64,000 nucleotides of DNA from Bryum argenteum (lineage: Eukaryota; Streptophyta; Bryopsida; Bryales; Bryaceae). Positions 1 to 64,000 of this stretch are shown here, piece after piece (the first letter of the stretch is position 1; each line of letters opens with the position of its first letter). The notes under the pieces are model-generated. The model searched no databases, had not been told where the DNA came from, and worked only from the letters and a program-made list of their open reading frames with translations. The translations under genes and the position numbers were made by a program. Where the stretch lies: the NCBI GenBank assembly GCA_037043015.1, contig CM073321.1:1989001-2053000 (forward strand), read 5' to 3'.

Positions 1-429
1 AAAACTGACAAATTCGTGAGTTTTGTTAAAAGCATCATGCCCTCTGAAGAAAGTATGGAATGCATTGTTCCATAACTTCATCTTACAGTTCTTGATGTAT
101 GCAGCCAAGGTTATAAGGCTCGTCGTGTACTTTGAGATTGATAACCGGTCTATCTTGACGCACGGTTTTGTCAATGATAATTGAAGCGTGCTCAGAAATC
201 TCTGGAAAAAGAGATAATACTGTTACCTGAATCAATAACATGGCAGTCATTAAACGTAATCAATATTTATTTGTAATTACAGCATATCATCGTTGTACAA
301 ATCACATCACATTCCCTCACATTGACTCAAAACTCAAAGGAAATCAAATTAGGTTAGACCTTACAGAGAATACATTTAAGCTCATATAGGAGAAATCAAG
401 AAACATTTAATGAAATCAGTACAATTAAA

Positions 430-3400
430 TTTAACGAAAACTCACTCCGGCCCAAAAGCACGCCTTGGCAAGAAAGACACCAAGTTTCTCCTCGTTGGTG
501 GGCTTGAGGGGCAATATGCGAGCCTCATGTGTTGATGCATTTGATATTATAAGTAGCAGATGCTTTTGCAGTAATAGTCAACTGCAGCTTTCAATGTTTA
601 GCTCAGGTGTAATAAAATTAAGACCATAGTGAAGCCCAATCTGTAAAGAAGATACCAATTTATTAGAATCAAGGGAGTCATTGGATTACTTGTAGAATGA
701 AAAATGGATTTTAGAAGTAGAGTTCATACCACTCGAAGCCATCCCTCTGTCAACTCCGGGTTTGCCACAGCAACTAGTTCTGACATTTTCTTATGAAGTG
801 CCTCGGCTCTCTTTTTAGTAGCAGCTTTCATAGCAATTGTTTTTTCAGGAGGAGACACATTTCAGTTTCATTGCTCCACAAGTTGTTGAACACCCTCATG
901 TGCTGCAAGTCCAAGTTCGTGATGTAAAAAAATAGACTTTGTCACTCAAAAGCTTATTCTTTACCTTTGTTTGTCATTTTAATTTAGTTCATTTTAATAT
1001 ATCTTATGGTAAACAGTTGCATAGAACAATATACGAAGTATATCAAATGTCACCTGTACTTTTAGTGAAAATAGATAAATAACTCAATCAACAAAGGAGA
1101 CATCCTCATCCCTAATATAAGCAAGTGTGCTAATTCATATATAGATCATATCGGGAAGATGAAGTTCGTGAATACATCCAAATTCAATGTATACCACGTC
1201 TTCTTTGCAATTTTGGGATTTCTTGCACCTCTTAATCTCCAATGAAGACAATATATCTTAATATTGTTTAAGTGGCATGAAACCATACTTCTGAACTCGA
1301 AACAAGTTGTGAACAAGGTTAATCTTAACGTGAGAGTCTTCAGTATGTCTGCAATTATCAATCAAAAAGAGGACATTAGCATATCATAATACTAGTGCAC
1401 TCAAAGTAATTTACATAGATAAATATCCAACAAAAGAAATAAAACTTACTTGTTGATATTATGCATCACTTGCATAACAACATCAATTTTTCCTTTTGTG
1501 TCAAGGAGGATGTTGTCCACTAAGTAATGCCAAGCTTCTTCTTTTTTGTGAAGCCTTTGAATATGATTCAACCAAGCCTGACGTCTGTAGTTACCGTCAC
1601 ATACAAAGAACATCAAATTCTTGAAACTAGCCAACTCTAGAACGGACTGAACAAAGGAATTGAATTATTCATTCTTACTATTCTAAATGGGACCCCAGGA
1701 TGCTTCATCAGCTTGAGTAACCTCATGTGCTTTTCCTTCTTCATCTGTTATTGTCACATAGAAATCAGAAGAGCCTTCTCTATAACCATGGACAAATTCT
1801 TGCTCTAATTTAGCAAGATCAGTTGAGAGTGTTGGCCTCACCATAGGCATGGCCAACATCCTACATAGGGGGATATTAAACCTCGATGAGCTAAAAGGTT
1901 GGACTCTCAGATGATAGATCGTGGTCACGGATTCCAATTTCTGATGGGATTTGATGACATCTTCATCTCCATGAAATGCATCTTTTTCTTCAAGCCCCTC
2001 TACAGCCTCATCTTGACCTTCATCAGAATCTTAACCAATTGCATTCTCTCTTGAAGCTTGAGTCGTTGCTGGTGATGAATCAGCGGGTACATCCTGAGCG
2101 ATGGGAATCTCTACCTACAAAACAAAGTTCAATATTTAAATGATAAAGGACTAAGGTAGTAGGTATATCTGAGTCGCATAATAATTAACTAAATCAAACT
2201 ACCTACAAAGTTAATCTTACTAGAATTTACACGACATCTACAAACAGAAATAAAAATCATCAACCAAAACAAAAATCGACCGCCAACATTAGAAACTACC
2301 ATTGAGATATTGAACTTCACACATTCACCTAGTTCTCGTTCAAAGACGCCGCATCTCCACCATAGTAGTCTTTCTTAGTGTCCATGTGAAGCACCTGAGA
2401 AAAATCAATCAATGTTGGTCAACGATTAACCAAGTGATACTAATTCCAATTGGTTACATGTACTTCAAGAAAGTTGGATGAGGCTCTAGATAGGTGAACG
2501 CAATAGATCAATCTTTGTACGTGCTCAGCATGCGTCTCCTAAACCGAGACAAATATTTCCAGAATCATTTATTAGCTCTCTCAAACACTCAAAAACAAGG
2601 TATAGCATCCTTGCTAAGAGTGCCTCATCGTCCGCCAAGTATTATCTCAATACCGAGACACCCATTTTTGGATTGCCGTGCCAACTACCAGACATTGCTT
2701 ACTAGTGTCTCGATACTGAGACAGGCAGGTGCGGGGCGAAGGTAGAAAGCGCTTCAACCTAGTGTTTCAACCCAGAGTGCATCAAAAGTTGCTACCACAA
2801 TATCAAATGACGAGCTCGATTTACAAAGAAAGAGAGATTAGGACATAATTGTCGTGGAGCTAATTGTAACAGTTTTATAGACATGTGATAGAACTAGTGG
2901 AATTCTACACCATTCACAGTATCATTCAAATTAGAGAACCACATGCTCTCACTATCGCAAAGTACAAGCAATTATCCTACATGTAAGTTTAAAGGGAGAC
3001 GAGGAATCACAGGCATGGTTATTGAGACATTGTATCAACTGCGTTCAAAATTCTTTACCAAGCCTAAGTGTTTTTGAGATCCAGCTTCTGATAAGTGACA
3101 GAATACAACCCGAAAATTGCGTAGACATTGCTTACTTAGTTTCACCTTTCAATATCAGACATTGCTTAGTAGTGTCTCGGTAGCAAGACGCGCCGGTGCG
3201 TGGACAAAGGGAGAAAGCAAGAACCAAGATCGATGCACACCTGAGAAAAGACCTAAGAATCGAGGTATGAAATTCTACAGTGTTTCAACTCAGTATTACT
3301 CCGCTCCTCCCCTTCCCACCTGCCTGACAAATTCCCTTTCTCCATGATCGATCCGCACGCAGCAGGGATTGCCTCCTGAGGCAGAGTTTAGGGCGAAACC

Positions 3401-4079
3401 AGATCCTCATCTCATCCAGCTCAATCAATACGTGCACATACTCGATCTATTGCAGAAAGAAAACTCACAAATGTTGTAAGAACCACTGTGCGCCGGTGCG
3501 TGGGCAAAGGTGGAAAGCGAGAACCAAGATCAATGCTCACAAATCTGAGGATACGAGAAAAGCGAACCTTCAGAGGAAAGGTGGAAGAAGTAAACCCCAG
3601 GCTCCACGAAGAGCACTATAAATTGATGACCTAGTGAGTTGGACTGTTTAAGCGGGCACTGTTCCCAACTTCTTCGTTCAACGTGGTGACAAATCGACAC
3701 GTTTTTAACCAATTTTTTCTTAAAGATATCTGCTGCTCATCGTTTCGTGCAATCAAACATTGTTTGATTGTGCAAACAGATCCAACCTCGGTAGCGTTTT
3801 AAATTAGTGGGATGATTGTTATGAAATGCAAAATATGAGCACGTTTCAGTTATTGAGTCAATTCGCGTTTCTTCACTCATGCATCAATAGCATCTGAAAC
3901 CTTGTTTGGTTATTTGTTTAGATAATGAAACAATGAAAGAAACCAAAGCTGGTTGATATCATACAGTTGGTATGGTTGTAAGTATTTACCTCTTGCCCAT
4001 AATTATGCAGATCATTAATCATGTCGTCTTCACAATCGTCTAAAACTTCATCGACACAATTGAATGCTCTCTTGCTACG
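430..4079 (-). pseudogene. Decayed multi-exon gene with ParB/Srx-like DGNxR motif
   Basis: I read at least six minus-strand exons with GT-AG borders: 4079-3990, 2394-2329, 2114-1450, 1348 to about 1140, about 888-726, and a terminal piece near 535-446. The 2114-1450 exon encodes an acidic stretch, then FYVTITDEEGKAHEV and FFVCDGNYRRQAWLNHI; DG(N/Q)HRxxA is the signature of ParB/sulfiredoxin-like folds. It joins in phase to 1348 (HTEDSHVKINLVHNLFRVQK). The reading frame is clearly protein-like but is broken by TAA, TAG and TGA codons, most explicable by C-to-T change (CAA to TAA, TGG to TAG, CGA to TGA). The exon at 4079-3990 reads RSKRAFNCVDEVLDDCEDD. The same kind of motif occurs in the long gene at 39-45 kb. 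The function is unknown; I infer a transposon-associated gene. The exon boundaries are inferred from splice motifs only. Confidence 0.5.
2689..3540. repeat. Dispersed direct repeats (three partial copies)
   Basis: Partial copies lie at about 2689-2770, 3158-3260 and 3491-3540. They share CAGACATTGCTTA, TAGTGTCTCG and GGTGCGTGG with AGAACCAAGAT. The repeats sit inside what would be a long intron of the decayed minus-strand gene. I see no coding potential of their own; the small plus-strand ORFs here are chance. Confidence 0.5.
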
Positions 4080-4381
4080 CTGAGTCTACAACAATAATGG
4101 GTAAGTAATTATCAGCTAAGAACTTGACCTATATATATGATTTGAATGCAAACAAAAACTAAACCTGTCTCTGTGAGAGCATGTTATTGCTCTCTTTTGA
4201 TGTTATTGTTTATTTGTTACTTTTATAAATGAATTGTTAATTAGCAAATGTCATTTTGAAGTAGATTGGTGAAATTAAGATAATTAAGTTTTGAATACAA
4301 TATGCATGTTTGAGGATGGTTGTTGTAAGGCCTTGGATAGGATGTTTGGCATTTATTTAAGCTTTAGATTAGATTTAGTGT

Positions 4382-4473
4382 GGAAGGGCTAGAGGAGGAA
4401 TGAATCCCCCTAGTGGATCCATAGTTTGATGGGGAAGGACTAGAGGAGGAATGAATCCCCCTAGTGGATCCTT
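4382..4473. repeat. Two 51-bp tandem copies
   Basis: The core GGAGGAATGAATCCCCCTAG with flanking bases occurs twice at a spacing of about 51 bp. A shorter duplicated unit (CCATGGAGGATGGAGCG) follows at about 4652-4690. The wider 4.1-5.5 kb stretch has no convincing gene; its layout could be part of an LTR, but I found no primer-binding site. Confidence 0.6.
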
Positions 4474-4974
4474 AATTAGAAATAGGGTTAGTTGCTTGAT
4501 TAAGAGTTAGATGTTTTACCATTGGCCTTGCACAATTAACCTCGGGTGTTCATATTTGTGTTTGAGACTTGATTGTTTTGGTCTTGTCCAATTGACTTTG
4601 TGGTGGCAATTGTGAGTTACATTCGTTTGTAGGGGTTCTTCAAGGTGGAGGGCCATGGAGGATGGAGCGCCATGGAGGATGGAGCGTTATTCATCCATGG
4701 AGGCCTTAGATTAGGGCCTTAGGGTTAGGGTGAGCCGCCTCTTTGGCGGCTCCTCCATTTGTACTTAAGAGCTTGTTTTCAAGCTACAATCAATCAATCA
4801 ATCCATTCCCCTCTTGTTCATTGATTCATGTTGGTGTTCTCCCTCTCCCTCTTCTAATGCTTAGTTAGTGAAGAGAAGGAAGGCCATGGGCCTCCTTCTC
4901 TCTCTTCTTGCTCCCCTCTTTCCTTGTTTTTGCTCTTCCTTGTAGATTGTTGTCATTTGCTCATCTCCTTGGAA

Positions 4975-5350
4975 GTGCCTCTCAGTCAAATAGCCATCAG
5001 TCCCTCGGTTTTAGTCCAAATCGATTGAGATTTGGGATGCTGGTAGATCTCCTCAGTAGCTTTCTTTTGGTATATGGCTCGTCCAATTCCGATCTGTAGG
5101 GAGGGAGAAATCACCTCCCAAAGTCAGTAGTGTTGAAGGTGTTCTCGGCCGGATGGTATAAAAACAAGGCCCAGTCAAATGGCAATCAGTCCTAGGTTTT
5201 TTGTCCTATGCTTTTGAGATTTTCAGGGTAGATGCACAATTAAGTTGGCTTTCTAAAAAGCTAATGCACGCCCAATTCCGAGCTAGGATGGAGAAATGGC
5301 GGCCTAGAATCTGAAGGGTACTTAAAAATGCATCCGGCCGGTGGTTTCTT
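4975..5350. repeat. Imperfect tandem duplication of about 185-190 bp
   Basis: Copy one (about 4980-5160) and copy two (about 5172-5350) share, in order, CAGTCAAATxGCxATCAGTCC, TTTTGAGATTT-like, CCAATTCCGA and CGGCCGG. No coding frame is maintained between the copies. Confidence 0.5.
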
Positions 5351-5359
5351 CTTGTTCTT

Positions 5360-6600
5360 TCCCTTGTTCTTCATCCTCTCCTTGTTTCCCTTCTTCCCTT
5401 CTTCATTTCTCTTGTGATCTTGATCCTTGTGACCAATTGCCACCCCAAAGTGGTTTTTTGGCTCACAGTCTCGAAGGGCAAAGTACTTTGATCAAATAAA
5501 TGTCAATACAAAAAATGATTATGGGCCTAAACCGTATCAATTATCCTACATAAAACATAACATTACGATTGCAGATAAATGAATATCATCAGGATTGAAA
5601 ACATACAACACCTCATTACACCCTTCGTATAGAGGGGTTTCTTCATCTGTTACTAGAAAAAGAACAATGGGAGCAACCGCTGAGACATCAAATGCCTTAT
5701 TTCCTTTAAACCTCTACTTGTACCCCTAGAAGAAATACCCCCTTGTCTACCCATTGTCCGCCGCAAAATATACGGAGTCTCGACGTTCTCTCGTGATTCT
5801 AACCTTGGCATCCTCTCTTTTGGCCACTGTTTTGCAATAGTCTTCCTTACTTCCTATCTGCTCTTGCTCTTGATCTAGTGATCATCTCTACCAAATACTG
5901 AAGTGCACAGACCCTTTATATGTTAGTCTAATATAATGAATATTCTAGAGTTGGCATAATCTACATAATTCCATAGATATATCAAATCAATGAACACTTT
6001 TTCAAATTACAAGACATTTATTGTAAGAGTTTTATGAATCTAATAATTAACTAAATTTGCCAATGCTAGGATATACTCACGAAGATCTTATCCTGCAATG
6101 ACTTATATTTGGTAGCTCGAAAGTTATGACTATTATTTTGGTAGTATTCAAATTATGACTAGTTTTGACTATCAAACAACTTGTCAAGTAATGTATATAT
6201 GACGGTGATCACTTAACAAGTCATCACACAGCCATTAAAGACCTTCCTTTTAATCTATAACTGCAGAGCTACTATTTTGCTCTCTGCAATATTTGTGGTG
6301 GTTGTCATTTTTTTTACGTGATTTGCTAATCTATATTGTATCTTTCCTAATTTAAAATGTATGCCAACATTTGGAATCTACTATTTGAAAACACTTCAAC
6401 AAATCAACTTTTGCATGTATATGATACGACCACCTAGCAGACATAGGTTACAACTTTTCCAGCAATCTTTTACCTTAGTTACTGTACACAACTCACTATT
6501 ACCTTCTCAAACTCTGCTAACTATCATATAGATTACAAGTTTACACTATAATTTTTTCCTTGTTATATATTCTTGCTATTCCAATGCTCAGAGTACAAAC
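5360..6600. other. No gene recognised
   Basis: This is AT-rich sequence between the duplicated block and the MULE-like gene. I see only short chance ORFs and no RNA gene. Confidence 0.5.
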
Positions 6601-6642
6601 TGCAGTTCAAGTCTTTCAGTAGATGTGTATTGAATTCAGTGA

Positions 6643-8757
6643 TTGAGCGGTACATTGTGGAATACTACGGCCTTTCTTTGTGCTGATCATCATTCTGTTC
6701 CAATCCTCTTTCCATTAGGCCAAGACGGTCATGCTAAAGTCACTTGTACAACATTAAGTTTGAAGTTTCAGTTTCATGAGGAAAGTGTCTTTGTCGAAGA
6801 AGAAGTTTTTGACGATAATACCAGTCTACTTTTACATGCAATTGGTCAGACTAGAGGAGAGAATGACGCCGGTACGTTGTGGTTATTGAAGCCCAAAAAA
6901 TATTGTGTTTAAGGAGTCTCATAGTCTGTGTTAGATGATTCCACTGAACTTCTAACACCCAGAGAGTCGTCCACTATTAGCATTGAGAGACCAGTATTGT
7001 CAAGAGTCAAAATTGAGTGCGGTCTAGAAACAATTTATGAGTTGAGTGATGACTGTGATAGTGAGGTTGTGGTTATGTGATCAGAGAGTGAAGTACAAGG
7101 TACCCTATGTCCAAACGCACATTGTAAGGGATCAACTCCCCTTATTAGTCTTTCTCGTACTTTTGGTCAGTCCCAGGTTGGAACAAGTTACAAGTATCAT
7201 TGATTCATTGATGCGTCTTAGAGCTCGTAAACGATCTAAGAATGTCTTATCTCGAATTAACTTCAATGTAATCAAACTCCAGCAGGTTGATTACCTCCCC
7301 ATCGTTACAATGGAGATGTTATCTTTGAACTTCCTCCATAAGGTGAATACGGTTAGAACACAAAGGCCAAGCAGCTTTGTGGAATTAATAGGCGGAACGA
7401 TGGCCATGCTTGGTCTTGTACAATTACATCAAATATTAAAAATGATGTGAATCTTCTGTTTCGTATATCTTCTTGTTTGGGGCACTTCCGTTGCGACAAC
7501 GGTGATTGTGAGTATCTTTGGCAAGACCACAAAACTTTTGATTTGAATTAAATTGAGTGAGATGAATTATTTGAGAAGGTGTTTGAGGAAGGGGTCCATG
7601 CCACCCACTCGTTGGACCGTTGTTTGCAAATCCTGTAATGTCCCCCCCACTTGTGTAGCGATCTGTGCTGCCAAGATCTACTATGTCACTGCGACATTCC
7701 AGATGACAAGGACTTGTGTGCACTTAGGATGTCACAACCATCCCGTCAAGTCAAGTGATCATCTGGACTTCATTGAACTAACAAACACCTTCATTGCAGA
7801 GCAAGTTGAACGCACTCCATAACCCACTCGCTGCGCTATTGTGCTTGAAACTGCAAAGGAAGTACTGGGCCCACTCCTCCTTCCTAAGGAAGGAGAACTA
7901 CAGAAGATCTTAAAACTAGACGCACTGCTAGTCATTTTTTATCAATGTTAGCACCTCACCTCTCCCAACATTTGTAACGCTGTTACAACATTCAAAACTA
8001 TCTGTGGCTTTGGAGTCATGGACAGTATTAACCAATTACACGATGCTAGCAATTGGAAGTCCGTCCAAAAGAATATGTTTCTAGGGCAAGATGGGGACAT
8101 GGATAAGGTCTTTGTCTTCAAAGTATGTGAAGTGAGGCCGGGTAGCGGAGTGGATCTCGTGAAGCGAATGCAATCTCAGGTGACTTGGAGAATGCGTGGA
8201 TAATGTTTGACCACGTCAAATGTGTTAGATCGGAGGACAATGGCTTGTCACGTTTATGATTCTACATATTGCACAGTCATGACGATTGCAATACGCGACA
8301 TATTGTCTGATGACACAACAACCCAATCGGTAGGCTGGAAGAATCCGAATGCCATTATAGCAAAGCACGATGTTGAGAATGTGAATTTCAAGGGCTTCAG
8401 AGCCGACAGCGCCCATGCTAATTGGAATGCGGTTCGCATCATCTATGGGAGCAGAAATGCGTCTGAGAAAATGATTGACAAATAAAGGTTTTGCTTCTTC
8501 CATTGGACCCAATCCCTAGAAAAGCACACAAATGATGACATCGAGCAAGACCTCCAAACTCAACATCGGAAACTTTGTTAGCAGTACAAGAGTGTCACGT
8601 CAATGGCAGAAGTCGAAACAAAGTTTCAAGCTATTTGAGCATGGTGGATGTCATCTGGGGCGGCGACTGAGCAAGGATTACCCCGACTCGAACTATGGCT
8701 AGCCTTCTGGCACTTCCGATATCGCCAATGGGGAGGCTTCATGGAGCTGGTAAACTC
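6643..8757 (+). pseudogene. MULE-type transposase, N-terminal and catalytic half (interrupted)
   Basis: Several frames must be combined. The most recognisable part is 8,207-8,757: MACHVYDSTYCTVMTIAIRD (probable first catalytic Asp), FKGFRADSAHANWNAVRIIY (probable second Asp), CFFHWTQSL and LAFWHFRYRQWGGFMELVNS. This is the style of plant Mutator-like (MULE) transposases. An upstream stretch at 7,480-7,620 has a Cys-containing GHFRCDNGDCEYLW segment. Stops and frame changes are frequent, so the copy is decayed. The reading frame runs straight into the TTAC target duplication of the 37.6-kb element and resumes at 46,346, where a SWIM zinc finger follows. The N-terminal limit is uncertain because no good ATG is visible. 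Confidence 0.6.
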
Positions 8758-8761
8758 TTAC
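8758..8761. repeat. Target-site duplication TTAC, left
   Basis: It matches TTAC at 46,342-46,345. The four bases are short, so the main support is the inverted repeats and the restored MULE-like frame. Confidence 0.65.
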
Positions 8762-8789
8762 AACACGTAATTCGTTATAACGGGAATAT
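8762..8789 (+). repeat. Left terminal inverted repeat of the outer element
   Basis: It begins AACACGTAATTCGTTATAA and pairs with 46,314-46,341 on the opposite strand: 19 identical bases, then two mismatches in the next nine. Confidence 0.85.
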
Positions 8790-8832
8790 TCAAACTCTCA
8801 AAAACCAATCGACCTAAATTCCAACATATATA

Positions 8833-8908
8833 TCGAGCTAAACGCGCGTGTTTTAGAGCAAAACGCGCGTGAAGTAGAGCTAAACGCGCATGTGGTAGAG
8901 CTAAACTG
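8833..8908. repeat. Subterminal repeats, about 20 bp, four copies
   Basis: Four near-copies of AGAGCTAAACGCGCGTG lie 70-150 bp inside the left end. GAGCTAAA is the right arm of the palindrome found throughout the element, so these look like half-sites placed near the terminus. Confidence 0.7.
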
Positions 8909-9177
8909 AATACAAAAGATGATGAAAGTAGCAAAAGCAAAATGCATCCTGACAGCAATTTGCAAAAAGAGCACAAAAAAACGATAAACTCAATTAAACT
9001 GGGAATCGACAATCAACTCCGAAAATTTACAAACACTTGAATTGTTGACTTTAAGGCATAACAACTCTACCAACACTTAACTACGGATGAGAGGTAGGAC
9101 TTCTACGTGCATTTCTAAGATGAATGTATTGGCAAAAAGTCACGACACGATAAATTGACAGCTCAAATTGCACTGAG

Positions 9178-9204
9178 GTCATTTAGCTCGACTAGAGCTA
9201 AATT
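9178..9204. repeat. Single palindrome copy near the 3' end of the DUF7869-like gene
   Basis: CATTTAGCTCGACTAGAG with GCTAAATTGG is one copy of the 21-bp palindrome carrying one arm change. It lies downstream of the stop codon. Confidence 0.7.
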
Positions 9205-9234
9205 GGCATGCCCAAATAAACTAGCGATGTCAGG

Positions 9235-12174
9235 CTACTCCTCTCCACCATCGAACCGCTCAATACTTTGTTTGATGATGTCGATTTGACGCTCCGATAA
9301 TGAAATAACCGGACGCCGAAAGCCAAGTTTTGCACTTGATTTCCATGACGTAAAAATAGCATCAGCATGAAGCCATTCCGGAATGTGAATGTCTTCAACT
9401 TTCCATTTGAATGTCTTCTTCGTATCCCAACCAGCATAGGTTTTCTGAACAACACTATTTTTCGATGCAGGTTGAAAATATTGCATTTGAATACAGCCTC
9501 GATAGTTGTGATCAACATCGAAATCAGTTAGAGCCCTAGCAATCCGGAAAGGACGAGCATCCCCATCAGCTGGACGTAAAGCTACAAAATATCCAGCAAA
9601 AACATCTCGACCAACCCGAAACGACTCCCTTGGTCTATCACACAACCGTCCGATAAAGTGCGGATCACGCCCATATTCCTCTCGCAATTCGCCAGTATTT
9701 AAGAATTCTCGTGTCGCAGGTACTCGAGTTAAAGGCCAACACCCGTTCTTCAAAAATGAAGACACTTCTATAGGCTCAACCAATGCAAGCTTCACAGCTC
9801 GCCAATAGCGAATAACAAATTCATGACGCCGACCAAATTCTCCAGATATGTCCTCCGCACTTGAAGTCTCCCACATCTTAATAAACCCTCCAATGCCTTT
9901 TACAATGTCATCACGGATCTTCATGGAAATGGGCGCCAAAGGTTTCATCTGTAGGTAACATTGGTTTTCCTGTACTTCGGTCCTCTTTCCACAATTTTAT
10001 ACCTCCATTAGTAGAAGGTAACCACTCATTGTCTGTGCATAACATCTTATATTGCATCATGGGCCCTCCATTGTCATGCATGTAAAACTTGAACTGCTGA
10101 CCCTCCAAATGCCCAACTAGAATTTCATCTCTGGAACCAATGTAGTCTTTGATATAACCCTTGAAGTCAAGTATTTCCTCTATCAAATGAGGAATGACCG
10201 GCAGAGACTCCGCATCCATAAATGACTTCATCAACTGAGGAAGTGTGAGAAAGTCATTCTCTTTGAGATTCATGCTCCAACGTCCAAAGAGGGCGTCAAT
10301 GTCTTCGTGGGTATGTCCAACTAACAAGAAATTGACATATACTTCACGGAACACACCCATGTGTACCAGAAGAGACCAAAAGCAAAACATAAATCTATTC
10401 TTGTTGTCAGAAGCTGCGTTGTCCAGTTGCACATGCAAGACAGGAGGTAGCGGCTCCGCCACCCCAGAAACTTCACTTTCAGGTAGAAGAGAGTTTAAAC
10501 ACCCTTTTTTTCCAAACAATACAGCTTGAAATAAAGGCAGCGACCCCGAATTTGCGAATAATGACTTTGAATACGAGATCGGAACACCTTCTAGATCTCG
10601 TAAAAGCTTTAATATTGATCCAACACTGTGATTGCAATCACTTGGATAAATATCGAGCCCATAATGAGCATACCGGACATCGCTATGCCCGTGAGCAATC
10701 ATGCCAGTCACACCAATTGGGAGCTTCATCAATGCATCATTTGCCTTTGTTTTATGTGAAAATACAGGGCACGCAGTCTTTGCATGATCCATTTTGTCAT
10801 GTATTATACAAAGGACATCTCTCGGCCTCTGAATAGAAAGAGAACGATTTGAATAATAATACTCACGATGCGTTTCTTGATGATGCAAATGCTCCTCTAG
10901 CTTCTTGATCCACATATTCTCTTCACATGAATCAAGTACCATAGACTTGATCATTGTCTCCATCCTGTCACAAGTTGAGCAACGAGCAAAGTTGTCCCCA
11001 GGCGCCTTCTTTGAATACTCAGAAAATTTTGACCTCCTAATCCTGCTCAGTGTGCTCTGAGAAATAGACTTCAAGCCCAACCTCTCATTGATGTCATTGA
11101 TCCCGGGTATGGCATCCTTCCATCTGAAGGACGATGGCAAGGACCGAGAGATAACCTTCTCACCAGATGTCAACATCTTCGACCGGTGAGGCATATGATG
11201 AGCAGCATTGTCAATGAATGTCTTCAAAGTAGCAACAGCTTGCTTTACATGCAATCGTGGTTTCTTCTGACCAACATTCCCATGGTGCCGAGCACGTAGT
11301 CCAGCTGCAGCTTCTGCCTTCCTCCTGTAAAATGTGGAAATCGGAACTCCACTAATATGTTGCCATGCACGCGCGCAAACATCAATGCCTTCAGTCGTTA
11401 CCATCATCGTGCCGTCCGGAGCCTGATGAAAACGATTATGAACATCGATCTTGAAATGTGACTTAAATTTAAAACCCGACGCCTCGTACATCAACTTTCG
11501 GAGAGCCATAATTTTCTCACGAGGGAAAGGTTGGCAACAGTTCTTGCTGCAGCAAATCTTGCTTGCAACCAAGTTGACTGAATCTAACGTCAAGAGGTCC
11601 TCTTCCCTCTTGGTCCTTACAAATCGTTGGTTCCGTTCTCCCAAATCATACGGTCGCACCCCCTTCTTCTTTGGATGATCGCGGGCATAAACAGCGACGT
11701 TGAACTGATCAACTCGTAAATGATCAAGTAGTGACCAACCCTCATGCATAGCATGGCTGAGCTTCCAGCTCCTAGATCCATAAATGGTCTCAGCAGGTAC
11801 AAAGTCGAAATTTAAGCACTTCACAATCTGCACAACTACTTGATCTTCACATACAGGCTCGTCATTACTCTCAAGCATTCTTTCAGCGTCCAGAGTCTGA
11901 CAAATGCCTTCACCAACAACGTCCCCACTATCGTTGAGAAGTGTCACAAATTTCGTAACCCATTTACTTCTGGGCAGTCCGGGGCAATCTTTTAAGTGGT
12001 CCGGAAGAACAAGCTCAGAAGGACCATCCAAGTCCTAAAAGACCACAAACATAGACGAATTAGTACGAATGGATAAACTCAGAACAAAATTGTATTATGC
12101 AAAATAAATAAGTCCAGTACCTCTGAAAAAAGACGCTGAAAATCACCGTCGCCATCGGATTCACTCAATTCCAT
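9235..12174 (-). CDS. DUF7869-like putative DDE transposase, frameshifted
   Basis: I start at the ATG at 12,172-12,174. Exon one (12,174-12,121) encodes MELSESDGDGDFQRLFSE. An 86-bp intron (12,120-12,035, GTACTG to TTTTAG) joins in phase to DLDGPSEL, and the frame stays open to about 9,911. Visible motifs are a Cys cluster (CCSKNCCQPFP), a C-x2-C (RCSTCDRM), VLCIIHDKMDHAKT, LHVQLDNAASDNKNR and FLLVGHTHEDIDALFG. The last two are what I remember from DUF7869 proteins, and the acidic residues could be a DDE-type triad. Near 9,911-9,948 the frame must shift (one extra or two missing bases) to continue with KIRDDIVKGIGGF and end at 9,235. It is the best candidate for the transposase of the outer element. 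Its 5' leader exon seems to lie beyond the nested hAT, at 32.7-33.2 kb. Family 0.6, role 0.45. Confidence 0.6.
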
Positions 12175-12274
12175 GATAACCTGAATGCCAGCAATAAACA
12201 AACAATCATGAGAAATCACTGGTAACTTAATCTACGTGCAGTCAGAAATGTCTAAGACCATTGAGAATAAATGA

Positions 12275-12708
12275 CCATTTAGCTCGACTCGAGCTAGATG
12301 GGCTTCAAGATAAGAATCCAACACTTACTCACGATGCACGTGTATATTGAAGACCATTTAGATTGAGTCGAGCTAAATCGTCTTAAAGATCTTAATACAT
12401 GAACACCTTCGAGGTAAGCGTGGTGAACAGTTTTCTTAATGACCACTTAGCTCGACTCGAGCTAAATGGTCTTCAAAATAACTTTTCACCACTGACCGCG
12501 AAGAAGTTAAAGCTGGATGACCATTTAGCTCGACTCGAGCTAAATGGTCTTGAAGATCTTAATACATGACGCTTACCCCGAAGCATGTCGACGAGGAAGA
12601 CCATTTAGCTCGACTCGAGCTAAATGGTCATCAAGCTTCAACAGCTTCAAGGTAAGCGTGATGAACAGTTTTCTTAATGACCATTTAGCTCGACTCGAGC
12701 TAAATGGT
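12275..12708. repeat. Palindrome array, left part (6 copies)
   Basis: There are six copies of a 21-bp interrupted palindrome, arms TTTAGCTCGA and TCGAGCTAAA around one central base, at roughly 75-80-bp spacing. One copy (about 12,357) is degenerate. The spacers are also related (TTCACCACTGACC..., GTTAAAGCTGGATGACC). The array is in the 5' intron of the DUF7869-like gene and was continuous with 32,026-32,426 before the hAT inserted. Confidence 0.9.
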
Positions 12709-12732
12709 CTTCAAGATAACTGTTCACCACTC

Positions 12733-12740
12733 ACCACGAC
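12733..12740. repeat. 8-bp target-site duplication ACCACGAC, left
   Basis: It is identical to 32,001-32,008. Confidence 0.9.
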
Positions 12741-12929
12741 CAGGGTTGTTAAATCGGTCGACATTCGGGATAAACCTAGTCCGCGGACGTAGTCCGGACT
12801 ATGTCGATCGGGACCATAGTCTGGACCATGGTCCGGGGGGGGTAAATGGGAGTTACCCCGGTCCCTGGTAACTTCTGGGGCCGTTGGATCATCCATTTGG
12901 CTACATCTCAGCCGTTAAAATTTGATCCC

Positions 12930-13402
12930 CGGTCTGGCCGACCAACCTCCGGTCGCTCCGTCAGATAGGACGGCGGCCGACCGCAGCAAATCCTGGCTGT
13001 CGGATCATTTGTAAGCGCTTGCGGGCCGATGGATCGGCCCGCCGTCCACATGCCCGACGGCCATCGGATCCGGGCGCGGCCGACCGATCGGTCGGCCAGG
13101 CGGTCGGGCCGTCCGATCGGTCGGATCGGTCGGCGAGGCAGGCGGGCGGTCTGTCGGCCAGGCAAGCGGGCGGTCGGTCGTCCAGGCGGGCGGTCGGCCA
13201 GGCGGGCGGTCGGTCGTCCAGGCGGGCGGTCGGCCAGGCGGGCTGTCGGCCAGACGGTCGGTCGGCCAGGCGGGCGGTTGGCCAGGAGGTCGGGACGTCC
13301 GATCGGTCGGATCGGTCGGCCATCCGGGCGGGCCGTCCGATCGGTTGGCCAGGCGACTGATTGGCCGTCGGATCCAGGGCCGGCCGTCCGCCGCTATAAA
13401 AG
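12930..13402 (+). promoter_or_regulatory. CGGTCGG-rich array and TATA box upstream of the kinase-like gene
   Basis: This is an extremely GC-rich run of short imperfect tandem units (CGGTCGGCCAGGCGGG-type, 16-18 bp, densest at 13,140-13,270). It ends at TATAAAA (13,395-13,401), followed by GACCGACCGGCCTCC and a pyrimidine-rich leader. The ATG is about 225 bp further on. Long ORFs on both strands across the array are artefacts of its composition. Confidence 0.7.
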
Positions 13403-13627
13403 ACCGACCGGCCTCCTTTTCCTCCACTTCTTTTCTCCATTTCTCACGAAGAGAGGATGCGGAGTGTCTCTGGCTGGGAATTCTTGTAATTCCTGTCCAC
13501 TGGCTCCTTGTCTTTTGGAGGAAGGAAGTGACTCGTTATACAGGGGGAGTTTTTGTTGCTTTTTTTTGAAAAGTTTTTGTAAAAACTTACTACACTTTCT
13601 TTACATATTTCCTTTTTTGGGATCAAG

Positions 13628-15112
13628 ATGCCAAAGGAAAAGAAGAGGAAGGGTGGTGCGAACTTGTTTGAGAAGTTCGAGGCTCATGAGGTCCCGGGTG
13701 ACACTTGTAAGGTATTCTTGATAGAATTTACCGTCAAATTCTATGAGGCCAATGATCTTCGAGCATTGGAAAGCAAATATGTGAGATATCAGGAGGAGGG
13801 CATCGAGAAGTTCAAGCTTGAAATTAGAGATCTCATGATAAAAGTGCTTCAGCATCCGAAGTGGGTAGCAGAGACAGAGAAACGAGGGTTCATGTGGTGG
13901 ATGGATAATAGGGTGAAGGATGCACTCTGGAATCCCAAGGTTGTAGTAGCCAAATATGGAAGGATGTTTCGGGAGGGTGATGAGGATTTCGTTGACGTGG
14001 TGAATAGGGCTGATTGTTTTTCTGCCCAAATGAGGGCATTTTCAAAGAATTCACACCGTCGAGGCTCTGGAACATGGTGGCAATCCATTGAGGGACGACA
14101 AACTCAAACCATGCGATTGACTCATTTGGTTACCATTCCGGATACAACCCAAATCATACGAGTTGACAACACGAGGTTGAAGGGATGGTATGGTACTATT
14201 ATCAAAGTTCACTTTGAAGGTGTTGCAGGCATTGAACCATTTTGGGAATTTGCTGCAAAAACTTCCATTCACTTGTTGACACGACCGGAGTTGGCAAAAT
14301 TGGAGCATATGAATGAGTCTATGGCGATAAGGATTAGACACCCTGGTGTGATCCGCTTTGTGGCCATTCATCCAGTGAAGAATCAAGGCTATGCGTTCTG
14401 GTGGAATGGCGGGACTATTTGAGAGATGCTGAACCGCGATATGGATTATGGTGACGATGTCTTTGTACATTTGAACTTTGGGAATTACCCCGATGACGAG
14501 GTTATTCGGGCTCATCAACTGATTCGATTCCGTAAAAAACGGACAGAGCTTGCTTGGGCGTTGTTGCATATCATGAACGAGGTCCACAAGAGCCACCACC
14601 TCCATAACGATATATCTCTAGATAATATCCTTCTCCACTTCCCTACTGATGAATCACGAGTGTATATTGGAGTATGCGATTGGGGCTTTTCCACAACGGT
14701 TCAGGAACCAATGCAATCCCTTTATACATTCACAAAACGTGAGGACATGGTGGAGACCCTGTGAAAACGTTATTGGGTAGATCCACGAGTGGGGTTCTTG
14801 TACAAAGCGGGTGAGGATTTACAGGTTATTCCAAAATACTCGATTGCTTCGGAGGAGTTTGCCACGGCCCGCATAGCACAAAAAATTAATGGGATGACCA
14901 TGTCTCTACGTCGCGAGAGCTTGCAGCGTGGAAACCGAAATACTTCGGTATTCTCCAATGAAGACCTTGCACAAGCTTTCCATCTTTACATGGATAGAGT
15001 ATGCAACGAGAGCCGTGACGGCGCTGGAGGGTTGTCCCATATCATCTCACGCTTTAGCGAAATGTTTTATTGGCCCACGCCTCATGAGCATTTTCGGACG
15101 AATTACGAATAG
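13628..15112 (+). pseudogene. Protein-kinase-like cargo gene with two in-frame TGA codons
   Basis: One frame runs from the ATG at 13,628 (MPKEKKRKGG) to the stop at 15,112, 494 codons, interrupted only by TGA at 14,420-14,422 and at 14,762-14,764. Both could derive from CGA by one C-to-T change. A C-terminal kinase-like domain is visible: HPGVIRFVAIHPV, then HLHNDISLDNILLHFP near residue 325 (catalytic loop H-x-D-x4-N), then VYIGVCDWGFST near residue 350, where DFG has become DWG. The first 200 residues are basic and charged, with no domain that I recognise. The Asp and Asn of the catalytic loop are kept. I see no clear glycine loop, so activity is uncertain. The gene starts about 225 bp after a TATA box that resembles those of the other hAT cargo genes. 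Confidence 0.65.
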
Positions 15113-15119
15113 GAAAACG

Positions 15120-16450
15120 TAGAATTTGTTTTACTCATATCGGTTTTATTATAGTTTATGAATTAGTATGCATGTTCTATTTTCACTCCAACAATACTCT
15201 TTGTTTCAAATGTATTGCATGCCTTTCAAATTTTGGCCCACCAAGTACACTTATGTTTATTATAATATTTTGCCCCTTTGCACCATTTGGATGAGGCCTT
15301 TAGGGTAAAGCCCAAAAAAACCTATTGATTCAATTTTTAAGTGTTGGTTGGGTAATTCAAAATTAGCGATTTATCTTCTATTATTCTTCTCATATGTTTA
15401 TAAGCCAATCACTACTGAAATTCCAAAAATATTTAAGTCATAATATTTACCAATTTTACAGTGGCAGCCTCCAGAAATTACCAACACAAGCTCAAAATGT
15501 ATTAGTAAATTATGAATTATATATTTCAAAATTTGTCAAAATTTTAGATTATGGAAAACTTTTAGAAATAAGTTACCTCAAAAATCACAAACTCCTACAC
15601 TCACATAACCCACTTTAAGTTCTTTATAATACGAAATATACGTAACGACGTGCATGTTTTACTATAGTATTGTTTTCGGACTGCGCTTTTAGAAAATAAC
15701 TTGCATGAATGTCAATCAAGAGGAATGAGGCTCCCAAATTTTGCATGAATTTACTACACTTGATTACATACATGGGAAAAAATATGACCAAAATTTTGTT
15801 GGTAATAATCTCCAACTCCCCCTTTGCACCGTGGAGACACTGCCTTCGGAGCAAATCCCAAATAAAGTTTTAAACAAAATTTGGATGTTAGGATCTCGCA
15901 AATGATAAACATCCTAAGGTCACTTTTTAAAATAGTAACTTAAAATAGGCTTCGGTTCACGATCTTACGGTTGAATGTATTAAATAGATAAAAATAATTC
16001 GTACATACTCCGAGAGTACATAGACGTAGGAAATCGTAGTTATGAGCAGGAGGTTTCAACTTTCAAGCTTCCAAAAACACTAAAATTCTTACTGGTTAAT
16101 AAATGGAATCATAACATATTTACTCAAGTAAATGTGTAATATAGGTCATGGTTCTACATTCCTTATATCATTCATATGATGTCCGTTTACCAACAAAACA
16201 TGGTTAAGAAGGTCTTAAAAAATGACCTCTACCATATGGAGAATAGAGTTCTCATCCAAATACTACATGTACGTACAGTACATTACAACATGCCTATATG
16301 TAAATGTATAACTACTTTGCATCCTAGTCCTTATCATCTTGTGTTCCCTTGGGCCCCGCTTGTCCGAGAACCGCCCTCGCGAATAAGCATCATACAAGCG
16401 CCGCTCGTCAGAATACGATCATTTTCAAGCTTGCGGATGCACTCCGCTTG
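15120..16450. other. No gene recognised
   Basis: This is AT-rich sequence between the 3' ends of the kinase-like gene and the minus-strand repeat-rich gene; presumably it holds both 3' untranslated regions. Confidence 0.5.
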
Positions 16451-16481
16451 ACTTTGAATTGTTGCCTCTCGTAGTTGTCTT

Positions 16482-17897
16482 TCAAAATCGCATCTTCTTC
16501 TTCTTCACGAGTTCGAATGGTAGGGGGAGTGTCGTTACTCCCATATGCATATTGGCCATACCTGGGATATGGATCTTGAGTGATATGCTCTTCACGATCC
16601 TTGTTCCGGTAATTCCAACCGGGCTCGTATTCATCTCTTGCTTGACTTGGAGTACGGTGCTCGGGATTGGTAATAGCTCTACCGTACTCGCCGTGATGAT
16701 CATGCGTATCTCTTGATACGTTGGTCTAAAGCTATCCGGAACCTCGGGTCTTCTATCGTATTGGTTGTGAGCGTCGTATGATCCAAAGAGGATACGTTGT
16801 GGGGTACCTTTCTCGAATGTTAGGTCCTCTTCCATACGGCCTCGAGACTCGTATGTGTCCCTTGGATGTGTTGGGATATGGTACTGGACTACCGGTACTC
16901 TACCATATTGGCCGGAACATCGTTAGATTCCCGAGATATGTTGGCGTATAGCTCTCCGGAGCACTCATTCCACCGTATCGGCCTCCCGACTCAGTATGTA
17001 TCCCGAGGATATATTGGCATATATCTTCCTCCAAAGATTCGAACTTGATCGAGTTGGCCTCCTGGATTGGTGCGTATCCCTTGGATGCTCTGCCTATATG
17101 TCTCGGGAGTAGTGGTTCCCGGACCGTATATATTGCTACCGGGATAATACCCACCACTTCCTATGCCAAAAGATATTGGTGCCATACCCTGTTATTCTTT
17201 GCGATTATAATTATCTCATTGTGTGACCCCATATCCCCTCGGAGTGTATGTTGTTGATGTTCGGTTTGACGCTCGTATCCCCTCGAGAGGTGTATCTTGT
17301 TGATGTTCGTTTTGACCTCGTATCCCCTCGGAGGTGTATCTTGAGAAATTCGTGTTTGACCTCCATATCTCCTTGGAGAGTGTACTTTCTTCATCTTGAA
17401 CTTCCGACATCTCCGTATATGTCCGATTTGACCAAAGGGCATACAATCACCTGGGTCCAAGCCAACTAGTTGGTATGAAATCATTGCTCCGTCCACCCGC
17501 AACATTCAAACCTCATTCACGGTGCTCCAATTCACGTTCTTATGTAGAACGATTTACGCCAAAACCATAGCCATGTTGGAATATAATATGATTTCCGGCC
17601 TAGTATTCCGTGCTCCAACGGCAATGGTCACTTCGTGATATCGGCGTGAAATGTTGACTTGTGCAAATCTGGCGGCTGAGACCTTTCGCGTCGTGGCGAT
17701 ATAATCGCTTGATTTCTTGGCCATAACTTCATGAGGTGTTTCATCTTCACATATCGCTTGCACATGGTGCAATTCCAAATTCTCGCCGGTTCATCTTCCC
17801 ATCCATCTTCGGCGACACAATTTGGATCATCAGTTGCTTCCCAGTCCATCTCCGGGGCCTTGCCCTTGGGTGCACTAGTACGTCGTTCCCTCGGCAT
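16482..17897 (-). pseudogene. Repeat-rich cargo gene, N-terminus related to the RING gene
   Basis: I start at the ATG at 17,897, giving MPRERRTSAPKGKAPEMDWE. The following residues (EDGWEDEPARIWNCTMCKRY, then VKMKHLMKLWPRN) align by eye with the start of the gene at 24,862 (ERGWELEVMEYWTAQICKKY, then VKMFHIGKLWPKE). Further on, several frames must be combined. Four 44-45-bp units (17,230-17,405) encode a repeated RGYE-like 15-residue segment. After them comes a Gly/Tyr/Pro-rich region (GGYYPGSNIYGPGTTTPETY) down to about 16,482. Frame changes and stops show decay or sequence error. A TATA-like CATAAATAG at 18,035-18,043 and a GC array lie upstream. I do not recognise the product. Confidence 0.45.
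17230..17405 (-). repeat. Four 44-45-bp coding tandem repeats
   Basis: Units share TATCCCCTCGGAGGTGTAT on the plus strand, with related TTGATGTTCG spacers. The 45-bp period would keep a 15-residue protein repeat in frame. Confidence 0.75.
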
Positions 17898-18033
17898 ATT
17901 GTTCAGCCACAAGAAAAAAAAATGCAAAAAAAGGGGTCAGTTATCAAGAGGGGACTCCGAGGAGCGCAGTCGACATGGAAAACCACAGCGACCAGGGCGC
18001 ACACCAGAGTGAAGAGAAATGAGCCCCCGGTCG

Positions 18034-18360
18034 GCTATTTATGCCGATCGGGGCCGGTCGGCATTCGTCCGTTCGCCCCGGCCGTCCGATCTCGGTCGGC
18101 AGCGGTCGATTCCGCCATCGGTCGGCCTGGATCGGTCGGCCAATCCGATGCCCGCAATGGCGACCGATCCAGGCCGCCCGATCGGCCGACAGATCCGTCG
18201 CGGCCGTCGGATCCGGCCGGTCCATCGCGGCCGACCGATTCACTGCGGCCGACGGATCCGACGGCGGCCGTCCGACGGGGTCGCGAGGGCGGTCGCTGGC
18301 CGTCCGATGCGGTCGCCGGCCTCCAAGGCGGTCGGCCGTCCCCCCGCCCGGTCGGCAGGT
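18034..18360 (-). promoter_or_regulatory. CGGTCGG-rich array and TATA-like box upstream of the repeat-rich gene
   Basis: Read on the minus strand, a GC-rich array of CGGTCGG/CCGATCGG units ends at CATAAATAG (18,043-18,035). This is followed by CCGACCGGGGGCTCATTTC and then TCTTCACTC, closely like the start-site region of the kinase-like gene (GACCGACCGGCCTCC...). A 22-base T run at 18,369-18,390 closes the array. Confidence 0.65.
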
Positions 18361-19789
18361 CTTGTTTGTTTTTTTTTTTTTTTTTTTTTGAGACAAATGG
18401 TGGATTTCCATTGCAAGAAAGAAAATGAACACCGATGCAGAACCAGGTCTTGTTTTTTGATTTTTTCAAACATGGGGCATGCTTTCCCATGGCCCACGAA
18501 GAAAGGAATATTTTTTTAATAGTTTAGGTCTTGGATTATTTTGCAATGATGTTCTATCTTGGAAAAATTAAAATAATACATGGTTTTTCAGCAGAAGTTT
18601 CTCATTCATCCATCGTTGGATTTCAATTTTGTTAATTCGGTTGTATTTGGATTTGGAACTTGTTTTTCTACCGGGAACCTTACTTCCATCCAAGATGCGA
18701 CGAAGATATGCCATTCACTTTTGAGCAAAGGACCTACTTTTCAATCCACGCCAATACCTATAATAATTGCATTCTCACTTCAAGGTGAATATGATGAAAT
18801 TTTATGATCTTTGTTGAGTAATAATATGTTATGATCTCGCAATCTATGGGGCTTCATGAGTCCAAATTTCCTCCACATGACCTAAACCAAGTCTTCTACA
18901 ATGTTGTACGGTTGAGATCTAGATTGCTAACCTTCATTTTCATCTCTCGCACTTTGCAAAACGTGTGTTTCTAGGCTCTAGAGTCTACACCCCCCTTGGG
19001 CATTTGAGGTTAAGGGTTACAAACTTACAATGAACATGTATTAGCAAAAAAAAATATTTTATCATGAACTATAATAGAAGGCTATTGGCATTCATGAAAA
19101 TATGTGTAGGTATAAAACATATAACATATAAATTCCATTATACATACATGCATCCCAAATTTAGAACCAAGGATGATAGAATCTAGTGTATCCTAATTTG
19201 TGTCTTCCATGTGAACAGTAGGTTTAAAATATTATATTTCTATAAGACTCTTGTGGATATAAATTAACTTATGTAGAGGTAATGTTTGAGCATAGAGAAT
19301 GCATATAAATAATATAATGCGTTTGATCATTACTCCTAACTCCTACATTATAATGAATCTTTCTCACATTCATGCTTTGTATTCTTTTGGCTTCCTGTAT
19401 GAATTATATGTACTTATTGGATTTCATTCTAGCATTTTGTATTCTTACAATAGTATTGAGTTCAAACGTTCATTATATGTACACTGAGAATATTAAACTC
19501 TACAACTTACATTCTATATTTAGAAAATTTTTTAATTCTAAAAGCAAAATTTCATCATTTACTTTCATCATATACTCTTTAATTTTATTATCATATATGT
19601 TTCTTTCAAATTCGTTGAGTCTAACCCACTTGAATTTTATGTAAATGGATGTGGTTTTATTTATACCGTATATAATAATTACTCATATTTTCTAATATCA
19701 TTCTGATTCACATTATAATTAGAATACTTCAAAATGACTTATGGGAACAAAATAAGTTTTTTTTTTTGCAATAGGATCTAAGATTATAT

Positions 19790-20715
19790 ACTCCCCAAAC
19801 GTAGTGCCTATTTTTAACCAAATGACGCATTTCCAAAATGAGGGTCCTATATTAAAATGAAGATGCACAATTTACATTCTCAACCATGTAATATTGTAAT
19901 AGAGTTATAGAGCATGTGTGACCATTTAGTTTCATAACTTTGGTATTACCGTGTTAGGCCTTAAGTTGACCACATTTAGACATAAGAATACTCTTAACTT
20001 AAAAAACATTGTGCTTAAACAACTCATTCTATTATTGGCTATTTTTTTTTTGACACCCTTGAACTAAGCTAGGAGTATATTTATATTGTAGTACATATAA
20101 TTGTACTTAATTTGCACATATTCTTTTTACATAATTATTAGTAGCATTTTTATTATTGTATTTATTTGAATAATTATTTATTTACCTCTTACAAAGGTAA
20201 TAGAAACACGATTCTATTGTTTTCTATTTCGCGATCACAAATAAAGAGAAGTAAAAAGGGAGACAAATAAATTTTTGAAAATATCCCACTCTATAAGTTT
20301 TTAACATATGGCATCAACTTATAAAGATTGGTGTTGGAAATCTTTGGAAACTCAATTGTGTGTGGAATGAAAATAATGGATTCGTGTATGTATGGTGTAG
20401 TATTGAATTATATTTTTAATCGATTACAATGCCACTTTTCTCCATCGCATTGTTATTATTTGCAAAATAATCTATTTTTTATTTATTTTTGTTTGAAGAG
20501 GTTATTGACATGGAATAAATCACAAGTTTATTGCAAGGAATATATTGGTAGTATTTTCAACATTCAACATAGGGGATCTAAGATTATAGACTCCCCAAAC
20601 TTAGTGCCCATTTTTAACCAAATGTCGCATTTCAAAAATAAGGGTCCTATATTAAAATGAGGATGCTCAATTTACATTCTCAACCATGCAATATTGTAAT
20701 AGAGTTATAGTTGTA
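19790..20715. repeat. Direct duplication of about 140 bp
   Basis: 19,790-19,925 and 20,573-20,712 are nearly identical, sharing GGATCTAAGATTATA, CTCCCCAAAC, GAGGGTCCTATATTAAAATG and CAATTTACATTCTCAACCATG. Confidence 0.8.
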
Positions 20716-20877
20716 GGTCATGTGGCCCAAAGTTGAGTCATATAGCCTCATAGATTACGAGATCATAATACGTTAGTACACAAGAGAATTTACGAAATTT
20801 CATCATTTCCAGATTGAAGTGAAAATTCATATAACAAAGCTACTGCAATTATGAAATCTCCAAGTAAACCATAAACC

Positions 20878-20920
20878 CAAATCCTAAACCCTAAACCCTA
20901 AACCACTAAACCCTATCCGT
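20878..20920. repeat. Short interstitial plant-type telomere motif
   Basis: AACCCTAAACCCTAAACC gives three to four imperfect copies of CCCTAAA. It supports a plant source; such short tracts are common in plant non-coding DNA. Confidence 0.6.
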
Positions 20921-21103
20921 GAATGAAGAATATATAGCATTTCACAAATCAACATAGGATTCCTTTTTTCATTGTGTAATAATCACTGAGAATCTAATAA
21001 CAAAAATTTGAGAGGGATTAAAATTTAAAAAGGATCCTATGAAATTTTGAAAGATTTCAGTAATACATTGGAAACTAAGAATTAAAAAAAAAAAAAACCC
21101 AAG

Positions 21104-21290
21104 CGGCCGGCTCGATGGCGATGTACGATCGGTCAATCTGGGCCGCTCGTGCCCGGTCGACCGATCTGAGGGACCGCATGAGCGGCCTACCGACCGACCA
21201 GGCGACCGGGGACCGGCCCGGAGACCGACCGGGCGGCCTGCGGTCGGCCTGGCGACCGACCGGTCGACTATCCGTCGGTCGGCCCGCGTA
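21104..21290 (+). promoter_or_regulatory. Orphan CGGTCGG-rich array
   Basis: The composition and core motif match the other four arrays of the hAT. A pyrimidine-rich, leader-like stretch (TACCTCCTTCCCCCTCCTC) follows, but I see neither a TATA box nor an open gene downstream. It may be the relic of a lost fifth cargo gene. Confidence 0.5.
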
Positions 21291-21387
21291 CCTCCTTCCC
21301 CCTCCTCTTCTTGCCTCTCCCCAAAACTCCCCGTTTCCTCAACTTTTCTCACTTCCCTGCATTGCATATTTGCATTTCTATATTTAG

Positions 21388-22860
21388 CGTCTCGCGTCCA
21401 CGTGGCGTCTAAATCAGGGTAGGGAATGTTCTGACAAGGGAATGTCGAGAAGATCTCTTTGTCAGAAACAAGAATGTTTTACGACAAAGATACTCTAGGC
21501 TCTAAATAATTCTATAATAAGGGACTCTTTACAAGAGGAGTCAAGGCCAACATATCTCCCATGCCAATTCCCCCATTTGTGAAGGTGTTGGGAGTTGGTG
21601 CCCATTTCTAGAAGGAAAACGAAGGTTATGGGGCCAATTCTTATTATTAGCGAGAGTCCATGTTTTAGATTTGTTCTCATTGATTTTATTTCTTAAAAAT
21701 ATTCTTTCTTAATTTGAATCAAGAAAACGCTTTTAGGCCATCAATTGACATTCATTTCTTGAATGTCCCAACTTTTGTCAAAAATTGATCCATTCTCACA
21801 ACGAGATGTTCTCATGTATTGGCCCCATTAATGGCTTGGCCCCTATTGTGCACTTTGAGGTGGCCCTAAATCCTCTCATATCACGTTCGAGACTTTTTAG
21901 CTATTCCTTGATGAGAGTATACTTATGTCTAACATTGGAGAGATCTAAGTATATATTAAATGTAGGTGAGCATGTGTGAGTAATTTGTTTTCATAACTTT
22001 GGTATTACCGTATTAGTCAATATTTAAACTTCCTATTTAGCCCTTAAGTTGTCCACATTTTATGGTCTATATTCTTTGATGTGCATTTAGAAATAACTTC
22101 ATCGTTGTGTATCTAATTTAGTAGTACTTATTATTAAAAAACATTGTACTTAAACAACTAATTCTATTATTGGCTATTTTTGTTGGACAGCCTTGAACTA
22201 TGCTAAGAGTATATTTATATCCTAGTACATATAATTGTGCTTAATTTGCACATATTCTCTTTAAATAATTATTTGTAGCATTTTTCTTAGTGTATTTATT
22301 TGAGTAATTATTTATTTACCTCTTATAAAGGTAATAGAAATATAGTTCTATTGTTTTCTATTTTGTGATCATAAATTAAGAGAAGTAAAAAGCGTTACAA
22401 ATAAATTTATGAAAATATCGCACCCTATAAGTTTTCAACATATGGCAATAATGGCATCAACTTATAAAGTTATAATCATATTTGATCTTGTTCACATATA
22501 GTACTTCTATTTTATGTTAAAAGAAGTTGATTATTCTTATATTAGAAACTTCGATTGATTGATTAGGGAATAGAATGTTTTGAATAGCCATCGCTTTTTC
22601 ATTTAGAGTATATTGTGGATAAAATCACTTGTGGGATAGGATTTAAGGTTTATGGTCTAGGATTTATTAATTTTTTTCTGGCTAATATTTTTATTTTTCC
22701 ATATCCAATACATTATTTTACAAACCTTTGTAGGCTAATTCCTTTATTATATATTGGACATGTTTTAGTCTCATCCCGGATGTTGGTTCTGAACTCGGGT
22801 CCCCTCTGAAATGAAAAGAATTAAATAAATAATATATATACACTATACGGTAAAGATAGA
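21388..22860. other. AT-rich, no gene recognised
   Basis: This holds one arm of the 300-bp duplication and chance ORFs only. Confidence 0.5.
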
Positions 22861-23155
22861 GCGGTTTTTGCTAAAAACATATTTAGAGGTAAAGTCACTC
22901 TACATAAATAGCGGTTTTTGCTAAAAACATATTTAGAGGTAAAGTCACTCTACATAAATAGCGGTTTTTGCTAAAAACATATTTAGAGGTAAAGTCACTC
23001 TACATAAATAGCGGTTTTTGCTAAAAACATAGTTAGAGGTAAAGTCACTTTACATAAATAGCGATTTAAGGCTAAAAATTTATTTAGAGGTAAACTAGTT
23101 CTATATAAATAGTGGTTCTCTTTAAATACATATTTAGAGGTAAAGCAAATCAGTT
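22861..23155. repeat. 50-bp tandem repeat, about six copies
   Basis: The unit starts GCGGTTTTTGCTAAAAACAT and contains TTTAGAGGTAAAGTCACT. Starts are at 22,861, 22,911, 22,961 and 23,011, followed by two diverged copies from about 23,061 and 23,112. The first three are identical, so the expansion is recent. Confidence 0.95.
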
Positions 23156-23159
23156 CTAC

Positions 23160-24370
23160 TTTGTGTGCTAGAACTATAAATCAAAAAGTAAATACATAAA
23201 TATACATACTATACATGTATATAGTAAATATTATATTTATTATATATTCAACCATAATACAATACAATTATAATATAAATTATATATAATAAATACCTTC
23301 ATATACATATTCCACTTTGAAAATAGAAAATACATACATAAATATATATATTCTAATTTATTAATACATAGTATATACATAAATATACACATCCTACTTT
23401 AAATATAAATAGTTTAAATACATGAAGAGTTAGATTTCTCTAATTGATCTATTGATAAGATTCGTTTTTAGAAATAGGAAAGTAAAAGACTAGAGAAAGA
23501 CTTTTAGGTGGATATATAAACTCGTGGGTAAGAAGGTAGAGACTATTTTTTGTTGTGAGTTCTTTGGTTATATTTATATACAATTGTTATATTCGATATG
23601 AAAATTGGAGTTCTTATCTATCTATCTTGTTGAAGAACAATAATTACCAGTTTATAATTATCCTATTAGTATAAGAAATTCGTTCCAAGGGAGACGGTTA
23701 AGTAGGAACTTTTAAGCAACTAGGTCTAATTTTTAAAAAAAACCTAAAACAAACCTAAAAAAAACAACTTCAAATTGGTAGAGAAAGTTTACACAATTTG
23801 GGAAGAAAGTTTTATCCACATATCTTTTTTCTTGAGATCTATCTCACGTTTATTTACATGCGCTTCTAACGTTGGTAATTGTATTTTCTAATTCAAAATC
23901 ACTCAAAACATAGAATATGGTACAGAGGGCGTTTATTTAGTGTCCATTGAGGATGCCCTAATACACATACTGTTGTAAGTCATGTTGATAAAAGTTTGAT
24001 TCATAGAGCCTCATAGATTGCGAGATGATAATGTATTAGTACACAAGAGAATTTACGAAATTTCATCATTTTCAGATTGAAGTGAAATTCATAACAAGTT
24101 GGTTTTGAGGGGTTTTGGCACTTTTTACGGCCACTTTATATTAGAGGCCATTTGAAGTTGGGCACATTTGGAGTTGAGCCCACTTGGACTTAAAGTGGGC
24201 CTTAACTTTAGCTGTACTTTACAAAGTGGGTCATAGAGTGGATCTTACAATATAAAGTCCTAATGCCCACTTCGAGGGCCCAAATTTAAAATTTTAGAGA
24301 GAGTTAGATTCTCATTGGTTGATGCCTAGGGTTTGTAAACAGGCCCAAGAAATTTTTGGGTTAGGGTTAA
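23160..24370. other. AT-rich, no gene recognised
   Basis: This is low-complexity AT sequence plus the third duplicated segment. Confidence 0.5.
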
Positions 24371-24374
24371 GAGC

Positions 24375-24690
24375 GGCGGCCGGCGGCCGGTCCGCCAGGC
24401 CCGGCGTGCGAAGGTTCGGCGGTCAGGGTCGGTCGGCCAGACCCGGGCGGTCCGGGCGATCAGTCGGCCGGTCCCGAATGGCCCGACGGCCGGTCCGGTG
24501 GATCGGTCGGCAGGTCTGGGGGATCGGTTGGCAGGTCCGGGGGGTCGGTCGGCAGGTCCGGGGGGTCGGTCGGCAGGTCCGGGGGACCGGTCGGCCGGTC
24601 CAGCGATCGGTCGGCCGGTCCGGGGCTTCCGACCGCCAGGCCCGGTCGGCGGTTCGGTCGGCCGGTCCGGCATGAGGGCACTATAAAGGG
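24375..24690 (+). promoter_or_regulatory. CGGTCGG-rich array and TATA box upstream of the RING gene
   Basis: About five 20-bp units (GGTCGGTCGGCAGGTCCGGG) lie at 24,500-24,590 within a longer GC array. TATAAAG (24,682-24,688) is followed by GGCCGTCCGGCTTC and a pyrimidine-rich leader with ACCACTTTCTCTCC, matching the kinase-gene leader (TTCCTCCACTTCTTTTCTCC). Confidence 0.7.
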
Positions 24691-24861
24691 CCGTCCGGCT
24701 TCATTTTGCACCACTTTCTCTCCTCATGGTAACCCAATTCGAATGTTCTCCAGTTGCTAAGGCGCCTGCTGCATTTTAGTTGGAGAGGAGAAGGGGGTCA
24801 GTTTTTTTTCACATTTGTTGCGGCTACTTCGTCCCGTGGATCCTTCGGTGATACTTGTACG

Positions 24862-27800
24862 ATGACGTCGACTGAGAACGTGAACACGAGTATGGAGGTG
24901 GAGAATTCGATGATATCAGCAGAGGCGCCTAAGAAGAGGAATAAACAAAAAAGTGCAACTCATGGGCTAAATTGGGAGATTTTAGAGAATGAAGACATTA
25001 AAGCGGAACGCGGTTGGGAACTGGAGGTGATGGAGTATTGGACCGCTCAAATTTGCAAGAAATATGTGAAGATGTTTCACATTGGCAAACTTTGGCCTAA
25101 AGAATGTCATCTGATTCATACCAGAACTTTTCTTGCAACCCGGCAACATGCAAGGATGATCACTTTATCCACCGTGCGGAGGAAGTATGGCGGGCCTTGT
25201 TCGGGATCGTGCCAAAACAAAAGGGTACTTTTGTTACCAATTGTTGGCAATGGTGTATCTTTGAGTTGATCTTTGCAGCGGAAGATAAATTGGAGCACGT
25301 ACCAAACTAATACCGAACATCCGCTTCAATTGAGAGGAAGCGAAGCATATCCTGTTTGCTTTGATCCACAATCTGCCTTGACAAAGCATATTTTGGAGCT
25401 TTTGAGGAAAAAAAAAAAAAGGTCGGGAGGAGGATACAACGGATGATGAGAATGTCGTTACAAAGGATAAAGACATTCCTCTTGCCACGGATGGTCTATC
25501 AAACGAACAATCTTGATTGATAGGCTTCGGGATGTAAAAGCGATTGGAGAACGATCCACTGGAAGAGGCGAATGCGGTGCAAGATCGGTGGGGGACTTAG
25601 AGAATGTAGTGGAAGAGGTACTCTCCCCTCTCATTCCAGATAACCCTATTATTCCCAATGGCCTAAATTTGACCTTCTCGAATCCAAAATCGAATGAGGC
25701 AAGGCCAAGTAAACCAATGGAAACAACATCCATGCCAGATTCCATTACTCCGCTGATGGAGAAGGATTGGATGTCAAATTTCGAAGAGATATATGAAGGA
25801 GTACCAAGCAACAAGAAACCGAGAGAGTTTCTCACTTATTGTGAAGAAATGGCAAAGATCTTATACGAGGGTTCGGCTCGAGATGGTGAGACGAAGTTGA
25901 AGTGGGAAGAGACCAAAAAAATTACAATATTGGAAGCTGGGGCCGTTATGAAAATCGAGACTGAAGTTCTTGCTGCTATGGCTCCACAGGTTTTAGAAAT
26001 GTCTCAAACTTTTGCCCTAATGATGCCTCGAATGCTAGACGCAGCTATAGACTACGAGAAGTTATCAGAGAAATTTCTCCCGCTTATGAAAGCAAGGATA
26101 AAGGATTTGGAGGATCTTTCTAGTCTTGAAGCGAAGTATTCCGTAGCAATTGCCGTGATTGAAAAGGTGGTTTATGATTTCAAACTTAATGGATATGAGT
26201 GCAAAAAATCCCCGTACTACTGCAAACTCATGGAGGAAGCGATGAACATTTTGAATGCTCCCGAAGAAGGTGATGTGGAAGATCTTCCCCTAAACCCAAA
26301 AGATATTTCTCCAATTTCAAAAATTGAAGAAAGGATCGAAAGGGAAGGTGATCTTTTCCCATCTAATTATGATGGGAATAATAAGAGTGATGGCCCGGAG
26401 ATGAAAGGTACTCCATCACGCGAGCCTGGGCCTACTGAGACAGCAGAGGACATTCATGAGAAGGAAGTACGGTTCAATACGCAGGATAAAGGAAAACAAA
26501 TCATCAATTTGGAAGATGATACGGAATCGGAGGACAATGGAAGGAGAGGCGTGCGTGTAGAGGATGATACACATTCAAAGGGAAAAGCTTGCCTACATAA
26601 TCAATGTCCTAAAGAAACATTGGAAATGCAATTGGAGGCAATGATGAAGCAGAGAGATGAGGCACGAGCTGAACTAGAATCCATACGAATGGCATTAAGA
26701 AATGTGGATTATACACCACGCGAAGAGAACATATTGCCTTGGTTGGCTTGGGTTCACCGACTTCAAGATAGGGAGGCCATGGTTTCAAAGGCACAACATG
26801 ATCTGAAGAAGATCGCCGCCAAATCATATGGTTCGAGTGAACATGTGAATACATCATTGGAGGAATTTAAAAAATACGAAAGATTACGAGAACACGAACC
26901 TACTAAGGTCACTATTTGGGGTGATGTGGAGGAGATGATGAAGTGAACAAATTTCAATCGGATGGGAAAAGATGATGATATTGATTGGAGTTTGGAAGTG
27001 GCAGAAGGATGGGTGCCATACAACTCATTCTCATCGCATTTTGTGGAATCAAATCGAAATATAGTTTACACATGCGACCCCCGACAATACTGAAGGAAAA
27101 ATGTGGCATGTGCCGATATCATTTCGGTCCAGAAGGAGTGTACACACTGGGCCAATGTGGCCATAACTTTCATGTTACTTGCATAGCAAGCGCTGCCCGG
27201 GGAAAATCATCATGTCCTATATGTCATTCTCCAATTAGCACGAGATTGTACGAAGTGATGGGGATGCGCGATGTCATGCCACCTGGGCACGAGTTCAACC
27301 GATGGAATCTCCCTTTGGATCAACTTCCAAAGAAACTTCACAACTTTCGTGAGTGGGGGAAAGCACTTGAATGGGATAGTTCAACATCAAAACACCAGCT
27401 CCTCAAGTAGTATGTAGGCGAGACAGATCCATTGCTTTGGATGACACGTGACTACGAGGTGGAGATTAGGGCGCGAGATATTGAAGACAGCGAGCAACGA
27501 GAGATGTTTTGCCGCAACTTTGGAGGACATTGGAGTACTGAACACAATCGTTTCTTCCGATTCCCTCCAAAGAGAGTGGAAAAGGGAGAAGATGGTTTGT
27601 GGCATGAGGTAACAAGTGACATTGAGTTTGGAGGGGAGTACAAGAAGTACGATGATAGGCCGATTGGAAGGGTTTTAGTCCTAGCGAAATTGGAAGAGGC
27701 CGCACACTTACGGATTTCAACGAAGGAGGAATCTTTCAAAGACGCAGACTGTACTTTCTGGGAGGCGGTAGAGAAATTTGAGTGGCGCATTAAGAACATC

Positions 27801-28130
27801 ATTACTCATTGGACGACAATGATCAAGGACCCCAAGCCGGAGTTATTGGTGTCTATCACAGCAGAGGACTCCTTTGTGAAGGATGTGGTGGGACGAATCG
27901 AGGAGGCCATGAAAATCTTCCGTTCCAAAAATGCTAACCTACCCAAGAAACGAAAAAGGGATGATGGTAATGAGAGCGACGAGAGTTGGATGTCGGGCAA
28001 CAACAGAGAAATTGCTGCAGTGGATCAAGAATACGATGAGGGCGGTAGAATTGCTAGACCAAGCCAAAGACCCCGGACTCGTAGTATAGCACATACGATT
28101 GATACAGAAGAGCATTTAGATGCGATGTAA
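24862..28130 (+). pseudogene. RING-finger cargo gene, frameshifted
   Basis: I prefer the ATG at 24,862 (MTSTENVNTSMEVENSM), about 175 bp after the TATA box. The N-terminus resembles the repeat-rich gene at 17.9 kb. Four frames are used in turn (breaks near 25,100, at the A run at 25,409-25,420, near 25,510, and at the C run at 27,078-27,082), each equal to one missing base. The middle (25,513-26,946) is acidic and helical, with a coiled coil around LEMQLEAMMKQRDEARAELE. A RING-H2-like domain follows: CGMCRYHFGPEGVYTLGQCG, then HNFHVTCIASAARGKSSCPI-C. A TGA (26,944-26,946) and a TAG (27,408-27,410) also interrupt it. The C-terminus holds KKRKRDDGNESDESW, a likely nuclear signal. RING proteins are usually ubiquitin ligases; targets are unknown. 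Confidence 0.6.
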
Positions 28131-28504
28131 TAGAAATCCAATAGAAGTGTAGACGGTTTAGAACGGTTATAGTTCCCGGAATAGAGTCGCATACCATTTT
28201 GGATTTGTAATGCATGGTTTTTGTAATGAAGTTTTTTATTTCTTATGATGTGATAGTCTTTTGTTGACTATTCACCAACATTTTCAGACAAAATAAAGTA
28301 CGAACACATCAACTGTTTGGTAATAAAGTTTCACGAGCTATACTACCCGAAACATACACGAAGTATGCTAGACCTCTACTACGTGTCTGAGCATGTAATT
28401 AATTTCTATTCATCCACATCGGTGGGAATTGCATAATCGCTGTCTCCTTTGACTTCAGCACCGCTAGATCCCGTAGGGTCATCTTCGAAATCAGTACTAA
28501 CTTC
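28131..28504. other. Convergent 3' region
   Basis: The RING gene (+) and the hAT transposase (-) converge here. AATAAA-type signals occur on both strands near 28,230-28,295. Confidence 0.4.
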
Positions 28505-31304
28505 TTATTTGATTCTTCTTTTGTGACTTCCCGGATGAATGATCTTAAATTTTCCCGCATTCTCAATGGCATCAAGGGGATTCTTCGGTTTATCATGAAG
28601 AAACGGAAGCATTGGAGCTTTACGTTTCGTCATAACTCTTGAAGGCTCCTTCTTCCGTAGCCCTGAACCTCCTGGAAGGTTTTTGTATCCCAATTGAAGA
28701 AGCGGTACATCCGAGTCACTAGAGATTCCGCCGGAATTGGTACGTACTGTTCGGGGTCGCACTTGATTTGAAAGTGACACCAAACGTTTGGAAGATTTCT
28801 CCATCACTGTAGGGACCTCTACAGCACATTTTTGAAATAGAGACCGAGAGGCAACAGCAGGCAACGCAGGTTCGTCCCTAGTGGCGGACGTCATATTTCT
28901 CGTTATTGGATCAAACGTTACTGTACGGCCATGAGTATCATCCCCCACGATTTTCACATTCAGAACAACATTCTCGTCCGTATTTGGAGTTAGTCCGGTA
29001 CGAGGGGTATTATGACAAGTGACTTTGTCGGTATCCTTTTGAAACCGTGGTAAATGAGCTAGGGGCAACAATTCATCTGGATCATCCGCCTCAGCATCAT
29101 CGTCAACAAAGTCATACGTGGTGTTCGGGACGTTCAAAGCATCTTGCAAGCTCATAGCGGGGATGCTATTGAGGTCATCTTCTAGGTCCTCTAAAGCGTG
29201 ATCCGCAAAGCCTTCACCAATTGAGTTATGGGGGGTTTCTTCATCCTCGGAGTCACGTACGTCATCATCCTCTACATCCAAGTTCTCCGAGTACCACCTC
29301 TTCTCATCCGTTAACTTTGCGTTTGCAAGTAACTTTGAGTTGGTGTATACAAAGACCAAGGCATCAGCTCTTTCCGGTAGCAACCGATTCCGCTTCCTAT
29401 CGTGAACGAAAGAGTAACTGCTCCAATTGCGTTCGCACGCCAACGATGACACTGTTTGTGCTAGGATTTGCTTTGCAATCGGAGCAAGGAGTTTTCCAAC
29501 AAACCCTTCAATTTCCCACCAAACAAAGGGAGAACATTTCGACTCATTAGAATCCAACATCTCATGAAATGGTGCACTCCTCATTCGAAATGCCATATAT
29601 TCATTCGCCACATCATGATAAGTGCCCGGAGCACATAGAGTTTTTAGAACACGCCTGCACCCATGCCAGACCTCAGTATCATCTGCTAACTTTTTGTCAT
29701 GTAGTAAATAAGGATTCAAAAGTGCACCAGCACAATGCAGATCTGTTGTCATCATCTTTTTCCTTGCGTAAAAGTTCTCCTTCGCAATGTCCGCTAAATC
29801 CGTCGGGAGAGAAAATGGTTCTGTAGATAGCGTCAGTACATGCTTCTCGAGCTGACGAACGATATGCAAAGCCTTGCCCGTACAAGGCTCCTTGCCGTCG
29901 ATTTCCCGAAGAGCATACACTACTGGGGCCACCATATCTCGGAAGTTTGTACAACGCTTCCAGAAACCGTCATCCAAAACCACTTTTCTTACGTTGCGGG
30001 ACTCCAGGAATTTATCTAGCTGATAGAGACTTCTTCGAGGCATATGACAACCACTGGGGATCTACAACAGTTTGCTCCAAAGATTCCCGAACCTGCAATA
30101 AGCGATCTATCATTATAAAATTGCACGCAAATCTTGTTTTCCCAGGCATCAATAGGCTAAACCTTGTCTCGTGTTTACGAAACAGGACTAAAGGCATTTG
30201 ACGATTTTTAATGAACTTGACCAAGCCCTTGGCCTTTTCCAAAGTTTCTTTCACCCATGACGCCTTTCCCCAATCTTCCAACAACAAATCCATCGCATGC
30301 GTGGCGCATCCCTGAATGAATATATGGGGATAATCCTCAACGACTAATCGAGAGGCATTAATCATTACAGAAGCGTTGTCCGTGCAGACTTGGACAACGT
30401 TCTCGGGGCCAACTTGTTTGATGAACTTAACCATGATAGAGGCCATATACATTGCTGTCTTTTCTTTGCCAGTAGTATCGACGGCGCCAAGAAAAAGCTC
30501 TCCAGCAGGAGTCACTAGCATTGCATTCACAAGAGGGCGACTACTCACAGATAACCATCCATCCATGGCTAAAGTTCCCCCGAACTTCCGAAGGCTCTCC
30601 TTGAGTCTACTATCTAGTTTTCCTTCTAGATCACTTTTTACTTGTCCCAACAACTTTGTCCAAATGTCATGGTAAGAAGGAGGGACATATGGTTTTTGGA
30701 AAGACGCAGTTTTCATTACAGCTTCCTTGAAGGCTGGATTCCGTGCTACAGCAAACGGTATGTTTGCTTCATAGAAAAACTTTGCCCAAAGTATGTCTAG
30801 TTCCCGCCTATCCGCTTCAGCAAAACCATCTTCAATCACAGATTGATTCATCGCCCTATTGATATGCCCACCAACCCTCACTTGTCCCGCAAAGTTAGGA
30901 ACGGCGGAGATTGATCCAACTAAAGGTGTTGATGGAATCGAAGGGGTAGCTTGAGAAGATCCCACGCAAGAGTCTCCACGAGTGGACCTTAGCGTGCCAA
31001 CATTCGGAACTTCTGATGACGATAAGATTGAATGTGCACCGCTCATTTCTCCATTATGTGGAGGGAACCGCCCGTCACATCTTCGAAATAAATCCATCAC
31101 TCGTGTGTTCAATTTTGGACAAAGCATTACTGTATTAAGGCGGACCCCATGCTTGCCTTCATAGCCAAGGTGACTGAGCTGCCGTTCTAGCCTCTTGCTC
31201 ATAACCTTATGACAGAGATTGCATTGGACCGTTGGGGTCGTGGTAGGTTGGCCTTGTACTTCATGAACATCAGTGAACCAAGGTGAGGATGATTTGTTGG
31301 CCAT
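28505..31304 (-). pseudogene. hAT transposase, one frame break
   Basis: I choose the ATG at 31,304 (AAAATGGCC context); the ORF opens slightly earlier at a GTG. A BED-like zinc finger lies near residue 30 (QCNLCHKVMSKRLERQLSHL). A DUF659-type core follows: LAMDGWLSVSSRPLVNAML (first Asp), VQVCTDNASVMINASRLV (second Asp) and FIQGCATHAMDLLLEDW. Near 30,012-30,043 the frame shifts (one extra or two missing bases) and continues to a hAT C-terminal dimerisation region, TVSSLACERNWSSYSFVHDR, with the conserved E-R-x-W/F-S. The remaining 280 residues are acidic and basic low complexity. All expected catalytic acids are visible. It is the obvious mobiliser of the 19.26-kb element, though this copy needs one frame correction. 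A TATA box lies about 200 bp upstream. Confidence 0.85.
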
Positions 31305-31499
31305 TTTGATAGGTAACACACCTCAAAATGAACAAACGTGGTAGTAGATATGTAAAAAAAAATGTCAAGAGTTCGTAAACGAACTCTGCACTTCCGAACT
31401 CAATAGGTACCAAGCAACGGACACATAACATAAAGTTATGCAGCTCAGAGACGTTGGGTCGCATTCACAATTCGGAAGTGAATTGAGGCCTTGTGTCTC

Positions 31500-31890
31500 T
31501 TCTCTTATATACCTTCAACCCTGAATTTGACCATTGAAATTTGAATTTTGACCGTTGAAATTTGACCGGTCGGGCCTTCGTAGGCGGCCGACCTCGCCGG
31601 TCGCCAAAGCGGTCGGCGGCCGACCTCGCCGGTCGTCACCCCGGTCGGCGGCCGACTCGCCGGTCGTCACCCCGGTCGGCGGCCGACCTCGACAGTAGTC
31701 ACCCCGGTCGGCGGCCGACCTCGCCGGTCCGCACACCGGTCGGCCTAGGAAACGCCGTCCCGCGCCACCGGCGGCTTGGTCGAAGCGTCGGACGGGGTGC
31801 GGTCGGCCGGTCAAACGGTCGGACGGGGTGCGGTCGGTGTCAGTCAAAGGATCGGACGGTGCGGTCGGCCACCGGCCGGACGGTAATTTA
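31500..31890 (-). promoter_or_regulatory. CGGTCGG-rich array and TATA box of the hAT transposase gene
   Basis: On the minus strand a GC array (about four 34-bp units with CGGCCGACCTCGCCGGTC) is followed by repeated TTGAAATTTGA-type sequence and TATATAAG at 31,511-31,503. The leader then runs about 200 bp to the ATG. The array lies 110-440 bp from the right end of the element. Confidence 0.65.
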
Positions 31891-32000
31891 CCCTGGTAGA
31901 TTATAAAAACCCGTTATGTCACCGAGAGGTCCTAGGGGCTGAGGACGACCGGACCATGGTCGACCGGTCGCCCCCTGGTCCGGTCGTCCTGACAACCTTG

Positions 32001-32008
32001 ACCACGAC
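32001..32008. repeat. 8-bp target-site duplication ACCACGAC, right
   Basis: It is identical to 12,733-12,740. Confidence 0.9.
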
Positions 32009-32025
32009 GCAGTTAAAGCTGGATG

Positions 32026-32426
32026 ACCATTTAGCTCGAGTCGAGCTAAATGGGCATACGACTCCGTTGCAGGTTAAGCCCATTTAGCTCGACTCGAGCT
32101 AAATGTGCTTCGCTGCTACGATTGATCTGCAAGCCTATTTAGCTCGAGTCGAGCTAAATGGGTCTGACCTTGTTTAAGGTCCGTGACCATTTAGCTCGAC
32201 TCGAGCTAAATGGGCTTACTGCCCTGTAGCAGGTCAAGTTCATTTAGCTCGACTCGAGCTAAATGGGCTTGCACTGAATCAGAGCAGTAAGCCCATTTAG
32301 CTCGACTCGAGCTAAGTAGGCTTGCATTTAATGAGAGCAGTACGCCCATTTAGCTTGAGTCGAGCTAAATGCGCTTGACCTGCTACAGGGCAGTAAGCCC
32401 ATTTAGCTCGAGTCGAGCTAAATGGT
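32026..32426. repeat. Palindrome array, right part (8 copies)
   Basis: Eight copies lie at about 53-bp spacing, with central base C or G. The spacers contain GTAAGCCCATT, GACCTGCTACAGGGCAG and similar pieces that recur in the array at 38.4-39.1 kb. Confidence 0.9.
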
Positions 32427-32705
32427 CTTCCAATGAATACTGAAGTACAGGACTTCATGAGCTTGTCCATATTTCAAGCATTTGTTTTATGAAATCGCCC
32501 GATATTCGCAAGACAAATAAATACTAAGAATCGTTCTTGGGAACTGTGCACAAGTAAAACAGTATCTTTGCCTCAATTTCCGTGCACAACTACTCCGACG
32601 ATATCCACATTGCCATCAGGAATGCACCACGATGAAGGCAAGATATGACCAATCAACAACAAATTCTTGTTATACATTGACATTGAGGATATAGATCGAA
32701 CTTAC

Positions 32706-33240
32706 CCTCATGCCGTGCTTGACAGCTGCAATACTTCAACGAAGGCCCTCGGCATTCTCAAAAGCAGCACGCGCATCAACTCCAGAGCTTCTAAGAGTCC
32801 CAAACCCTAATCAAAATTTACAAAACCGGAAGCACTAATGGTAATAGGGAGTTTAGGCGAAACTTAGTGTATAGAGACGAAGGGCAGAAATGCAAAGGTG
32901 CGGAGGTGAGGCGAAGGGCAACAGGAGTGGAGCACGATAGGAGCAGAGAGAGCACAGGAGCGAAGGAGCGGAAAGAGCACAGGAGCGGAGCAGGTGAGGA
33001 GCGGAAAGCGCATAGTGCGCGAATGAGGAGAGAGCCAGAGCAAGCGGGAAGAGAAATGGCGGCAAAAAGAGCACGAACTCAAGAGAGAAAGGGCGCCAAA
33101 AAAGGCCAGTAACGGTTTTGAGTAAAAGCGATGTGGTTGGGAACTTCGGGGGAACGGTGAACTTCACGAGGAACGGGGAACTGCGCAAGGAACGAAGACA
33201 TCTTGGGAACTTTGGGAGGAACGAGGACATCTTGGGCCAG
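32706..33240 (-). promoter_or_regulatory. Probable promoter and leader exon of the DUF7869-like gene
   Basis: On the minus strand a strong donor (GCATGAGG|GTAAGT, intron from 32,705) ends a GC-richer stretch with no convincing ORF; the Cys/Ser/Leu-rich ORFs here look like chance. Before the hAT insertion this donor would have faced the acceptor TGGCATTCAG just upstream of the ATG at 12,174, across a short intron made of palindromes. The opposite-strand gene at 38-39 kb has the same arrangement. Confidence 0.45.
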
Positions 33241-35891
33241 TAATAATCATTTGAAGTTAAGTCACCGAGAAATTCGGAATATTTCTAAAAATAGAAATGA
33301 CATAATTGTAATGAAAAAAACCGGATTCGCGAGGAAAATGGATAACCCAAACTCAAATTAACAAAATAATTTCATATTGGGCACTAGAATGTTAACCCCT
33401 AAATGCGTCGAATGTCAAAAAACGATATTTTGGATAGAAGGCGGAATTTTGAATAGCCATATCTTCTTCATCCGAGGTCCGTTTTGGATGAAATCACTTG
33501 GGTATTGTTCCAAATCAAGTCTAGTTTGTATTCTAAACCTTGCAATAAAGTATGAATCAATGGAATGCACTTTAGTGAAGACACCTCTTCTATTTTATTG
33601 GAAATTAGTCAAGTTTACATCAAACCATAAAACCGTAATGAAAAACTCTAGTCCCTAGTCCATAACTAACTTAACCTTTGATATTTTATAAATCAATAAC
33701 TTTAATATCAATACTTTTACCATTGTTGCTAACATTTTTTACCACAATTCATCCGACTACACAACGAGAAAAAAAAAAACTTCAATCTAGTTGTTAAAGA
33801 GATAGTGTCATTTGTTATTTGAACCATAGTTTACAAGATTACCTTAAATAGAGTATAGGGATAATAATAAAAAATGATTAAATTACCTGAAATTTATACT
33901 AACTTATCAAATGTTTAGATGGAACACAAAGTGTTCTTGTCGTGTACCTAGGATTCATGTAGTCTTGAATGACTTAATTTTATTTCATACTAAATTAGAG
34001 CAGTAAGGTACCGACAGGTGATGTGAGGTATTGTAACATTCGCACTTACTAAAATATGTGTAATATTAAATAACTAATATCTTGCACTTTACAACGGCTT
34101 TAGTAAATGTAATATTGAGTTTTTTAAAATGTGATTCTATAAGATTAGTTTCTACCTAATTAGGTCTGCTATATTAAGTATGATATTCAATAGGTTGAAT
34201 GTATTATTTTACAAATGCATATTGTAAATACTATATTCAATATATTTATGTGAGATACTATTATATAAGTATTCAGACAGTGAATAAGTTGAGGAATTAT
34301 AAGTTTAATACTTAGCTTTTTCAAGTGTATTATTCCCATATATGATATTTGAAATATATAATTATTGGTTTAGAATTAAGTCTTGTTAACATTCAGTGAG
34401 TAAATATATTTTACAGGTTTAATATTCTATGTGTGATATTCAAACTTAATAATATTTAGTTTTACTTCAATTCTTATGCTAAGATGATTTTCATAGTATG
34501 GTATTCTAAACTTGTTTTCAAAAATTTAGAATGTATCCGCATCTATGGTTTCTTCCACAAAGTTGCCATCTAGCTTCTCTTTACATTGCAATCCTAAATC
34601 ATGATCTTTAAAATTAATTAACCCTTAATCCTCAACCCTATACACTATAACCTAAATCTTAATTTGTAAACTCTAAACCCTACATTCTAGACTAAACCCT
34701 TATCCCTAAACACTTAAATTTGAATCATAACTACTACACTATAAAAGATTATAAACTTGCCTGGTAGTTACTTTGAATTCCAATCTGTATCAATGGAAAA
34801 ATATCGAAAAACATAAGTTTTTAGATTTCTGTCGTCGAACACTATATAATTTTTGAGGAAAACTAGTCAAAGGTATTTATTTGTATTACGTAAATTTTTT
34901 AAGAATCTCAAGATTAAATTGTTTTATAGAATAAATAATTAAAACCAAATGTAAAAAAAATAATTATACCAAGTTTAAATAAAAAATTATCACTTAATAA
35001 ACTACGTTAAAATTATTATAATGTTAGGCGTATATTACGAGTTGTGGTATAGGAAAGAATGCGAGAATTTTCTCAAATTTACAACAATATGTGATTAATC
35101 AGATTTCATGTTTCAGTATTGCAATCACTACTCAGAAAGAGGGGGGTTTGCAATGATGCAATGAAACATTGAATATCCAAGTAAGAAATGTTTGTAACAT
35201 TGGAAACCCTTTTTTGCAGTACTAAATTTCAATAATTACTATGAATTTTTCAAATGGTCGGTTTACTTTACACAAAGTTTTATAGTTTTATAGTTTTATA
35301 GTTTTTTAACCTATATCAAATCAAATTAATTATTCTATTATATTAAACTATATTAATTTTTATTCAATATACTAATATGTTTTATTTTACTATATTATAC
35401 TATATGAAAATATATTTCTTATAAATGTATATTAAATATTACGGAAAATGCTTATATATTCTATTTTACTTTATTAAATTATATTAAAATAAAAATTATT
35501 ATATCATATCATGTTAAATTATGTGATATTAAACCATCATATATTAAATATACCTAAATCATGTTTGGTCCATACAATCGTGGACAACAATCTATCAACA
35601 ATAAATTACAATATTATAACATTTACAATAGATTTAGGATCTTATAAAATTTTGTTATAATAGAAGATAATAATGTAATAAAGGTAAATTATAAAATCAT
35701 TACATCACCAACGGTGTATATCAAACATCGAGCATGTTTTACTAAAGAGAGTTGTGCATGAACAATCGAAAATGTTTTTCCGTAATTCTATACCTTACAA
35801 TCTTGAGAATCTTAGGTTTGCCTATGTGAATTTGTTGTGGCAGCAGCGAAATCGCAAACTTTGTAACAAAAAGCGTTGTACTTTTGTGGAT
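33241..35891. other. AT-rich, no gene recognised
   Basis: Low-complexity AT tracts with a plant-type CCCTAAA cluster near 34,620-34,700. I see nothing coding. Confidence 0.5.
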
Positions 35892-36146
35892 CTAACAGCT
35901 CCTAAGCAATGAGAAAGCAGCGCCGTCATTCTTGAACATGGTAGAATGCAAAACGTTCGAGTGTTTGCTCCAAACTTTACCCACCAAATCGAAACTTAAG
36001 ACAAGTTTCGTGTCGTCCTCATATTTTTCTTTTAAGGAATGTAAACAATCGGAATAGAAAGCGATGTAGTAGAAGCGCAAGTGGTTCTTCTGGTATGATT
36101 CAAATCTTACAATCTCACCCGTTACATTGGGCGTACAGTTTTCCTC
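35892..36146 (-). CDS. Putative isolated terminal exon, product unknown
   Basis: After a plausible acceptor (CATAATTCAG|GAGG) an 84-codon frame runs to TAG at 35,892. It includes NHLRFYYIAFYSDCLHSLKE and WSKHSNVLHSTMFKNDGAAF. Its base composition is clearly less AT-rich than the surrounding 4 kb, which suggests real coding history. No upstream exon is evident, so it may be a captured or orphaned exon. Confidence 0.35.
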   Translation of the reverse strand, partial: EENCTPNVTGEIVRFESYQKNHLRFYYIAFYSDCLHSLKEKYEDDTKLVLSFDLVGKVWSKHSNVLHSTMFKNDGAAFSLLRSC

Positions 36147-36149
36147 CTG

Positions 36150-37655
36150 AATTATGATCGTTAGGAATGAAAATATAAATAATAAGATCTTAATTGTTTA
36201 AACTTTGGTTCTATTCACTAATTTTGATAAAATCATGAAATTAGATTTCTAAGATTCCATTGGGATTTGTCTTTTGAATTTAATATTTAAACATAAATAA
36301 GCGGATTATATGTAAATTTAATTGGACTTTCGTTCTATGCACTAATTTAAATAAAATGATAAAATTAGATTTCTAGAATCAGTTGGGATTCATATTCAGT
36401 TCTTGGGTGTCCCTAAAGTGCATTTGAAAACAAAACACAGGCTTAAACATGTACATATTAGTATGGTTATCAATCTATAATATATCCAAAACTTTTACCA
36501 TTGGTAACTTACTAGATCAGGTAGGCAAATATTTGTAATTGATATTTTTTATAACTTTTATAGTGACAAATTGAAACATGCAAAATTTTGAGTCTACTTT
36601 GCTGCTTTAAGGATAACTGACATGTTTAGTTCTAATTCAATTAAATTTCTTTCATTTCTCATATTTAAATAAGTCTAAGATTAAACAACATGTACAAATC
36701 TAGGAACATCTACAAAGATCTAAAAAATATAATTGAATAAATAAATATGAATTACATAAATTATTAACTGTTAATTTAAAATTAATGGTAATTATTGTCT
36801 TGCAATTTACAGGTGATCACTACTTGTTCATACACTCGAATGAACAATAACTGACAATACAACAAATTTTATGCTGAAAAGGGAGCCTAAGAATTGGCTC
36901 AAAAATCTAAGGAAGGCATACATGTTTCACAATTCACCATTCATTAAAAGGTAAGGTTTGAGGCTATTTTAAAACAATGATCGTGAATATTGCTCAGAAC
37001 TGCAATATATGCTACATTAAATTCAAAGTTTGTCTAAAATTATCTCTTTTGAAAAAAGTGATGAAACTTATAGAATACTGTATATTTAATTTTTTTCAAA
37101 TTTTATTTCAAGTTTTCCATATTTCTATGTAAAAGAGCAATTTTTCTTAGCAATCCTAATATCGCAAGGTTTTTTTAGTATATAATATTCTTAACACGTG
37201 TATCACAAATATATGGTCTTATTTAGGAATTTTAGCAATGATAATCATATACCTATTCACACTTAAAGGAGTTTCTGTAAATGTTGACATGTAGATTCGT
37301 TACTTCTATAATGATATTTTTCAAATTATTTCATTTTTGTAACTAAGAACGGTATAGGGTTATGCAAGTACAACAATCCTATTCTTGTATCATATAGATT
37401 TTACATTTCACTTATTATTCAAAGTTTGAACGTATTGAAATGTTTGCAAAAAACTCATAGCGTGTGGATTCCTTTTTTCGAAGTTATAAATGTTATGAAT
37501 ATCATTATCTTTTTTTATAGAATACTTATTCTAGGATTTAAAAATATCATTTCTCACCTTATTTTGATTTCGTATGTATTAATTTAATTTTTGACCATAG
37601 AAATGAACTAATCTAATTCAATGTAAAAGCAAAAAACAAATAAAAAAAACATAAA
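36150..37655. other. AT-rich, no gene recognised
   Basis: I see only chance ORFs. Confidence 0.5.
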
Positions 37656-37689
37656 TTCAAAAAAAAAAAGAAAAAAAAAAAAGAAAACC

Positions 37690-38194
37690 AACCCCACAAA
37701 CCCGGGCAGCACGGGCAGGACGGGCAGCGCGGGCAGCCGTCGAATGGCGGCGGGCCAGTAAGGCCGGACAGCTTCCTCCTCCGCCAGCGCTCTTCCCGCC
37801 CGCCGACAGCTTCCTCCTCCGCCTTCGCGACCCTCCTCTGCGCCTCCGCGATCCTCCTCTTGTCCGCCTTCGCGATCCTCCTGCTCCGCCTCTCCTCCTG
37901 CTCTCCGCCTTCGCGATCATCCTGCTCTCCGCCTTCGCGATCATCTTGCTCTCCGCCTTCGCGATCCTCCTGCTCTCCGCCCTAACTGTGCGCCCGCGCT
38001 TGTTGTTGCGCCTGCGCTTGTTGTTGCGCCTGCGCTTGTTGTTGCTTCCGCGCCTCCTTCTTTTTGCTCTCCTCCTGCTTTTTGTGCTTTTTGTGCTCCT
38101 TCCCCTGCGGACGCTTGTGGCTCCTCCTTTTCTCAACTGCATTTCGACGCGCATCATTGCTGCATCTACAGCGCATTTCCCGACGAGCTTCATT
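37690..38194 (+). promoter_or_regulatory. GC-rich leader region and 5' exon of the plus-strand gene
   Basis: An A-rich run (37,655-37,690) gives way to a GC-rich stretch ending at a strong donor (CTTCATT|GTAAGT, intron from 38,195). It contains tandem units: about four of 24 bp (TCTCCGCCTTCGCGATCATC, 37,890-37,985) and three of 18 bp (GCGCTTGTTGTTGCGCCT, 37,992-38,045). I treat it as promoter and untranslated leader; the Arg/Lys-rich and Leu-rich ORFs here follow from the repeats. Confidence 0.45.
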
Positions 38195-38364
38195 GTAAGT
38201 TGCTACTTCTTGAGTTTTAGGTTTTTGATTCAGTTCCAATTTCGTGGCATTTTCAGTACAATGCAGGGCACAATGCTATGAAATGTTGCTCGCTCAGTAA
38301 TGGAGGTCTTCTGATTTGTGTTTTTCGCGTCGAAATTTGTATTTTTCTGCTCATCTTCAACTTT

Positions 38365-39103
38365 CAGCTCATTTAGCTCGCTGCTCATTTAGCTCGATCC
38401 CCATTTAACTCGATGCCAATTTAGCTCGATGCCAATTTAGCTTCATTAAAGTATTTAATTCTCCAAGACCACCAAGCCCATTTAGCTCGGCTCGAGCTAA
38501 ATGGGCTTGACCTGCACCAAGGCAGTAAGCCCATTTAGCTCGACTCGAGCTAAATAGGCTTACTGCTCTGATTCAAGGTAAGCCCATTTAGCTCGACTCG
38601 AGCTAAGTGGGCCTGACATCGCATGAGGTCCGTGACCATTTAGCTCGAGTCGAGCTAAATGGGCCTGATATCGAATGAGGTCCGTGACTGCACTGTGACA
38701 GGGCAAGCTCATTTAGCTCGACCCGAGCTAAATCGTCACGGACCTCATACGAGGTCAGGCTCATTTAGCTCGAGTCGAACTAAATGGGCTTGCACTGAAT
38801 CAGAGCTGTAAGCTCATTTAGCTCGAATCGAGCTAAATGGGCTTACTGCAGTGTGGCAAAGCAAGCCCATTTAGCTCGACTCGAGCTAAATGGTCACGGA
38901 CCTTATACGATGTCAGGCCCATTTAGCTCTAGTCGAGCTAAATGGGCTTACTTTGAATCAGAGCAGTAAGCCCATTTAGTTCGAGTCGAGCTAAATGGGC
39001 TTACTACCCTGTAGCAGGTCAAGCCCATTTAGCTCGACTCGAGCTAAATGGGCCCGACCTTGTTTGAGGTCCGGGACCATTTAGCTCGAGTCGAGCTAAA
39101 TGA
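38365..39103. repeat. Palindrome array in intron 1 of the plus-strand gene (12 copies plus half-sites)
   Basis: Five consecutive left half-sites (CATTTAGCTCG-type, 38,365-38,445) are followed by twelve palindromes at about 53 bp from 38,477 to 39,103. The central base is A, C, G or T (for example AATCG at 38,812 and GCTCG at 38,477), while the 10-bp arms are nearly invariant. The spacers often carry their own inverted repeat, such as GACCTCATACGAGGTC. The array lies between the donor at 38,195 and the acceptor at 39,218-39,219, so it would be spliced out. Confidence 0.9.
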
Positions 39104-39221
39104 TCTCGCCACTTAATCTAAACATGTTAAAGTTCTTTCCGGTTTGATCGTCAAGATAATGACGATGTTCTACTGCCCCCATGAATCTTACATTGTGATT
39201 CTCATTTTTTGAATGACAGTG

Positions 39222-42200
39222 ATGCCGAGAACCAAACAAACTGCCAGAATTGTTCAAATGGCTGCGAATGCACCTGCCGAGCCTGAAATCGACATGGAAG
39301 TGGAGCAGCAAGAGTTTGTTCCCGAGGTAATACTCTACTTTATATCGATGTTCCCATCTGCTGTGTCCATTTAGCTCGAATCGAGCTAATTCGCTTTCGG
39401 TTATTTTGTTATCCACAGGTCACTTATAACATGCAAGCCCTGGAGGGATTCCTTGCAGGAGTTCAATTCCATGCCCCAGACGATTCGCTTGTAGCTATTG
39501 CTGTGGACGCGCAATGGGGGAGGTTGTGGACCCCAAGACGAATTCCATCAAGTCTTGGTCGATTCGTCCGATGAACAAGACCCATTTCTTCTTCTATCAA
39601 CAATCGGGGTCTCACGGGGCATTTTTGCCTCTATGTCTTGATGCCTTCATCGAACTTGTTACTTATGAAGACAAATTGCTCCTGATCAAGTTCGAAGCAG
39701 TGGAGGTCGAAGGTTTCGTCTTCACTATTGTATTTCCCCCCAATGAAGTCCGTTTCTCCCACGACTTCATCCGCAATTATATGGTCGGCAAGGTGGATGC
39801 CACTCAGCTTCATCATATCGACACGAGATTGGAGCCCAATGTGTCTTTGCCGAAAGCCTTCGTCAGATCGTACATTCCATACACTGCGCAGATCTGGAAG
39901 GCTCAGTCTGATTTCGAGACTGCAAAGAAGAAAGGCAAGGCTCCGATGAAACGGTCCGGGAGTCTACTGTTACAGGCTCCATCTGAGAATGCTCCGTCGG
40001 GTCTAGGCACTCCAGAGGGAAGTCTAGGCGTGCAGGAAACGAAGCGGCCAAACCCGATCTCATCCAGCTCTGGCTCCAGGAGGAGCAAATCCTCCGGCAG
40101 CGCATTTACGTACATTAATCCTACAATGAACGTGGCTGTCTCGGAGAAGGAGATCAAGTATGAGGAAGCGACGAAGTCTCTGAAGGACTATTGGAACAAC
40201 TGTGCAGAGTGTTATGTCTTCGATCGTGACAATCCGCTTGACGTGTCGATCGACCTCCTCGACCCTGCAGAACCAAGGTTTATCGTGCGATCTTTGGAAC
40301 CGGCCGGAATAGCGCATCACAAGAACATTTTGATGAATTCCCTCGATGTTACTTCCAGGCAAACCATCATCATTATGCCGAAGATTAAAGATGAGCCTGA
40401 GATGTGGGATTGGGAAGATCTGGTCCAATCTTGTCGGTTCCGAATTATCGACGGGCAGCACCACGTTGAGGCTGCGAAACAGTTGATTCGTGACAAGAAG
40501 ATCGACGACTCGAAGATCCTTGCCCTTCAAACATGGAAAGCCCATGTTGTGTGGCATTCCGACATTAGCAAGATTCTAGACGTGTCGGCCATGGCGAACA
40601 AGACGAACAATGCTGGGACGTTCATACCTTCCTGGGCAACGAACATCATGGGCGCAAGAAAGGTTTGGGAAGACTATGGCGGCCTTCAAAAACTGAAGAA
40701 GCCGCATCGACGTGAAACACCGGTTGAAGTAGATAACCGGAAGCGTTATGAGGTATGAGATTACTTGTTCTTTTCTTTTTCTAATTGGAGTGGTTTGCAT
40801 TCTCTGTCGACGTTCTTGGGGACGTCGTTTTAGCTCGACTCGAGCTAAAACAGCATAGGTTGTTTCTTAATCGTTTGGCTTTGGTGCAGGCATTCGCGGG
40901 CACTATGGTGAAGAGGTTCATCAAAGATCAACAATAACGCTGAAGGACAAGATCGTCGGACCGTCCGACCTTCGCAACGAGCTCCTCATCATCATCACAT
41001 CTCCGGACGACGTCTACGAGTTGTGAAAGAGGTTCATCACGGACTACGATCTTGGAGAGCCGATCGACCCGACACCGAGCTCCCATTCAATCAAAGCGAA
41101 AGATTGGAAAACCGCCTCAAAGAAGTTCACCTTGAACAGGAGTTCTTCAAGAGAATGGGGCGGCTAGACGCGAGAACCTCGAGGTTGTCGGCGCAGCACT
41201 TGCTGAACGAGACTCCGGATCGAACGTTGCCCTACCCCAAGGTGGCCGTAAGGGAGCCTGCTAAGAAGTACTTCCAGTGTATGAGTGCAAAGCAGTGGGT
41301 CGAGAATCGGAAGAGGAAGAACATTGTCGCGAGGGAATTGCACAACCTCAAGCCCTCGCTAGGTTTGTTCGACTCCGAGTGGCACTTCGACGTCGACAAC
41401 TGGAGGAAATTCAAGGTGGAATACAATCGACTCGTCGACTATGTCCATGCTTCTCTCGGTCCCGGCGACTCGTTCTTCACCCTCTACCGCCAAAAGCGCA
41501 CGAAGAATAGGAGTGCGGCGGAGATTTCGAATATGCGGCCAGTTCTTCAAGAAGTTCCCCGGATGTCAAAGGGACGTTTGAACCTCCCCGCACCGATTGT
41601 TTACACGCGGCTCTTTTACTCTTCCGAATTCAAATTCGGGATTTGGGACAAAAACTACGCCTGGAACCAATCTAGCAAGTGTGATATAGGCTTGATTGAT
41701 TTGCGATCGTCCCAGGTGTGGAAGTAGAGTGGACGACACGGAGAGTCCATACTTCCAAGAATTCCTTGATGTGTGGGCAGACACCGTGACCGATCCTCAC
41801 ATCAAGAATCCCGAGGTTTGGATGTTCATTACCTCCAACGTCGACCGTCACTGCCACGCAGTGGTTTACGTCGACAAGAAGTTGAAGGACGAGTACTCTC
41901 CCAAGGCAGCCAACTACATGCCGGCCAAAGAACGAAGCGCGTTTTCAACGGCATTGCAGAGAAAAAAGCTTCAGAGAAGCACTTGCTCCCCCTCCTCTTC
42001 CTTGTCAAGAAGAGCAACCATGCTCAGAGTGTGTTGGATGCGATACCCTCTGTATTCTACGCTCCAGAGTTGCCCCTCTACTCGAAGTCCGGCGCGTACA
42101 GAGAACACGACCTTGGTCTCAGTAACACCGAGCTGCGATTGGAGTTCTACTGTCGGGTGTTGAAGATGTTTTCATCTCCGGGAGGGAAGTTTTTATCGAT

Positions 42201-44608
42201 TATGGGTGGCACAAAGCCACTGTTGGCTGGGATTGTAAGTACCTCGCACCATTCCTTCAATTGGAACTGCTCATGCTCGTTTAGCTCGACTCGAGCTAAA
42301 CACTCTCATGCTCGTTTAGCTCGACTTGAGCTAAACACTCTCATGCATGTTTAGCTCGATTCGAGCTAAACGGTCTCCTGCTTGTTTAGCTCGAATCGAG
42401 CTAAACGGTCTCATGCTCGTTTAGCTCGAGTCGAGCTAAACAGTCTCATGCTTAAATCTCTTCAATTTGTATTTTGTCCATGGCCTTTTAGCTCGAGTCG
42501 AGCTAATTCTTCTTAGTCTTCTTATAAGTTTCTGTCTCCTTCTAAAACAGATGTGCCAGGCTGAGACATATGTTGTTATTTGCGAGACCGAGAAGGAGGC
42601 AAATGCTGCGACGGACTACCAACATCTAGACTACAACGATATCAACGTCGCAGCATACGTAAATCCGGAAGCTAATCGCGGTCCCAAGCCTTCTGCTGAA
42701 GGGTCGGGGAAGGGAAAGAAGAGGAAGTCGAAGAAGAAGTCCACCCAGCCTGTAAGCGACGACTCTTCAGCTTCTGAGCACGAGCGTGAAGATGAAGGTA
42801 GTCCTTCTTCTCCGGCGGGGATGAATTCCCCCATGGATTCAGCTGTTCGTCTCGTGTCCCCTCCCGCAATTGACTGGGCTGCGGTGGCAATTCCGTCCAG
42901 TACTACTCGTGCTCCCCCTCGTGGTCGTGGTACTGCTCGTGCTCCCCCTCAGGGTCGTGGAAGCGGTCGAGCTCGGTCTTCTGCGTCTCATGGCCGCGGT
43001 ACAGCACGCGCCCCTCCGCGCAAATCTACCAAGCGTTCTTCTTCTGAGGCGCGAGCTGGAGAGGCTTCTTGGTCCAGAAGCGCTACTGTGCCCCAAGCAC
43101 AGACGGCGCTCGAAGCCAACTATGGCGCCTGCAATGTCGTCAGGGACATTGAGAGCCCCCCCCCCTCCAGCGCTTGCGTCGTGGTCGACCATCGGAGGAG
43201 GATTTAGCTCGAGTCGAGCTAAACCAGCAGTCTCCTGGGGTCGTCGATCTTGGGGCCGCTGGGACTCCGGTTCAGCACAGGGTTCCACCCCTGGGGTTTC
43301 GAAGGGAGGTTCGTTCAAAGAACTCGAACGATCGCATCTACCGGGATCTCTTTGGCGAAGACGATGTAGAACCTGGGCAAGAGCGTGTGCCACGGGATGC
43401 ATCATCATCCGACAGATCTGACTCGTCAGACAATGACGATGTTGAGGGTTCGAGCAATGGCGACGGGGACGACGATGACCAAGCTGATGATGCTGATCTC
43501 GCGGCCATGACCTTAGTCGACGAGGTGGCTCCTGATCCATCCCAAGAGGAGACTACTTTGGCGCCTCCTCCCCAAGGCCCGCAGAGCGCACCCAGGAGGC
43601 AGATTGAGAAGGGGAAGTACGACAAATGGTTCGTGAAAGGTGTTTGGAAGCCCGAGGACGAGCCGGAGGATACTATAGAAATCCGGTATTACGACTTCTC
43701 GGAGGAGCCTAGTTCTCCAAAGCCTTTGAGGGCTGAGGATGATCCTCTTCTCCCTGTCGTGCCTCTGCTCAGGGAAGAAGGAGAGCCTTCACAACCACCA
43801 GTGAAACTGGAAGTTGTCGCCCCCATGCTCACGAAGGATCAGAAGCGAGCACAGAAGCGGCAAGAGAAGGAGGCTCTGAAGGCTTGCAAGGCAAAGGAAG
43901 AAGCGGAGAGAGAAGCGGAGAGAGAGAAGCAAAGGTTAGCAGATATCGCAGCCGCGAATGCTCGAGTGGACAGATTGGAGTCCACATTCGTGAGCTCTCA
44001 GTTCGAAACCCGCATGGCACTAGGCAAGATGGAGCAGATGTTTCAATCATTCGGAAATATCTTATCCCAACTGCCTAGTTATCCTAAACCCATTGCCTCC
44101 ATCAACCCCGATCAACCTCGCCTCAGCATCTGTGACGCGAGTCCACCAGCCATCGTCGCGCCTCCACAACCTATCATCGTCGCGCCTCCACAACCTCCTA
44201 TTGTTGCTGAACCGGAGATCGCACCCCGCCCCATACCCCTCGAGATTTCGGAGAAGCCGACGAAAGAGGATGAAGTCCCGATTGAGGCAGCGCCGACGCC
44301 GACCCATCACACCTCTGCTGTCGCATTGGGGGAGCATGCAGAAGTTGCTCCTACCCATGACTCTCCCGTGGCTGCTACCGATGTTCCTCCTACCCATGAC
44401 TCTCCCGTGGCTGCAACTGAGACGGCTATAACTTCACTGGTAAATCTAGAGGTTAGTTACTATCATTTCCTTCTCTTTGTCTTTGTGATCATTGATGGTG
44501 ATGGCAGTTGCTCTGCTATTCCCTCATGTCTTGAAGTTTTCACAGTTAGTAATCTTAAAGCCGGCGCTCCTTGTTTGACAGGAGTCCGGCACCGATGGCG
44601 GCGAGTAG
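39222..44608 (+). CDS. Long ParB-like / DNA-methylase-like protein with histone-H3-like N-terminus
   Basis: Proposed exons: 39,220-39,326, 39,419-40,752, 40,890-42,234, 42,551-44,451 and 44,582-44,608; all introns are GT-AG and the four between coding exons join in phase. About 1,570 residues are expected. Exon one begins MPRTKQTARIVQ, matching histone H3 (ARTKQTAR) at seven of eight residues after Met. A ParB/Srx-like region reads VTSRQTIIIMP, then FRIIDGQHHVEAAKQLIRD (GxHR is GQHH here). The next exon ends VLKMFSSPGGKFLSIMGGTK, then PLLAGI|MCQAETYVVICET, resembling the C-terminal motif I region of beta-class DNA methyltransferases, but no DPPY is visible. RG-rich, acidic, coiled-coil and Pro-rich tails follow. 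Frame breaks fall at G5 (39,516), about 40,925, 41,020, 41,700 and 41,950, and at C9-10 (43,156). ParB-methylase fusions are known from prokaryotes and phages. Confidence 0.55.
39370..39390. repeat. Palindrome copy in intron 2
   Basis: The left arm is intact and the central base is A; the right arm is cut short (GCTAATTC). It is within the intron 39,327-39,418. Confidence 0.8.
40829..40849. repeat. Palindrome copy in intron 3
   Basis: Both arms are perfect and the central base is C. The outer flanking pair is T and A, unlike the A/T and G/C pairs in the other arrays. It is within the intron 40,753-40,889. Confidence 0.9.
42276..42508. repeat. Palindrome array in intron 4 (5 copies at 35 bp, plus one)
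   Basis: Five copies lie at about 35-bp spacing with CTCATGCTCG-type spacers. The central bases are C, C (one arm change), T, A and G, and each copy is flanked by G...C instead of A...T. A sixth copy starts at about 42,486. All lie within the intron 42,235-42,550. Confidence 0.9.
43203..43223. repeat. Palindrome copy inside the apparent coding exon
   Basis: Both arms are perfect, central base G. Read through in frame it encodes LARVELN. It lies within 60 bp of the frame break at the C run (43,156-43,165), so the exon structure here may be wrong. Confidence 0.85.
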
Positions 44609-44697
44609 GTCGACGAGTAGTCTCCAAATTATTGGATGTTGTTTCGCTTTTTGTACATAGTACAATTATAATCGTTGTACTTATTGAAACATCATTC

Positions 44698-44703
44698 AAT
44701 AAA
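44698..44703 (+). terminator. AATAAA polyadenylation signal
   Basis: It lies 90 bp after the proposed TAG stop (44,606-44,608) of the long gene. Confidence 0.6.
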
Positions 44704-44741
44704 ATTGAGACTCTTTTATTTCACATCACTTTTTATCTTCA

Positions 44742-46072
44742 GTGAGTCTGCGTCCTTCTCATCACAAGGCCCTAAACTTCGTCCTTTTCTACCAGGCCCC
44801 CCTTCTGAATACCTTGTTCCGTCCGATTGCTTCAAAATCCCCCGCCAACCACCTCATGTTACCTCTGGGTGTGGCGGTTCAGTACCCAATCAGTGCTGGC
44901 AGTTCTTTGCATACTTCAGCATTTCGCAAGGTACACACCCTCTTGTTTTAATACCATTTGCCATTGTTACGTGTTCCCTCAGTGCAGGCAGGACCGTCCA
45001 AACATCCCAAACAGCGTATCTCGCCCGAGCTACCCATTACGCATATCTCCCGCAGTCTTTTACGGTCCAAGCCCAAGTGGTTGAATGTGATGTTGGACGG
45101 GGTTCTATGTTCGATGGCCTCTGTGTCTACCCCAACGCCTGCAGAGTGCCTATCTTTTCCGGATCCCAATAATCCTCCGGTGTTTTCCTCCACCGTCCCA
45201 ACCTTAGTTGCCGGCAGGGTCGTCTACTGTCGTCCCGGGTTGACCGGGTTCCTTTGCTTACTAAATTTGTTTTGCCACATCCACGTCTGGAGTACCCAAG
45301 AGCCTAAGGTTGTCCATGGACTCTGCTGCTTTTTGTTCTCGAAGTCAGACGCTGCCCCTGGACTTGTCTTGGCTTCCAACCAATGCGATAATCTGTTGTT
45401 GAAGAATTACGCATTCGCCAAGTACCCCGGCACGACAAATCCCATCCTCTTAAAATATCCTCGACGGCGGTTGTATCCTAGGAAGGGTGCCAATTTACGG
45501 CAAATCTTGTAATTGGTCCTTCGACGGTTTCAGAGGCTTCCATTACAAGTGACGACTCCAGAACTTTCTCAGAACGAATGCGGGGACGGCTAATCTACTT
45601 TGCTCCGGACGATGCGTCGGCTGTAGACTACACGAAGGAGGACATGGATAATGACGATGATGGTGTAGTAGACAGTCCCCCTATTGAGATTCAACCAATT
45701 ATTGCAACCGGCAATGATCGAATCGGTGTGATGACCTCGGTTGCAGCGGCACCCCAAGGTGAAGCTGTATTACGCAACCCCGTCATCGACGCCCGTGCCT
45801 ATTTAGCTCGATTCGAGCTAAATAGTTCCTTGCCAAATACTGTGGCTCATTGCTCCTTATCTCTTGGGGCAAACACTCGCTTTCATCGAACACGATTTTC
45901 GACTGAGACTCACCGTCTATTACGGAGACGTGCACCGAAGTGTCGTAGAAGTGGTGGGCTTATGGAGATGGACGAACCTGCCTTCTCTAAATACACACGT
46001 AGTGAGGACCCTCTATTCACTAAGAATGATACTTCTGGTGATACCTCGTCTCTGCCACGTCGTAATTGGTAG
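44742..46072 (+). CDS. Third coding stretch of the outer element, product unknown
   Basis: Two protein-like frames are present. One covers 44,958-45,512 (contains PSKHPKQRISPELPITHISR and FAKYPGTTNPILLKYP). The other covers about 45,578-46,072 (MRGRLIYFAPDDASAVDYTK, then acidic). A small intron is possible at about 44,931-44,987 (AAG|GTACAC to TGCAG). A palindrome copy at 45,802 may mark another intron. I recognise no domain. It could be a separate gene, or 3' exons of the long gene by alternative splicing, since a good acceptor (TTTTTATCTTCAG) precedes it. Confidence 0.35.
45802..45822. repeat. Palindrome copy in the third coding stretch
   Basis: Both arms are perfect, central base T; read through it encodes LARFELN. 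It is the rightmost clear copy, about 520 bp inside the element end. Confidence 0.85.
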
Positions 46073-46313
46073 ATAATATAGTGCCTACCTGTTGGAGGTC
46101 TACAATTACACCAATAAATTGTATTTGTGCTTTCATATGAATAAAATTTTCTCTTGGGGGAGCATATTTCTTAGCTTGCATTATGAAATCTTTTCTATTA
46201 TTGTCTTTTATATTGAGAAAATTCATCATTATCAGTAAAAACCTGGTGATTTGGTAACTAATCAGGTCAGAATCGATCTAAATGGAAGTCTCCCTAATTA
46301 CCAAAATCAGTAT

Positions 46314-46341
46314 ATATTCTCATTATAACGAATTACGTGTT
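46314..46341 (-). repeat. Right terminal inverted repeat of the outer element
   Basis: This is the inverted partner of 8,762-8,789. A degenerate copy of the palindrome half-site (CCATTTAGATCGATTC on the minus strand) lies just inside it, near 46,270-46,285. Confidence 0.85.
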
Positions 46342-46345
46342 TTAC
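46342..46345. repeat. Target-site duplication TTAC, right
   Basis: This is the partner of 8,758-8,761. Confidence 0.65.
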
Positions 46346-47769
46346 TATTACATTCAATTTTTGTAGCAATCCAACTTGGCCAACATTGACTTATCCAATA
46401 TTGAGCTAACTGGCCTACTTCCAATGTTTCTAGAATCTCAACAAAGACGAAATTGCAAAGATGTCATCATGCAACCTAGCAGAATCGATTCACAACAAAT
46501 AGAAGCAAACAGTCTGGAGATCGGAGTATTGACTTGTATGTGGCAAGCATGGACAACTTCGTGCGAGCGTTTATGCAATGTGTTGCGTACACCCAGTTCT
46601 TGAAAGGGGAGCATCCTGGAAACAGTCTGTCAAAAGAGGAGCTCACGCCGGTACACGCACAGAGATCTGCAGCCAAAACATGAAACTTAAAATCAATTCA
46701 CGAAGCGATTCTTAAGATGTTTGGTGTTGATGAGTGGTGCACCAGAGACCTGCATCTCGAAGGAGAAGAGGTAAAAGTTTCTCTAAAACGCAAACTTGAT
46801 ACTGCTTTCGAAGATGACCGTGAGTCTCACAGGCCTGATAAAATCAGTGTGTCAAGATTTCGTGTCCAAATTAGATGTGCTCGCAAAGAGAGCAAGAATC
46901 CTACAACTTTGGTAATAGACGATTCTCTCACAACCAACAAATAAGAAGAAGCTGACCTCTGCCCTCAGCTATCTCTGCTGCAAGTGGACTGCTCCCACGT
47001 CACTGCTATAGAGAAGACCACCTGCAATCCTTTTCAATGGCACATCGCACGTCTCTCCAAGACATCCGTCAAAGCTTGCTTTGCTCAACAAGCTATTACA
47101 AATAAAAAGTGAGTGACACGGATTGTGTAAGACAAGAAGAGCACCCCAGCTCTAATCTACACAGTCCTAATGAAGAACTACCTGAAGAATAGCCAAGAGA
47201 CAATGCGGTTCTTCTTCTGCAAAGACAACATCGAGAGGTGCGTGAAGGACACAACGCGGCTGTGGGTGATCAAAGTAGCGCATGTTCCAAAGATATGGCC
47301 GGTTAAGTTGGGGACTAACTTGACTTCTAAAGAGATCTTCTCATTAGAAAATGGAGGCTTTAGGCTTCCACAACAGAAGGAGATGTTACCGAGAAGACTC
47401 TTTCAAGACGAGCCATTGGAACTGGAATTATCGGCTTACCGAAGGCTGGCATATCCGGACGAGTTTCCCACTGGCCATTTAGGGAAGAATATCCGAATCT
47501 ACAAGAAGGCCCCGTCAACCAAGCATTCCAATTACTGTGCATCTGCCCTTTTGTTAAACGCCATGGTGCGCAAGTTGTGCATGCTTCCAACTCCAGCGCT
47601 GGGATGCATTGTCTCACTCGATTCGGGAAAGCCTCCAAAGGTCCAGCAATACCACTTGACAATTTTGCAGATACCATCATGCACTTGTCCAAATTTCAAG
47701 GCGATGGTGACAAAGGCACTTGGGAAGTCACGTCAATGGACCAATTGTAAGCACTTACCCCTAAATTGA
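46346..47769 (+). pseudogene. MULE-type transposase, C-terminal half with SWIM finger
   Basis: It resumes directly after the right TTAC. An in-frame TAG at 46,363-46,365 could be an intron end (TTTTTGTAG|CAATCC) or a CAG-to-TAG change. Later frames read ANIDLSNIELTG, then EGEEVKVSLKRKLDTAFED, then from 47,170 MKNYLKNSQETMRFFFCKDN. The end has LTILQIPSCTCPNFKAMVTK, then WTNCKHL, a CxC...CxH SWIM zinc finger as in plant MULE/FAR1-type proteins. With 6,643-8,757 it forms one gene, split by the 37.6-kb insertion. Stops and frame changes mark it as decayed. Confidence 0.65.
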
Positions 47770-47989
47770 CATCCATGTTTTCTTGAAAATTGTAGAAGAA
47801 CAGAACCTCATTGTCTTTTGGCCCCATTTCCGCCTTGAAGGTAAAACAATTTTGAGAATCAGAAACGGTGAAGGTTTAGTAAACTCGGTGAAGATTTCAT
47901 TGCAAAAAATATCCATCCGATCGGGTGAGATCTCGGAAAATGGCACCGTTGAGAAAAAAATGTTTTCGATTGCGGGCATGATTCAGTAA

Positions 47990-48113
47990 TTCCGTGTTGT
48001 CTTTTTATTTTTCATTCTATACGATCATTTTCCAAAAAAATTGCACTCCATTGGAGAGGATAGAAAAACCAATTAAAAAAGAAAAAAAAAATTTAAAAAA
48101 ATTAAAGTTGGGA
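47990..48113. other. A-rich spacer
   Basis: This is an A-rich run between the MULE remnant and the GC block; I see nothing coding. Confidence 0.4.
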
Positions 48114-48396
48114 CCTCGGGGGCAGCCCGATGGTCCAAAATCCCCTGAATGAGGGTTTAGGGGCCCTGCCCAGCCAAGCCCCCTCCCCTTCCCGGGTCGG
48201 TTGGGTAGCTTGCGCCGGGCCTGCCCAATGGCTGCCAGGCTCGCGGGGCAGCCCAACCGGAGCCCGACCCGGCTCACCAACGCCGGCCAAGCCCGGCGCC
48301 CCATGCCAGCTCGATGGCTGCCAGGCCAGGAGTGTGGCTGGCAGGCCAGCCAGGGACTGTCCAGGCCAGGGACTCTCCAGACAAAGGGGGGGTCCC
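48110..48396. repeat. GC-rich block with short inverted ends
   Basis: It is bounded by TTGGGACC (48,109-48,116) and GGTCCCAA (48,390-48,397) with A-rich flanks, and filled with GCC/CCAGG-rich imperfect repeats (GGCTGCCAGGC, CCAGGCCAGGGACT). It resembles the hAT arrays in composition, but the CGGTCGG core is absent. ORFs on both strands are compositional. Confidence 0.6.
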
Positions 48397-48586
48397 AAAA
48401 AATTAAAATTTACAATTCAAGTTTATCTTATATGAAATGAACTCCAATCTCAGGGTTTGAACCTAAGGTGCCACCCAATTTGTGGCATTGGACCCCTACT
48501 CCCCCCAATCTAAACATCAAATCAATGCACATTCATGTGCTAAAATGAAAAAAAAAAAAAAACCAATTTAGCTTGAAAGATGGACA

Positions 48587-50230
48587 TCAAATGCGCCTAG
48601 AATGATAAGCAACAAAACATGCCCCCATACACATAGGTTTGTTACAAGTTGGACAATACCATTGCCTTTTGTTGTCACATACCACACACTTTTGCCTCTT
48701 ACGGGTATCTCCAACCCATTTCTATGTGTAATGTAATTTGTTGGGGTTTGGTATTGCTGCATCTACAACCGCGGTTCTTGGGAGCTCACGTGTTGAATAG
48801 CCTGCCACCAACGCATTAGCAACAACCAAATTGAATTTGACATGGCTTAGACACTTCTTACTAGAATGTGCCATATGTGACTTGTAAATGATGTAAGAAT
48901 TCACAAGAGAAGTGTCTAAAATATGGAAGAGGATACGGTGCCACCATTTGTGGTCCTTTCGTTGCACACTGTAGTATCCTCGGAGTTGATCTTGGACATC
49001 TACTCCCCTCATTATTTCTTGATAGTGGATTAATATGGGACTACAAGGCACACAAACAGAATCACCATTATGCCATCTAGAAATATAGACTTGGCCATTA
49101 GCATCCACAGGAGAGAAAGCAGTAGACAATAAGGTCACAGGTTTGTTATCAAATCAACAAACAGCAGCCATTCTACCACTAGCATGCATTCTAAACCACA
49201 ATTGACCCCTACTCCCAAGTCAAGGGTTTATAGTGAGTGCCTGAGGCCAACCAACACGGTTAGATCTACATGTCCCCGTGGCATATATGCCTTTCTGTAA
49301 CAAACACCAAAACAAAGTAGGACTTGTAAAGAAATTGTCACAAGTTACTATGTGACCATTGCCTTCATAGCCACTCATCAGTTGGTTTACAATTTTGAAC
49401 CCCGTAGCGTGGTTATCATCCTCTGAGGTGGATGCACCACAATACACTTCCATACGTTGTAAATACTTAGAGACACTATTAGCCAAGCACCAAATCTTGA
49501 TACCATATTGGGTAGGCTTAGCCTTCATGTATTGCCTAATAGGCGAATACTTCCCCGTGTATGGCACCATCATCTCATCCACTGTCAAGTTCTTCTCAGC
49601 ATCCCACATTTCAGAGCATAGAAGATTGAAATCATTTATGAGCCATTGAGTTTTAGAAAGTTTGCTAAATGATGGGTCCATTTTATCTTGGACTATAGTT
49701 TTATTGTCAACTAAATGCACACATCGCAAGATTGTCTCAAAACGTGTACGACTCATACAATTTACAATCTCGGGGGTTCTCCATACCTTATTGTTTGTAG
49801 ACCAATGTAAGCGTGTTTGTGGGACTTTTTTCAACGCCATCACCATGAGAACTCCAAACCAAGCACGTAATTCGGAGACTACCAAAGGTGTCCACCGAAG
49901 GCCACCTTTGTTTCTCCCAGATTCGCCCACACTTGTAGCATACAAATTAGTTTGCCTACAAATTTTTCTTAGCATGGAAAGAGGCCAAAACAAGGAGAAA
50001 AATTGGAGAGGTTTAGTGCAACCTAGGATGGCTTGGCTAAATCCCTCATGTTCACTTCTAAACTCCACATGTGGCAATTGAGTCAAGGTGGAGTTCCACA
50101 TACTCCCACTAAACCTCTCCTTATCAGACATGTTACAAATTTTTTGATATTCAACATAGCCTAGTCCAAGTTCATTACACATGTCACCTCCACTAAGCAA
50201 CCATTTTTTAGTATTAAGAGTCAAAACCAT
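48587..50230 (-). pseudogene. piggyBac transposase with three premature stops
   Basis: A single 548-codon frame runs from the ATG at 50,230 to the stop at 48,587. It is broken only by TGA (49,220-49,222), TGA (49,154-49,156) and TAG (48,722-48,724). The DDE_Tnp_1_7 motifs are clear: LTVDEMMVPYTGKYSPIRQY (Asp 1), HIVTCDNFFTSPTLFWCLLQ (Asp 2) and, after a stop, FDNKPVTLLST (Asp 3). IMRGVDVQDQLRGYY follows, and the usual C-terminal cysteine-rich domain is complete (CVVCDNKRQWYCPTCNKPMC, then H). I found no convincing TTAA-flanked ends. It is therefore a dead copy with an intact catalytic triad. Confidence 0.85.
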
Positions 50231-50252
50231 AGAATCTAATTTACTAGCTTCA

Positions 50253-50275
50253 CACTAGTAGAAATTTTTTGACCA
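50253..50275 (+). repeat. Possible CACTA terminus
   Basis: CACTAGTAGAAATTTTTTG is typical of CACTA (En/Spm) element ends, but I found no inverted partner in the window. It may be one end of a truncated element. Confidence 0.3.
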
Positions 50276-53200
50276 TTTCAACACAATTCTAACAGAAAAT
50301 TGTTGATTTGCCTTGTTGAATAGGTCGCGTTGACTTGGACAGTACCCAACTGGGATTTATTGAATTGGCTCTATTGTTTTGGTCATTTCACAACTCTTTT
50401 GCACAATGATAATATTTGCCATGTCATCAAATTTTGCTGACGTGTCGCATCTTTGAATAAGGGTAAAACAATTTCATCCTGGTGCATCATTTGTTATTTT
50501 TAGTTTAGGCTTTTTTTTTAACTACTTTCTTTCACCAACCACGCCCCCTATTTGGTAGAAATATCATATTACCCAAATCGGTTTTACCGTAGATGCTATA
50601 ATTAGTGTATCGCTAGAAATTTTAATTACCTTTTTTCCCTTTTATATAGCTCACAGTCTGTAATTATTTTTACTTTTACTACTCACGAACATTACTGTTC
50701 TCAACTAGTATCATCGTGTTTGGACAAAATTAAAAAGTTACCCATGTACAATTCTAGATTCACATACATGCCATATATAGTTTCACTTGCAATCTCATAC
50801 AGTAATTCACATGGAGTGTGGCCAATCATGGTTTAGAATAAAAATACTTTCACAAAATTCTTAAATAAGTAAACAACGCAATTTACATGCCCCCATTGAA
50901 TGCAGATATGGCACATGCTATACTGGTACCCCTAATGCTGGTCCACCTCAGTGTTAACTACCTCGGCTCTTGGGCGTTTCTACTCGCCTAAATACTCGAT
51001 AATGTGTGAGTTGATTGGCGGTCTTTTTGAGTGTCACCGAATCAACCGTCTATCATCATTCATACTGTATTAGTTTCCTGCACACAGAATTTTCACACCA
51101 TCACATAGAAACGCTACATTAATATTCTCAAAATCACATCCGAAGCTTTACACGTAAAGAAACTTCAGTATGCTATTCTCTGAGTCGTTTCTGTACATTT
51201 GTTTGCCTAAGTAAGAAATTCAAAATATGAATAGGCTAGAACAAAATTATTTCCCCCATTTTGACTAATCTACTAGATATATGCATTGTGGTTTCCAGCT
51301 TACTGTCGCATTTATTGATAGAATGGATTTACCTTTTCTTAACCTTCAACTGTTCGGCTTCCCTAACTTCTGAGACCATGTGAGGTATCAGTGAGTTTGT
51401 GTCCTTCACATTTAATATTGATGACTTTGTTGCAGCAAAAAAGCAGGAGTTAGGAATTCATATTATGACATTCTCTTGTGCTTTTCCAAATTCTATAATT
51501 ACTCTAATACTTTGAAATCTCTATCTGTTCTCATTGTAGCCAGTATTGGTTACATCTGAAATCACGGTGAACAAACTTAACATGTACTGTCTGCAGTGAG
51601 GTCATAATATGCTCTATAAGCAATGAATGCACGGTGGTTTAAATCTGAAAGTACGACCCTGCAAGACAACACGATGATATACTTGTACAAACATTACATA
51701 TATTTCATCCCACATTTGATTACGAGATGATGCATTATTCAGCAAACATCGTCCATAATCCACATGCACAGAACTCAATGTCTTCAGCGTGCTAAACGAA
51801 GATCTATCTCCATACGAAAAATCTAATTATAAACCTTCGTATCCGGCCACATTGATAATCATGATAATACTGTGATGCATGATTGGGATGGCTTTCTAAC
51901 CGTACGAAGGAAGACTGCTGCTGTCTATCTTGCGCCCGTCTCTTATAATACCTGAAACAATTGAATAGACGTATCCAACATCACTTCAGAAGCGAATATC
52001 AGTTTTAAAAAACAAATTCACTTGAAACAAAATAACGAGCACAACTTCTAATTTTCCATGAACAAAAACCTGTAAACTAAAAGATTACGTAAGTATGGTA
52101 AGGTTTTACAAGATTGTAGTATTAGCAACGCAGAGCAGACTATGAGACAATTATGCAGTCCAGTCGATCACCCCCGGCTAGAAAGCTGTACGGCTAGTGA
52201 TTCACGCACCGTTCATAAACCTACGACAACTCAATTACTTTGTTGACTTTCTCAACGTCTACTTACCTTCACTAGAAGAAATCTGGCCCATTCCATTACG
52301 GCTGAACAAACTGGATGGGTCAATACACACACATTCTCTAACAACAAAGAGGCTATGTGCTTCTGCCAAGCTACACATCCAATGAGATACTTAGTACCGT
52401 ATTGCACATACATTATTAAGTCTTCTGAATTTTTTTTGACAACGTACATCAATCCTGTAAACATAATGGAAACATTTGCCATTTTATGATAACCTTTCCT
52501 CCTTTCTTTCGGTCAAGTCAAACACCTTCTCATCACGTTTCATTCCTCACTAATGAATTTCAATGCCGCTCTGCTGTCTAGAAAGTGGCAAGCAACAGTC
52601 CACCCATTGTATAAAAGTTAGAGCCTATATTAACCCCTAAATTTCCTTGATGCAAAACGGTGTAAGTCACAAAATTTGACCTTCCTTAAGATTAAGCTCA
52701 AAAAATCTCAATCTAAGCAATATTCAAAAAATTCAACCGTAAGATTTCAAAGTTCACTTGACATTCTTCTCACATACCAAATTTGAACCGTTCATTCTTC
52801 CTCATTTGTGAGATTATAATGATCAAAGTTGGCTGATTTTTCCTCCTGCGGGAACCTCCAAAACCCGTTTCGGGTTTTAAGAAAAGTTAGGGGTTAACAT
52901 TACAAAGGTTAAAAACTTACCTCAATGGTCCTATACCTGTTCAAACAAGCACATCCAACATCACAACTTGGAGTTGTACCCCTTGTAAATTACAAGTCTC
53001 CGTATTGACAGGTACTTCAACTTAAACAAGACTAAGGTCAGATATGTAGAAGAATCGTCATTTTGGACATTAGATTATTCCGTAATTCTGGACACTTGAC
53101 TTTGTGCCAACACTTAATAAACTTACCGTAAAGAGATAATCTTCAGTACGTAGATGCACTTCTTCAAAATAGATCAAAACTATACTATGGAGCAGTTGAA

Positions 53201-54088
53201 AACCGATTCTGAAGAAAGAGACAAATACGGTGCAAAACAGAATGACAAGTAAATCAGGTCATCAAAAAGCCCATGAGTTACATAATATCATAGTCGGAGC
53301 GTTGCAATAATAATTACCCTATAGGGGTTATAAGTAGTTGCCCATTCTAAGCCTACCTCGGACCACAAAGCTCCAGTTGCAGGAAACATGCTGAAGAAAT
53401 ATATTCAGCAGCATTCTTTTCCCTCTCCACTTTTTGTACATGGTACACTTTTCAGTAATTCAAGTCACTTCAGAATTTCTGCACAAAAAACCACACCTAC
53501 AGACGAAGCGATTGCTTAGAAGTATAATAAGTATTTAATAAGTCCAATGTCTTTGCCATTTATGCAACAATTACTCTCATATACGTATTTCAGGGTCCAC
53601 AACTGAATTACACAGAAGTTTGTCATTGCAACTACTGTTTCTAAGTTACAAGCTTTTAGTTCAGTACTGCACACTTCCAGTATGAACCATGCATGTTAGG
53701 AAACAATCTTACTATATTCTCGTACTTAATAGTTCTTACACACACATTTAAATACCGAATCCAAAATTGGCTGCAACCCGATTTGCAACCTGATGTCTGG
53801 ATATTCTCGACTACTTCCAATTTGTTTACAATCAATCACCATCATGTAAGTTGCACTTCTCATGATGTGTTCTTCTCACTTCCCATTGCACTTTCTGTCT
53901 GTGGTTCCTTGTAATTACGGAACCCCCTCCTTTCATCCTAAATTCAGTTTACAAACAAATAATCATTACATACAAGTAGGTGCGTCGTATACATCACTCC
54001 AAAAAATTAATTTAATCGACTACCAACACAACCTGCAGTTCAGAAGAGTAGATAGAAGAAATTCATTACGGAACTTGCCTTCACTTTT
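50276..54088. other. No gene recognised
   Basis: This is AT-rich sequence with chance ORFs of 60-100 codons. I see no RNA gene or repeat array that I can support. Confidence 0.5.
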
Positions 54089-57000
54089 TCAGCGCTCAAT
54101 TCTATTGTACTTGGATCTCATCCTTGTACCGGCCCTTAACCGGTCAATCTCGGAATGTAGCTCTTTAATATAGTCTTCATTTGATATGTCATGTTCTTGA
54201 AAGCTTCTTGAGTTCCTCCTGCTTGACGTACTCCCTCCTGTACCAGACAGCTTCTCCTTCCCCTAAAAAGCAAAAGTCCTCAGACATGGAGTACATAACT
54301 CTAACTATGATGAACTACGTCGAGGCTGAGAGAAAACTCACTTCTATGCAATAGATCGACTTTTAAGGCTGTCCCTCCCCAACATTCATTTACGCTATAC
54401 AAATTCCAGCACATATATCTATAAATGATTTGTTGGTGGACAACGTACCTTCCCCATGAATAATTCTTCCTCAGTCCCGCGATTGCGTTCATCGTCCTCA
54501 GTATCACTCTGACCAGACATATGACTTTGGCTGCGTGATCCCGGTAAGTGTTTCTCTGAGTTTCTTCCCGTTGTCTCCTCGAAGTCCCCACCGTCTTCAA
54601 TGAACTTCGTTTTCGATCCCATGAAGCCCTTGTCACGGTTCATTTCAATTTCAATTTCTTCCGGATCTGGAGACCTCTTCAAGATTTCGCGAAGTTTCTC
54701 TCGCACGCCATTCACCCCACATCTCCCAGTCCTTCCTAAAGTTTTGCGAGACGCATTTGCCTTTCTACCTTGTTCAGATTTTTCAAGCCGTTGTCTGCTT
54801 GCCGCCAACTTCACAAGCCGCTGCCACACCTCATGATCAATGTGTAGGGGTTGAGCCTCTCCTTTCTCGATCGCTGCAATTACTTCGCCACGCTTCCTCG
54901 TTACCGCCTTCCCCATCATGGACCGTAAATAATCTGCATTAAGGGTCCCTGAGCACTCAAAGCGTTCATTCAAACGCTCTTTGAATGTGGTAACGGCTTC
55001 ATATGTCTGTCGTGCAACGTGGGTGCACGAGGAATCCAGTCCTGTTGCCAGTTTGAAGATTTCGGCAACCCAGGCTGGTTTTCCGGGACCATATGGTTTT
55101 CCATCTGCATCTAGAGTTAGATAAAATGGTTCCTCCCCATTCCGTTGTCGTCGTGCCATTTCTTCCTCTCGAACGGCTTGTTTGTGCCGTCGTGTCCTCC
55201 TATCCACTGCTGGTGATGGAAAATGAAGATTTTCGACGTTTACAATCTCCGAACTCCTGTGTTCCGTTCCTGGATCACCATCTGAATTCCTTCGCATGGA
55301 ACCATGTGGCGATAACGGTACAAGGCTTTGCTGCTGCGTTCGTACACGACGTTTTGGTGACAAGGATCTCCTGCTACAACCACCATCACCTGAAGACTGT
55401 CTCCGGTTCCTTATTGATGAACGAATTGGCGACCTCCTATAGTGTTGCGAACCTATAGTGTCTGTGCACAGTAATCAGAACATACTAGTGCAGCTCATTG
55501 TGCGCATGTACAGCTGTTGTGTAGTTTTTACCATATCTATAAACATACTACTATAACTCCAGAATGCTGTCACATCAATTTTGTAACTTGCACTATCTTT
55601 CTACTATTGGAGTGTACTCCCCACATCTTGTAAACACCCCATTATCGCCAACTATCTTATCATTATATATTTGTTCGAATATTAGCAAGTGGAGTTCCTA
55701 AGTACTTTACATATCTGTAATTTGCATTCATACGATTGATATGACCACGGTAGTTTTTCATGACAGGAAAATATAAAATATACTTACCCTGGTCACACTT
55801 TGGATGATATTCTCTGTACTTTCTGGGTAGTGCTTGCATATGTCTGTCATTGTTAAATGAAGGAGTCCTTGAACGACTGTAACGGGAGCTCGTCCTACCA
55901 TATTCTCGACTGGACGCGTATCGATGACGCGGAGGGCTTCTAGAGCTGGAGTAGTATGACTGTCTGCGGCTCTCTCTACGGTCCTCTCCAGGCGAGTCGT
56001 CATATCGTCCGCGTCTTCTTCCAGAATGCTGTACCAAGATTACAATCTCTTATTCATATCAACACAACTTTTGCATGACCATATACGGGACTTTTGATAC
56101 CATGAACAAGAATATATTCACATAGTCTTGAAGCTTACGGTGTAACTGTAGTAGTTCGTTGGCGACGCACTACGTCTATACCGTCTCCTTCCATGATCTC
56201 GGTATTCTCCACTTGATGTATGATAATCTTCTGTTTGGAGGCCAGTGAGGTCCTTCTCGCGATAAATTGTGGTGTTTGAACGATGAGTATTGTTCCGTGT
56301 TTCTTGCACTTCTACATCTATTTGTCTAATACCGGAGATGTGGCCGACGAATTCCTCTGGTGCATCACAGATATCATTTCCATCCTCATTTAAATCTTCC
56401 TCGCTGACTTTATCAGGATCTGAACATTTGCAATAAACATCGTTGTTAGCCCATATAGAGGCGCTGCAATCATTTGGTGTCATCTGAGTGACACGCAGCT
56501 ATGTGTACGTCTTTAAAATTATAAGTTATGTAAAACCTCATAAAAGCAAGGTAAAGTATGGATTAGCTTTGTCATACCTCCTGGTTCTGGAACAACCAGT
56601 AGAGTGTCAGGATGACCACAAACAGATGATGGCAGATTTGCCACAGATTCAAAGTTGTCTTCTTCAATTTGAGCCGGTTGGGTTGTAGTCGGGCGTTCAG
56701 TGGCCTTCCTTGGGTTCGATACCGTCCTCGTTACTCTGCCACAAGCTAAAGCGTCTTCTTCAGTTTTCCTACGTAGTTCTTGCACGTCCGGTATAGCATT
56801 ATGGGCTCTTCCTAGTACAACAGCTACGCTTGCAGCACCAATAGGCTGGGTTTTCTTAAGGCCTTTCGGAGTATCATGGACTTTTGATTGCGATTTCTTT
56901 CGTCCTTTTACGAATCCACCGGGCTGATTCGATTGTGTTGGCTCTTTTGTTGCCTCCATTGTATCAACCGCTTTAGCTGACTTTCTTGTTTCTCTGGTGG

Positions 57001-57601
57001 TTGCGGCTACAGTTTTCCTTTTCTTCAACCATGGCTCTGGGCGTTCTTCGAGTGGTAGACTTGTCACCATTTTAGCACGCCCACTCTATTACAAGTAAAT
57101 ATGTACATTAGTAAGCTTTACATTGCATATTCAAAATGTGAACATTTATTTGAAACTACCAATGTGTTTCAATTCAGCTTCTACTGGAATACCTGATCTT
57201 TACGGAAACTTACACTATATTCCATATGTGTTGTGCGTCCTCCTCTGCCCTGTAGGTGTATACACGTGAGAGCATGCCTTCTTCAAGCCTGTCTCCGACG
57301 GGTCTTCTTCACTAGTAACCCTTACGTCGCAAGCCTCCTGAACGATCTGAAAGTCACGTTCAAATTGAGTGTCTACGCCGCTCTCCGAATGAAGGTTTAC
57401 AAACTTTGCAGGTTTAACGGAGCTGCACCCCTGATGTTCTGTTGCGCCTTCGCGATGTGCTACTTGCGGCTGAGAGTTTCTGCCTCCGCTTGTAGACCTC
57501 CCACCGTCAACTTCCCCCTTCGAAGGCCCAGCAATATCCCCTTCAGAATCGGAAACTGGTGCAGGAGACGGTGTCCTCACTCGTCCTGTTCTCTCGAACA
57601 A
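54089..57601 (-). CDS. RS-rich protein with Transposase_24 (Ptta/En/Spm)-like domain
   Basis: Minus-strand exons with GT-AG borders: 57,601 to about 57,214; about 57,086-56,578; about 56,483-56,139; 56,028-55,788; 55,452-54,449; and 54,262-54,089. The last three junctions, starting from the donor at 56,139, are in phase. The first half contains KKRKTVAATTRETRKSAK and an RS-rich stretch (SYYSSSRSPPRHRYASSREY). The 55,452-54,449 exon has WVAEIFKLATGLDSSCTHVA, then VWQRLVKLAASRQRLEKSEQ, then GRKANASRKTLGRTGRCGVN and LREILKRSPDPEEIE, a pattern I know from plant Transposase_24 proteins of CACTA elements. The last exon ends in a short coiled coil (NEDYIKELHSEIDRLRAGTR). Junctions near 57.2 and 56.5 kb do not hold phase as drawn, so the copy may be damaged or my exon limits wrong. 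The start codon is not resolved. Confidence 0.55.
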
Positions 57602-60600
57602 ATCAGCATCAAGAAGTGCGTCTTTATTTAGCCGATTGTACCTTCATTGGACCCAACAAACAGTTTTAGAACAACAGTGTAAAATTAGAGCTGCCACTAT
57701 ATTATATCTCTACGTAAAAATTACATGTTGCGCAGTACAACAGCAATGCTAATTACCTACTCCATTTCCAAAACAGACTTACCGCTTTACATATATAGTA
57801 GCTTAAAGTAAAAACCTCTACTCCAATGACACGAAGAAATGTGGAGTTCATCCCTTACTCTACGATGTGAGAATAACTCATTTGCTGAGAAATCAACTCC
57901 ACATGCAACACGTCAATTTCCAAGTTCCCCACAACCTGAAACATGCGCGAGTGGCGACAAAATAGAAACGAAGTGGAAATCGCCATGTCTTCCATGGCAA
58001 CGCAACAACATCCTCACTGTAACTTCACAGTTGAGAAGACGGAGGGGAAAATAAAATTCAGTGGGGAGCAAAGTGAGGGTGTACCGTGTACGTCGGTCGC
58101 CCCCTCTTAGAGTACAACTTTCATCCAAAAGTTAAATGAGGGTTTCCAAGGCACGTTGCCCCAAAAAACCCATACACATGCGCTGCACGTCCTTTTTTTT
58201 ACTCCTACTTTTCGTGTGTACTTCATACTCAGATCAATGGTTTCCCTTCTCCGATATTGATTGTCTTCCGGTTATGTAGAGAGACTCACTGCTTTTAGAA
58301 AGTGCGAGCCACTACATTGGGGTTTTACCATGGATCAAACGTGAGCTTACTTGGAGTCTCGTGCAAAATTGTGCATCTCCCGCCCAAAGAGACTCCCGCG
58401 GCGTCTCGAATTCTCCCACCAAAACATGAATCTCCTACCGGCCGAAGAGACTGCTGAGCGTTGAGTGGAACCGTAGAGACTAAACTTAGTGAGTTCCATC
58501 GTGACGTTGGAATTAGGTTTAGGGGTTGGAGAAAGAAGCTTACCAGTCTGTGTATTATTTGGGATTAGATTCCCTCCAATCCCCGTCTTCATCTACGCTA
58601 TCCTCATGCTTCCAATCACAGCCTCAAATCTACGATGGCCGTATTAGTGTGCTTGGTAAATTAGTAAGTTTCTTTCTTTAACAGGTGTCTTCGAAGTAAG
58701 TATTGGACCTTCGCAAGATTTCCTAATTTGGTGATCTTGAAGAAATAATTACTGAAAAACTTTCTTTTTTATACGTATGTACATCTGTCTGTATTATGTG
58801 TGAGGTATATTCTGTATATGCATTCATTTATTCATTTAGAATAACCCTTAAGGCCCAAACTTTAAGATTTGTTTGGTGCTAGATAACACATTTATCAAAA
58901 AGTTTTATACTTCTCAAGAATAGAAAGTTATTGCACTTTTACTCAATCATGAATACCGGAGTTTGAAAATATTCTTGATTTCTTTAATCTCAATAATGTA
59001 ATTGAGTCTCAAAATATAAGTTACCTATAAAAGTCTAAGCATTTTTTGGACCTCCAAAACAAAAACTGCCATCTTGTTGAAATTGAAGCATGGTCAAATT
59101 GTTAGCACTTGTTAATGTGAAATTTCAGCGAGAGGATCTCAAACCTAGCTATTATTGCAAACACCATGAAATATTAGTATAATTCACTGTAGAGTGGAAG
59201 ACAAAAAGATACACTCCTAATTGTTTTGCACTAATTGAAGCTCTATTTGTCATAAAATTTAAAAATGAATCATATTTTTTCGAAGATAAGAGAGTCAAAT
59301 AGAATATTCTTGAATTCAAGTATATCAATATGTGAAAGCAATGAGATAAAGTTTGAAAATAATAAATTACAATAATTTACATTTAAAGTACTCTAAAGTA
59401 AATTGACAAGTTTGCCAAGTGATATACCACCAATTACCATCAATGTATTCTTAATGTGTAAATGCTGACTTGAGTTAAGGGCCTTTCAAGCCATAGTAAT
59501 CAACTTATAGCCAAAAAAGTGTTGATGTGTACACCTACTCAGTGGAATAAAAGGCTCAAAGCTATCCCTTGAGTGTAGTTAAAGGCATGGTGTACATGAT
59601 AGACCTTAAATTTTTATACTAGTTTTCCTCTTTCCTCAAAGCATTACTTTAGTCTCAAATTTGGTAAGATATTAAATATGTTGGAAATGTTTAAGCAAAG
59701 AATGCGTCTTTTTGTCTTGGACTCTAACGATCTTGTGTTAGGTTTCTTATTGTATTTAAGTTTTGAATATATCTCATCAAATGTATTTTAGTTTTTGATA
59801 TTTTGACAAAGCCTACAAAGCTATTATCAGTAGTATAATAATAGATACCACGTCAACTTTTTTAACATGAAAACTACAAGTAATGTAAAAAGAATGAATT
59901 TATCATCACTCATTGATGAACAAGAGAAGTGTAAAACATAATCATAAGTTATCTCTTGCAATGCATAAAATCTAGAACTCATAAGTGGAACTTGGATGAT
60001 ACACTTTTGGTGGAACAAGGACTAAAATTCAACAATCACAATGCCTGAATCCTTGACTCTCACAAACACAATAAATGTTTTGCAATTAATTTATGTTGAA
60101 ATGATGCTACCTTCAAACCGCAAACCGCTCACTAGACCATTGCAAGCAGGAAGTACATTATAGCTTCAAACTTTGAATTTCCATATAACCATGGTGCACA
60201 TTTAACCCCTATACGTTTGAAAGTGCCTTTGCGACCAATCAAATACGGTGTATTTTTCTAGTATTTAAAATAGAATTAGAAATCCCAATTTGGGGTTTCT
60301 TGTTGGTAGCAAATTCCAATTATACAACCACGTATCTACTATGGTTTAGGGGTTAAGGCTGAGTGGTTTTGGATACACCCTCTTCCTATATTCATTAGTA
60401 ATTCAACATTGATCCAAAATTAATTATTCCAATTGGTCTAATTTCCTACATACTTTGCACATTTTCCAGAATTAACTCCCCAATGAACCTGCCAATTTAA
60501 ATTTGGTTTTGAGCCAATTACCATAATTAAGGCTCATTTGATCAATACAATGAACTTAATTTTCAAGAAAATCTAAATAAGATCTTCGTGGCCCTCATTG

Positions 60601-60730
60601 TGAGGAGATGATTCGTTAGACGGCCCACAAAGACAGCTAACGGAGCGGCTGGCGAGAGAGAAATAGCGGGAAATGTAGGTCATCTGAAATGTGGCCCGCC
60701 ATTTCAGTTGAATAGCACCGCATGGGAGGG
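57602..60730. other. No gene recognised
   Basis: This is the upstream region of the RS-rich gene, then AT-rich sequence. I can support no coding frame. Confidence 0.45.
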
Positions 60731-60950
60731 GGAAGCTAGTCTCTCTCTCATCTCTTTTGCAACCGAGGTTGGAATGTAAACAATGCTTTTACAATTGGGG
60801 TATGCTGCAATTTGATGAGTGATGCATGCTGCGGTGAGGAGGGAAGCCTCCAGGGTCTCTCTCGATCTCTTTTATAATTGAGGTTTGATTGTAAGCAATG
60901 CTTTCACAGTTAGGATAGGCTATAATTTGATCACTGATGCATGCTTCTTA
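60731..60950. repeat. Tandem duplication of about 110 bp
   Basis: 60,732-60,832 and 60,841-60,947 share CTCTCTCTCATCTCTTTT-like, GAGGTTTGATTGTAAGCAAT (GAGGTTGGAATGTAAACAAT in copy one), CAATTTGATGAGTGATGCAT and ATGC. Confidence 0.75.
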
Positions 60951-63310
60951 GAATTAACATATTTCTCAGTCCAATCTCTTGCAAGTAGAGTCTGTATAGT
61001 GTGCGAGAATCAAGATAGATTAGAGACTAATAGCCTTGTAATCCTAACTTCCACAGCTTGCGTTTCGACTTCCAAGCTCCCAAGGATATTTGACTTCGAT
61101 TGATGAGAGACGAGAGTAGGTACTGCTGAATTTTACCGTTGTTCAAAGATGAGGAACGATTAAACTATTTTGGAGTACAGTTTCGCTAACATGCTTCTGG
61201 TTTCACTTGTGAGTGCAGTGTACATTGGTGACGAAGTCAATAATTACTTCAATAGTGACAAGTAGCTCTGAGGCTGATTTGATTAGGATTCACTTTGCTA
61301 ATGAGCCAGTTGTAAACGTGGAAGAGGAGTCTGCCATAGATTAGGACAATGCCCAATCTTCAAAGAAAGAAGATGATGGGTCGGCTGAATCAGATTCGGG
61401 TAGTTTTGGCTCAAAGGAGACCGACAGAGTCAGGCAGGAGTGATTAGAATGCTTGCTAGTGTAGTTTTGGTGCATGTGCTTCGTTGTCGCTTTCATCTTT
61501 TTGTTCAGACTATATAACTAAACATTTGAAGGTTGAGGCATGTGTAGAATATTTTGTGATGTAGCACTATAAGTAGTTTTTGAGCACAAAATACTTGCAT
61601 GCGGTAGTGAAAATCAAATGTAGGGATTATTTCTTGTGAAGGACGAAATCCAATTGACTACTTGGACGACGAAAAAAATTTGTGAAAAGAAGCTTGCCCC
61701 TGTTTGACTTCTCACATTTCCAATTCTTGCCGAAGGCATGGACAAATCTTGAATCCAAAATTAACGGGCTATTTGTAATACCGTTAGCAAGCAATTTGCA
61801 TATTATTTACCGGATCATGCACAAATTTACTCTTCACCTATAATAGAATTCTAATTTTGGGAATAAAGATCCAAATCTAAGAATACTTTTCTATCTTAAT
61901 TGACTTGTTTTAGCCCTAAACCCTTGCTCATGCTACCAACAAAAAGTCGACACGCGGCAAAAAATCAAACATTGGCTTTCTATGAATAGTAAAAGATTAA
62001 ATATACATACTAAATTCAGGATGCTAAATAAGAGATTACAATTTTACTCAAAATTTACTCTGGCCCACCACCATTTTACCACGATTTTACAAATGAGCAG
62101 TAAATAATCATTAGTAAACTCTTCTCAAAAATGCCATCTAGATAACATACCCACGTCGGTCATTGGATGACGTGGATGTGCTCTATGTTCCCTCCAAAGG
62201 GAACATGTCTTGAGAACACACGTTCCCTACGTCTATTTTGAACGTGGCATTATCCAGCACCCACACGTGGCTCGACTGGTAATAACGTTCATCAATGGTT
62301 GAAGCCACGTTTTAACTAGCACAAAAGAGTAACATTCTAGTGTAAAAAGCCACATCAAAAAAGTGGCTACCCCGCTTTCACCCTAGTAGTTAAGAGGCGG
62401 GCAATTGCAGGCGCGATTGCTATTTCAAGGGTGCGACTAACCGGCTTTAAGATTAGCTCCTACTTCCTTGGTCATTGCTGCTAATTTCAGAAGTCAAGAG
62501 ATAACACTTACACAAAGTCGTCGTATTGAAGAGCGTCGTCAAGCACTTGCTTATTTCTCTGAATTGTTCGCAAACGCAACACCTGGTAGTCATTGGGAAT
62601 AGGCATCTTATACTCTTGTTCTTCGTAGTGTATGCTTCGTTTAACAACTTTACGCTGCTACAGATAGTACTGGACTAAAACTATAAGTGTAATAGATTTC
62701 AGTCGACAAGTTTCAGTATTTGTAATTACTTCTCTTTCATTAACATGGAGGTCTGATGCTCGGAATACTTAGAACGTTTGTCACCTCACCTCGTGGTCAA
62801 GCACTTGTTTCTCACAACTGTAAATTACCTAAAAGGCAACAACTGGTAGTCATGTATAATACCTAAGAATCTTGAAACATCTTTGTAGCACGCCAGATTT
62901 TGAGATCGAAGTCAGAAGTTCGTGAACAGTGACAGCTATATTCTTGGCAGTGCTGAGGTATAACAGTTCGTTGCCAAACTTTCATAATAAAACGAACCTC
63001 ATTTTGGGATGATTCCTGAGTCCTCCGTTACTTGAGTCGGCTACGAACTCGGTAATTCACACTCTTTTTTGTACGTAAAAGCAGATACAATTTTAGCTTT
63101 ATGATATGACGTTAGCAAGTTTCTAATATTATATTATGTGCTTTGTCTTCACTGGAGAAATGACTGCACGCATTGTGATGTGCATGTATCTATATTATTC
63201 ATAAAACCGTATCTAATTACTTGCACTGTTGATATTGTATTCCAGGGATTTGGAGAATCGGAATTCCGATTTTACTGTGCAAGATATCCATTTGAAGTGC
63301 TAAAATTCAT
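60951..63310. other. No gene recognised
   Basis: AT-rich. A small perfect hairpin (ATGTTCCCT...AGGGAACAT) occurs near 62,188-62,208. Nothing else is supported. Confidence 0.45.
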
Positions 63311-63673
63311 TTGACAAAGTCTGTGACAAGGCAGTTCGAGCACAACCGTGTGAACCACGCTGGTAGGCTTACAGATACTATGGATCTGAAACATGTAAGT
63401 GATCTGTCAAATGAGAAATGTTCCGGCATTTGTAATGACAGAAAAGAAGTAGAGGTCCTCTCGCCTAGAAGTATGAGGGTGTTGAAACTGCCAAATGTAG
63501 AGACAGAGAAGAGTGTCTTAAAGAAACAAACTAGACACTTCAAGATCACGGTTATGCTTGTAGAGTCACTTCTGCTTTCCCATACTATAATGCACAAAGC
63601 AGTCAAGCTCCAGGAGCAGTCTCAGATTGTATTAGCGGACATTAACGACCGAAACTCTACGGATGCATTGTAG
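63311..63673 (+). CDS. Possible exon, product unknown
   Basis: A 120-codon open frame without a normal ATG start (opens at TTG) reads LKHVSDLSNEKCSGICNDRK and HFKITVMLVESLLLSHTIMH. The base composition is less AT-rich than the flanks, so it may be an exon of a gene running from the left. I recognise no domain. Confidence 0.25.
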   Translation: MTKSVTRQFEHNRVNHAGRLTDTMDLKHVSDLSNEKCSGICNDRKEVEVLSPRSMRVLKLPNVETEKSVLKKQTRHFKITVMLVESLLLSHTIMHKAVKLQEQSQIVLADINDRNSTDAL

Positions 63674-64000
63674 GACCGTACGTAGTCTATGCTCCAGACT
63701 GAACCACTTTGTACTTTGACAATTGACAATTATATGAGAAGCTCTTACTTTGATGCTATTTACATTCAGAGTCCTGAGCGTTACTCACTGTGGCTATACG
63801 TGAACTTTAATTGTATTTTATTGTGAAAGACTAGAAAAATTGGTGAATGACTATGTTTATGTGGTGTTTTTATAAGATCCGGGCTTGAGTACATCCGCTT
63901 TTGATGATCTGCTCAAACCATTGTTACTGTGTTTGCTACACTTCAGGTATGTAAAAGTCTGTAAACTCAGATCTCACAATATGTGAAATTCATGTGTGCA

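Follow-up and report, generated by a model that had tools for sequence, protein, structure and literature searches.

A DNA transposon of Bryum argenteum with a gene whose predicted product opens with a histone H3-like tail

The question raised by this locus is why the predicted product of a gene carried on a transposon should open with residues of the histone H3 tail, and what such a tail might do for the element that encodes it. In the window (the whole stretch of 64,000 nucleotides of Bryum argenteum DNA analysed here), positions 39222–39326 of the forward strand translate as MPRTKQTARIVQMAANAPAEPEIDMEVEQQEFVPE and are followed directly by GT, and they are predicted to form the first coding exon of a gene of a terminal inverted repeat (TIR) transposon. 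When M-P-RTKQTAR-I is set against the ARTKQTARK of processed H3, residues 2–8 are identical, Pro is found at position 1 and Ile takes the place of K9. In both of the repeat families described below (family A, to which the window element belongs, and family B) K9 is replaced by the hydrophobic residue Ile, which is followed by V-Q or R-G without a match to S10-T11 of H3, and the match to the tail is limited to its N-terminal side.

The opening MPRTKQTARI given in a preliminary description of this DNA was borne out by this translation, and the in-frame ATG that it reported nine bases 5′ (39213, reading MTV) is also real, being found in 19 of the 20 fetched copies. An AG acceptor is located 3′ of that ATG, at 39218–39219, and splicing at this site, if the acceptor is used, would therefore remove the upstream ATG. 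The corresponding donor, GTAAGTT, occurs at 38195, with 400 nt of CT-rich sequence lacking an ATG located 5′ of it in the window. The leader was examined in 21 sequences (the 20 fetched copies and the window), ten of which possess an exact TTGTAAGTT preceded by 50 nt or more. Seven of these ten, the window among them, have no ATG across the available 103 to 400 nt of leader, the exceptions being L009 and L017 with one ATG each and L011 with seven. The start at MPRTK is supported by this predicted ATG-free leader ending at the donor at 38195. Eighteen of the 20 fetched copies have Pro at position 1, L015 having Ser and L019 Leu instead. A Pro residue following Met makes a free N-terminus more likely, and Met removal would leave P-R-T-K-Q-T-A-R-I as the N-terminus of the protein.

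The family-A element carrying this gene is a TIR transposon spanning 8762–46341, or 37.6 kb in the window copy. Its left (8762–8784, forward strand) and right (46319–46341, reverse strand) TIRs are 23 bp in length with one mismatch each, that of the left being to the common form, and TTAC both precedes the left TIR (8758–8761) and follows the right one, representing a 4-bp target duplication as read by eye. Across the genome 1,084 TIR places were identified with up to two mismatches, against 0 for a reversed control. Perfect 4-bp target site duplications (TSDs) of varying sequence were found in all ten other TIR pairs tested, which were picked from 100 TIR places among the matches listed, had their edges fetched, and span 16–22 kb by coordinates. 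Within the core of the element, a DUF7869 gene and the H3-mimic gene are located on opposite sides. The former (9235–12034, reverse strand), also present in copy L077, is a probable transposase gene with two open frames, of which 9911–12034 matches DUF7869 (PF25273, E 2.3e-43) and 9235–9996 has no Pfam match. A stretch at 12744–32000, which includes a hAT-like gene (28505–31322, reverse strand), is missing from L077 when the two copies are compared; because the DUF7869 side and the palindrome array near 32 kb are adjacent in L077, this stretch probably represents one or more later insertions. The stretch of L077 between base 5126 and its end at 9810 does not match the window. Outside the element, the window also contains a piggyBac-like transposase gene (49220–50254, reverse strand; PF13843, E 1.5e-56), its piggyBac character being read by eye.

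A feature of the element is a palindrome, TTAGCTCGANTCGAGCTAA, of which there are 37 copies in the window (up to two mismatches; 0 expected), all of them inside the element. One array with a spacing of about 80 bp is located upstream of the DUF7869 gene (12279–12703), and a second with a spacing of about 53 bp occurs at 32031–32421, the two being contiguous in L077. From 38195 onward there are 22 palindromes, 21 of which fall within the five predicted introns of the mimic gene and one, the last of the element (45803–45821), in the 3′ part. The gene is on the forward strand. Its predicted 5′UTR intron (38195–39219, GTAAGTT...ACAG) holds 12 palindromes, most at a spacing of about 53 bp (38482–39099), and the first coding exon is followed by a predicted intron with one palindrome (39327–39418; palindrome at 39371). 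The second coding exon (39419–40752) has a frame change between approximately 39500 and 39574 in the window copy and precedes a predicted intron with one palindrome (40753–40889; at 40830), while the third (40890–42234) is broken over several frames in this copy and precedes a predicted intron with six (42235–42550; at 42281–42506). A basic, RG-rich fourth coding exon (42551–43180), a predicted short intron with one palindrome (43181–43230; at 43204) and a probable last coding exon, acidic and then Lys/Glu-rich, complete the gene (43231–44470, the end being approximate). A second H3-like stretch considered in the RG-rich exon 4 of the window, APPRKST, was rejected, since RESTKR or a similar string takes its place in most of the aligned copies.

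The window copy is decayed by frameshifts and stops, and exon 2 of family A contains stops in 10 of the 20 copies in which it is readable. The median dN/dS of this exon was 0.32 over 171 pairs, a value obtained from copies fetched by the motif and with some pairs inflated by frameshifts. With regard to recognisable domains, nothing scored above the curated cut-offs of Pfam and NCBIfam for the mimic protein and its homologues, and no palindrome-binding or other DNA-binding domain was recognised in the mimic protein. Towards its end, exon 2 (window 39430–40755) possesses a DGQHH..AA motif, invariant in the nine sequences aligned, which we take to be reminiscent of DGQHR/ParB-like domains. Of five homologues scanned, one gave DndB with a score below the threshold (E 0.15; 11.5 bits, where the cut-off is 29.1), so that a place among the DndB/DGQHR proteins is not supported. 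An AlphaFold model of exon 2 built from nine sequences was unusable (pLDDT 44.7).

To what extent is the motif kept among copies of the element? In the 258.8-Mb genome RTKQTAR in any codons was found at 81 places, while the reversed pattern occurred at 3. Of the 81, 55 were assigned to family A, 14 to family B and 12 to H3-like sites; the assignment was made from the surrounding sequence at 21, 3 and 8 of these sites, respectively, and from the codons at the remainder. Family A was also sampled independently of the motif, using the 35 bases that follow it (up to three mismatches; 76 copies), a pattern that starts with the Ile codon. The preliminary description had held that loss of the motif from homologues would speak against mimicry. 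Retention proved extensive but partial: exact RTKQTAR was present in 45 of the 76 copies, as well as in family B and in a relative outside the genome (P0010, below), with one or two residues changed in 17 of the 76 and a different motif in the remaining 14, which make up a divergent sub-family. Of these 14 copies, six read PRT[K/R]TTAK, six are one or two changes away from this (one with a stop) and two read ARTRT[S/T]AV; R8 is lost in all of them, and position 4 is Lys in six, Arg in six, Ser in one and Ile in one. Ile follows the motif in 74 of the 76 copies, though the search pattern itself opened with an Ile codon. Among the 62 copies within three mismatches, the motif has 21 synonymous and 19 nonsynonymous changes (15 and 48 possible) and the flank 25 and 47 (23 and 76 possible), indicating a mild excess of constraint on the motif over its flank, an excess that the choice of these 62 copies favours.

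The divergent sub-family (L039–L052) has TTAK- or TSAV-type motifs, yet its next 35 nt are 0 to 3 bases off the search string, and it could represent rapid diversification of the mimic. A search with the divergent-motif pattern gave 34 matches against 15 for the reversed control and is therefore noisy; its 11 matches with up to two mismatches are all on contig C1, as are all 14 of the divergent-motif copies. This contig (44.1 Mb, 17% of the genome) also holds 33 of the 55 exact family-A copies (binomial P ~1e-12) and may be an unusual, TE-rich chromosome, perhaps a sex chromosome.

Family B, a putative transposon described here as a dispersed repeat, has copies such as L006 and L008 that share about 94% identity across most of 3 kb. 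It has 14 exact motif copies by codon type and encodes L-A-RTKQTARI-RGRGPDLVQK..., with Ala at position 1; the codon aligned with the ATG of family A is CTG, and placement of the motif at the N-terminus in B is putative. The next exon of B is 24% identical to window exon 2 over 217 aa (BLASTP E 3e-4, one comparison) and 23% identical to P0003 over 255 aa (E 4e-6), a nine-sequence family-A profile scored 18.4 bits on B, the best of 1000 shuffles reaching 4.6, and hhalign of A against B gave a probability of 56% (E 1.1e-4). On the basis of these BLASTP, profile and hhalign alignments, which cover the second half of exon 2 and leave the first half unaligned, A and B are distant homologues. RTKQTARI is nonetheless identical in the two. 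The RTKQTAR codons differ at 7 nt, all of them synonymous, the Ile codon is ATT in both families, and RTKQTAR(I) is by eye the only part of exon 1 that they have in common. Within B, exon 1 of the lineages L008 and L035 differs after the motif, with synonymous changes only inside it, and among 22 flank-sampled B copies 13 were exact, 7 were changed and 2 had no motif within three mismatches. Since the peptide is identical between two distant families, chance is unlikely, and the motif is almost certainly real. With RTKQTARI identical while exon 2 is only 24% identical, the peptide appears to have been kept by selection. It is also probably a selected mimic of H3, a step taken here with less assurance, and mimicry is its probable function as far as sequence allows this to be judged. 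Downstream of the family-B mimic gene in L029 (6558–7220) is an NLI-interacting-factor-like (FCP1-type) phosphatase domain (PF03031, E 5.9e-14), which may belong to the family-B element.

Outside this genome, a family-A relative was found in the short protein P0010 (MPRTKQTARI, MTVMPRTKQTARI), which reads MTVMPRTKQTARIILMAANAPAGPDVEVNVDAG... and is 64% identical to window exon 1. Eight homologues of exon 2 (54–78% identity) were found in public assemblies, none of which begins with the mimic, and a query joining the mimic to exon 2 yielded no spliced homologue of matching length. No relatives were confirmed in viral contigs, and M-[A/P]-[R/S]-TKQTA-[R/S]-I, in any codons, occurred at 0 places in viral contigs and a prokaryote genome collection. 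The H3 genes of the host are ordinary, with all eight fetched opening with ARTKQTARKSTGGK. The possibility that the motif was captured from one of the host's H3 genes was considered and found no support, as the codons of A and B are no closer to these eight genes than random synonymous codons, the fraction of the latter at least as close to H3 being 1.0 for A and 0.30 for B.

Family B has another palindrome, CATCGGTCGATCGCCCGATG, in the intron after the motif exon; in L029, nine of its 13 matches are in that intron and four elsewhere (up to four mismatches, without a chance estimate). By eye, the palindromes of A (window 38482–45821) and B (L029:547–1262) share the central TCGA end of the half-site, the forms compared being AGCTCGA-N-TCGAGCT and GGTCGATCGACC-like. 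The palindromes look as if they were binding sites that diverged together with the proteins, and the mimic protein may bind those of its own element.

What, then, might the tail do? The reading that we consider best, and put forward tentatively, is that of a TE-encoded H3-tail mimic acting as an anti-silencing factor, on the K9 side of the tail, at its own element. The mimic protein would be brought to the element by the palindrome arrays and would there present an H3 tail with a hydrophobic residue replacing K9. Such a tail could occupy the active site of SUVH-type (SRA-SET) H3K9 methyltransferases as a non-methylatable pseudo-substrate, and H3K9 methylation at the element would be blunted. 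Action as a K9-methyltransferase pseudo-substrate in particular is a possibility that we hold more loosely, drawing on analogy with H3 mutants and with the action of EZHIP on PRC2. It is doubtful whether the full scenario applies, in which an oncohistone-like H3K9I decoy seated on its own palindromes jams SUVH-type enzymes and erases heterochromatin on the element alone. The host has SRA-domain genes, and the frame of one of these, L054, runs into a SET domain as read by eye; together with the ordinary H3 genes, this fits a land plant with SUVH-type H3K9 methyltransferases. An H3 tail becomes a trap for SET enzymes when a hydrophobic residue replaces the target lysine. H3K9M is reported to trap Clr4, and both H3K9M and K9-norleucine bind G9a (PMC5030085). 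In the available part of PMC6513997, H3K27 methylation is lowered by H3K27 with Met or Ile and likewise by EZHIP with Met or Ile. No tests of K9I were found in the open-licence literature, and neither “K9I” nor “isoleucine” occurs in the available text of PMC5030085. Against the K9 reading are the residues after Ile, which are unlike H3, and the divergent sub-family, which lacks R8.

The main rival of the K9I reading is a decoy or recruiter on the K4 side, in which a free P-R-T-K-Q-T-A-R end binds H3K4 readers or an LSD1-type pocket in the manner of a SNAG domain, recruiting or blocking them. Identity to H3 from R2 to R8, K4 being kept in both families, agrees with this, as does the free N-terminus that Pro after Met favours. 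SNAG domains, moreover, mimic H3 tails and recruit LSD1 (PMC12612597, available part). This account would nevertheless leave the shared Ile at position 9 without explanation; the K4 place is taken by Arg, Ser or Ile in 8 of the 14 divergent copies, and Ala1 of H3 is Pro in family A. We regard it as unlikely. The preliminary description had favoured mimicry of the K4 tail, and this is supported in part: mimicry remains probable, the motif being largely retained in homologues, and the Ile at K9 common to A, B, P0010 and nearly all of the flank-sampled copies (sampled with a pattern that opened with the Ile codon) is at least as suggestive of a role on the side of the K9 methyltransferases.

It may also be asked whether conservation of the peptide has nothing to do with histones and reflects localisation, folding or a protein contact, with the likeness to H3 being coincidental. 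The changed motif of the divergent sub-family, the end of the likeness at residue 8 and the lack of any sign of capture from an H3 gene would all sit well with this. An exact seven-residue match to H3 directly after the start, with Ala1 in addition in B, is however improbable under an arbitrary constraint, and this peptide is, by eye, the one part of exon 1 common to both families; a coincidental likeness is judged improbable. That the motif has no present function and is a relic in decaying copies, with the agreement of A and B reflecting slow decay, is very improbable. Frameshifts or stops do mark the window copy and many others, and nonsynonymous motif changes are common (19, with 21 synonymous, among the 62 copies mentioned above). 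Comparing A with B nevertheless largely refutes this account: the two encode the same RTKQTARI, the codons differing synonymously, where exon 2 has fallen to 24% identity over half its length. With a median dN/dS of 0.32, family-A exon 2 is moreover under purifying selection.

Host factors that mimic histone tails are known, as is sequence-specific anti-silencing by the VANDALs of Arabidopsis. Histone-tail mimics have also been reported for viruses. In the open-licence literature, as judged by titles and the openings of abstracts, no report of TE-encoded histone mimicry was found. SNAG domains start with M-P-R-S-F and resemble H3 loosely. SNAG proteins (Snail, GFI1) are similar to the mimic in that a protein N-terminus mimics the H3 tail (PMC12612597, available part), and differ in being host zinc-finger factors, whereas residues 2–8 of the transposon mimic are identical to H3. 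H3K9M shares with it an H3 tail in which K9 is replaced by a hydrophobic residue (PMC5030085, available part), but is a true histone with Met, whereas the mimic is a non-histone protein that has Ile and does not match H3 beyond residue 8. A further comparison is with EZHIP, a non-histone protein with an H3-tail peptide in which a hydrophobic residue replaces the target lysine and in which Ile acts like Met (PMC6513997). EZHIP is an oncohistone-like PRC2 inhibitor of placental mammals, encoded by a host gene and mimicking K27 internally, whereas the present mimic covers H3 residues 2–8 and position 9 at the N-terminus of the product of a transposon gene and is known from sequence. VANDALs are MULE-type elements with TSDs of about 9 bp. 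The element described here does not belong to them, having 23-bp TIRs, 4-bp TSDs (ten of ten pairs) and a DUF7869 gene. There is nevertheless a likeness to VANC, a gene carried in a DNA transposon whose related families have different short motif arrays in non-coding DNA (PMC5735166 and PMC10398659, available parts), a layout also seen here in the family-specific palindrome arrays in the non-coding DNA of A and in the other palindrome of B. The two differ in that palindromes take the place of the 9-base motif of VANC and no Pfam match was accepted here, and also in the H3-like N-terminus, which is present in the mimic protein and of which no mention was found for VANC in the available parts of PMC5735166 and PMC10398659. 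How VANC acts after binding is called an important remaining question in the available part of PMC5735166. If our reading is true, this gene would provide a TE-encoded histone-tail mimic and, with it, an explanation in chemical terms of the way in which silent marks are removed by sequence-specific anti-silencing; a TE protein that links element-specific arrays to an H3 tail without a methylatable K9 would give a concrete and assayable mechanism.
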